Source: Gammaproteobacteria bacterium
Lineage (GTDB): Bacteria > Pseudomonadota > Gammaproteobacteria > Steroidobacterales > Steroidobacteraceae
Length of the DNA: 45,545 bases
Assembly: GCA_005878835.1 (NCBI GenBank)
Contig: VBMV01000093.1
Location: 1 to 45,545, forward strand
Direction of reading: 5' to 3'
Shown here: positions 1 to 45,545 of the stretch, piece by piece
Layout: every line of letters starts with the position of its first letter
How positions within the stretch are numbered: the stretch's first letter is position 1
The notes under the pieces: generated by a model
Databases searched by the model: none
The model's input: only the letters and a program-made list of their open reading frames with translations
Told to the model about the DNA's origin: nothing
Position numbers and translations under genes: made by a program

Positions 1-2
1 GT

Positions 3-479
3 CCGTGGCTGGACAGTCTTCGGGACAGCAGTGCCGCCCTGCAGGGAGTGCTGGGAGCGCTGCTGGAGGCGGAGCGTCAGTTTGCGCCGCCGGCCTCGCC
101 CCTCGAGCGGCTGCGCCAGATAACCACCAGCCCGGAATGGGCCTGGCTACAGCCTCTGTACCGGCTGATCGCGGACGTCGATCACGCGCTCGCCTACGCG
201 GATGACTTGCCCGCGAGTGAGAGCGCCGCGATCGGCGCGCACGCGCGGGAGTTGCTCACCGGCGGGGGCGCGCCCGCGGAGCAGCCGTTCCTCGAGCACT
301 ATCGGGCGTTGCTGCAGACCGACCCGGGTGTCGCCATGGCGCATGCCGCGGCGCTGCGCGCCCTGCAGGCGCTGCCGGCGGAAGCGGCAAACCAGTCCGA
401 GCGGCTGCATGCGCGGCACCAATGGAACGAACGACGACGGTTCCTGCGCATGGGACAACGCGGACGCGGCACATCCTGA
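3..479 (+). CDS. Unknown protein, C-terminal part (5' end outside window)
   Basis: The frame is open from the first bases of the window and ends at TGA 477-479, so this is the C-terminal 158 residues of a longer protein or nearly all of a short one. The visible part is mostly helical in composition, rich in Ala, Leu, Glu and Arg, with a Trp-rich segment (SPEWAWLQPLYRLIADVDHA) and a strongly basic tail (RRRFLRMGQRGRG). There is no signal peptide, membrane segment or catalytic motif in the visible part. An internal ATG-type start at 48 exists, but the reading frame continues upstream of it with similar codon use, so I treat the gene as truncated by the window. It converges on the aspartic protease gene, 4 bases away. 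I do not recognise the family. Confidence 0.6.
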   Translation, partial: PWLDSLRDSSAALQGVLGALLEAERQFAPPASPLERLRQITTSPEWAWLQPLYRLIADVDHALAYADDLPASESAAIGAHARELLTGGGAPAEQPFLEHYRALLQTDPGVAMAHAAALRALQALPAEAANQSERLHARHQWNERRRFLRMGQRGRGTS

Positions 480-483
480 CGCG

Positions 484-1602
484 CTAGTACGGCAGCTGCG
501 AACCGCGCAGCCGGATCTGCAGCTCGTGCCGGTTGTAATCGATGATCAGCACATCGAAGGATCCGAGCAGATCCATGCCGAGCGTCAGTGTCGGCTCGTC
601 GGTCAGCTTCCAGTGCTGGAACAGATACATGTCGCCGAAGGTGACGCGCACGCCGTGAATGGTGAGCCGACCGAAGTCGATATCGGGTGCGGGTATGTTA
701 TCGCCCCCCTGCACGTCGAGGGTCACGCCGATGATGTCCTCGTGCGCCGCGTTGCCCGGCGGATGTCGCATCAGGGCCTTGCGCAGCATGAGGTTGCCGA
801 CCGTCCCCTGGGCACCGGTGTCGATGATGGCCTTGGCGCGCACCGTGCCGACGCGCACGTCGGCGACCAGCAGCCCGCCGCGGATCAGATTGAGCGGCAC
901 GACGGTGAAATCACGGCGGGCGCGCTCGCCGTGGGAGCGCGAGATGATCAGCTGATCGCGTCCGAAGTCGGCGTAAATCCGCATGTTGGTCAGTCCCTCG
1001 ATCCCGAGCACGCCCTGGGCGCCGCCAAAAACGTCCGCCAGCACGGGCAGGGTCGCAGGACCCAAGAGCAGCTCGCCCACCTCCATGCGTCCAACGTGAA
1101 TGGTCGGCACCACGGCGGAGCCGGTGAACCCGGTCACCACGGTGCTGCCGTCCTCCGAGGGGCTGGTCCCGAGCAGCTGCGCGGTGCGCGCCGTGACCGC
1201 CGAGTGGTTGGCGCCGGTATCGAGCACGAGGCGATAGGGCCCCTTGCCATCGATGAGCACCGGCGCCCAGATCCTGCCGATACGGTCACGCCGCGTCGGG
1301 GCCACGAACCTCGGCTCCGTGGTTTCCACGATGACTTCGGCGAGCTGGTCCTGGGTCGGGTCTGCCGGCGGCGGCTTGGGTACCGGGGCCGCGGTCTCCG
1401 TGGTGTCGGCAGCGAGAGGCACGGGGCAGAGGATCCCCAGCAGACAGCCGCACAGCAGAGCTTGGGCGTGACGGAGCACGCCCGCCAGTAGAGCACGGCC
1501 GCGCAGCTGCCTCCAGTTGCTTCGTCGCAGTCCCGCAACGGCGCGTCCCGCGGGTGGTTTGGGCGTCCGAACCGGCTGAATTTGATCATTTGCGTAATCC
1601 AA
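484..1602 (-). CDS. Exported aspartic protease with two DTG motifs (retropepsin-like)
   Basis: The 372-residue product has a basic N-terminus, a hydrophobic stretch near residues 41-65 ending in an Ala-rich cleavage-like site, a short Pro/Thr linker, and then two retropepsin-like halves. Each half has a hydrophobic-hydrophobic-Asp-Thr-Gly-Ala active-site motif, at about residues 128-131 (LVLDTGAN) and 261-264 (IIDTGAQ). Family knowledge: retropepsin-type bacterial proteases of the Asp_protease_2/TIGR02281 kind usually carry one DTG per chain and dimerise. Two copies suggest a single-chain pseudo-dimer as in pepsin. It probably acts in the periplasm or anchored in the inner membrane. The start is uncertain: TTG at 1602 gives the longest frame, while GTG at 1479 would put the hydrophobic segment at the extreme N-terminus as in a normal signal peptide. 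Substrate unknown. Confidence 0.8.
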   Translation of the reverse strand: MDYANDQIQPVRTPKPPAGRAVAGLRRSNWRQLRGRALLAGVLRHAQALLCGCLLGILCPVPLAADTTETAAPVPKPPPADPTQDQLAEVIVETTEPRFVAPTRRDRIGRIWAPVLIDGKGPYRLVLDTGANHSAVTARTAQLLGTSPSEDGSTVVTGFTGSAVVPTIHVGRMEVGELLLGPATLPVLADVFGGAQGVLGIEGLTNMRIYADFGRDQLIISRSHGERARRDFTVVPLNLIRGGLLVADVRVGTVRAKAIIDTGAQGTVGNLMLRKALMRHPPGNAAHEDIIGVTLDVQGGDNIPAPDIDFGRLTIHGVRVTFGDMYLFQHWKLTDEPTLTLGMDLLGSFDVLIIDYNRHELQIRLRGSQLPY

Positions 1603-1811
1603 GCCGCCTGTGGTAGCGGATTACGCTTGTCCGGCGCTCAGAGTAAACTGGTTTCGTAGTGCGGGCCCGAGCCGTTGTGGCCCGCCGCAGTGGCCGCCAT
1701 CACCCAGGAACCCCCATGGCGTTTCCGGACATCGTCGGTCACTTTCGCGGAAAGTTCGACTACGACGGATGGCTGTGGTACGCACTCCAGCGTGCGGAGG
1801 AAGCCTGTGAC

Positions 1812-2819
1812 ATGAGTCGCGCCGCGAGCGATACGCCGCCCCCGGGCCATGAGGCCGGCGGCGCCGCGGCGGCCGGCGCCGGCACGCACGCGACGCCCGG
1901 CAGTGCCGCGCCGGCGGCGGCTGCTCTGACCCACCTGCAGCGGCTCGAAGCGGAGAGCATCCACATCCTGCGCGAGGTGGTCGCGGAGTGCGAGCGGCCG
2001 GTGATGCTGTATTCCGTCGGCAAGGACAGCGCGGTGATGCTGCACCTTGCCGTGAAGGCGTTCTATCCGGCCCCGCCGCCGTTTCCCCTGCTGCACGTGG
2101 ATACCACCTGGAAGTTCCGCGCCATGTACGAGTTTCGGGATCGCATGGTGCGGCAGCTCGGCATGCGCCTGCTGGTGCACGTGAACCCGGAGGGGCTGCG
2201 CTTGGGTGTGAGCCCCTTCACCCACGGCTCGCAGCTGTACACCGACGTCATGAAGACCCAGGCGCTGAAACAGGCGCTCGATGAGCATCGCTTCGATGCC
2301 GCCTTCGGCGGCGCGCGGCGCGACGAGGAGAAGAGTCGCGCCAAGGAGCGCATTTTCTCGTTCCGCTCCGCCCAGCACGGCTGGGACCCGAGGCAGCAGC
2401 GCCCCGAGCTGTGGTCGCTCTACAACGCCCGCAAGCACCGCGGAGAGAGCCTGCGCGTGTTTCCGCTGTCGAACTGGACCGAGCTCGATGTCTGGCAGTA
2501 CATCTGGCTCGAGCGGATTCCGATCGTACCGCTGTACTTTGCGGCCCCGCGGCCGGTGGTGCTGCGCGGCGGGACGCTCATCATGGTGGACGATGAGCGC
2601 ATGCCACTCGCGCCGGGCGAGCAACCGGTCGTGAAGAAGGTGCGCTTCCGCACGCTCGGCTGCTATCCGCTCACGGGCGCCATCGAGAGCGAGGCGGACA
2701 CGCCGGCGGCGATCATCCGGGAAACGCTGCTCGCGCGGTCTTCCGAGCGCCAGGGGCGCCTCATCGACCACGACGCCGTGGCTTCGATGGAGAAAAAGAA
2801 GCAGGAGGGTTATTTCTGA
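1812..2819 (+). CDS. cysD: Sulfate adenylyltransferase subunit 2 (CysD)
   Basis: CysD catalyses adenylyl transfer from ATP to sulfate, giving adenosine 5'-phosphosulfate, with the GTPase CysN as partner subunit, in assimilatory sulfate reduction in the cytoplasm. The sequence shows the family core [18 protein letters not shown], the PP-loop motif [29 protein letters not shown] and the C-terminal [10 protein letters not shown] chose ATG 1812 because GGAGG lies at 1796-1800. An in-frame ATG at 1716 (with AGGAA before it) is the main alternative. From 1812 the protein is 335 residues, longer than the roughly 300 of E. coli CysD. The extra length is an Ala/Gly/Pro-rich N-terminal extension of about 35 residues before the conserved core. 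The stop overlaps the cysNC start by one base (TGATG), indicating translational coupling. Confidence 0.95.
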
Positions 2820-4726
2820 TGACGCCGCAGTCCGATCTCATCGCCAGCGACATCGGCGCGTACCTGCGCGCGCACGAGCGCAAGAGCCTGCTGCGCTTCA
2901 TCACCTGCGGGTCGGTCGATGACGGCAAGTCCACGCTCATCGGCCGGCTGCTGTACGAAGCGAAACTGATTTTCGACGATCAGCTCGCAGCCCTCGAGCA
3001 CGACTCGCAGACAGTCGGCACGCGCGGCGGGGAGCTGGATTTCGCGCTGCTGGTCGACGGGCTGGCGGCCGAGCGCGAGCAGGGCATCACCATCGACGTG
3101 GCCTACCGCTTCTTCTCCACCGAACGGCGCAAGTTCATCGTCGCCGACACGCCCGGGCACGAGCAGTACACCCGCAACATGGTGACCGGCGCCTCGACCG
3201 CCGACCTGGCGGTCATTCTCATCGATGCCCGCAAGGGGCTGCTCACCCAGACGCGCCGCCACAGCTTCCTGGTGCGACTGCTGGGCATCTCACGCGTGGT
3301 GCTGGCGATCAACAAGATGGATCTGGTCGGATACTCGCGCGCCACCTTCGAGGCAATCCTCGCCGACTATCGAGCCTTCGCCGCGCGCATTGGACTCAGC
3401 GACGTCACGCCCATTCCGCTGTCCGCGGTGCATGGCGACAACATCATCGCGCACGGCCCCAACATGCCGTGGTACACGGGGCCGACACTCATGCAGCACC
3501 TGGAGAGCGTCGCGGTCGAGTCGGACAGTGGCGGCGCGGCCTTTCGCCTGCCGGTGCAGTGGGTCAACCGGCCGGATGCGGACTTCCGCGGCTTTGCCGG
3601 ACAGATCGTCAGCGGCAGGGTCAAGCAGGGCGATCGCATCCGCGTGCTACCCTCGGGCCGCGAGAGCCGCGTGGCGCGCATCGTGACCGCGGACGGGGAT
3701 CTGCCGGAGGCGGTCGCCGGGCAGTCCGTCACCCTCACGCTCGATTCCGAGATCGACGTCGGCCGCGGCGATGTCATCGCCGCAGGCGACTCACCGCCGC
3801 AGGTGGCCGACCAGTTCGAGGCGACCATCGTGTGGCTGCACGATGAGCCCATGCTGCAGGGGCGTGCCTACCTGATGAAGGCCGGCACGCGTACCGTGTC
3901 GGCGACCATCAGTCCGCTCAAGCACAGGATCAACGTCGACACCCTGGAGCACACGGCCGCCGAGCGGCTCGAGCTCAATGACATCGGCGTGTGCGAGCTG
4001 GAGCTCGACCGGGCGATCCCGTTCGAGGCCTACTGCGAGAATCGCGCGCTCGGCGGGTTCATCCTCATCGACCGCCTCACCAACAGCACGGTGGGGGCCG
4101 GGCTCATCAACTTCGCGCTGCGGCGCTCGCAGAACGTGCACTGGCAGGCGCTCGACGTCGACAAGCAGGCGCGCTCACGGCTCAAAGGGCAGAAGGCGTG
4201 TGTGCTGTGGCTCACGGGTCTGTCGGGCGCGGGCAAATCCACCATCGCCAACCGCATCGAGAAGAAGCTCGCCGCCGCCGGAAGACACACCTATCTGCTC
4301 GACGGCGACAACGTCCGGCACGGACTCAACAAGGACCTGGGGTTCACGGCCCAGGATCGCGTCGAGAACATCCGCCGTGTCGCCGAGGTGTCCAGGCTCA
4401 TGGTCGACGCGGGCCTCATCGTGCTCGTGTCCTTCATTTCACCGTTCCGCTCCGAGCGGCGCATGGCGCGCGAGCTGTTTGCACCCGGGGAATTCCTCGA
4501 GGTGTTCGTCGACACGCCGCTCGCGGAAGCCGAGCGGCGCGACGTGAAGGGCTTGTACCGCAAGGCGCGGCGCGGCGAGCTGAAGAACTTCACCGGCATC
4601 GATTCACCCTACGAGGCGCCCGAGAACCCGGAGATACGCATCGACACCACCACGCTCACGCCCGAGCAGGCGGCCGAGCGGATCGTCGCGCACCTGCAAG
4701 CCCTCAGGGTGAGCGGCGGCGCATGA
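2819..4726 (+). CDS. cysNC: Bifunctional CysNC: sulfate adenylyltransferase GTPase subunit / APS kinase
   Basis: This 635-residue fusion joins two steps of sulfate activation. Residues about 1-440 are CysN, an EF-Tu-like GTPase that drives APS formation with CysD: P-loop GSVDDGKST at 31-39, [12 protein letters not shown] as switch II, NKMD as the guanine motif, followed by two beta-barrel domains. Residues about 455-635 are CysC, the APS kinase that makes PAPS: a second P-loop GLSGAGKST, the [11 protein letters not shown] segment, FISPFRSER and the lid-like [18 protein letters not shown]. Both nucleotide sites look intact, so both activities are expected. It lies between cysD (1-base overlap) and cysQ (ATGA overlap), forming one operon. 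No cysH, cysI or cysJ gene is in the window, so reduction of PAPS is encoded elsewhere. Confidence 0.97.
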
Positions 4727-5526
4727 GCGGCGCCGCGCACGAGCTGCTGGCGCGCGTGGCCGCGATCGCCCGCCGGGCGGGGCGCGAGATTCTCGAGATC
4801 TACGCCAGCGGCGAGCCCGCCGCGAGGCTCAAGGCCGATGCCTCCCCGCTCACGGCTGCCGATCTGCGCGCGCATCGGCTCATCGAGCAGTCGCTGCACG
4901 AGCTCACGCCCGAGGTACCGGTGCTGTCCGAGGAGGCGGCGCACACGCGCTTCGCGCAGCGCTCGCAGTGGCGGCGGTACTGGCTCGTGGATCCGCTCGA
5001 CGGCACCCGGGAGTTTCTGTCGCGCAACGGTGAGTTCACGGTGAACATCGCGCTCATCGAAGGGCATGCGCCCGCCATGGGTGTGGTGCACGTTCCGGTG
5101 AGCGGCATGAGTTACCGGGGCTTGCCGGGGGTGGGCGCGTGGCGCGACACAGAGGGGGCTCGCGCCGAGGAGATCCACGTAGCGGCACGAGCCGGCGGGA
5201 CGGTGCGGGTCGTGGGCAGCCGCTCGCACCGCGGCGACTCGCTCGATGCGTTTCTCGCGCGCGTCGGACCGCACGAGCTGCTACCCGTCGGCAGCTCGCT
5301 CAAATTCTGCATGGTTGCCGAGGGCGCGGCGGATGTGTACCCGCGCCTGGGTCCGACCAATGAGTGGGACACGGCGGCGGCGCACGCGGTGGTGACCGGG
5401 GCGGGCGGTACCGTGAGCCGCCTGGACGGGGAGCCGCTGCGGTACAACACCCGCGAAGAGCTGCTCAACCCGTTCTTCGTGGCCTACGGGCCCAGGGATC
5501 GCGACTGGCTCGCGCTGCTGCGCTGA
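4723..5526 (+). CDS. cysQ: 3'(2'),5'-bisphosphate nucleotidase CysQ
   Basis: CysQ hydrolyses 3'-phosphoadenosine 5'-phosphate (PAP), the by-product of PAPS reduction, to AMP and phosphate, and so protects the cell from PAP build-up. The 267-residue protein belongs to the Mg-dependent, lithium-sensitive inositol monophosphatase superfamily. It shows the metal-binding Glu pair in VLSEEAAH (about residue 70), the motif [12 protein letters not shown] with the metal-ligand Asp residues at about 90-93, and the C-terminal [15 protein letters not shown] motif with the third metal-site Asp. Length and motif order are normal. The ATG at 4723 overlaps the cysNC stop (ATGA), and the upstream GTGAGCGGCGGC is only a modest ribosome site, so coupling with cysNC is likely. 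Its place in a sulfate activation operon supports the PAP role over inositol phosphatase. Confidence 0.95.
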
Positions 5527-5566
5527 GCGTCGATCAATGCACATAGTGGATCGATGGACATGAGCG

Positions 5567-6721
5567 ATGGCTAACGAGGCCTACATCATCGGCGCGGTAC
5601 GCACGCCGACCGGCAGGAAAAAGGGCAGCCTGGCGGGGGTGCACGCTGCGGATCTCGGCGCGCACGCGATCAGGTCGCTCATTGAGCGCACCGGCGTGGA
5701 TCCGGGAGAGATCGACGACGTCGTTTTCGGCTGCGTCGATCAGGTGGGACCGCTGGCCGGTGACATTGCGCGCACCTGTTGGCTCGCCGCGGGCCTGCCC
5801 GAGCATGTTCCGGGCACCACCGTAGACCGCCAGTGCGGCTCATCGCAGCAGGCGGTGCACTTTGCGGCGCAGGCCGTCATGAGCGGAACGCAGGACCTCA
5901 TCGTTGCCGGCGGCGTGCAGACCATGAACCAGATTCCGCTCGGGGCGGCGATGGTTGCGGGGCGGGCGTTCGGTCACTCCGACCCGTTCAGTGACTCGCG
6001 CGGCTGGCGCGAGCGCTATGGCGGTGAGGAGGTGTCGCAGTTCCGCGCGGCAGAAATGATCGCCGCGAAGTGGAATATCACCCGCCGGCAGATGGAGGAA
6101 TTCGCGCTCGAGAGCAACCGCCGCGCTACCCTGGCCATCGAGCGCGGCTTCTTTACGCGCGAGATAGCCCCCATCAACGGCCTGCAGCAGGACGAGACGC
6201 CGCGCGTGGGTACCACGCTCGAGAAGATGGCGAGGCTCGAGGCGCTCACCGCCGGCGGCCGCATCACCGCGGCCGTGTCCAGCCAGATCGCCGATGCCGC
6301 CGCGGCGCTGCTGATCGCCTCGGAGGGCGCTGTGAGGCGCAGGCGGCTCAAGCCCCGCGCGCGCATCCATCACCTCTCGGTTCGGGGTGCGGACCCCATC
6401 TGGATGTTGACTGCGCCCATTCCCGCGACGCAGTACGCGCTATCCAGGAGCGGCCTGACGCTCGCCGACATCGACCTGGTCGAGATCAACGAAGCCTTCG
6501 CCTCGGTGGTGCTCGCCTGGCAACGCGACCTGCAGGCAGACCCCGCGCGCGTCAACGTCAACGGTGGCGCGATCGCCCTCGGGCACCCGCTGGGGGCGAC
6601 CGGCGCCAGACTCATGACGTCGCTCCTTCACGAGCTGGAACGGCGCGGCGCGCGCTACGGCCTGCAGACCATGTGCGAGGGCGGTGGCCAGGCGAACGTG
6701 ACCATCATCGAGCGGCTGTGA
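5567..6721 (+). CDS. Thiolase family acyl-CoA acetyltransferase
   Basis: The 384-residue protein is a complete thiolase. It would cleave 3-ketoacyl-CoA with CoA, or condense acetyl-CoA units. The nucleophilic Cys is at residue 90 in [10 protein letters not shown], the NEAF motif follows (VEINEAFA), and the second active-site pair is present: His340 in [14 protein letters not shown] and Cys370 in [10 protein letters not shown]. Length is normal. The preceding bases carry only a weak purine-rich ribosome site. No other beta-oxidation gene (dehydrogenase, hydratase, ligase) is adjacent, so chain length and direction cannot be read from context. It could serve lipid, steroid or amino-acid degradation. 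The two regulator genes that follow are contiguous with it (GTG immediately after its TGA), suggesting one transcript. Possibly one of those regulators senses an amino acid or keto acid linked to this enzyme. Confidence 0.93.
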
Positions 6722-7195
6722 GTGAGCGGCGCAGCGCAGCCGTACCGACTGGACGATGTCGACCGCCGCATCATCGCGGCGCTCAGGAGCGACGGGCGCG
6801 CCACCAATCAGCGCATCGCGCGCAGCCTGCGCATCTCGCCGGCCACGGTGGGTGCGCGCATCCGCCGCCTGCAGAACATGAACGCCATGCGGGTGGTGGC
6901 GGTGAGCGACTTTGCGGCCCTCGGCTGCAAGGTGCTGCTGGCGATCGGCGTCCAGGTGCAGGGCCGGCCCGCGCCGGAAGTGGCGCACGAGCTGGCCGCG
7001 CTCCCGCAGGTATTCGTCGCGCACCTCGTCACGGGTGCGCACGCCGTCGAGATCCTGGTGGCGCTGCACGAACTGGACGAACTGGAGGCATTCCTGCTGC
7101 GCGACCTGGCGAAGATCCGCGGCATCGGCTCGCTCGCGGTCGGGATCGCGGCGCAGGTGATCAAGTACGACTTCGACGTGGAACCGGTCACGTGA
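6722..7195 (+). CDS. Lrp/AsnC family transcriptional regulator, first of a tandem pair
   Basis: The 157-residue protein has the two-domain Lrp/AsnC plan: an N-terminal helix-turn-helix (YRLDDVDRRIIAALRSDGRA, then NQRIARSLRISPATVGARIRRL, about residues 8-55) and a C-terminal RAM/AsnC ligand-binding domain (about 70-150) that usually binds amino acids and mediates octamer assembly. It starts at a GTG directly abutting the thiolase stop and ends in a GTGA overlap with the next Lrp/AsnC gene, so all three are probably co-transcribed. Unlike a typical autoregulated Lrp gene it has no promoter region of its own. I cannot assign a ligand. I considered siroheme decarboxylase subunits, which are also tandem Lrp-like proteins, but no haem-synthesis gene is near. 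Confidence 0.9.
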   Translation: MSGAAQPYRLDDVDRRIIAALRSDGRATNQRIARSLRISPATVGARIRRLQNMNAMRVVAVSDFAALGCKVLLAIGVQVQGRPAPEVAHELAALPQVFVAHLVTGAHAVEILVALHELDELEAFLLRDLAKIRGIGSLAVGIAAQVIKYDFDVEPVT

Positions 7196-7695
7196 GGACG
7201 GCGCCGCCCAGCCTCGACGGGCTCGATCGGCGGATCATCGAGGTTCTGACGGTGGATGCGCGGGTGAGCAACCGCCGCATCGCCGCCCAGCTCGGCGTGA
7301 CCGAAGGCACGATTCGCGGCCGCATCAAGCGCCTGGAAGAGGGCGGGGCGATCCGTCTCACCGCCGTCACCAACGTCGCGTTTGCAGGCTCTCCCAGGTT
7401 GGCGCTGATCGGAGTCCACGCACAGCACGGGGAGCTCAGGGCGCTGTGTCAGAAGATTGCCGCCATGCCGGAGATCGGCTGCGTCATCCTGATGCTCGGG
7501 CGGTTCGACATCCTGGCGATCGGGCTGTTCGGCGCGCTCGAGGATATCGCTGCGATCGTCAACAACCGTATCCTCGCCCTGCCGGGCGTGCGGCACGTCG
7601 AGACCTCCATTGCGGTGAAGACTCTCAAGCATGAGCACCGCGCGGCACAGATCACCCCCGTGCGCCGCGGCGGCAGCAAGCCGCGAGCGGCGTAA
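7192..7695 (+). CDS. Lrp/AsnC family transcriptional regulator, second of a tandem pair
   Basis: The 167-residue protein repeats the Lrp/AsnC plan: helix-turn-helix in about residues 10-60 (DGLDRRIIEVLTVDARV, SNRRIAAQLGVTEGTIRGRI) and a ligand-binding alpha/beta domain after it (about 70-150). Its tail (about 155-167) is basic, with RRGGSKPR. I chose GTG 7192 because it overlaps the previous stop (GTGA), the same arrangement as at other junctions in this window. It is clearly diverged from its upstream neighbour, so this is an old duplication or recruitment rather than a recent copy. Two co-expressed Lrp-type subunits could form hetero-oligomers, which is inference. It is followed by a short convergent gap of 46 bases before the next minus-strand gene. 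Confidence 0.9.
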   Translation: MRTAPPSLDGLDRRIIEVLTVDARVSNRRIAAQLGVTEGTIRGRIKRLEEGGAIRLTAVTNVAFAGSPRLALIGVHAQHGELRALCQKIAAMPEIGCVILMLGRFDILAIGLFGALEDIAAIVNNRILALPGVRHVETSIAVKTLKHEHRAAQITPVRRGGSKPRAA

Positions 7696-7741
7696 CGGCG
7701 CGCCGTGAACTGAAGCGGCAGCGCCGAAGGCAGCGGCAACC

Positions 7742-8137
7742 TCAGATCTCCTCCGGGATGATGCGCGCCACCACCTCCCCGATGTTGGTTCGGGTTCCGT
7801 GGCGGGCGGGGGCCTGGAGGCGGTATTCGTCGAAGATCTGGTAGTGGACCACGTGACGAAATCTCAATTCCCGCTCCACCGGCCAGTCGGTGAAGCTCTC
7901 CTCGGCGCGCAGCACGATGTCCGCCGCGTTGCTGGCGTTGGGCCCGAGACGCCGGGCGACCACGGCTGTGTACAGCGCCCGGCCGCCGAGCTCGGGGTGC
8001 TCGCGGTGCACGAGCTGGTACAGCTCCAGCAGTTCGCGGCTCGCCTGCCTCGCGTAGTGCCGTTCGTCATGCGCTACCGACACGCCGAGATTGCGCGGGA
8101 ATTGCCGCAGCCGGCCCAACAGTTCACGTAACGGCAT
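7742..8137 (-). CDS. Small unknown protein in an operon with an Lrp/AsnC regulator
   Basis: The 131-residue protein is not one I recognise. It is soluble, with no signal peptide or membrane segment, and rich in Arg, Glu and His. Visible features are a helical N-terminal half (ELLGRLRQFPRNLG, RHYARQASRELLELYQLVHREH), a central GGRALYTAVVARRLG, and an aromatic-rich segment RFRHVVHYQIFDEY. The start at 8137 is supported by a strong ribosome site, GGGAGGG, which begins just at the stop codon of the upstream Lrp/AsnC gene 9 bases away. The two are therefore one operon, transcribed away from ornithine cyclodeaminase. Context suggests a link with arginine or ornithine metabolism, but nothing in the sequence shows it. 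Confidence 0.7.
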   Translation of the reverse strand: MPLRELLGRLRQFPRNLGVSVAHDERHYARQASRELLELYQLVHREHPELGGRALYTAVVARRLGPNASNAADIVLRAEESFTDWPVERELRFRHVVHYQIFDEYRLQAPARHGTRTNIGEVVARIIPEEI

Positions 8138-8146
8138 CTGCCCTCC

Positions 8147-8569
8147 CTAGAATTTGAACGTCGACAGCAGCAGACTGGTCTCGGTCTGCGAGATTCCCTC
8201 GATCAGCCGGATGCGTGCCAGCACCCGGTCGAAACCCTCGAGGCTGTCGGCGCGCAGCTCGGCAACGATGTCCCAGCGCCCGTTGGTGCTGTGCAGCGCA
8301 GCCACGGCCGGCTCGCCGCGCAGCGCCTTGAGCACCGCGTCGACCTTGTTGCCCTCCACCGCGACGGTCATGAAGGCGCGCATGCGCTGCTCTTCGACGT
8401 CGGGCTTCAGGCGCACCGTGTAACCGACGATGGTGCCGCCGGCGGCCAGCCGCGCCATGCGGTTCTGCACCGTGCCGCGAGCGACCCCCAGCGCCTTCGC
8501 GAGCGAAGCGACCGTGGCACGGGCGTCGTTGCGCAGCAGGCCGATCAACTGGCGGTCGGTATCATCCAC
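8147..8569 (-). CDS. Lrp/AsnC regulator divergent from ornithine cyclodeaminase
   Basis: This 140-residue regulator has the Lrp/AsnC helix-turn-helix (VDDTDRQLIGLLRNDARA, then VASLAKALGVARGTVQNRM) and a ligand-binding domain that keeps a typical effector-loop sequence (HSTNGRWDIVAEL). I chose GTG 8569 because AAGGAGG lies 5 bases upstream. A longer frame from ATG 8590 adds 7 residues but ignores that ribosome site. The gene is divergent from ocd and arginase, and the 170 bases between them are AT-rich with nested inverted repeats, a typical arrangement for an Lrp-type protein controlling both itself and the catabolic genes. Known relatives such as PutR and BkdR activate amino-acid catabolism in response to the substrate. 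Here the likely effector is ornithine, arginine or proline (inference). Confidence 0.92.
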   Translation of the reverse strand: MDDTDRQLIGLLRNDARATVASLAKALGVARGTVQNRMARLAAGGTIVGYTVRLKPDVEEQRMRAFMTVAVEGNKVDAVLKALRGEPAVAALHSTNGRWDIVAELRADSLEGFDRVLARIRLIEGISQTETSLLLSTFKF

Positions 8570-8596
8570 GCGGGCCTCCTTGCAGTGCAATATATC

Positions 8597-8628
8597 ATCA
8601 TAACGTCAATGATGCCTGTCATTATGAT
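8597..8628. promoter_or_regulatory. Candidate Lrp/AsnC operator in the divergent intergenic region
   Basis: The intergenic stretch is far richer in A+T than its surroundings and contains two nested inverted repeats: ATCATAA (8597-8603) with TTATGAT (8622-8628), and AATGA (8608-8612) with TCATT (8619-8623). A TGATCA palindrome follows at 8625-8630. The repeats sit between the divergent starts of the Lrp/AsnC gene (8569) and ocd (8739), nearer the regulator. TATGAT at 8623-8628 could also serve as a -10 element towards ocd, but I see no good -35 for it. The operator role is inference from position and symmetry. Confidence 0.45.
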
Positions 8629-8738
8629 CAATGTAGCGCCAGTTATGAACAGGTTTCTGGCTTTCTTTTGGTTATGAGCGGACGGACCATGAGATGCGGC
8701 CACCCTCATAGCCTTCGCGGCCGCCGACGGAGTCAGTC

Positions 8739-9809
8739 ATGGTCGATTTCATTGGCATCGAGCGTATCCAGGAACTCGTCGCCCGGCGCGGGGTGGCGCG
8801 CTTCATAGAGGAGCTCGCCGGCGAGATCGAGGCGGATTTCCTGCGCTGGGGCGTGTTCGACAAGTCCCCGCGGCACGCGACGCATTCACCGCTGGGCGTG
8901 ATCGAGCTGATGCCGGCGTCCGACGGGCGGCTGTACGCATTCAAGTACGTGAACGGACACCCGAAGAACACCGCGGTGGGGCTGCTCACGGTGACGGCGT
9001 TCGGAGTCCTGGCGGATGTTCAGACCGGCTACCCGCTGCTGCTCGCGGAGCTGACCCTCACCACGGCGCTGCGCACCGCCGCAACCTCGGCACTCGCAGC
9101 CCGCCGCATGGCACGCCCGGACAGCCGCGTGATGGCCCTGATCGGCAACGGCGCGCAGAGCGAATTCCAGACCATCGCCTTCCATCACATGCTCGGCATC
9201 CGCGAAGTGCGGCTGTACGACACCGACGCCGGTGCGAGCGCCAAGCTCGAGCACAATCTCGCCCGTCTGCAGCTGCCGGACCTTCGGGTGCTGCGCTGCG
9301 GGTCGAGCGCGGAGGCGGTGCAGGGCGCCGATATCGTCACGACCGTCACGGCCGACAAGCGCAATGCCACGATTCTGACACCGCCGATGATCAGCGCGGG
9401 TATGCACCTGAACGCGGTGGGCGGCGATTGTCCGGGCAAGACCGAGCTGCATCCGGACATTCTGCGGCGTGCGGATGTGCGAGTCGTCGTGGAGTACGAG
9501 CCGCAGTCGCGCATCGAGGGCGAGATCCAGCAGATGGGTGCGGCCTTCCCGGTGATCGAGCTCGCAGCGCTGCTTGCCGGGCAAGCGCCCGGGCGCGGCG
9601 GCGATCGCGAGGTCACGATCTTCGACTCGGTGGGGTTTGCACTGGAGGATTTCTCGTCCCTGCGCTACCTGCTGCGCATCCATCATGAGGAGCGCGGCGC
9701 GCAGCAGCAGATCGATCTGCTGCCGGATCTGGACGACCCGAAAGACCTGTTCGCGCTGCTGTTGCCCGAGCCGCGCAAGCTGGCCGCTCGCCCCGGGGTG
9801 GCCGCGTGA
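8739..9809 (+). CDS. ocd: Ornithine cyclodeaminase
   Basis: The enzyme converts L-ornithine to L-proline with release of ammonia, using bound NAD. The 356-residue protein follows the Pseudomonas putida ornithine cyclodeaminase closely in memory over long segments: GVIELMPASDGRLYAFKYVN, TALRTAATS, the Rossmann motif IGNGAQSEFQ, DTVTADK-like DIVTTVTADK, AGMHLNAVGGDCPGKTEL, EYEPQSRIEGEIQQ and FDSVGFALEDFS. This level of detail favours true ornithine cyclodeaminase over the wider mu-crystallin or alanine dehydrogenase relatives. It precedes arginase with a GTGA overlap, so together they give arginine to ornithine to proline. The divergent Lrp/AsnC gene is the obvious candidate regulator. Confidence 0.95.
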   Translation: MVDFIGIERIQELVARRGVARFIEELAGEIEADFLRWGVFDKSPRHATHSPLGVIELMPASDGRLYAFKYVNGHPKNTAVGLLTVTAFGVLADVQTGYPLLLAELTLTTALRTAATSALAARRMARPDSRVMALIGNGAQSEFQTIAFHHMLGIREVRLYDTDAGASAKLEHNLARLQLPDLRVLRCGSSAEAVQGADIVTTVTADKRNATILTPPMISAGMHLNAVGGDCPGKTELHPDILRRADVRVVVEYEPQSRIEGEIQQMGAAFPVIELAALLAGQAPGRGGDREVTIFDSVGFALEDFSSLRYLLRIHHEERGAQQQIDLLPDLDDPKDLFALLLPEPRKLAARPGVAA

Positions 9810-10807
9810 GCAGCCCGCGCAAGGCGACCCTCATTGGCGCGCCCACGGACGTGGGCGCCGCGGACCGGGGCTCGTCCATGGGACCGGAGGCGTTGCGCGT
9901 GGCGGGACTGGCCGCCGCGCTGGATGCGCGCGAGCTGGAGGTGCTCGATCTAGGTAACCTGAACGGACCGGGAAATCCCTGGCAGCCGCCGCGGGACGGG
10001 TACCGGCACCTGCCGCAGGTGGTGCGCTGGAACCAGCTGGTACACGAGGCCGTGTATGCGCAGCTGCAGCAGGAGCGGCTGCCGGTCCTCCTCGGCGGCG
10101 ATCACTGCCTCGGCGTAGGTTCGATCAGCGCAGTGGCACGCCACTGCCGCGAGCAGCGCCGCAAACTGCGGGTGCTGTGGCTCGATGCGCACGCCGACTT
10201 CAACACCAGCGCGCTGTCCCCGAGCGGCAATGTGCACGGCATGCCGCTCGCCTGTCTGTGCGGGTTCGGACCGCCTGAGCTGACCGGGCTCGGCGCCGCG
10301 TCCCCGGCCATTCACCCCTCCTGGGTGCGCCAGGTCGGGATCCGCAGTGTCGATGCCGGAGAGAAGCGTTTCGTCCACGAGCAGGGCCTCGAAGTGTTCG
10401 ACATGCGCTACGTCGATGAGATGGGCATGCGCCAGACCATGGAACAGGCGCTCGCGGGACTCGACAACGACACTCACCTGCACGTGAGCTTCGACGTCGA
10501 CTTCCTCGATCCTGATATCGCGCCCGGCGTGGGTACGCAGGTCCCCGGTGGCCCGACCTACCGCGAGGCGCAGCTGTGCATGGAGATGATCGCCGACACG
10601 CGCCGCCTGGCTTCGCTGGACGTGGTCGAGCTCAACCCGGCGTTCGATGTCCACAACAGGACCGCAATCCTCGCCGTCGATCTGATCGAATCGCTGTTCG
10701 GCAAGAGCACGCTCGTGCGCCGCCCCGTGTGGCGTTCCCCCGCGCAAGTCCGCACGCCCGCGCCCGCGCGCAGGCGCGGGCCTGCGACTACCTCTTCGCG
10801 GACCTGA
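9806..10807 (+). CDS. rocF: Arginase
   Basis: Arginase hydrolyses L-arginine to L-ornithine and urea with a binuclear manganese centre. The 333-residue protein has the three metal motifs in order: GGDHCLGVG, WLDAHADFNT and SFDVDFLDP, plus the substrate-loop region SGNVHGMPLA. The start is a GTG overlapping the ocd stop (GTGA). The conserved fold appears to end near LVRRPVWRS. The remaining 20 or so residues are Pro/Ala/Arg-rich and are encoded across a GC-rich hairpin, so they look like read-through of a former terminator region rather than part of the enzyme. No urease gene is in the window, so the fate of urea is unknown. Confidence 0.95.
   Translation: MSSPRKATLIGAPTDVGAADRGSSMGPEALRVAGLAAALDARELEVLDLGNLNGPGNPWQPPRDGYRHLPQVVRWNQLVHEAVYAQLQQERLPVLLGGDHCLGVGSISAVARHCREQRRKLRVLWLDAHADFNTSALSPSGNVHGMPLACLCGFGPPELTGLGAASPAIHPSWVRQVGIRSVDAGEKRFVHEQGLEVFDMRYVDEMGMRQTMEQALAGLDNDTHLHVSFDVDFLDPDIAPGVGTQVPGGPTYREAQLCMEMIADTRRLASLDVVELNPAFDVHNRTAILAVDLIESLFGKSTLVRRPVWRSPAQVRTPAPARRRGPATTSSRT
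10763..10780 (+). terminator. GC hairpin within the 3' end of the arginase gene
   Basis: CCCGCGC (10763-10769) and GCGCGGG (10774-10780) form a perfect 7-bp stem around a GCAG loop. It lies inside the low-complexity C-terminal coding extension of arginase, about 27 bases before its stop. There is no T-run, so it is not a standard intrinsic terminator. It may slow transcription or simply reflect base composition. Confidence 0.3.
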
Positions 10808-10925
10808 CCTTCTCCAGGTAGCTCGCGGGCAGGAACACCAGCGCGTCGCCCTCGGCGCAGACGCCGGTAGTGACTGCCCCGGACGGCCGCGGCGCGTTGC
10901 AATTACTGCAGGTCGGCAGCATCAT
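10788..10925 (-). CDS. Possible 45-residue Cys-containing small protein
   Basis: On the minus strand a short frame starts with two ATG codons (10923-10925 and 10920-10922) and ends at TAG 10788-10790. The product begins MMLPTCSNCNAPRPSG, with a CxxC pair at residues 6 and 9 and another Cys at residue 23, and ends in a helical basic tail YLEKVRSAKR. The CxxC pair plus the plain composition make it look more protein-like than chance. Against it, there is no clear ribosome site, and it overlaps the last 20 bases of arginase tail to tail. It occupies most of an otherwise empty gap between arginase and the dodecin gene. Confidence 0.3.
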   Translation of the reverse strand: MMLPTCSNCNAPRPSGAVTTGVCAEGDALVFLPASYLEKVRSAKR

Positions 10926-10984
10926 GCGTGCCCGCGAACAACAACCCACGGTCCCCGGCAGCGGGGCTGGAAGGTGAGAAATCC

Positions 10985-11200
10985 ATGGTCGATAGCGTCT
11001 ACAAGATCATCGAACTGGTCGGGACCAGCACCGAGTCCTGGGAGAAGGCCGCGGGTGCAGCGGTTGCGCAGGCCGCCAAGAGCTTGCGGGATCTGCGCAT
11101 CGTGGAGGTGGTGCAGCTGGACTTGCAGGTGCAGAACGGCAAGGTGAAGACTTACCGCGCCAAAGTGAAGGTCTCCTTCAAGTTTGAAGGCAAGAAATAG
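10985..11200 (+). CDS. Dodecin-like protein lacking the flavin-stacking Trp
   Basis: The 71-residue protein has the dodecin fold pattern: MVDSVYKIIELVGTSTESWE, a helix with AAGAAVAQAAKSLRDL, and two C-terminal strands ending VKVSFKFEGKK. Dodecins are dodecameric proteins that store or buffer flavins in many bacteria and archaea. In flavin-binding members the helix is followed by a Trp (LDWFEV). Here the corresponding segment reads LRIVEV, so that Trp is Ile. This places it in the Trp-less subgroup, whose ligand is not settled. ATG 10985 is preceded by GGAAGGTGAG, a good ribosome site. A longer frame from 10928 is unlikely. The gene is free-standing and converges on the racemase gene. Confidence 0.88.
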   Translation: MVDSVYKIIELVGTSTESWEKAAGAAVAQAAKSLRDLRIVEVVQLDLQVQNGKVKTYRAKVKVSFKFEGKK

Positions 11201-11218
11201 CGCCCGATCCCCGGGCGC
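11200..11218 (+). terminator. Hairpin after the dodecin-like gene
   Basis: GCGCCCG (11200-11206) and CGGGCGC (11212-11218) form a perfect 7-bp stem around five bases, beginning at the last base of the dodecin stop codon. It lies between two convergent genes. No T-run follows on either strand, so termination there would need help or be weak. Confidence 0.4.
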
Positions 11219-11231
11219 CGCAATCGACCCG

Positions 11232-11924
11232 TCAGCGCACGGCTGCGGTGGGTGCCGCGCGCCGCAGCGCGGCGCGCGCCAGCAGGCGCGTGGAGTCGAG
11301 AGTTGGCAGCGGGGAATTCGCGTCGTTCATGATCAGCGGGATCTCCGTGCAGCCCAGGACCACGGCGTCAACGCCTTCGTCTTTCATGCGGCCCATGACT
11401 CGCTGGAAGTAGGCGACTGCTTCGGGCCTGAAGACCCCGGCAACCAGCTCCTCGAAAATGATGCGATTGATTTCGGCGCGTTCCGCGGTGTTCGGCCGCA
11501 GGTAGCCGAGGCCGCGCGCGGTCAGCTTCTCGGGATAGACCTCGCCGTCGACCAGATAGCGTGTCCCGAGGATGCCGAGCCTGCGGAAGCCGAGCTCGGC
11601 GGCCCGCGCGGCGACCACCTCCGCGATATGCAGCCAGGGCAGGGGCGAGCGTCTGTCCACCCACGGCAGCCCCTGGTGGATCGTATTGTCAGGGCAGATG
11701 AGGAAATCAGCGCCCGCTTTGGCGAGCTTGTGGGCGGAGGACAGCATCAGTTCCCCGACCCCGGGCCAGTCGTCCCGTTCGAAGCACTTCATGTACCTGG
11801 CGAGCGGGTGGGTGTGCATCGAGACTTCGGGATGATCGAACGCTCCCAGCAGCTGCGCGCCTTCCAGACACACGGTCAGGTAGCAAAGCCCCGCGCCCTC
11901 GGCGGAGCAGGCGACGATTCCGAT

Positions 11925-11936
<12 letters not shown>
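11232..11936 (-). CDS. Aspartate/glutamate racemase family protein
   Basis: The 234-residue protein starts MPGHIGIVACSAEGAGLCY and belongs to the Asp/Glu racemase superfamily, which uses two opposed Cys residues for cofactor-free racemisation. The second site is clear, VVLGCTEIPLI. The first reads ICPDNTIHQ, where the Cys is one residue further from the Asn-Thr pair than in YgeA-type CTNT. Both Cys are present, so amino-acid racemase activity is plausible, with substrate unknown. Its ATG (11934-11936) overlaps the start region of the divergent prolyl oligopeptidase gene by 12 bases. Linkage to a peptidase could suggest handling of peptide-derived amino acids (inference). Confidence 0.85.
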
Positions 11937-14078
<2,142 letters not shown>

Positions 14079-14105
14079 GCGAGCGCCGGCGCGGCAGCGC
14101 CAGGC

Positions 14106-14510
14106 CTAGAGCCGCGCGACCACCACCACGTCCGGCGGAGTCGCAGTGGTGACGTAGCTGCAGGCGCCGGGGGTGCGCTTGACGTAAGCGAGCGCTTCGG
14201 CGTCGCTACCGGTGAGCAAGGGCGGATTTATGCCGTCGCGGAACGACTTCTTGGTCCAGGTAGTCGAGTATTTTGCGGCGTTCATTTTCAGAACTTTGTC
14301 GAGAAACACGCTCTGCGCCGAGCTGTTGTCGACGGGCACCAGCTTTACCGCTCCGGCGAACTGTTTTTCACCGAGGAACAGGTCACGGACGTCGCCCGCC
14401 GTGAGCGGTACCCGCGAGTTGCAGATCACGGACAGGTCAGCGGCGCCCGCCACGGCGCATCCCGCGCACAGCAGGCCGGTAAGGAGAAGTTTCGCTGAGC
14501 TCGTGAGCAT
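14106..14510 (-). CDS. Small exported PstS-like substrate-binding protein
   Basis: The 134-residue precursor has a signal peptide (KLLLTGLLCAGCAVAGAA, cleavage near residue 23) and a single-lobe domain like the short PBP-like proteins annotated as phosphate ABC transporter substrate-binding. The recognisable segments are LTAGDVRDLFLGEKQF, VPVDNSSAQSVFLDKVLKM and YSTTWTKKSFRDGINPP. It is about half the size of true PstS, and no ABC permease or ATPase is nearby, so I do not think it feeds a phosphate transporter. Two Cys residues (about 30 and 117) could form a disulfide. It is the last gene of the SCO-porin operon, 23 bases after the porin. Proteins of this type are often near sensor kinases and c-di-GMP enzymes. 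Here a kinase and a GGDEF-EAL regulator lie a few genes away, so sensing is possible (inference). Confidence 0.8.
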   Translation of the reverse strand: MLTSSAKLLLTGLLCAGCAVAGAADLSVICNSRVPLTAGDVRDLFLGEKQFAGAVKLVPVDNSSAQSVFLDKVLKMNAAKYSTTWTKKSFRDGINPPLLTGSDAEALAYVKRTPGACSYVTTATPPDVVVVARL

Positions 14511-14533
14511 CTCGCAGTTCCGGTAACGACCGA

Positions 14534-15946
14534 TCAGAACCGGATCGCGTACTGCAGGAGTGCTTCGTCATAGCTCCCGATGAGCCGATCGGTGAGATGG
14601 GTGTCGGCGAGCTCCAGCTTGAGCGCAGACACCAGATCGACGTCGAAACGCAGACCCAGGGCCGTGCGGTAGTAGGAACTCCCACTGGCTTGCGCGAAGA
14701 AGTAGTCGTCAGACTGCTGGAACGCGCCGCGCTCGTAACGCGCGTACGGAGTGTAGCGGCCGGCGCGGTAGCCCAGCTGCACGAACCCGGCATCACTGTG
14801 ATGCGTCCCGGTACGACCCGTGAGGTCCTGGTTGCTGAAGACATGAAACTCGGCAATGTCTTCCCAGCTGTCGGTGTCGTAGGCGGCGTACGCACCGTAA
14901 CTCCGCAGCTGGGTGATGTATGAGGGCGACTGGTCCTCGTCCTGGATACGGGTCTGAAAAACGTCCACACCGACCTTCAGGCCATCGAAGGCTCCGCTCA
15001 GGAGCAGACCCAGGTTTCCGCCCATGATCGTGCTGCCGTGCGTATTGCCGGCGTTATTCATGTCGAGGGTGTGGTCCTGGATGCGCTGGCTGTTACCGAT
15101 GAAAACGTCATAGGTAACTTTCTCGTCGCCCACACGCTGCGAGCCGGTGAGCCAGGCCCCGACCGTGTGCGCAGGCATGATGCCGCCCTGGTCCTCGAAC
15201 TGAATGAAGCGCGGGCGCCTGAGGGAGGTCGCAATCTGCTGACCATGATGAAAGGCGGTGTTGTAGTACCCATAGGGCGTATGAAACCGGCCAAGCCACA
15301 CGGTCGCGGAATCCGCGAACTGGTAGCCGAGCTGCGCGCGCTCCAGATCGACGCCCACGCTGCCGTCCGAGCCCACTTCGAAGTTCAGCTCGAAGAGGGC
15401 GCGGGTGCGGCTGCCAAGCCGTGGTGTCAGGAAGAAATCCAGCTCACCGACATTGGCACCCTGGTAGTTGGAAAACGTGGCGTTGTGGTTTCCGACGCCG
15501 ACGTCCGCAAAACCGTGGGTCGCCATCCCTTCCTCCGCGCGCCGTCCGGCACTGGCCGTCATCTCAGTCACCGTCTGCTCGACTTTCGCCAGGCGTTGCG
15601 CCGTGTCGGGCGGTGTTGCCGCGGCCGTGGCCGGCGGTGTTGCGGCGGGGCTGCCGGGCTGGGCCGCTGCGGCCGTGACCGGGGCCGCTGCCGCGGCCGC
15701 CGTGCCGGGGCGCCTGGCTGCGGCCACCGGGGCGCCCTGCGCCACCTGCGCTTCCAGATCGTGAACCCGCGCCGACAGCTGCCCGATCAGCTGCAGACTC
15801 TGATCGAGCTTCTGTTCGAGGGCTGCGATGCGATCGCTGTCAGCGACGGCGGCGTGAGTGACCGGCGTATGACCGAGACCGGCCACGAGTAACGCGCCGA
15901 CCCATGCTCGGCTCGCTCCGGCGCGCCGGGGTGTTGTTGTGCCCAT
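14534..15946 (-). CDS. Outer-membrane porin with N-terminal coiled coil
   Basis: The protein of about 470 residues starts at ATG 15946, seven bases after the SCO-like gene's stop, with a signal peptide (WVGALLVAGLGHTPVTHAAV). Mature residues begin with heptad-repeat coiled coil (IAALEQKLDQSLQLIGQL), then an Ala/Pro/Thr-rich linker of about 60 residues, then a beta-barrel domain rich in aromatic alternating strands (for example YTPYARYERGAFQQ), ending with a terminal Phe (LLQYAIRF), the usual signal for outer-membrane insertion. The plan, a periplasmic trimeric coiled coil before a barrel, resembles OprP/OprO-like and related porins. Substrate is unknown. The pairing with a PstS-like protein hints at an anion, but only weakly. 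An in-frame ATG at 15973 is an alternative start. Confidence 0.85.
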   Translation of the reverse strand: MGTTTPRRAGASRAWVGALLVAGLGHTPVTHAAVADSDRIAALEQKLDQSLQLIGQLSARVHDLEAQVAQGAPVAAARRPGTAAAAAAPVTAAAAQPGSPAATPPATAAATPPDTAQRLAKVEQTVTEMTASAGRRAEEGMATHGFADVGVGNHNATFSNYQGANVGELDFFLTPRLGSRTRALFELNFEVGSDGSVGVDLERAQLGYQFADSATVWLGRFHTPYGYYNTAFHHGQQIATSLRRPRFIQFEDQGGIMPAHTVGAWLTGSQRVGDEKVTYDVFIGNSQRIQDHTLDMNNAGNTHGSTIMGGNLGLLLSGAFDGLKVGVDVFQTRIQDEDQSPSYITQLRSYGAYAAYDTDSWEDIAEFHVFSNQDLTGRTGTHHSDAGFVQLGYRAGRYTPYARYERGAFQQSDDYFFAQASGSSYYRTALGLRFDVDLVSALKLELADTHLTDRLIGSYDEALLQYAIRF

Positions 15947-15953
15947 GGCCCTG

Positions 15954-16559
15954 CTACCTCGATGTGGTCTCATACCCTGCTGCCTCGCGGGTTTCGACCA
16001 GCGCGCCGCGCTCGTCGAAATACAGGATGCGTGTGTCGTGCATGACGTGCTCGTCGTATTTCCAGAACACGAACCCCAGCTGCCGCGCCGTCTGTTCGAC
16101 GGCGGTCCGCGTGCCGATGAGGAAGTGCCAGTTGCTGCGCGTGAGATGTCGGGTCTCGCGATACTGGCGCCAGGCTGGCGCATCGTCACGTTCGGGGTCG
16201 TAGCCGATCACCAGAAATTCCGCGCTGCTGCCGCGCCGGTCGAATTCGCGTTGCATCTGCTGCAGCCGGCGCATGGTCGTCGGGCAGACCCGGTGACAGG
16301 TGGCGTAAGCCATGGTCAGCACCACCGCGTGCCCCTGCAGAGTCCGCAAATCGAACGGTTGACCCCGATCGTCGCGCCAGCCGCCGGGCAGCCCGGCCAA
16401 TTGGGGCGCGGACGCGCACACGAGGGCTGGCCACACACCCGGCACGGCCAGGACAAGTTGCAGGGCGATCAGTAGCGACCCCGTAGAGCGCCGCAGTTTC
16501 CGCGGCCGCCGCTGCGGCTTGCCATAGGTCTCAGAGGACACGCGGTGGCTGTTGTGCAT
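15954..16559 (-). CDS. SCO1/SenC-like copper or thiol-redox protein
   Basis: The protein of 201 residues is membrane-anchored or exported (hydrophobic segment about residues 28-50) with a thioredoxin-like domain. It has the SCO copper motif CHRVCP (Cys88, Cys92) and a His174 in EHVMHDTRI corresponding to the third copper ligand. SCO proteins deliver copper to cytochrome oxidase or act as thiol reductases in the periplasm. No oxidase gene is adjacent, and it heads an operon with a porin and a PstS-like protein, so a role in metal or redox homeostasis of the envelope is more likely here. I chose ATG 16559 because a consensus-like promoter lies at 16590-16618. The longer frame from 16634 would place that promoter inside the gene. 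Confidence 0.85.
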   Translation of the reverse strand: MHNSHRVSSETYGKPQRRPRKLRRSTGSLLIALQLVLAVPGVWPALVCASAPQLAGLPGGWRDDRGQPFDLRTLQGHAVVLTMAYATCHRVCPTTMRRLQQMQREFDRRGSSAEFLVIGYDPERDDAPAWRQYRETRHLTRSNWHFLIGTRTAVEQTARQLGFVFWKYDEHVMHDTRILYFDERGALVETREAAGYETTSR

Positions 16560-16589
16560 TCGAGTACGCCGGCTTGCGGTCCGAGGGCC

Positions 16590-16618
16590 AAAGTATCGGC
16601 CGAAAGGCGCTATGTCAA
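16590..16618 (-). promoter_or_regulatory. Sigma-70-type promoter of the SCO-porin operon
   Basis: On the minus strand a perfect -35 box TTGACA (16613-16618) is followed after exactly 17 bases by TACTTT (16590-16595) as -10. Transcription would start near 16583, giving a leader of about 24 bases before ATG 16559. It is the best promoter match I found in the window and it decides the start of the SCO-like gene. Confidence 0.65.
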
Positions 16619-16664
16619 ATGTTATGTACGTCACAGCGAGCCCGGCGGCGGAAGAAGGCAGATC

Positions 16665-18254
16665 TCAGTTCGAAGAAGCGGCGAGTGCCGCAAAGTAAGC
16701 CTCGAGGCTCTCACGGTCGGCATCAGAAAGATTCAATCCCAGCGGCATGTGCTGTGCGCCGGCCGCGGCCGACAGACGAAAGCGGATCTCGTCGATCAAA
16801 GTCCCGTGCGCGGACGGTCGCACGCGCAGCTGCTGCATGAGCTGCGCCGGGCTGGAGAACGGCACCTGTGGAGCAACTCCGGTCTCGTGACAGTTGACAC
16901 ACAGCTGCAGGGCCGCCGGACGCGTAATGCTCGCGGCGGCCGGCGCGTTGGCGAGCGCACCAATCGCCGGGGCGGCCCCGGCGCGCGCGAGCGGTGATGT
17001 TGGATCCGGCGCGATCACACCCTGCGCGCCGTCCTCTGCCGGGGTGAGCGCGGCGCGGCTGCGTCGCTTCAGGTAACTGCAATAGCGGTCGCCATCGGAA
17101 GAGGTCCGGTAGAGGCTCAGATCCCGGACGGCGGCATCGCGCGCGGCAACCTCTGCCAGCAGAGTCTCGCGCAGGGGCTGCGCAGGCAAGGACGGCATCG
17201 TGAAATCGTATGTCCCCTTCTCAAGCGCCAGCGTCCAGTTTTGCGTGGCAATGCCCAGAGCTGACTCAGCCACGAAGCGCAACTGCATCAGGGAGTTGTC
17301 GCTTGTGCCGCCGTCTGCGGCGACGGCAGCGCCACCGCCGGAAGCGGCGCGCGCCGCCTTGAGTTGCGCTTGTCGGGCGTTGGTCGCAGCAGTGTCCCGG
17401 GCGAAGCGCTCGAGGCCGTGGCGCTGGGTGCGCCACAGGGCGTCGGGATAGAAATCCGCGAGCCGCCCGCAGGCGGTGTCCGCAAGACCGAGTAGTGCGT
17501 ATCGATAGAGCTCGAAAGCCGGCTGCCGTACCAGTTGGCGCGCGATGGACTGCGACTGCAACCTGCCGAGGTAAACCGAGAGCTCGGCGTTCGGTGGCTC
17601 TTCGGGTATGCCCGCGTACTGAGTCAGCGCGCTCGAGCGGAAGGTCTGCGGGTCGGCGAAGCGCTTCACGTCGAGCAGCTCACCATAGCGCGGATGCTTC
17701 GGCTGCAGCGCGAGGAACGCCGCCAGGCCGGCGCGCTCGCGTGCCGACAGCGTGGCTCGGTAGCGCTCACCGTAAGCGCCCGGCCACAATGGAAACGTGT
17801 CCCACACGGGGCGCGGCGGCGCTCCGTGGCAGCGCGTACAGCGTTGCGGATTGACCTCGGATACCACGACCTTGTCGGGGCCCGCCGCCCGCTCGGGGAA
17901 CAGCAACTCACGCAGCCGGAACTCCTTGCTGTCGTCGTCGAACTCCATGGTCTCCACGACCCGGAATCCGCGCTGTGCCGGACTGCCACTGAAAGTCACG
18001 ATGAAGCGCGCGTCCGGTCCGTAGAGGATGACCCGCGGATTCTCCGGGCTGGCGCCCTGCAGGCTGCGGCTCTCGAATACCAGGGCGTAGCGGTTGCGCT
18101 GCGCCGCCGGCAGCGCCGCGATCAACTTCTCGACGCTGCCGATATCCTGATGTGACAGCAGCGACTGCAGGGACGCGAAGTCGAAGCCTGCCGCCTGCCC
18201 GGGCGGGGCGGCACCGAGGAGTCCGAGGAGCAGGCACAGGGTGCTGCGGCGCAT
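16665..18254 (-). CDS. Exported di-haem c-type cytochrome-like protein
   Basis: The 529-residue protein has a signal peptide (STLCLLLGLLGAAPPGQAAG) and two CxxCH haem-attachment sites, CTRCH at 139-143 and CVNCH at 452-456. They are unusually far apart, with a large region between them (about 300 residues) that has no obvious motif and an Ala/Gly-rich stretch near residue 310. A likely sixth ligand Met in QHMPLGLNL follows the second haem, the normal class I pattern. The first half has repeated aromatic and charged strands but no domain that I can name. It would act in the periplasm as an electron-transfer protein or haem enzyme. ATG 18254 places the signal peptide correctly. A start at 18299 adds 15 residues. 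Neither has a clear ribosome site. It is separate from the SCO operon by the promoter region above. Confidence 0.8.
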   Translation of the reverse strand: MRRSTLCLLLGLLGAAPPGQAAGFDFASLQSLLSHQDIGSVEKLIAALPAAQRNRYALVFESRSLQGASPENPRVILYGPDARFIVTFSGSPAQRGFRVVETMEFDDDSKEFRLRELLFPERAAGPDKVVVSEVNPQRCTRCHGAPPRPVWDTFPLWPGAYGERYRATLSARERAGLAAFLALQPKHPRYGELLDVKRFADPQTFRSSALTQYAGIPEEPPNAELSVYLGRLQSQSIARQLVRQPAFELYRYALLGLADTACGRLADFYPDALWRTQRHGLERFARDTAATNARQAQLKAARAASGGGAAVAADGGTSDNSLMQLRFVAESALGIATQNWTLALEKGTYDFTMPSLPAQPLRETLLAEVAARDAAVRDLSLYRTSSDGDRYCSYLKRRSRAALTPAEDGAQGVIAPDPTSPLARAGAAPAIGALANAPAAASITRPAALQLCVNCHETGVAPQVPFSSPAQLMQQLRVRPSAHGTLIDEIRFRLSAAAGAQHMPLGLNLSDADRESLEAYFAALAASSN

Positions 18255-18467
18255 GGCTGCAATGGCTGACGCGCAGCTGACTTGGCCGGCCTCACGCATT
18301 GTGTTCAGGAGTTCACGCTGCGCGGATGTTACGCCTCGTTACTTGGCAAAGCGTGACCCGCATCTCGCCCCCCACCCAGTGAACATGTTATCGCTTAAGC
18401 AGGTGAAATCACAGGCGATCTTGCCGTCCCGACGCGGTGCGAGACGTGACGTAGCGCACATGGGGAT

Positions 18468-18476
18468 TGCTATGCT
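18468..18476 (+). promoter_or_regulatory. Possible extended -10 promoter of the histidine kinase operon
   Basis: TGCTATGCT (18468-18476) matches an extended -10 element (TGn plus TATGCT), 73 bases before the kinase start. The -35 region (around GTGACG, 18446-18451) is poor, which an extended -10 can tolerate. This is a weak call. Confidence 0.3.
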
Positions 18477-18495
18477 TTTGGTCGGATATTCCTGC

Positions 18496-18517
18496 CCGCC
18501 GGGCGCGCGCCCGGCGG
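18496..18517. repeat. 22-bp perfect palindrome in the leader of the histidine kinase gene
   Basis: Bases 18496-18517 are a perfect GC-only palindrome with half-site CCGCCGGGCGC, lying between the putative promoter and the ribosome site GGGAGG (18536-18541). In RNA it would form a strong stem, and in DNA it could bind a dimeric regulator. High GC content makes chance symmetry more likely than in average DNA. Confidence 0.45.
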
Positions 18518-18548
18518 CGCAACCGCGGCGCGCCCGGGAGGACGCACG

Positions 18549-20394
18549 ATGAGGCGATCGACGGATCGCTTGATCGCGCTGCAGTTCCTGGCCGTTGCCG
18601 TGCCCATTGCATTTGTGTTGCTGGCGCAGATGGTCGCAGACGCGCGCCGTGCCACCGCCCTGGAGCACTCGCGCCCGTTGCGGACGCTTGCGAACGAGGC
18701 GCGCGCCAACTATCGCACTTTCACCAACGGGGCTGCGGATGCGGTTGACACCGGTGCGCTCGGCCGGCAGTCCGCCGAAGCCCTGAACAGCGCCGCCGGG
18801 TTGCTGAGCAAGCTGGCCGCCAGCGGCGAGGCGGCGGCACTGGGTGGTACGCCCAGGCTGGTGGCGGACCTCGCGGCGCAGGTGCGCAGCGGCGCGACCC
18901 TGGACAAACTCATGGCGCTGCGCGGGCAGATCGCGCTGGCGGACCGTGATACCCGGGCGATCGATGAGAACTTCGAGCTGCGCGACGCGACGGTGATTCG
19001 CGATGCCGTCGAGTCGGCGCGACGCCAGAAGCAGGAAGTGACCGTGGCACTGCTCATCAGTGCGATCCTGACGGTCATATTCGTGCTGGCCACGCGGCGA
19101 CGCCTGAAAGAACAGCTTGACGCCGACGCGGCGATCGAGCGGCGGCGGCGAGCGGAGCTCGAGACCATCTCGATTCGCTTCGGCATGGCGACGCGCGCGG
19201 CCCGCGCCGGCGTGTATGAGGTGCACGAGAGTGGTCGCACGGTGTGGTGGAGCGACACCATGAAGGAGCTCTACGGACAGTCGGCACAGACATTCCGTCC
19301 GACGCTGGACGGCTGGCTCGAGCTGATTCACCCCGCCGACCGCGCTGCCGCCCAGGCCGCCATGACCGCGGCGATGCGTGAACGCAAGCAGTTGCACAAC
19401 CAGTACCGGATCGTGCGCCCGGACGGCAGCATCGGGCACGTCGAATCCGTAGCGGCCGTGGTCAGCGACTCATCCGAAGGCGGGGCGCGCCTGGTGGGCA
19501 TCGATCTCGACGTCACGGAGCGAATCGCCGCCGAGCAGCGCGAAGACGTCCTGCAGCAACAGCTGCGTGACGCCTCGAGGCAAGCCGGCATGGCGGACGT
19601 GGCGACCAGCGTTCTGCACAACGTAGGCAACGTGCTCAACAGCGTCAATGTCTCGGCGAACCTCGTGACCGAGAGCCTGAAGCGCTCGCGGGCGGCGGGG
19701 CTGGGTCGGGTCGTGTCGCTGCTGCAGGAGCACCAGAGCGATCTGGGCCGCTTCGTGGCGCACGACGAGCGCGGCAAGGTCCTGCCGGTCTACCTGGCCG
19801 AGTTGTCCCGACACCTCAGCGCCGACAACCGGAACGCGTTGCAGGAGCTGGATTCCCTCAAGAGCAACATCGACCACATCAAGGACATCGTGGCGATGCA
19901 ACAGCGCTATGCAAAACTCGGCGGCCTGGCTGAGCTCATCGACATCAGGCACCTGGTCGAGGAGAGCATGCGCATCAATGCCAGCGCCTTCGAGCGTCAT
20001 GCCGTCAAAGTGATGCGCGAGTTCGCCGATGTACCGCAGATCACCGTCGACAAGCACAAGGTCCTGCAGATACTGGTCAACCTGTTGCGCAATGCCAAGG
20101 ACGCCTGCGAGGGCATGGGCGGCCAGGAACGGCGCGTCACGATGGGCATCGAGCGGTGCGCTGCGGGGGTGCGGATCGCGATCGCCGACAACGGCAGCGG
20201 GATCGCCGCTGAGCACATGAATCGCATCTTCACTCATGGCTTTACGACCAAGACGACCGGTCACGGCTTCGGGCTGCACAGCGGAGCACTCGCGGCCAAG
20301 GAGATTGGCGGTGTGTTGCGCGCCGAGAGCCCCGGTCCGGGCCGCGGGGCAACTTTCGTTCTCGAACTTCCCCTGAAACCTCCCGAGAATTCAC

Positions 20395-20402
<8 letters not shown>
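18549..20402 (+). CDS. Membrane sensor histidine kinase with PAS domain
   Basis: The 617-residue kinase has TM1 at about 9-30, a periplasmic sensor region of about 130 residues, TM2 at about 163-181, a PAS domain (about 205-330) and a kinase core. The phosphoacceptor is His357 in an H-box of the type SVLHNVGNVLNSVNVSANL (354-372), and the ATPase domain has the N-box NLLRNAKDAC (511-520), G1 DNGSGI (548-552) and G2 GHGFGLH (571-577). The H-box class with HNVGNVLNS is distinct from HisKA. GGGAGG at 18536-18541 supports ATG 18549. The next gene, a REC-GGDEF-EAL protein, begins 8 bases before the kinase stop, so they form a two-component pair. The periplasmic domain may be monitored by the nearby exported PstS-like protein (inference). 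Confidence 0.95.
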
Positions 20403-22335
<1,933 letters not shown>

Positions 22336-22462
22336 GGCGGGAATGCCTCCCACACACCCCGTCGCAGGGGGCTGACGCTCCGGCGCGGGGGGCCGCTTGA
22401 ACACCGCGGCCGGGCAGGTTCGTCGGTGTTGGCAATGGGCGATGAACCCCAGGGTCAGTTGG

Positions 22463-25400
22463 CTAGGCGCGCTCGGGCTCTCCACCAAGGCCGGCGTCGA
22501 CGCGTTTCGCCTGTTCGGCGTGATGGTCCGCCGCCAGCAGCATGTAGAAGGCCGGCACGACGAACAGCGTGAAGAGCGTGCCGATCGAAAGACCCGTCGC
22601 GATCACCAGGCCCATGGCAAAGCGTCCCGCGGCCCCTGCACCCGAGGCGATGACGAGCGGGATCACGCCGAGCACCATCGCCGCGGTGGTCATCAGGATC
22701 GGGCGCAGTCGCACCGCGGCCCCATGGACAATCGCGTCGCGCTTGGCTAAGCCGGCACGCTGCGATTCGTTGGCGAACTGCACGATGAGAATGCCGTGCT
22801 TGGAGATCAGGCCCATGAGCGTGACCAGGCCGACCTGGGTGTAGATGTTGAGGCTCGAGATCAGGTTGACGAAGATCAGCGCCCCGAACAGCGCCATCGG
22901 CACCGAGACCAGGATGACGATCGGATCGCGCAGGCTGTTGAACTGCGCCGCGAGCGCGAGGAACACGATGATGATCGCGAACATCAGCGTGCTGGCGAAG
23001 CCGCCGGATTCCTGCACGAACTGACGTGACTGGCCCGAGTAATCCATTTGATAGCCGCTCGGGGCGGCTTCGGTGAGCGCATCGCGGAGGAATTTCAGGG
23101 CCTCGCCCTGCGACATGCCGCTCGCGCCGGTGATGGTGGCGGAATTGAGCTGCTGAAAGCGGTTGATCGACTGCGGTACGGTGGTGCGCTTGAGACTCGC
23201 GACCGTCGAGGCCGACAGCACCGCGCCGTCAGGCGCGCGCACGTAGTAGTCGAGCACCTGATTCGGATTCAGCCGATCGGCCTGCAGCACCTGCGGGATG
23301 ACCTTGTACGAGCGCCCGGCGATGGAGAAATAGTTGACATAGCCGCCGCCGAGGGCGTCCCCGAGCGCGCTGCCGACATCCTGCTGGGTCAGGCCCAGGG
23401 TGGAAATCAGGTCGCGATCGACCACCACGGTCGATTGCGGCTTGTCGATCTTCAGATCTGCGTCGATGAACCAGAACTTGCCGCTGTCGCGGGCCTTCGC
23501 CAGCACCGCCTGCACGACCTCGTTGAGGTTCTGGAACGGCTCGGTCGTATTGACGACTACCTGGATCGGTGCTCCTTGTGCGCCCGGCAGCGCGGGCAGG
23601 GAGAACACGAAGATCTGCCCGCCGGCGATGGCGCTCCATTTCTCCTGCAGCACCTGCTGCAGCTGCGCGGCGCTGTTGCTGCGCTGATCCCAGGGCTTGA
23701 ACAGCATGCCGCCGAATCCCTGGCCCGGAGTGATGATCTGGAACATCATCTCGTATTCCGGCAGCCGCCGGCCGATCGCGAACATCTGCTGCGAGTAGCC
23801 GAGCATCTGTTGTGCGGTCGCGTCCGGGGAAGCCTTGAGCTGATAGAAGAGGAACCCCTGGTCTTCCTCCGGCGTGAGCTCGGACTTGGAGGTCATGCCG
23901 AGCAGCAGCGTCGCGCCGAACAGCAGCAGGCCCATCACCACGACCACGCTCCAGGTCTGCAGCAGCCCCTGCAGCACGCGCTGATAGCCGCGCCGCACGC
24001 GCTCGAACTGGCGGTCGATGAAGCGCACGAAGCGCCCGCCTTCCTGCTCGGTGCGGAAGTAGCGCGAACACATCATCGGGGATAGGGTCAGCGCGATGAC
24101 CGCGGAAACGGTCACCGCGCCGGCGAGGGTGAAGGCGAACTCGGTGAACAGCGCGCCGGTCAGGCCTTTCTGGAAACCGATCGGCACGTAGACGGCGATC
24201 AGCACGACGGTCATGGCGAGGATCGGGCCGCCGAGCTCGCGGGCCGCGAGCAGTGCCGCCTGCAGCGGCGTCTTGCCTTCCTCCTTCATGTGCCGGTCGA
24301 CGTTCTCGACCACGATGATCGCGTCGTCCACCACCAGGCCGATGGCGAGCACCAGCGCCAGCAGCGTCAGCAGGTTCATGGAGTAGCCGAGCGCCAGCAT
24401 GAAGAAGAATGTCCCGATCAGCGACAGGGGCATGGCGACGACCGGAATGACGACCGCGCGCAAGGTGCCGAGGAACAGGAAGATCACCGCCGTGACGATC
24501 AGCAGCGCCTGGATCAGGGTCTTCACCACCTCGCGAATGGACGCGGTGACGAATTTCGTGCTGTCGTAGACGATCTCACCGGAGAGCCCGGTCGGCAGCT
24601 GCGCCTGGATCTCGGGCATGGTATCGCGGACCCGCTGCGCGACCTCGATGATGTTCGCGTCCGGCGCGGCCTTGATGCCGATGAACACCGCCAACTTGCC
24701 GCTGAAGGAGACGTTGGCGTCGTAGTCTTCCGCGCCGAGCACCACGGTGGCGACGTCCTGGAGACGCACGATTGCGCCGTTGCTCTGCTTGATGCTGAGC
24801 TGCCTGAACTCCTCGACCGAATGCAGGTCGGTACCGGCGGTGAGATCGACGCTGACCATCTGTCCCTTGGTGGTGCCGACCGCGGCGAGGTAGTTATTGG
24901 CAGTCAGCGCCCGGTAGACGTCCGCGGCGGTGATGCCGTGGGCGGCGAGCCGCGCGGGATCGAGCCAGGCACGCAGGGCGAACTGGCGGCCGCCGAGGAT
25001 TTCCGCAGTCTGCACCCCCCGCACGGCGTCGAGCTTCGGCTTGACGATGCGCGCCAGGTAATCGGTGATGCTGTTGGCCGGCAGCACGTCGCTCCTGAAG
25101 CCCATGTACATGGCATCGATCGTCTCGCCGATCTGCACGCTCAGCACCGGCTGCTGAGCCTGCGGGGGCAGCTGATTGCGCACCGAACTGACCTGCGTCT
25201 GGATCTGCGTGAGCGCGCGGTTGGCGTCGTAGTTCAGACGCAGGGTGGCGGTGATCGTCGACTGACCGGTGACGCTGCTGGAGGAGAGATAGTCGATGCC
25301 CTGCGCCTGCGCGATCGCCTGCTCGAGCGGCTGGGTGATGAAGCCGGCGACGGTCTGTGCATCGGCGCCGTAATAGGCGGTCGTGACCGTGACCACCGCA

Positions 25401-25525
25401 TTCTCGGTCTTCGGATACTGGCGGACCGAGATGTCGGCGAGCGCGCGCAGTCCCAGCACCAGAATCAACAGGCTGACGACGATCGCCAGCACCGGTTTTT
25501 TGATGAAGATATCGGTGAAGTTCAT
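22463..25525 (-). CDS. RND multidrug efflux permease (HAE1 family)
   Basis: The 1020-residue inner-membrane protein is a full-length AcrB/MexB-type pump that uses the proton gradient to expel hydrophobic compounds. It begins MNFTDIFIKKPVLAIVVSLLI, has the large periplasmic porter and docking loops after TM1 and TM7, and keeps the proton-relay Asp pair in TM4 (LVVDDAIIVVENVDRH) as well as the second-half motif FLALAAQFNSLRDP. The adaptor gene lies 15 bases upstream on the same strand. No outer-membrane factor gene is adjacent, so the pump must borrow a TolC-like protein encoded elsewhere. Sequence detail is closer to the MexI/MuxB/MdtB side than to AcrB itself, from memory and not certain. Substrate cannot be told. 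Confidence 0.95.
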   Translation of the reverse strand: MNFTDIFIKKPVLAIVVSLLILVLGLRALADISVRQYPKTENAVVTVTTAYYGADAQTVAGFITQPLEQAIAQAQGIDYLSSSSVTGQSTITATLRLNYDANRALTQIQTQVSSVRNQLPPQAQQPVLSVQIGETIDAMYMGFRSDVLPANSITDYLARIVKPKLDAVRGVQTAEILGGRQFALRAWLDPARLAAHGITAADVYRALTANNYLAAVGTTKGQMVSVDLTAGTDLHSVEEFRQLSIKQSNGAIVRLQDVATVVLGAEDYDANVSFSGKLAVFIGIKAAPDANIIEVAQRVRDTMPEIQAQLPTGLSGEIVYDSTKFVTASIREVVKTLIQALLIVTAVIFLFLGTLRAVVIPVVAMPLSLIGTFFFMLALGYSMNLLTLLALVLAIGLVVDDAIIVVENVDRHMKEEGKTPLQAALLAARELGGPILAMTVVLIAVYVPIGFQKGLTGALFTEFAFTLAGAVTVSAVIALTLSPMMCSRYFRTEQEGGRFVRFIDRQFERVRRGYQRVLQGLLQTWSVVVVMGLLLFGATLLLGMTSKSELTPEEDQGFLFYQLKASPDATAQQMLGYSQQMFAIGRRLPEYEMMFQIITPGQGFGGMLFKPWDQRSNSAAQLQQVLQEKWSAIAGGQIFVFSLPALPGAQGAPIQVVVNTTEPFQNLNEVVQAVLAKARDSGKFWFIDADLKIDKPQSTVVVDRDLISTLGLTQQDVGSALGDALGGGYVNYFSIAGRSYKVIPQVLQADRLNPNQVLDYYVRAPDGAVLSASTVASLKRTTVPQSINRFQQLNSATITGASGMSQGEALKFLRDALTEAAPSGYQMDYSGQSRQFVQESGGFASTLMFAIIIVFLALAAQFNSLRDPIVILVSVPMALFGALIFVNLISSLNIYTQVGLVTLMGLISKHGILIVQFANESQRAGLAKRDAIVHGAAVRLRPILMTTAAMVLGVIPLVIASGAGAAGRFAMGLVIATGLSIGTLFTLFVVPAFYMLLAADHHAEQAKRVDAGLGGEPERA

Positions 25526-25540
25526 CGCGTGCCGGGGTGC

Positions 25541-26776
25541 TCAATGTTCCTGGGGCGTCGGGTTCGGACTGTTGGCCGGTTGTACGCTGTTGTCGATCCG
25601 GATCGGCACACCGCTCTTGAGCTTGATCTGGCCGCTGCTGACGACCTCCACACCCTCGTCGAGTCCCTTGAGGATCGCGACCTGATCGCCACGAGTGGGA
25701 CCGGTGGTCACGAAGGTCTGCTGCACCACCAGCGCGTCCGGCGGCAGTTGCGGCCCCTTGCTGGCCTTCGGCGCGGGCTGCTGCTCTTTGGGCGCGTCGT
25801 CGGCCGCGGCGGCAGCCGCCAGCCTGCGGTCGGCCTCGCGCTTCGGTATGACCACGAACACCGTCTCGCCGTACGGGTTGTAGACCACTGCGGTCTGCGG
25901 CAGCGTCAGGTGGCGCTGCTTCGCGCCGACGTCGATGCTGACATTGGCGAACATGCCGGGTGTCAGCACGCGATCCGGGTTGGGTACTCGCGCCTCGACC
26001 TGCACGTTGCGCGTGTCGCTGTCGACCTTCGGGCTGATGGCATTGACGGTGCCCGCGAACGTCCTGCCCGGAAACGCATCGAGCATGAGGGTGACCTTCT
26101 GGCCGGTGCGCAGCTCCGCGAGATCCTTCTGCGGCAGATGGAAATCCACATAGACCGGGTCGAGCTGCTGCAGGGTCACGATCATGGTGCCGGAGCTCAG
26201 ATAGGCCCCGGGATTGATGGTGACGATGCCGGCCCGCCCCGCGAACGGTGCGCGCAATTGCTTCTTCGCAACATTGACCTGCTGCTGCGCCACCGCCGCC
26301 TGCTTGGCCTTGAGATCCGCGGCGGCCTGGTCGTAATCGGCCTTGCTGATCACCTGCACCGCCAGCTGCTCCTTGGCGCGAGCGAAGGTGAGCTCGGCGA
26401 GCGCGGCGGCTGCCTCGAGCTGATGCAGCTGGGCGACGTCCTCGCTGTCACGCAGTTGCAGCAGCACCTGGCCCTCCTTGACCTCGTCGCCGGATTTCAC
26501 GTTGACGCGGGTCACGAGCCCGGCGACGTCGAGGGCGAGATCGGCGCCGCGCACCGCGCGCAGGGTCCCCACCGCGCGCAACTCGGGCTGCCAGTCCTGA
26601 TAGGCGGCCTTCGCGGTGCTGACCACCGCGGGCGGCGGCGGCTTGCCCGCGGCGATCATCCTCATGATCGACAGCACCTTGATTCCCGCGATCACGGCGA
26701 TCAGCGCGAGCACGGCGACAATCATGACAATCATGCGCTTGGTGGTGCTCGGTTTTTCTTGTACGCGCGTCTGCAT
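25541..26776 (-). CDS. RND efflux periplasmic adaptor (membrane fusion protein)
   Basis: The 411-residue adaptor links the RND permease to an outer-membrane channel. It has an N-terminal membrane anchor (IVMIVAVLALIAVIAGIKVL, about residues 16-36), a lipoyl-like strand VAGLVTRVNVKSGDEVKEGQ, a short alpha-hairpin with Ala/Glu/Lys/Gln-rich helices (residues about 110-170), the second lipoyl half (LRAPFAGRAGIVTINPGAYL), and the beta-barrel and membrane-proximal domains. A charged Ala/Lys/Gln insert (about 325-350) interrupts the last domain and is unusual. It is first in the operon, before the permease. Its upstream 655 bases hold no clear gene and should contain the promoter. Confidence 0.95.
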   Translation of the reverse strand: MQTRVQEKPSTTKRMIVMIVAVLALIAVIAGIKVLSIMRMIAAGKPPPPAVVSTAKAAYQDWQPELRAVGTLRAVRGADLALDVAGLVTRVNVKSGDEVKEGQVLLQLRDSEDVAQLHQLEAAAALAELTFARAKEQLAVQVISKADYDQAAADLKAKQAAVAQQQVNVAKKQLRAPFAGRAGIVTINPGAYLSSGTMIVTLQQLDPVYVDFHLPQKDLAELRTGQKVTLMLDAFPGRTFAGTVNAISPKVDSDTRNVQVEARVPNPDRVLTPGMFANVSIDVGAKQRHLTLPQTAVVYNPYGETVFVVIPKREADRRLAAAAAADDAPKEQQPAPKASKGPQLPPDALVVQQTFVTTGPTRGDQVAILKGLDEGVEVVSSGQIKLKSGVPIRIDNSVQPANSPNPTPQEH

Positions 26777-27431
26777 GCGCGGCTCTCCTGCCTGCGAGTC
26801 GATGTTAATGGTCGCGCTCCCAATGATGTGGGCGTTATCTTCGAGGCCGCCGCCGAGCTGTTTGGCGGCGGTCCTGTGTGGCGCGCCCGGCGGCGTCGGC
26901 GCCGTGAGTAGAATGTACGGGCCAGCGCGATCCTTTGAAAGATCGACTCGCCGCGGGTTTCTGCTATTCTGCCGCGCCGTCGCGGTGGCCTGCCCCTCTC
27001 AAAAGGCGTAGGTGAGTCGCGCAATTGATCTGTGGGGCGCGCGCGGCGAGGCGGCGCGCGCCGGCCGCGAGCGCACCATTGCCCGACCTCGAGGGGCTCG
27101 TGCCGGTGCGCTCGCTCGCTTGGCTGCGGGCGCGCTCGAGCCCACACGCACCGCAGGCCGCGGCAGCGACCTCAGGGGTTCTTGCGTTGGAAGTCAATGA
27201 AAACAAAGAGCTTTACGATCCGCCAGACGCGGTCACGGCGGCCCCGCAGGCGCGATGCCCGCGGGCGAGGTGGCGCGTCGGCGCGAGGCTCCACGGCGGG
27301 GCGAAGAGCCTTCCGGCAGCGCGCCGCTCGCCGGCCCGATGCGCACCGCGAGCGCTGGCGGCGGACTTGACCGATCGCCGGGGACGCCTCAGGGTTGGCT
27401 GTCGGGGCGCGCGTTCCGTGTGGAGAAGCCT
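26777..27431. other. 655-base gap without a confident gene
   Basis: Both flanking genes are transcribed away from this stretch, so it must hold two promoters, but I cannot place them well: TATTCT at 26965-26970 is the best -10 candidate. It is very GC-rich with short open frames that have Arg/Ala-only composition, the sign of shadow reading. A 57-codon Arg-rich frame from ATG 27197 starts with a more ordinary MKTKSFTIRQ but becomes low-complexity at once. A strong hairpin lies at 27036-27062. A small RNA is possible, not shown. Confidence 0.5.
27036..27062. repeat. 9-bp-stem hairpin in the gap upstream of the NTF2-like gene
   Basis: GGCGCGCGC (27036-27044) and GCGCGCGCC (27054-27062) pair perfectly around a 9-base loop GGCGAGGCG. 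No T-run follows. It lies about 370 bases before the NTF2-like gene. Confidence 0.4.
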
Positions 27432-27809
27432 ATGCAGCGAACGGTGCACGACTATCTGAAGGCGCTCGAAGCCGGCGATGCCGACAAGGCCGCGTCCTTG
27501 TTCATCCCCGACGGCTGGGTGGAGTCCCCGTTTCTGGGTCGATTGCCGGTGCGGCAGTTCATCAAGAAGGTTGCGGAGTCATCCAAGGGAACCAAGCTGA
27601 CCGTGCACGACGTACTGGTGAGCGCGGAAGGTCATCTGCGCGCCGTGGCCTACTACCTGTACGACTGGCGGCTGAACGACGGCTCCCGTGTGGCGTTCGA
27701 CTGCGCAGATGTGTTCAATTTTGACCCGAGCAGCGGGCGAATCCAGTCGATCGTGCTCGTGTACGACACCCATCCGGTGCGCGGCGTCGTCGAGAGTAAA
27801 TACCCGTGA
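27432..27809 (+). CDS. NTF2-like/SnoaL-like small protein
   Basis: The 125-residue protein has the cone-shaped NTF2-like pattern: an N-terminal helix (TVHDYLKALEAGDADKAASLF), PDGWVESPFLGRLP, a helix VRQFIKKVAE, and then four antiparallel strands ending IQSIVLVYDTHPVRGVVE. Members serve as ketosteroid isomerases, small hydrolases or binding pockets, so function cannot be assigned from fold alone. The candidate catalytic Asp residues are not clearly placed. ATG 27432 is preceded by GGAG (27422-27425). The reading frame is open further upstream to 27255, but that part has shadow-like composition. The gene is 19 bases before a small membrane protein gene, probably co-transcribed. Confidence 0.75.
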   Translation: MQRTVHDYLKALEAGDADKAASLFIPDGWVESPFLGRLPVRQFIKKVAESSKGTKLTVHDVLVSAEGHLRAVAYYLYDWRLNDGSRVAFDCADVFNFDPSSGRIQSIVLVYDTHPVRGVVESKYP

Positions 27810-27828
27810 GAAATAAAGAGTCCAGGCG

Positions 27829-28356
27829 ATGGACGGGTCACTGCTGGCGGGCTGGGAGAATTTCTACGTCATCGTCGGCTCGTGTGCCGGAGGGCTGACG
27901 GGGTTGACCTTCGTCGTCATCGCGCTGATCCGCGATGTGCAGCGGCCGAGCGGTACCGGTCTACGCGCCTTTCTGACTCCGACGATCGTCCATTTCGGCG
28001 GGGTGCTGGCGTTGGCGGCGTATCTGAGCATGCCGCATCAAGGGGTGATGAGCCTGAGTGTCGGGTTCGCGGTCGCCGGGCTCGTGGGGCTGATCTACGG
28101 CGGCGTGATCGCCGCCAACATGCGCCGTCAAGGCAGTGGCTACGTCCCGGTGCACGAAGATTGGATCTGGAACGTGGCCCTGCCAGCACTGGTGTATGGC
28201 GGTCTGCTCGTCATGGCGTTGCTGGTCTGGCGCAAGCCGCTACCGGCACTGTACGGCGTCGCCGCGGCCTCCCTTCTCTTGCTGTTCATCGGGATTCGCA
28301 ATGCCTGGGACCTCGCCGTCTGGATGACCGTGGACCGGCCGCACGGGCCGCACTGA
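27829..28356 (+). CDS. Small polytopic membrane protein, unknown
   Basis: The 175-residue protein has about five membrane segments: 12-34 (FYVIVGSCAGGLTGLTFVVI), 50-67, 72-95, 117-136 and 139-158. Between them are short loops, with a conserved-looking GWENFYVIVGS at the start and IGIRNAWDLAVWMT at the end. I know uncharacterised proteins with this layout but no function. It is encoded just after the NTF2-like gene and converges on the hydrolase gene. No signal for transport, catalysis or regulation is visible. Confidence 0.75.
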   Translation: MDGSLLAGWENFYVIVGSCAGGLTGLTFVVIALIRDVQRPSGTGLRAFLTPTIVHFGGVLALAAYLSMPHQGVMSLSVGFAVAGLVGLIYGGVIAANMRRQGSGYVPVHEDWIWNVALPALVYGGLLVMALLVWRKPLPALYGVAAASLLLLFIGIRNAWDLAVWMTVDRPHGPH

Positions 28357-28410
28357 CGGAGCGGCTCGTGCGGCGCAGGCTTGCGGAGCTCAGCGATCGA
28401 AACTGCTGGC

Positions 28411-29448
28411 TCACTTCGGCAGCAGGGCAATCTTTCCCGCCAGCTCGAGGCTGCGCAGCGCCGCCAGTCCGCCGAAACGCCGGTCGACTTCCTTGAGGGA
28501 TTCCAGGGCCGCATCGCGCCGGCCGGTTGCTATGAGCGATTCCACCTGCTGCAATTTCGCCAGCAGCTCGCCCTCGAGACCTGACCTGCACGAGGCCAGC
28601 CTGTGTGGATCGGGCGTGACGGGCCTGAGCACAGCTTCCAGCGCCCGGGACAGTGCCGCAGAGTCAGCCACCTCGTGACCGGCCACCGAGCGGCCCACCC
28701 GGGAGATGACCTCGGCGTCGGTGTCGAACATGCACCACTTGCGCATCGATCGCATACTGACTGCAGCCATTTCCAGATGAGTGAGGTCCGCTTCCCCGGT
28801 GAGGTAAACCAGACGCGAGGAGCTCTGAAACTGGAGGAACAGATCCCTGGGAGGCAGCGCAATGTCGGTGTCCCCGATCGGATCGCTGCCCGCGTTCAGA
28901 ATCGCGCCGCGGAACACATCAGGGTAGGCGAGCGCCAGGCGCAGCGCCACGCGCGCTCCGCCGGAGAACCCCGCCAGATAGACGCGTTGCGGGTCCACCG
29001 GATAACGCACGACGACGTTGTGCTCGGCGAGCAGGGCCAGCGGTTCGCGCCGACCGAGAACGGTTTCCTCATTGCCGGAGCGCGCCGCACTGACGAAGAT
29101 GACATGATATCGATCCAGAGCCGAAGTCCAACCGACAGGCAGTCTCGCATCCTGCCACGGCGGCACGAACACCAGCAGCGTGTAGCCCTGCGGCGGCGCC
29201 GGCGAGGGTACGTAGAGAACGAACGTCTCCTGCGAAAGATCGATGGGCTGTTCACTCAGCCGCGTGCCAGACTGTGTCAATCTTCGCGGCAGTTGCGCCG
29301 CGGTCAGGGGGCTCAAGGAGCGGCGCGCGAGCTCGAGGTTGGTGGACAGCGCCGAGTAGTCGCTGAACACCGGATGACTCAAGGTCCCCGCCAGCGCGAA
29401 GCACCCACACCACGACGCACCGCATGCCAACAGGCGATACACGATCAC
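28411..29448 (-). CDS. Exported alpha/beta hydrolase (esterase-like)
   Basis: The 345-residue protein starts at GTG 29448 (AGG about 6 bases upstream) with a signal peptide (LLACGASWCGCFALAGTL). The hydrolase core shows TLLVFVPPWQD, then YHVIFVSAARSGNEE, and the nucleophile elbow LAGFSGGARVAL with Ser162. The best acid/base candidates are Asp in FDTDAEVIS and His in SVAGHEVAD. The arrangement resembles PHB depolymerase/feruloyl esterase-type secreted esterases. The last 60 residues form helices outside the core (LEGELLAKLQQVESLIATGR). It is divergent from an S10 carboxypeptidase gene, 193 bases away. Substrate unknown. Confidence 0.82.
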   Translation of the reverse strand: MIVYRLLACGASWCGCFALAGTLSHPVFSDYSALSTNLELARRSLSPLTAAQLPRRLTQSGTRLSEQPIDLSQETFVLYVPSPAPPQGYTLLVFVPPWQDARLPVGWTSALDRYHVIFVSAARSGNEETVLGRREPLALLAEHNVVVRYPVDPQRVYLAGFSGGARVALRLALAYPDVFRGAILNAGSDPIGDTDIALPPRDLFLQFQSSSRLVYLTGEADLTHLEMAAVSMRSMRKWCMFDTDAEVISRVGRSVAGHEVADSAALSRALEAVLRPVTPDPHRLASCRSGLEGELLAKLQQVESLIATGRRDAALESLKEVDRRFGGLAALRSLELAGKIALLPK

Positions 29449-29641
29449 GGCTGCCTCACTTCGTTCGCCCCGCGCCCCCAGGCGTGGCCCGTCATCGCAA
29501 CCGCGCAGTACAGGCTCGAGTCACCGCCGAGAGGATTGTGCAGAACGTGCGAGTACCGGTCTACCGGTTCGGGCTCTCGGGATGTTTAATGATTACCGGC
29601 GTCGGCCGCGAGTGCCGGCATGGGTTTCCGGGAGGATGAGC

Positions 29642-31315
29642 ATGGGTCAATTCGGGTGTGCAACCTGCCTGGTAACGGCCCTCGCGCTGACCTGGTCCGC
29701 GACTTCGTTCGCGACCTCGAACGCGCCGAACCCGCAGTCCGAGAAGGCGGATAGCGAGCGGGAGAAGCCGGACGAGCGCAAGTTCGAGCCCTTCAAGCCC
29801 GAAGCAGTGACCAGCGCCGGCACTGTCACGGTCGGCGGTCAGGCGATCTCCTACCAGGCGATCGCGGGTACCTTCATCGTGCATCCGAAGGACTGGGACG
29901 ACGTGCCGCGCGATCCCAAGGCCGACAGGGCAGGCCCGGCGCCTGCGGAGGAGGGCGCGGAAGCCAAGAACCCGACTGCCGAGGCCTCGATGTTCTACGT
30001 GGCCTACTTCAAAAGCGGCGGCAGTCCGCGACCGGTGACGTTTTTCTACAACGGCGGTCCCGGCTCGGCGAGCCTGTGGCTGCATATGGGCGCGTTCGGG
30101 CCCCGCCGGATTGTCACGGCGACCGACGTACACACCCCGGCTGCGCCGTACGCCGTGGTCAACAACGGTTCGAGCCTGCTCGATGCAACCGACCTCGTCT
30201 TCATCGATGCACCTGGCACCGGCTTCAGCCGCATCGCCGGCAAAGACAAGGAGAAGGCGTTCTTCGGCGTCGATCCGGATGCCTACGCATTCGCTGAATT
30301 CATTTCCCAGTTCCTGTCGAAATACGGCCGCTGGAATTCACCCAAGTATCTGTTTGGCGAAAGCTACGGTACGCCGCGCTCGGCGGTGCTCGTCAATCAG
30401 CTGCAAGCGGACCGTTCGATCGATTTCAACGGGGTGATCCTGCTCTCCCAGATCCTCAATTTCGATCTGAGTCCCGATCGTCCGACGGGCAATCCCGGCA
30501 TCGATCTGCCGTACCAGACCGCGCTGCCGACCTATGCCGCAACCGCCTGGTACCACCACAAGCTCCCCGCGGAGCACCAGAGTCTCGATGCTCTGCTGGC
30601 CGAAGTGGAGCAGTTCGCCATGGGGGACTATGCCCATGCGCTCGCGAGGGGCTCCGAGCTCGGCGCGGCGGAACGCGCCGCCATCGCCGAGAAGCTTCAC
30701 CAGTACACCGGCCTTCCCGTCGATTACATACTCAGGGCAGACCTGCGCATCGACGGCGGGGAATTTCGCCAGAACCTGCAGGGCGATGATGGCAGGACGA
30801 CCGGCCGGCTCGACTCGCGTTTTTCCGGACCCGACATCGATCCTCTGAGTCAGCGCGCCGACTACGATCCGCAGGCCGCCGCACTCAGTTCGGCCTACGT
30901 CTCTGCATTCAACGATTATGTGCGCAGGGATCTGCACTACGGCGACGGCAAAGTCTTCAAACCGAGCATCCGCATCTTCACCACCTGGAACTTCCAGCAC
31001 CGGCTGCCGGGACAAACTCAGCAGCCGATGTCCTCGCGCCAGGGCTCCAACGTCATGCCCGACCTCGCGAACGCGATGAAGATCAACCCCAACCTGAAGG
31101 TGCAATTGAACGCCGGGTATTTCGACCTCGCGACACCCTTCTATCAGGGCGTCTATGAGATGCACCACCTGCCGATTCCCGCGAACCTGCAGGCCAATAT
31201 CGAGTACAAATTCTACGACTCGGGGCACATGGTCTATGCCAAGGACTCATCGCTCAAGATGTTGCACGATAACGTCGCGGCGTTCATTCGCCGAACCAGC
31301 AATCTCGGCAACTGA
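29642..31315 (+). CDS. Exported S10 serine carboxypeptidase
   Basis: The 557-residue protein is a carboxypeptidase Y-type enzyme that removes C-terminal residues from peptides. It has a signal peptide (about 1-26), a charged Glu/Lys/Pro-rich segment (about 28-55), the oxyanion motif FFYNGGPGSAS (134-144), catalytic Ser241 in FGESYGT, and His529 in YDSGHMVY. The third triad residue is probably the Asp in NAGYFDLATP. GGGAGG (29630-29635) is spaced 6 bases from ATG 29642 and touches the ATG at 29636, so 29642 is the better start. Bacterial S10 enzymes are common in proteolytic Gammaproteobacteria. It lies 15 bases before the trehalase gene, and both are exported, so a scavenging role is likely. 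Confidence 0.93.
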   Translation: MGQFGCATCLVTALALTWSATSFATSNAPNPQSEKADSEREKPDERKFEPFKPEAVTSAGTVTVGGQAISYQAIAGTFIVHPKDWDDVPRDPKADRAGPAPAEEGAEAKNPTAEASMFYVAYFKSGGSPRPVTFFYNGGPGSASLWLHMGAFGPRRIVTATDVHTPAAPYAVVNNGSSLLDATDLVFIDAPGTGFSRIAGKDKEKAFFGVDPDAYAFAEFISQFLSKYGRWNSPKYLFGESYGTPRSAVLVNQLQADRSIDFNGVILLSQILNFDLSPDRPTGNPGIDLPYQTALPTYAATAWYHHKLPAEHQSLDALLAEVEQFAMGDYAHALARGSELGAAERAAIAEKLHQYTGLPVDYILRADLRIDGGEFRQNLQGDDGRTTGRLDSRFSGPDIDPLSQRADYDPQAAALSSAYVSAFNDYVRRDLHYGDGKVFKPSIRIFTTWNFQHRLPGQTQQPMSSRQGSNVMPDLANAMKINPNLKVQLNAGYFDLATPFYQGVYEMHHLPIPANLQANIEYKFYDSGHMVYAKDSSLKMLHDNVAAFIRRTSNLGN

Positions 31316-31330
31316 TAGCGGAAGGAGCGC

Positions 31331-33010
31331 ATGAGCCCGCGCCGATGCGGGGCGCTGGTAGCGGCGCTAGCCGTCCTGCTGCCCGTTACGCGGACGCAAC
31401 CACGGACGACCCCGCCCGCGAGCCATCCGCAACCACCGCAGGTGCTGTTCAAGGACCTGTTCGTGGCGGTGCAGAGCGCCCGGGTCTACGGCGATGACAA
31501 GGCGTTTCCCGATGCCGCGGCCAAGGCCGCGCCGGCGGCAATCCTCGCGGAGTACCATGCGCAGCGACCCGAGGCGCCCGAGGCGCTGAGGCGCTTCGTG
31601 GCCTCGCATTTCACGCTGCCGTCGGAAGCGAGCACGGTGCCCTCCAGGCCCGAGCACGTCGCAATCGTCACCCACATCGACGAGCTGTGGGACCCGTTGA
31701 CGCGGCGCACACCGACCGCCCCCGCGTATTCCTCGCTGCTACCCACGCCGTGGCCGTATGTCGTCCCGGGCGGGCGGTTCCGCGAGATGTACTACTGGGA
31801 CTCGTACTTCACGATGCTCGGTCTGGAGGAGAGTGGACGGCATGATCTGATCGAGGACATGGTTCGCGACTTCGCCTATCTGATCGACACCTACGGCCAC
31901 GTTCCCAACGGCGTGCGGACGTACTATCTGAGCCGTTCTCAGCCGCCGTTCTTCTTCGCGATGGTGGGCCTGCTCTCCAGGGACGACCCGACCGCCTCCT
32001 TGGCACGCTTCCTCACGCAGCTCAGGCGCGAGCACGCCTTCTGGATGGAAGGCGCGCGGGGCCTGCGACCCGGTACGGCTCACCGGCGCGTGGTGGCCCT
32101 TGCCGACGGCGCGCTGCTCAACCGCTACTGGGACGACCGCGACAGCCCACGGGACGAGGCGTATCGGCATGACACCGAGCTGGCGCGCACCAGCGGGCGC
32201 AACCCGAAGCAGGTTTACCGCGATATCCGCGCGGCGGCGGAAAGCGGCTGGGATTTCGGCTCTCGCTGGTTCGCCGATGCACATACGCGCGCCACGATCA
32301 TCACCACCGAGATCGTTCCGGTCGATCTCAACAGCCTGCTGTTCGGCCTCGAGGAGGCCATTCGCGCCGCCTGCCAGCGCACGGTCGATGAGCCCTGCGT
32401 GAGGGAGTTCGAGCGCCGTGCGCACCAGCGGCGCGCGGCCATGGACCGTTACCTGTGGGATACGGCGGCCGGAGCGTATCTCGACTATCACTGGACAGAG
32501 CGTATTCGGGTGCCACGAATTTCTGCGGCAACCTTGTATCCGTTGTTCGTGAAGGCGGCCTCCCGGGAGCAGGCGGACTCGGTCGCCGCGACCATTGGCA
32601 GGCAACTCCTCGCGGCAGGGGGCATCGTTACGACGACGCAGAATACGGGCGAGCAATGGGATGCGCCCAACGGCTGGGCGCCGCTGCAGTGGATTGCTGT
32701 TTCGGGTCTGCGCCAGTATGCGCAGGGGCGCCTCGCCGAGACCATTGCCTGCCGCTGGATGGTCAGCGTCAACCGCGTGTACGGCGAGACCGGCAAGCTG
32801 GTCGAGAAGTATGACGTGATGAGCAGCGGCCGCAGCGGCGGCGGAGGCGAATACCCGCTACAGGACGGGTTTGGCTGGACCAACGGCGTGATGCGCAAGC
32901 TGATGGCGTTGTATCCCGCCGAGGCCGCCGATTCCCACGGCGAGCAATGCCCGAAGATTGCAAAAGGCGTGCAGCGCTTCTCGGCAGCCGTTTTGGCCCG
33001 TGCGCGCTAG
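31331..33010 (+). CDS. treA: Periplasmic-type trehalase (GH37)
   Basis: Trehalase splits trehalose into two glucose molecules. The 559-residue protein has both GH37 signatures, PGGRFREMYYWDSYF (about 146-160) and QWDAPNGWAPLQW (about 442-454), the catalytic Asp region SGWDFGSRWF, and the C-terminal GGGGEYPLQDGFGWTNG glycine-rich loop. A signal peptide (ALVAALAVLLPV) indicates a periplasmic enzyme like TreA. GGAAGGAG ahead of ATG 31331 is a strong ribosome site. The stop shares the CTAG tetramer with the stop of the convergent gene at 33007. It probably shares a transcript with the upstream carboxypeptidase gene. Confidence 0.96.
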   Translation: MSPRRCGALVAALAVLLPVTRTQPRTTPPASHPQPPQVLFKDLFVAVQSARVYGDDKAFPDAAAKAAPAAILAEYHAQRPEAPEALRRFVASHFTLPSEASTVPSRPEHVAIVTHIDELWDPLTRRTPTAPAYSSLLPTPWPYVVPGGRFREMYYWDSYFTMLGLEESGRHDLIEDMVRDFAYLIDTYGHVPNGVRTYYLSRSQPPFFFAMVGLLSRDDPTASLARFLTQLRREHAFWMEGARGLRPGTAHRRVVALADGALLNRYWDDRDSPRDEAYRHDTELARTSGRNPKQVYRDIRAAAESGWDFGSRWFADAHTRATIITTEIVPVDLNSLLFGLEEAIRAACQRTVDEPCVREFERRAHQRRAAMDRYLWDTAAGAYLDYHWTERIRVPRISAATLYPLFVKAASREQADSVAATIGRQLLAAGGIVTTTQNTGEQWDAPNGWAPLQWIAVSGLRQYAQGRLAETIACRWMVSVNRVYGETGKLVEKYDVMSSGRSGGGGEYPLQDGFGWTNGVMRKLMALYPAEAADSHGEQCPKIAKGVQRFSAAVLARAR

Positions 33011-33561
33011 GGATACGTGTGCGGGGATTGCCGCCCGGAGCGCGGCGCCTGGATCGCCCCGAGCAAGCCACGGCTTCCCAGGCCGATCAGCCGCCAGGAG
33101 GCGTGAAACAGCAACCACACCGCGACGGCAAACAGCAGTGCAAACAGCACCCCGTCCACGGACAGCGCGAAGGTGGGTACCCAGTCCGTGAAGGTCGCGC
33201 GCACCAGGCCCGCATCGGCATGCAGTGCCAGATAGCCGAGCTGATGAAACAGATTGCCGTGCAACGCGTCGACGGCGCCTTGCAGTCGTTGCACGGTGGC
33301 GATGAGAGACTGGATGACGCTGCCTTCCAGGTGGAACGTCGCGTCCTTGCTGTCCAGGTGATATTGAATCAACTTGCCGATATCGCCCTGATAGAACTGA
33401 TCGGCGATTCTCTGCCAGGGCTCGAGATCGAGTCGGGCCTGATCGAGGCGACCCCCCAAGCGCTGGCGGTACTGCGCGATGAAACCCGGCACCAGACCGC
33501 CGGCCACCGTCGCGGTCACCAGAAACAATCGATCGAACAATCCGCGCAGGAACAACATCAT
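33007..33561 (-). CDS. DUF2937-type membrane protein
   Basis: The 184-residue protein has hydrophobic segments near both ends (FLVTATVAGGLVPGFI at about 13-28 and GVLFALLFAVAVWLLFHAS at about 137-155) around a central helical soluble region (QQ-rich, for example FIAQYRQRLGGRLDQARLDL). This layout and the GGLVPGFIAQYRQRL start match the DUF2937 family of proteobacterial inner-membrane proteins, function unknown. Recognition is from memory, so moderate. It is convergent with trehalase (overlapping stops) and divergent from a small unknown gene 38 bases away. Confidence 0.7.
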   Translation of the reverse strand: MMLFLRGLFDRLFLVTATVAGGLVPGFIAQYRQRLGGRLDQARLDLEPWQRIADQFYQGDIGKLIQYHLDSKDATFHLEGSVIQSLIATVQRLQGAVDALHGNLFHQLGYLALHADAGLVRATFTDWVPTFALSVDGVLFALLFAVAVWLLFHASWRLIGLGSRGLLGAIQAPRSGRQSPHTYP

Positions 33562-33599
33562 GGTGCTGCAGGTTTCACCACCAGGAAAGAGGCGCTATT

Positions 33600-33890
33600 G
33601 TGACGGCTGACGCGCCGGGTGCGCCGTGCATGAAAAAACTGAAACACGAAGCGGAATTGTTCAAGGCGGCGTTGCTCGCAGGCGTCAAGTATGCGGAGGG
33701 CAGGGGCGCGGTGGAGTTCGAGCCCACGGATTCCGCGAGTCAGAAGCTCTGGTACATATACAGGCTCCTGGTCCACGATAAAGTCATTCAGCCCCTGCCC
33801 GAAGACCAGGTTTCCGAAGTCACCATGAGACACAAACTCGCCATCTGGTACTCCAAACAGCTGCCTCAGGACCATCCACTCTTAAGATAG
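33600..33890 (+). CDS. Small unknown charged protein
   Basis: The 96-residue protein starts at GTG 33600, preceded by GGAAAGAGG at a normal distance. ATG 33630 is an alternative that removes ten residues and begins MKKLKHEAELFKAALLAG. It is soluble, with helices rich in Lys and Glu, a central KLWYIYRLLVHDKVIQPLP and a C-terminal MRHKLAIWYSKQLP. No motif is recognisable. It stands alone between divergent DUF2937 and the diguanylate cyclase gene, with 250 bases following in which I see no gene. Confidence 0.6.
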   Translation: MTADAPGAPCMKKLKHEAELFKAALLAGVKYAEGRGAVEFEPTDSASQKLWYIYRLLVHDKVIQPLPEDQVSEVTMRHKLAIWYSKQLPQDHPLLR

Positions 33891-34140
33891 CACGCGACTT
33901 CAGTACCGAACGGCGGCGCCCGCCACGGGCGCAATCGAGCCCCGGACAGGCACCCGGGGCACAAAAACGTTGCACCGGGGCGACACGTGCGGGTGGGCCT
34001 CCCGCAGGACTCCGGAATTTCCCTATGGCCAAACAGGTCATTGAATCGACACACCATGCGGGTTTTGCCGGCTGGGTGCTGGCCCCGGTCTCGGTATCCT
34101 GTCCGCGGGCAATAACGATGCCCACGGGAGCAATCCGTCT

Positions 34141-34869
34141 ATGGACGCAAGCGCGGACGTTTCTGCGGCGCTACAACCATCAGCAAACGCCAGCAGCAGC
34201 GAGATTGCGAGCCAGCTGAGCGCGGCCGCCATCGATGCCGACGAGGGCATGGTCAAGCACATGCTGACGACCCTGTTGAGCTGTCAGCTGCGACGATCGG
34301 GCGAGCCGCTCCCCTCACAGCTGGGGGTGCTGCTGCATTTATTCCTGACGCTGCGGTCGATGGCCCTCAGCGACGACCTGACAGACCTTTACAACCGGCG
34401 GGGGTTCCTGCGAGCCGGCAACCGACTCTTGAGCGCCGCGAGCCGAGACAAGCACGGGGCGCTGTTGTTCTATATCGACGTCGATGATCTCAAGTCCATC
34501 AACGACACCGCCGGTCATGCCGCTGGGGATTCGCTGCTGATCCGGACTGCGCAGGTACTGCGGTCAGTGTTTCGCGACACTGACGTGATCGGCCGGCTGA
34601 GTGGCGATGAATTCGCGGCACTCGCTGCGGTAACCGATGCGGGTGCCTGCGATCTCATCGTGCGTCGTTTACAAGCTGCGATAGCCGCCGACAATCTCTC
34701 GCGTGCGGAGCCGTCTCTGTCTCTGAGCGTAGGGTTCGCACAGTTCAATCCGCGCCAGCCGAGCTCGATTTCGGACCTGCTCCGCAAAGCGGATCTGGTG
34801 ATGTACGAGGACAAGCTGGCAAAACTGGTTCGACCCGACCGCAACCTGAGCACTGTATTGCATGGCTAG
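34141..34869 (+). CDS. Diguanylate cyclase (GGDEF domain)
   Basis: The 242-residue protein makes c-di-GMP from two GTP. An N-terminal helical region of about 75 residues precedes the GGDEF domain. The active-site motif reads SGDEF (154-158), a functional variant of GGDEF, and the product-inhibition I-site RDTD (145-148) sits at the correct five-residue distance. The metal-ligand Asp lies in YIDVDDLKSIND. There is no membrane segment or known sensor domain. It begins 250 bases after a small unknown gene, and it is followed after 65 bases by a PilZ protein, making a natural c-di-GMP producer and receptor pair. The gene's position before the radical SAM operon suggests that its product may act on that operon (inference). 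Confidence 0.92.
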   Translation: MDASADVSAALQPSANASSSEIASQLSAAAIDADEGMVKHMLTTLLSCQLRRSGEPLPSQLGVLLHLFLTLRSMALSDDLTDLYNRRGFLRAGNRLLSAASRDKHGALLFYIDVDDLKSINDTAGHAAGDSLLIRTAQVLRSVFRDTDVIGRLSGDEFAALAAVTDAGACDLIVRRLQAAIAADNLSRAEPSLSLSVGFAQFNPRQPSSISDLLRKADLVMYEDKLAKLVRPDRNLSTVLHG

Positions 34870-34934
34870 GGCTGTGGCTCATCCACTGACGGCTGGCCAT
34901 GCGGATCGAAGGGCTGTAAGTCAAGGATGCAATC

Positions 34935-35267
34935 GTGCTATCGGGAAGAAATGAACATCGGGCCGCCATGCATCTCACTGCATGTCTGCAGAGTCGTGGC
35001 GAACCACCAATCGTCGAGACGGTCATGATTGTGAACATCAGCAGTCATGGCGCCCGCGTCCTCTCCCACCGGAACTGGCAGCCACACGAGCAGCTGGTAC
35101 TCACTGAGTTGGTCGGCGGGGATTATCACGTCGACGCCGAAGTCGTGTACTGCCAGCGCCTGGACCGCGATCAATGTGCTGTCGGCCTGAAGTTCGCCAA
35201 GGCCATTGACACGCAGTTGGCGGCGGCCGGCGGCAGTATCGGCATGCGATCAAGAGGGACTCCGTGA
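34935..35267 (+). CDS. PilZ-domain c-di-GMP receptor
   Basis: The 110-residue protein shows the two PilZ c-di-GMP-binding motifs in order: RxxxR at residues 5-9 (RNEHR) and NxSxxG at residues 34-39 (NISSHGARV), followed by strands ending QCAVGLKFAK. It is a single-domain receptor with a short C-terminal tail. GTG 34935 has AAGGA (34923-34927) upstream. It lies just downstream of the diguanylate cyclase gene and before the glycosyltransferase operon. In cellulose and alginate systems the PilZ domain is fused to, or works with, the synthase. A similar role here is inference. Confidence 0.85.
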   Translation: MLSGRNEHRAAMHLTACLQSRGEPPIVETVMIVNISSHGARVLSHRNWQPHEQLVLTELVGGDYHVDAEVVYCQRLDRDQCAVGLKFAKAIDTQLAAAGGSIGMRSRGTP

Positions 35268-35864
35268 AATACCCGCCAAGACGCCGCAGACCCGATGTGC
35301 GCATCGTTGAGTGGCGAGACACGGCGAACCGCCGTCGTATCGTGACCGCGTGTTCGACGGCCGGGTGCCGGCCATCGAATGTGTGTGCCGTGACGAGATG
35401 CGCCCCGGGGCGGATGTCGCAAGCGCAGCCGTCCAGGCGTACGCCGCGCCGACGTGCATCACCGCCCTGTTCGCGGCCCGCGAACGCCCGCTGCGACACC
35501 TGATCGCCGTGCCATCGGGCGGCGCTCGAACACCGTCGGGTCACGCCGCTCCAGGTCCCGGGGCGCGGGAGTGTGAGCCAGGTGCAGTGTGCAGCGCAGC
35601 ATCCGGAAATTCCTGATGTGGTGTTGCGCCTTTGGCCGACGCGCTGTTGCGGCTTTCCCCGGTTTGACCCACAACGCCGGGCTACTAGGCTTGTAGCGTT
35701 TCTTTGATGGGAGAAAACGCTCCTCCAAGAGTTTCTAGAGCAAATGCGGGAGAAAACGCTGCAGGCGCGTGCCGGTGGTGTTTCACAGGGACGTCCCTTA
35801 GCATCGTGCCACTCGAGGACCGCGTGATCCAACGCAAGGCCGGACAGGGAGGCCGATTCAATTG
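35268..35864. other. 597-base gap upstream of the radical SAM operon
   Basis: I see no gene that I trust. A 79-codon frame starts at GTG 35264 overlapping the PilZ stop (GTGA), but its product is Arg-rich and low-complexity. A second frame (35311-35616) reads better in part (VFDGRVPAIECVCRDEM) but has no start or ribosome site, so a decayed gene is possible. The last 170 bases hold the repeats described next and should contain the operon promoter. Confidence 0.5.
35695..35760 (+). promoter_or_regulatory. Repeated element with inverted copy upstream of the radical SAM operon
   Basis: The 13-base word GGGAGAAAACGCT occurs twice, at 35709-35721 and 35748-35760, 39 bases apart. Just before the first copy is AGCGTTTCT (35695-35703), whose AGCGTTT pairs with the AAACGCT of the first copy (35715-35721), making a stem with a short loop. 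Both copies precede the start of the seven-gene operon by 105-155 bases. The spacing (nearly four helical turns) suits two sites for one regulator. I cannot name the regulator. Confidence 0.5.
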
Positions 35865-37577
35865 ATGCGCTCGCCGCGGATCCTGCTGATTGGACCTTAC
35901 GACCCGCTTTGCGGGGAATACACCTTTCTCGCTCCTCCATTGGGGGTGTGGCGCCTCGCGGGCGTGCTCGAATCCGCCGGGGCCGAAGCGAAAGTCTTCG
36001 ATCCAAACTGTTGTGCAGGGCCACCCGGTCGCGCCCTCGAGCGCGAGCTCCTGGCATGTCCGTGGGACGTCATCGGCGTCTCGACCACCGGCATGACGCT
36101 GCGATTTGATCTCGAGCTGGCGCACCTCGCGCGACGTCTGGCGCCCCGGGCGCTGCTGGTCGCCGGTGGTATGGAGGCGACCTTCGGACCCGAGCTCATG
36201 TTCCGTCTCGGACCCTTCGACTGCGTCGTGCTGGGGGAGGGCGAGCGCCCGATGCTCGAGTTGGTCGCGCGACTGCGCTCCGGGGCGTCCCTGCGTGGGA
36301 TCACCGGAACCGCGGAGCGCGCCGCTGACGGGGGTTACGTGAGAATGCCGCAGCGGGCGCTCGACCGCACGGAGCTGCGCGACGCGATCTTCCGCACGCC
36401 CTATGAAAAGATGCCTTACAGCAGCTACTGGGACCGGCTCGAAGACGCGTACCGCGTCGGCGCCCTGCCGACCAAGGCGGCTCGCGAGGCGCGACTTGCC
36501 GAGGTCCGCTCGGTGCGCCTGATCACGCTCAACTACTGCCCCATGGGTTGCACTTTCTGCTCGTCCACGAACTTCCTGCACGAGGCCCAGGGAAGTGTCG
36601 CGAGCATTGCGCGGCTCGATGCAGAAGAATGTGTACAGATGCTGCAGCGTATCGTGAGTGCGCACCCTCGCGTGCGCACCGTCATCTTCCAGGATGATAT
36701 CTTCGTATTCACGAAGGACCGGCGCATTCTGCCGCTGTGTGAGGCGATCATCGCCGCCAAAGACACTGGCGCACTGCCGCGCGAGCTGCAGTTCATCAGC
36801 ACCAACCGTATCGACGCCATGTCGCCCGAGCGGTTGGCGGCCATGCGGCAGGCCGGCTTCCGCGTGCTCGGTTTCGGGATCGAGAACTTCTCGCACAACG
36901 TGCTCAGCGAATTCAACAAAGCCCATATTTACAGCCATATCCGACCGACGCTGACAACGGCCCTGGAGCTGGGCATCACGCCGTTCCTGGATCTGATCCT
37001 GAGCTCACCGCGCGCAACGCTCGCAGACATTGCCGCGACCTTGCGCGAGGCCTATCACTGGCTGCGGCAGGGGTGCGAAGTCGGAATGTATCCCTACGTG
37101 ATTCCGTTTTCGGGAGCCGCCATGTCGGCAGATCCCGCACTGCGACCGTTCACCGTCTACGAGCGCCGGCAGGTCGCCGGGACGCAGGTTGCGTGGGATC
37201 AACCCAGCAAGATCCTGCCGATGGACCCGGCGGTACGGGAGACCATTCTGCGCATCGAGCGCGACTTCGAGGAGTCATTGCTGCAGCTTCAGCCGCGCGC
37301 CGCGCATTTGCCGTCCCGGCTGCGCTCTTTGCTGTGGATTCAGTGCTCTGTGCAGGCCATGGCCGAGCAGGGACTGCCGATTGCGGACGCGGAAGAAGTG
37401 CGCAGCGAGTTCACCGCCAGGCTTCCGCAACTTGCCGACGCGGAGCCAGTGCGCAGCGAGCTCCCCGCCGCCGGGCTTGCGCAACTTGCCGACGCGCAGG
37501 CAGTGCGCAGCGAGCTCCCCGCCGGGCTTGCGCAACTACGCCCGCCGGCTGCCGTGCCGAGGGTGGCAACAGCATGA
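35865..37577 (+). CDS. B12-binding-type radical SAM enzyme with C-terminal repeats
   Basis: The 570-residue protein has an N-terminal cobalamin-binding-like Rossmann domain (about 5-140, with GGMEATFGPE and VVLGEGER typical of this group), then a radical SAM domain with the iron-sulfur motif CPMGCTFC (Cys225, Cys229, Cys232) and later SAM-binding strand motifs (FISTNRID, GFGIENFS). Such enzymes often methylate unreactive carbon or join C-C bonds. The last part (507-557) is three tandem 17-18-residue repeats. ATG 35865 follows GGGAGG (35848-35853) at 11 bases. TTG 35862 is equally possible. The stop overlaps the methyltransferase start (ATGA). Substrate unknown, possibly a lipid or glycan carrier given the operon. 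Confidence 0.9.
   Translation: MRSPRILLIGPYDPLCGEYTFLAPPLGVWRLAGVLESAGAEAKVFDPNCCAGPPGRALERELLACPWDVIGVSTTGMTLRFDLELAHLARRLAPRALLVAGGMEATFGPELMFRLGPFDCVVLGEGERPMLELVARLRSGASLRGITGTAERAADGGYVRMPQRALDRTELRDAIFRTPYEKMPYSSYWDRLEDAYRVGALPTKAAREARLAEVRSVRLITLNYCPMGCTFCSSTNFLHEAQGSVASIARLDAEECVQMLQRIVSAHPRVRTVIFQDDIFVFTKDRRILPLCEAIIAAKDTGALPRELQFISTNRIDAMSPERLAAMRQAGFRVLGFGIENFSHNVLSEFNKAHIYSHIRPTLTTALELGITPFLDLILSSPRATLADIAATLREAYHWLRQGCEVGMYPYVIPFSGAAMSADPALRPFTVYERRQVAGTQVAWDQPSKILPMDPAVRETILRIERDFEESLLQLQPRAAHLPSRLRSLLWIQCSVQAMAEQGLPIADAEEVRSEFTARLPQLADAEPVRSELPAAGLAQLADAQAVRSELPAGLAQLRPPAAVPRVATA
37383..37538 (+). repeat. Three tandem 51-54 bp repeats at the 3' end of the radical SAM gene
   Basis: Units start at 37383, 37434 and 37488 and share the core GTGCGCAGCGAG. 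Units 2 and 3 are nearly identical over 51 bases. Each encodes 17-18 residues of the form (L/I)ADA..VRSE..A.LAQ. The lengths are multiples of three, so copy-number change keeps the frame. Confidence 0.85.
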
Positions 37578-38347
37578 TCCGGCCCGCAGTGTACTGGGAA
37601 GAGCGCGCACGTCGCTTTGCAACCGAGGGTGACGGGCTCGCGGCCGTGTGCTCGTACGGCATGCCCGCGTTCTATAACCGGATGATTCATACCTGTCAGC
37701 GTTTGGCCCTCGAACCGTGGCTGCGGGTGCGCCGCGGCACGAGTGTGCTGGACGTCGGTTGCGGGGTCGGACGCTGGAGTCGCGAGCTCGCTTGCCGGGG
37801 CGCGCGGGTGACGGGTATCGACCTCAGTCCCACCATGATCGCGCAGGCCAAGCGGCGCGCTGCGGCGCAGGGTGTTGCGGGGCGCTGTCGATTCCTGGTG
37901 CAGGATCTGGCGCTGCTCGATGCCGGCCGGAAATTCGATCTTGTCCTGGGCGTCACGGTTCTGCAGCACATTCTCGAACCGCAGGCCTTACGCGCTGCCA
38001 TGCACCGCATGGTTGCTCACCTGGCGCAGCGCGGTACGCTGATCCTGCTCGAGGCTGCGCCGAATCGCGCGGTCGAGAGCTGCGACAGCCCGATCTTCCG
38101 AGCGCGCCAGCGCAGCGCCTACCTGCGACTCTTCGCCGACTGCGGTCTGCGCGTGCGAGCGATCACCGGGGTCGACCCCGCGCCGTTCAAGACCTGGCTG
38201 TGGCCCTACCTGCCGCGGCTGCCGCAGCGGCTGCGCACGGCAGCGCTGGCAGTCGTCACTGCCTTGTCGATCCCGATCGACGTGCTATTCGGCCGCGGAG
38301 CGGTCGAGCGTTCGTGGCACGCAGTCTTCATTCTGGAGCGCATATGA
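37574..38347 (+). CDS. Class I SAM-dependent methyltransferase
   Basis: The 257-residue protein has motif I VLDVGCGVGRW (58-68), then GIDLSPTMIAQAKR with the acidic residue that binds ribose, VQDLALLD and FDLVLGVTVLQHI. So it is a complete class I methyltransferase. The C-terminus has a hydrophobic stretch (RTAALAVVTALSIPIDVLFG) that may associate with the membrane, unusual for a cytoplasmic methyltransferase and consistent with a lipid-linked substrate (inference). Both ends overlap neighbours by 4 bases. It probably acts together with the radical SAM enzyme on the same molecule. Confidence 0.88.
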   Translation: MIRPAVYWEERARRFATEGDGLAAVCSYGMPAFYNRMIHTCQRLALEPWLRVRRGTSVLDVGCGVGRWSRELACRGARVTGIDLSPTMIAQAKRRAAAQGVAGRCRFLVQDLALLDAGRKFDLVLGVTVLQHILEPQALRAAMHRMVAHLAQRGTLILLEAAPNRAVESCDSPIFRARQRSAYLRLFADCGLRVRAITGVDPAPFKTWLWPYLPRLPQRLRTAALAVVTALSIPIDVLFGRGAVERSWHAVFILERI

Positions 38348-39591
38348 ACCCTAAACAACGAATTGCGCTTGCCGCCGGCACGTTCCTCCTGCTCGGAGTT
38401 CTTGCCTGGCTGGGCTGGTGGTACCACTCCGGACAGGCGGCACCCGGGCGGGCCGCCGGGACGCTGACGGTGAACGTCACCAGCCCGAATGACCTTGGGC
38501 CCGGCACGTTGCGGGAAGCACTGTTCGTCGTCGCCGCAGCCACCGGTAAGGCGAACGTCCTGATCAGGACCAAGAGCATCACGCTCAAGACCGCGCTGCC
38601 GCCGCTCATGAATTTGCACGGCGTGCGGATCGTCGGCGAATCGCCCGGCGTCGAGATCGACGCGCAGGGAGTTGCCGATGCACCGGTGTTCGACGTCACC
38701 GGCGCCAACACCTCGCTCGAAGGCCTGGTGCTGCGCAATTGCCGGGCGGCGGCCATCCTGGTGCGCGCCGCGCATTTCCATCTGCAGTCGAGCACCATTG
38801 AATCCTGTAACGTCGGCGTGGAAGTCGCCGAAAACGCCAGCAACATCCTCATCGAGCACAATCGTTTCGCGAACGACCGGGTCGGAGTGCGCTTCACGGC
38901 CCCGAATCGCGACACGATAGTGGCCGGCAACAGCTTCATACAGGACAAGGTGGCGGGTCTATGGGCAGTGCGCGGCGAGGGGGGCGCCAGGGGCGGCGGC
39001 GCCATCACCGTTCGCGACAACCACTTCAACGGCGATGGCAGCGGCGTCGTGGCCGGCAACGTTGCGATACTCGTCGAGCGCAACGACTTCGCCAATGCTC
39101 CCGACGGCGCGGTGCACCTGATCGGTGCCGGCGCGGTCATTCGCGGCAACCACATCGGTGGCGAGGCGCCGATGGGCATAATCGCGGAAAATGCCCGCGA
39201 CGCGATCATCGACGGCAATGAGCTCGAGCATCTTACGGCCTACGCCATCATGGTGCGTGGCTCGGCCAACGCGCTGCTGCGCGCCAACCGTGTGCACAAC
39301 TGCGGCTACGGTATTGCCTTCGTGCTCGGCGATCGTGCTCACCCCAGCACTGCCGTTGACAACACCATCATCGAACCGAAGTTCAACGGCATCGACGTGA
39401 TCGGAGATTCACCGATCCTGCGACACAACCAGGTGCTGCAACCGCACCTGTTCGCGCTGCACGTGGTCGATTTTCAGCAACCCGGTGCTCAGAACGTGCG
39501 GTCGCAGCCATTTCTGGAGGGCAACAATTTCCGCGCGGATGCGCTGCAAGTCGACAACGGCCCGGTTCCAGCAACGGCGCGACCGCAATGA
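38344..39591 (+). CDS. Membrane-anchored right-handed beta-helix protein
   Basis: The 415-residue protein has an N-terminal membrane segment (ALAAGTFLLLGVLAWLGWW, about 8-26), so the rest is periplasmic. It begins with the N-cap motif of many beta-helix proteins (SPNDLGPGTLREAL), followed by about a dozen coils with the parallel beta-helix pattern of G-x-x-I-x-x-N-x-(I/F) (for example ILIEHNRFANDRVGV, AVIRGNHIGG, AIIDGNELEH). The family includes AlgG epimerase, NosD and polysaccharide lyases. I do not see a specific catalytic signature that would separate them. In a glycosyltransferase operon, an AlgG-like polymer-modifying or protecting role is the best guess. Confidence 0.85.
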   Translation: MNPKQRIALAAGTFLLLGVLAWLGWWYHSGQAAPGRAAGTLTVNVTSPNDLGPGTLREALFVVAAATGKANVLIRTKSITLKTALPPLMNLHGVRIVGESPGVEIDAQGVADAPVFDVTGANTSLEGLVLRNCRAAAILVRAAHFHLQSSTIESCNVGVEVAENASNILIEHNRFANDRVGVRFTAPNRDTIVAGNSFIQDKVAGLWAVRGEGGARGGGAITVRDNHFNGDGSGVVAGNVAILVERNDFANAPDGAVHLIGAGAVIRGNHIGGEAPMGIIAENARDAIIDGNELEHLTAYAIMVRGSANALLRANRVHNCGYGIAFVLGDRAHPSTAVDNTIIEPKFNGIDVIGDSPILRHNQVLQPHLFALHVVDFQQPGAQNVRSQPFLEGNNFRADALQVDNGPVPATARPQ

Positions 39592-40985
39592 ATGACGGCT
39601 ACCGGACACAGCTGCTGCCGGCGTTGTTATGGCACGATCCGCGCATTCACCCGCTCGACGACACGTGGTTACTGACGATATTCACCATCGTGCCGGCGAT
39701 CGCGCTGCCCTGGTTCAACAGTGGGCTGCAGATCGACTTTGTCGCCACCACCATGGGGCTGCTGACTCTCGGGGCAATCCACCTCGCCTTCACGGTCTTG
39801 TCCAGTCGGGAGACCCGCCACCCGATTCGGCTCACGCGCACGCTCACGGCCCTGCACACGCTCGGCGTCATCACGGTGGCGTTCATCTGGCAGCACGCCG
39901 GCGGTGTGCAGAACCCGCTCTTTCTGCTGGTGTTCGCGCTGCCGGTCATCGGCGCCATCTTTCTTTCACGCTGGCAGCCGTATCTCATGGCCACGCTGGC
40001 TGCAGTCATGGTCGCGCTCATGGCTTCGAGCCAGGCACCCGAGTTGCGCTGGTATGCACCGGCGGGGCTGAGCGCGGCAGCAGACTGGCTGGGCGGCGTC
40101 CTCGTCAAGGCAACGGGTGCCGGCAGTCTGCCGTTCGCGGGCTTCTACGCGCCCGCGGCGTACTTTGTCATACTGCTCGAAGCGTTCGTGATCATGTTGT
40201 TCGGCTGCGCGGTCGCGGCGGAGTATCTCGCCGGCATCTTCGAGCGACTGCGTGGGCAGGCCGCCTCTGCCCGCGCTGAAACGGCGCGCAGTCAGGCGCT
40301 GTGGTCCGCGCTCCTGGAACAGCTGCCGCTGCCGGCGGTTCTGCTGGATGCCGATACGCACGAAGTCGTGGGTGCAAGCGCGCCCGCAGTGGCGAAGTTT
40401 TTCGGCGGTGAAGAGTCGGTGGTTGGCCGCGACTTCTTCCAGGCCATCCACTTCTCCTACCCGGAGGCCGTGCAGCAATTGATCGACGGCGCGGGTGGCG
40501 TGGAGCCACAGAGCATGGTTCGGTTGGGCGAACAACTGCTGGCAACCGAGGTGCGCGTGCAGCACCTCGCGCAGAATGGGCGCCGCCTGGCCCTGGTCGT
40601 GGTCAATGACACGACGGAGGCCCTGTGCGTGCGGGCCGCGCTCGACGTAGCCGAGCACGCCGCCCTGGTCGCAGACCCGCAGGGGCGCATCCTGGCGTTC
40701 AACAGGCCCGCTCGCGCGCTCTTCTCCGGGACCCAAGTCGGCGCCGAGGTGTCGGGCCTGCTGCCGCAATTCCAGCCGGGGACGCGCTGGTGGGATCCAG
40801 GGCTGAGCGGCCGTCGCAAGATGCATGTGACGGTCATGCGGCGCGTGTATCAGCTCACCACCTCGTCGGTGCCGCTGCCCGGCGAAGATACGCGGCTGTA
40901 CGTTGTCGCGTTCCTCCCGGTGGCGCGGGTCGCCGCGGCGGATCAAAGTCCCGTCGGCTCTACTACAGTGGTGGAGCGGCCTTGA
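39588..40985 (+). CDS. Membrane protein with RegB-like quinone box and PAS-like domains, no kinase
   Basis: The 465-residue protein has about six membrane helices in its first 215 residues. Between helices lies GGVQNPL (105-111), which matches the GGxxNPF ubiquinone-binding box of the RegB/PrrB redox kinases, with Leu for Phe, followed by the conserved-like LPVIGAIFL. Residues about 235-450 look like two PAS-like domains (for example PAVLLDADTHEVVGAS and AALVADPQGRILAFNRPARA). There is no His phosphoacceptor or ATPase domain, so this is not a kinase. It could detect the quinone redox state and pass it to a partner, for example the EAL protein in the same operon. This idea is inference. The start is ATG 39588, overlapping the previous stop (ATGA). 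Confidence 0.85.
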   Translation: MNDGYRTQLLPALLWHDPRIHPLDDTWLLTIFTIVPAIALPWFNSGLQIDFVATTMGLLTLGAIHLAFTVLSSRETRHPIRLTRTLTALHTLGVITVAFIWQHAGGVQNPLFLLVFALPVIGAIFLSRWQPYLMATLAAVMVALMASSQAPELRWYAPAGLSAAADWLGGVLVKATGAGSLPFAGFYAPAAYFVILLEAFVIMLFGCAVAAEYLAGIFERLRGQAASARAETARSQALWSALLEQLPLPAVLLDADTHEVVGASAPAVAKFFGGEESVVGRDFFQAIHFSYPEAVQQLIDGAGGVEPQSMVRLGEQLLATEVRVQHLAQNGRRLALVVVNDTTEALCVRAALDVAEHAALVADPQGRILAFNRPARALFSGTQVGAEVSGLLPQFQPGTRWWDPGLSGRRKMHVTVMRRVYQLTTSSVPLPGEDTRLYVVAFLPVARVAAADQSPVGSTTVVERP

Positions 40986-41803
40986 GCACCCGTGCAATCA
41001 CGGTGTGCGTGGCTGTGGCGCTACCCTGCGCCCAGGCCGCCGCGGTCGAGCCGCCCTCGCCATCACCCACCCCGGCGGCGGTGGCCGACCAGCGCCTGGT
41101 GTTCAGCACCAACGGATCGAGGCTGACGGGCGGGATCGGCGGGGGCGGCGGCTCAGCCTCCTGGGTGGGGGGCCTCGGCAACGGGACCGTGATCGGCGCG
41201 GGTGCCGAGTACCAGACGATCTCGAATTCCCATTGGACACTCGGCACCTTCAGCGGCGCGCTCGCGCCCGGGCTCAGGACCCACCTGTACCTCGAGGGTC
41301 GCGAGGGCGCGGGGGATGTCGGCGACCGCGCCTTCCACTATTCGCTCCTTGTCGCCGGCTTGCTCGAGCAGCTCACATCTGAGCTCTCCGTGCAGCTCGA
41401 GGAGCGCCGCATCGATATCGATAAGAGCCACGGCAACCTGCCCAAGCTCGGGCTTTCGTTCCAGGTCACACCCCAGCTCCTGGCTTCGATCTCGTACGCC
41501 GTTTCTCTCGGGGGCAATCTCGGCACCCACCTCGGAACGGGGCGCATTGACTACACCGGGCACAGCTTCAGCGCGATTGCCGGCATATCGGGCGGGCCGG
41601 TCGCGCCGGCGGTTCTCGACCTGAACGGGCTCGTGGTGGCGCCCGGCCCGCAGCTGCGCGAGGGTTTTGTCGGGGTCGGCAAGCCCCTGGGGCCCACCGA
41701 CTGGCTGCTCATCGGTGACTACCAGAACGTGGGTGGAACCAGGCGCACCAGCCTCTCGCTGACGTGCACCGTTCACCTGCACCCACCAGCTCAAGTGCCA
41801 TGA
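40982..41803 (+). CDS. Outer-membrane beta-barrel candidate
   Basis: The 273-residue protein starts at TTG 40982 in a TTGA overlap with the previous stop, with a signal peptide (ITVCVAVALPCAQAAA). The mature part begins with a Pro-rich stretch and then has strands with alternating polar and nonpolar residues (HWTLGTFSGALAPGLRTHLYLEGREG, split by short turns, KLGLSFQVTPQLLASISYAVSLGG), typical of a small outer-membrane barrel of perhaps 10-14 strands. There is no final Phe. It ends in a Pro-rich tail. I cannot tell an export channel from a structural protein. Position in the operon suggests an export port. Upstream GTG codons are not attractive starts. Confidence 0.7.
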   Translation: MSTRAITVCVAVALPCAQAAAVEPPSPSPTPAAVADQRLVFSTNGSRLTGGIGGGGGSASWVGGLGNGTVIGAGAEYQTISNSHWTLGTFSGALAPGLRTHLYLEGREGAGDVGDRAFHYSLLVAGLLEQLTSELSVQLEERRIDIDKSHGNLPKLGLSFQVTPQLLASISYAVSLGGNLGTHLGTGRIDYTGHSFSAIAGISGGPVAPAVLDLNGLVVAPGPQLREGFVGVGKPLGPTDWLLIGDYQNVGGTRRTSLSLTCTVHLHPPAQVP

Positions 41804-44223
41804 CCACGATCGACCTCAAACACCTTTCGCGATGGCTGCCCGCCACGCTGGTCGCGGCGGTGGTGCTGCTGGCGGGCGCGCGCCTGATCACCTTGAGCAT
41901 GCGTGACCACGCCGCGCAGATGCGCAGCGCGGCGCAGAGCACGGTGACGCGTGAGACGCGGCTGATCGAGGCCCAGCTCCAGGCGCTCACCGATCGCACC
42001 CGCGATGAGGCGCGCCGCGCGGCCCGCACGCTCGCGCAGGGCGCCGACTCCGCGCCGGCCGCCGGCGCGGGTCCCGGCCGGGGCGCCTTCTGGATGAGCG
42101 CCGGCGGCACGGTCGCGCGTGCCGGGGACGCCGACACGGCCGTGAGCCGGGCCCTGGCGAACGAATGGGCGGTGACGGCGGCGAGCGCGCGCGCGCCGAC
42201 CGGGATCTTCGGTCCGGTGCGCTACGGCAGCCAGTGGATCATCGCGGCGTACGCCCCCATCGAGGCCCCGCAGGCGAAGGCAGCGGCGGCCTCTCCCGCC
42301 TGGGCCGTGGGTTACCAGAGCCTCGACGCGCTGTTGGTGCGCGCGGGCTTCGGACGAGTGGTGAAGGACGGATTCGCCTTCCAGATCAACCAGACCGATC
42401 CGCTGACCCATGGGGTGAGAGAGCTCTTCGGGTCCCGCCCGGACATGCCGTCCGACGCGGTGGCGAGCGCGATTCGTGCGCCCGCGGCTTTCTCCCCGCC
42501 GAACGCCTCAGCCTACCTGCAGCTCGCGCTGCGGCCGCGGACGGGCTGGTACCCGACGGGCGACCTGGCGACCAGGACGGGTCTCCTTCTTCTGCTCGCC
42601 TGGGCGCTGGTGTTCGGCGCGCACGAGATGACGGCGAGCCTCGGCCGCATGCAAAGCGCGCTCGCGCAGGCGCGCAAACGGCTGCACGCGGTCAACGATC
42701 GCCTCGGCGCCGAGATCGAGCAGCACCAGGCGCTGCAGAGGAGCCTCGAGCATGCACGCTACCACGACCCCTTCACCGGGCTGCCGAACCGCCGCTACTT
42801 CATGGATCAACTTGATCGAGCCCTGCGCGAGTTGCGCAATCGACGCCGGCAGCGCATTGCGATAGTTCTGATCGACATTGACCGCTTCACGCTCATCAAC
42901 GACACGCTGGGTCACACCGCCGGCGATGAGCTGATGCTGCAGGTGGCGCAGCGCTTCGCCAAGGCGCTCGAGGGCGTGGAATGCGTGCTGGCCCGTTGGG
43001 GGAGCGAGCAGTTGGCCGTGCTCGTGCACGAGGTGCAGTCGCCCGCGGCCGCACACGCCATCACCACCGCGCTTCAAAACGCGCGCCAGGAGCCGTTCGC
43101 GCTGCGCCAGCACCGCGTGAAGATCGCCACGCGAGTGGGATTTACCTGCATCGACTCGGGGCTGCAGCGCGCCGAGGACGCGCTGCGTGAGGCGGACGTC
43201 GCCTTGTCGGTCGCCAAGCGGCAGCAGAATCAGCTCACCGTTGCATACACGCCGGGCATGGGCGGCGCCGCCGTGAGCCTGGTCAGTCTCGAGGCCGACC
43301 TGCATATCGCTCTCGAGCGCAACGAGTTCCGCCTGCTTTTCCAGCCCATCGTCGATCTGCGCGGCCAGCGCGTCGTGGGCGCGGAGGCACTGCTCAGGTG
43401 GCGGCATCCGGTGGAAGGCCTGTTGACGCCCAACGACTTCCTGCCCATCGCGGAGGAGGCCGGAGTGATCGTTCCGGTGACGCGTTGGATCATTCAGCGA
43501 GTGTGCCGACTCGCGGCCGAGTGGCGCAGGCGCTTGCCGCAAGGCGTGAGCTTCTACATCAGCGTCAATCTTTCCGCGACGGTACTGCGCGATCCGGGGC
43601 TGCGCGACTACGTCGCGCGTGTGCTCGAGGAGACCCGCACGCCACCCGGGCATTTGAAGTTCGAGCTTACCGAAGGCGGTCTCATGAGCAACCTGAGCGC
43701 GGCGCGGGAAGCTCTCGACGCGTTGCACGGGATGGGTATCGAACTGATGCTGGACGATTTCGGGACCGGCTATTCATCGCTCAGTAACCTGCAGTTGTTC
43801 CCGTTCGACTATGTGAAGATCGATCGTCCATTCGTCAATCGCACCGGATCGGAGCGCGCCAACAATGCGATCACGTCGGCGATCCTGCAGATGACCTCCA
43901 GCCTGGGGTTGCGTGCCGTCGCGGAGGTCGTGGAAACGCAGGCGGCTGCGCAGGCTCTGCTGCAGATGGGGTGCAATTTCGGCCAGGGATACTTCTTCTC
44001 CGCACCCGTGGAAGCCGAGCAGGCCCTGGAGCAGTTGCGCCATTACGTGCCCCCGTCGACGACGGCCGTGCCCACAGTCCGGGCGGCAGCCGGCGATGCG
44101 GGCCAGGGCGCGGGCGACACCTTGGTGCTGGCGGATTCACCCACCGTGAAGGTGCCGGAATCACCGACCCTGGTACTGTCAGAGGACGAAATGAATGCGC
44201 AGCACACGGTTCAACGGCGATGA
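41800..44223 (+). CDS. Membrane GGDEF-EAL protein with degenerate GGDEF and apparently intact EAL domain
   Basis: The protein of 807 residues has TM1 (about 13-32), a large periplasmic region (about 35-255) and TM2 (about 260-275), then GGDEF (about 320-480) and EAL (about 495-745). At the cyclase site the motif reads WGSEQL (400-405) instead of GGDEF, and no I-site is present, so cyclase activity is not expected, though the nearby IDIDRF is kept. The EAL domain has EALLRW (529-534), NLSAT, ELTEGG, DDFGTGYSS (652-660), KIDR and GQGYFFSAP. The usual AEGVE reads AEVVE, with the Glu kept. It can be a phosphodiesterase or a receptor. Start ATG 41800 (ATGA overlap). An in-frame start at 41764 is ruled less likely. 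Confidence 0.93.
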   Translation: MTTIDLKHLSRWLPATLVAAVVLLAGARLITLSMRDHAAQMRSAAQSTVTRETRLIEAQLQALTDRTRDEARRAARTLAQGADSAPAAGAGPGRGAFWMSAGGTVARAGDADTAVSRALANEWAVTAASARAPTGIFGPVRYGSQWIIAAYAPIEAPQAKAAAASPAWAVGYQSLDALLVRAGFGRVVKDGFAFQINQTDPLTHGVRELFGSRPDMPSDAVASAIRAPAAFSPPNASAYLQLALRPRTGWYPTGDLATRTGLLLLLAWALVFGAHEMTASLGRMQSALAQARKRLHAVNDRLGAEIEQHQALQRSLEHARYHDPFTGLPNRRYFMDQLDRALRELRNRRRQRIAIVLIDIDRFTLINDTLGHTAGDELMLQVAQRFAKALEGVECVLARWGSEQLAVLVHEVQSPAAAHAITTALQNARQEPFALRQHRVKIATRVGFTCIDSGLQRAEDALREADVALSVAKRQQNQLTVAYTPGMGGAAVSLVSLEADLHIALERNEFRLLFQPIVDLRGQRVVGAEALLRWRHPVEGLLTPNDFLPIAEEAGVIVPVTRWIIQRVCRLAAEWRRRLPQGVSFYISVNLSATVLRDPGLRDYVARVLEETRTPPGHLKFELTEGGLMSNLSAAREALDALHGMGIELMLDDFGTGYSSLSNLQLFPFDYVKIDRPFVNRTGSERANNAITSAILQMTSSLGLRAVAEVVETQAAAQALLQMGCNFGQGYFFSAPVEAEQALEQLRHYVPPSTTAVPTVRAAAGDAGQGAGDTLVLADSPTVKVPESPTLVLSEDEMNAQHTVQRR

Positions 44224-45545
44224 AGTCCCCGAGTCGCGAGCGCTTCGATGATGCCCAGCGCCCCTGGAGTCTGTTCGCGCTGTTCAGCGTGTGCGCACTG
44301 CTGGTGGGATGGATTGCGCTGTCGGCGACGACCGATGAGGGCGTCTCGTTACTGGTCTATGGATTGGCGAATCTGATCGTATTCACGGACGCGATCGATT
44401 TTGGGGTGCGACTCTACGTGCATCGGCGACATACCGCGGTCGCGTCCGAGCTCGGCGGCGGCGAAACGCATCTGCTGTCGATCGATCTCGCGGGCGCTCG
44501 AGGCGCCCGCACCGGCTCGGTACGCGTCCGGCCGTACGCGATCATCGCCTCGATATACAATCTCGAGGACGAGCTCGATGAGTTCATGGAGCGGCTGCAG
44601 CCGTACCGCGATCACATCTGGCTCATCAGCGACGGCTCGACCGACAAGACCGCGAAACGCCTGCAGCAGGCCGGCTGGCGGTGCCTCGACGAGGAGGTGA
44701 ACCGCCACAAGCCGGGGGCGCTGCGTCACCTGCTCGCGACGCTGCCGCCGCGGGTCGAGACCGTCATGGTCATCGATCCCGATGTCAGGATCTGCGGCCG
44801 GCACGAGGGCAGTGTCGTCGATCTCGAGCGCGCCATCGCAGACCTTCAGCGATCGGGGGCCGCGGCAGCCTGCCCGCGCATCGCGATCGAGCGGGACGGC
44901 TTTCTGGCGCGGTTTCAGGCGCTGGAGTACACCCTGTGCTTCATGGTCGGGCGGCGCAGTCTCGCCGACTACGGCGTCACCTCCGGCGTCTCCATTTACC
45001 GGCGCGACGCGCTCGAGTGGGCGCTCGCGCAGCATTCAATGTCGATCTACGCCGAGGATCTCGAGAATACCGTGATCCTGCTGCACGCCGGTGAGCGCAT
45101 CTACTACGACGGCCGGCTGGTGGTGAGCACCCACGGGCCGCACACTGTGCGCCGCTGGTACTCGCAGCGGGTGGGCTGGTACTACGGCTTCCTCAGGCTA
45201 TACACGCAGCGTACGCGCGAGCTGTGGCGTATCGGGCGGCGTGCTCCCTTTGCAATGTACAACTTCATCGGCTACATGGGCGTGCTCGGACTCGGGCTGC
45301 ACGTGCTCAGGATCGCGAGCGCAGCGCTGCTGCTCGTGAGCGCCGCGGCGATACTCGACGGTCTATTCGCGTTGGGTCTACTGCCTACGGGCCGAGCGAT
45401 CAACCCGGTGGCCTTCGCGGGCGCGATCGGCAGCTACCTGGTCCTCGCTGTGATCGCGCTGTTCACGGTCGTGCCCAGACGCGAGCGCGCGTACGTAGGA
45501 CCCATCCTGCCGATCTACTTCCTCTATGTCCTCGCGCACATCGTT
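44220..45545 (+). CDS. Membrane family 2 glycosyltransferase (truncated at window edge)
   Basis: The first 442 residues are visible and the gene continues beyond the window. Two membrane helices (about 17-35 and 43-60) precede a GT-A domain with Asp138 in SDGSTDKT, K164PGALRH, the DxD motif DPD (186-188), and the acceptor-side AED at 278-280 in place of the usual TED. The last processive-synthase motif, QxxRW in BcsA and HasA, reads QRVGW (316-320), so the Arg is replaced. More membrane helices follow. It overlaps the previous gene (ATGA). It probably makes or elongates a glycan at the inner membrane with a nucleotide-sugar donor. The QxxRW change leaves open whether it is processive. Confidence 0.9.
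   Translation, partial: MKSPSRERFDDAQRPWSLFALFSVCALLVGWIALSATTDEGVSLLVYGLANLIVFTDAIDFGVRLYVHRRHTAVASELGGGETHLLSIDLAGARGARTGSVRVRPYAIIASIYNLEDELDEFMERLQPYRDHIWLISDGSTDKTAKRLQQAGWRCLDEEVNRHKPGALRHLLATLPPRVETVMVIDPDVRICGRHEGSVVDLERAIADLQRSGAAAACPRIAIERDGFLARFQALEYTLCFMVGRRSLADYGVTSGVSIYRRDALEWALAQHSMSIYAEDLENTVILLHAGERIYYDGRLVVSTHGPHTVRRWYSQRVGWYYGFLRLYTQRTRELWRIGRRAPFAMYNFIGYMGVLGLGLHVLRIASAALLLVSAAAILDGLFALGLLPTGRAINPVAFAGAIGSYLVLAVIALFTVVPRRERAYVGPILPIYFLYVLAHIV

Follow-up and report, generated by a model that had tools for sequence, protein, structure and literature searches.

Introduction

To our knowledge, the synthase-type glycan export systems known are few; they shape biofilms and soil aggregates. 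In PNAG (Pga/Ica) production a membrane GT2 synthase is combined with an outer-membrane barrel and c-di-GMP control. The alginate system likewise joins a GT2 synthase, a periplasmic beta-helix protein of the AlgG/AlgE-like fold, an outer-membrane barrel and c-di-GMP, and DPHD is the catalytic motif of the alginate epimerases. The PelF-type glycosyltransferase of Pel belongs to another family. Among routes to small modified oligosaccharides, the Nod-factor genes comprise a GT2 enzyme, a deacetylase, an acyltransferase and a methyltransferase, and those of mycofactocin a radical SAM enzyme, a GT2 enzyme and a methyltransferase.

The locus described here, from a gammaproteobacterium of the Steroidobacteraceae, contains seven core genes that in our judgement probably constitute one module making, methylating and exporting an envelope or matrix glycan in connection with c-di-GMP, with the product, the enzyme activities, the export and the regulation all putative. 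The sequence data establish gene identity, linkage, co-inheritance, predicted folds and the states of sequence motifs, and an envelope glycan as the product is our inference.

Gene layout of the locus

The window, i.e. the whole stretch of DNA analysed (45,545 nt; Gammaproteobacteria bacterium, assembly GCA_005878835.1, contig VBMV01000093.1, positions 1..45,545, forward strand), is the entire contig C66 of its source genome. Pfam and family searches of the window's open reading frames recovered every part named in an earlier sequence-only reading, in the order stated there:

34141..34869, + strand: GGDEF protein (diguanylate cyclase), motif SGDEF; PF00990 2.3e-33; subclade extra, non-core
34935..35267, + strand: PilZ-domain protein; PF07238 1.3e-8; subclade extra, non-core
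35865..37577, + strand: B12-binding radical SAM protein, core gene 1; PF02310 5.4e-16, PF04055 5.4e-11
37574..38347, + strand: class I SAM methyltransferase, core; PF13649 2.9e-22
38344..39591, + strand: right-handed beta-helix protein with N-terminal membrane helix, core; PF13229 6e-26
39588..40985, + strand: multi-pass membrane protein with PAS-like region, core; PAS matches under the Pfam cut-off
40982..41803, + strand: predicted outer-membrane beta-barrel of about 14 strands, core; TTG start assumed
41794..44223, + strand: degenerate-GGDEF/EAL protein, core, usually last; PF00563 3.9e-72, PF00990 2.1e-36
44220..45545 (cut by contig end), + strand: GT2 membrane glycosyltransferase, core; PF00535 7.5e-6

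The operon extends from 35865 to the contig end, and its genes overlap at successive junctions by 4, 4, 4, 4, 10 and 4 bases. At 29582-33010 lie two large genes resembling a serine carboxypeptidase and a trehalase, as judged by eye.

The truncated GT2 gene continues in bases 1-259 of contig C33 (L133) of the same genome. The window ends with 106 bases identical to the first 106 of C33, whose start encodes residues that align with positions 411-490 of the GT2 from a relative; on account of both, C33 very likely follows the window. Past the end of GT2, the region 306-3270 of C33 encodes an acetyltransferase-like protein and a DUF2334 protein, both on the opposite strand, and next a response regulator, its gene 75% identical to a LuxR-type response regulator of locus L042. 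In a close relative (G034) the barrel, GGDEF-EAL and GT2 genes, followed by the acetyltransferase-like/DUF2334 pair, lie on a single contig.

Conservation of the module

A scan of named genomes returned 50 loci, of which 39 (L041-L079) showed at least 62% identity; the scan detects only loci carrying one of two exact peptide patterns and therefore misses diverged ones. All seven families occur in 22 of the 39, 13 run into contig ends with at most 249 bases left (L041, L046, L055, L056, L057, L063, L065, L068, L072, L074, L075, L078 and L079), and four are variants. The 22 complete loci include two in which the last gene is cut (L047, L059) and one with split reading frames (L049); L070 was left out, its seventh protein being a hybrid histidine kinase that replaces the GGDEF-EAL protein in last place. 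As to the other variants, the barrel frame is broken in L042, L073 has no GGDEF-EAL gene and instead a PAS protein with its own GGDEF and a response regulator downstream, and in L076 the barrel position is held by an open frame of barrel-gene size without a Pfam match. The barrel gene of L042/L024, between the PAS and GGDEF-EAL genes, is split over two frames, by either an assembly error or pseudogene formation.

The sequence-only reading would have failed had its genes been scattered in other genomes. They are not: the radical SAM, GT2, methyltransferase, beta-helix and PAS genes stand together in all 26 uncut loci. The order radical SAM, GT2, methyltransferase, beta-helix, PAS, barrel, GGDEF/EAL is kept in 20 of the 22 complete loci; GT2 comes last in the window, L042 and L043, and in L069 the methyltransferase, DUF2334 and acetyltransferase-like genes precede it. 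Genes of the module mostly overlap or nearly touch across loci, with gene starts picked by script. No flanking gene family is shared by over 5 of the 40 loci. Ten recur in 3 to 5 of the 40 each, four of them (F0, F2, F7, F8) restricted to the Steroidobacter group, and F1 (response regulators) and F5 (DUF2334) present also in distant loci. Pairwise protein distances correlate: r is 0.81-0.98 across the full set of loci (19-36 per pair) and 0.82-0.96 without the ten loci L065 and L068-L076, and 0 of 999 permutations were as high. Shared descent alone gives such values too. That these are unrelated genes brought together by chance is next to inconceivable, since content, order and spacing are conserved across genera and phyla, and no point in favour of such an origin was found. 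The module is confirmed as a real, self-contained and conserved unit that goes beyond a local accident.

The distant locus L080 (37%) has only the radical SAM, a YaiO-type barrel, GT2 and methyltransferase genes, perhaps the minimal unit. Within the window's genus, a diverged second version with PAS, beta-helix and GT2 homologs occurs at 3-5665 of L038 (G017), and a diverged beta-helix homolog stands alone at 8352-10523 of L039.

Distribution

A search of 99 genomes with the beta-helix protein gave 31 matches at E <= 0.001, 16 of them strong (E <= 1e-80) and 15 weaker. The strong relatives fall in 16 of the 58 genomes of the window's genus, its own included, the weaker ones in the same genus, and none was found in the 41 genomes outside it. 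Within the family, a radical SAM profile matched 32 of 217 genomes, spread over 6 of 25 genera; in a class-wide sample of 369 it matched a single genome, the window's own, and in the phylum to which the L073 genome belongs 4 of 396, seed included. A search with the L080 radical SAM protein found only itself in 4 genomes. Named carriers are Steroidobacter gossypii, S. agaridevorans, Peristeroidobacter soli, P. agariperforans and many gammaproteobacterial bins, and further bins bear the labels Acidobacteria, Thermoanaerobaculia, Gemmatimonadetes, Rhodothermaceae and Actinobacteria. The tree of radical SAM proteins (39 rows) unites the window and 27 proteobacterial rows in one clade (98/99); one acidobacterial bin adjoins it (92/83), the others being unresolved below, and the proteobacterial bin L075 is placed among the rows outside. 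This patchiness suggests that the gene set may have been transferred between lineages, in a comparison where bins can hold stray contigs. Relatives of the module's parts are common: those of the PAS protein number at least 961 (E <= 1e-5) and those of GT2 at least 1194 (E <= 1e-40), counts that do not include genomic context; among the matches listed their names are generic.

The glycosyltransferase, beta-helix protein and barrel

By hydropathy the GT2 protein has two N-terminal and three C-terminal hydrophobic segments. PgaC is the best match by count for 18 of 20 GT2 members, and the window protein scores 50.9 bits against the PgaC equivalog TIGR03937 (cut-off 422.3). In these 20 members no PilZ domain was found at E <= 0.01, the window's own sequence being incomplete, and MshEN is not among the families found. 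Pfam detected none of the PgaB, PgaD, BcsB, Alg44, AlgK, AlgX and TPR families in the seven window proteins.

The model of the beta-helix protein (pLDDT 88.9) matches the AlgG/AlgE-like fold. DPHD occurs in none of 35 beta-helix proteins; that of L059 has DPH, as GDPHN. An identity as alginate-type epimerase was discarded, the fold fitting and DPHD missing. The barrel gave no Pfam match over the cut-off and no useful solved sequence match; its structural neighbours include FadL and TodX among the best matches listed. YaiO was rejected as its identity, PF19413 matching the distant L080 barrel and none of the 12 members of A6. PelBC ranked 50 in one Foldseek search and was absent from the best 50 of another, which excludes nothing.

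The GT2 nearest to PgaC, the alginate-like beta-helix protein and c-di-GMP control could together indicate a known exopolysaccharide system (PNAG-, cellulose- or alginate-like) to which regulatory and methylation genes were added. We consider this very improbable, given the GT2 members lacking PilZ and MshEN, the absent partner families and the beta-helix proteins lacking DPHD.

The radical SAM protein and the methyltransferase

The CX3CX2C motif is present in the radical SAM protein of all 40 loci and, with PF02310 in the window protein, gives the features of the B12-binding class. No radical SAM equivalog model reached its cut-off, and all matches lay far below. Lipid-related models (HpnR, HpnJ, rSAM_ladder_B12) match in 11 of 11 members at such levels. 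Taken with the FadL and TodX neighbours of the barrel and a weak match of GT2 to ArnC-type lipid-linked sugar transferases, they lend themselves to another explanation, that a membrane glycolipid is made or remodelled, the radical SAM enzyme methylating a lipid, GT2 adding one sugar, and barrel and beta-helix protein moving the lipid or a hydrophobic compound. This is unlikely: RiPP and BchE models match the radical SAM protein too, below cut-off, PgaC prevails among the GT2 matches, and the GT2 topology suits processive synthases.

The glycan reading has also to be weighed against a small modified oligosaccharide serving as signal or cofactor, in the manner of Nod factors or mycofactocin. The window methyltransferase has a NodS-type match (PF05401 2.9e-12), but matches 22 other Pfam families as well; NodC and MftF models match 3 and 2 of the 20 GT2 members, but against the NodC equivalog TIGR04242 (cut-off 550 bits) the window GT2 reaches 17.0 and that of L024 20.7. 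A DUF2334/acetyltransferase-like pair occurs in the window's subclade and L069 but is missing from most loci, and neither an ABC exporter nor a precursor peptide gene is among the seven. Such a product is decidedly improbable.

Possible tailoring genes and other neighbours

Next to the operon, DUF2334 and acetyltransferase-like genes occur in the window genome, in G034, in G046 (which contains L042) and in L043; L069 has both within the operon itself. DUF2334 proteins of relatives are 57-89% identical to that of the window genome, and one Asp and an Hx3H motif are kept in 5 of 5; these residues resemble, as we take it, family 4 carbohydrate esterases. No useful solved relative of DUF2334 was found, and it was not accepted as a proven deacetylase. 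Directly upstream of the operon in L051 (2035-4743) are MBOAT and AlgX-like genes, a pair typical of polysaccharide O-acetylation. Five loci of the Steroidobacter group (L044, L047, L048, L050 and L054) have, upstream of the radical SAM gene, a gene for a TPR protein whose C-terminus resembles a barrel (barrel model under cut-off). Alpha-amylase/CBM48 genes adjoin the module in the distant L045 (15479-17419) and L080 (7843-9756), maybe by coincidence, and a polysaccharide-flippase family gene (PF01943) lies directly downstream in L062 (11597-13414).

Proposed control by c-di-GMP and the PAS protein

The operon GGDEF domain is degenerate, GG[DE]EF occurring in 0 of 26 rows (25 genomes), and the EAL domain keeps its catalytic residues, E and N positions in 26 of 26 rows and DD, K and Q in all 25 uncut rows; the ExxE motif is altered in L043 and L075. 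Two hydrophobic segments surround the N-terminal domain of this protein. GGDEF genes lie upstream of the operon in the window, L041, L042 (minus strand) and L043, and PilZ genes in the window, L023 (89% identity; same contig as L041) and L043. The cyclase and PilZ genes that the sequence-only reading placed before the operon are present, but being upstream only in the window's subclade they stand outside the conserved module. Further GGDEF/EAL-type genes occur near L060 and L075. The proposed c-di-GMP link is supported by the operon EAL protein, by L073, where the PAS protein is fused to a GGDEF domain (RLGGDEF), and in the window's subclade by the upstream GGDEF and PilZ genes, but is not universal: with a hybrid histidine kinase in the last place of L070, the output of the module is exchangeable.

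The PAS protein is weakly RegB-like. The RegB-type model NF033792 matches 6 of 15 members at E <= 0.01, and alignment to the six-helix membrane part of RegB type by hhalign is weak (E 0.007, probability 5.5%), with the GGxxNP loop in register. The quinone box claimed earlier reads GGVQNPLF in the window instead of the RegB heptapeptide GGXXNPF, of which there is no exact copy in 33 PAS proteins (GGxxNP in 20, G[GAS]xxNP in 29). Unlike RegB, PrrB and ActS, the window protein has no kinase domain, and a place in the RegB family was set aside as weakly supported. A redox or quinone link of the module may exist, and the case for it is weak.

Discussion

As a glycan module, the seven genes may act as follows. 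GT2 would polymerise or transfer sugar at the inner membrane, and the B12 radical SAM enzyme and class I methyltransferase would methylate a sugar precursor or the chain, the former probably acting on an unreactive carbon. In the periplasm the anchored beta-helix protein would bind, guide or edit the glycan, and the barrel would let the glycan cross the outer membrane. The PAS protein, with its RegB-like features, may sense a membrane signal and act with the GGDEF-EAL protein, the two putatively lowering c-di-GMP locally. In the window's subclade, the cyclase, the PilZ protein and the DUF2334/acetyltransferase pair would have been added to the module.

B12 radical chemistry, a sugar synthase and a c-di-GMP enzyme meet here in one operon, a combination absent from the families compared. 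If the reading is true, envelope glycan making would be tied to B12 supply and perhaps to respiration. The module can be tested experimentally since it is present in cultured isolates (Steroidobacter, Peristeroidobacter). More tentatively, and with considerable doubt, it may represent a new class of glycan system, in which a polymer or lipo-oligosaccharide with B12-radical carbon-methylated sugars, in some lineages N-deacetylated and re-acylated, would be exported by its own barrel, a membrane sensor would turn a quinone-pool signal into local c-di-GMP, and the whole set would be passed between Proteobacteria, Acidobacteria and Gemmatimonadetes.

Comparison with known systems

Curated family searches and open-licence text searches (most subscription journals lying outside their scope) gave no match to a described locus, and on these we take the module to be undescribed, in agreement with the sequence-only reading. 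On the whole, the interpretation in that reading finds partial support. From cellulose (Bcs) the module is set apart by the absence of PilZ from 20 GT2 members and of BcsB-type subunit and TPR outer-membrane protein families from the seven window proteins, and from Pel by its enzyme, which is GT2 by Pfam and not of the PelF-type family. It shares with PNAG the synthase, barrel and c-di-GMP control, and the window's subclade has a candidate deacetylase-like gene nearby, but it adds radical SAM, methyltransferase, beta-helix and PAS proteins, has no PgaB or PgaD family in the seven window proteins, and its PgaC score is far under the cut-off; membership of the PNAG or cellulose systems was rejected. 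With alginate it has in common the synthase, beta-helix protein, barrel and c-di-GMP, but its beta-helix proteins have no DPHD and its seven genes no Alg44, AlgK or AlgX families. Nod-factor and mycofactocin pathways use similar kinds of enzymes, with no family at cut-off, and the module adds a barrel and a beta-helix protein. The NfrBA (NGR) system of E. coli also places a glycosyltransferase and an outer-membrane protein under local c-di-GMP control, but there the gene set is another, and the 20 GT2 members of the module have no MshEN (PMC8669469). Overall, the module appears to work like the synthase-dependent exopolysaccharide systems, but it fails defining features that were tested for cellulose, PNAG, alginate, Pel and NGR.
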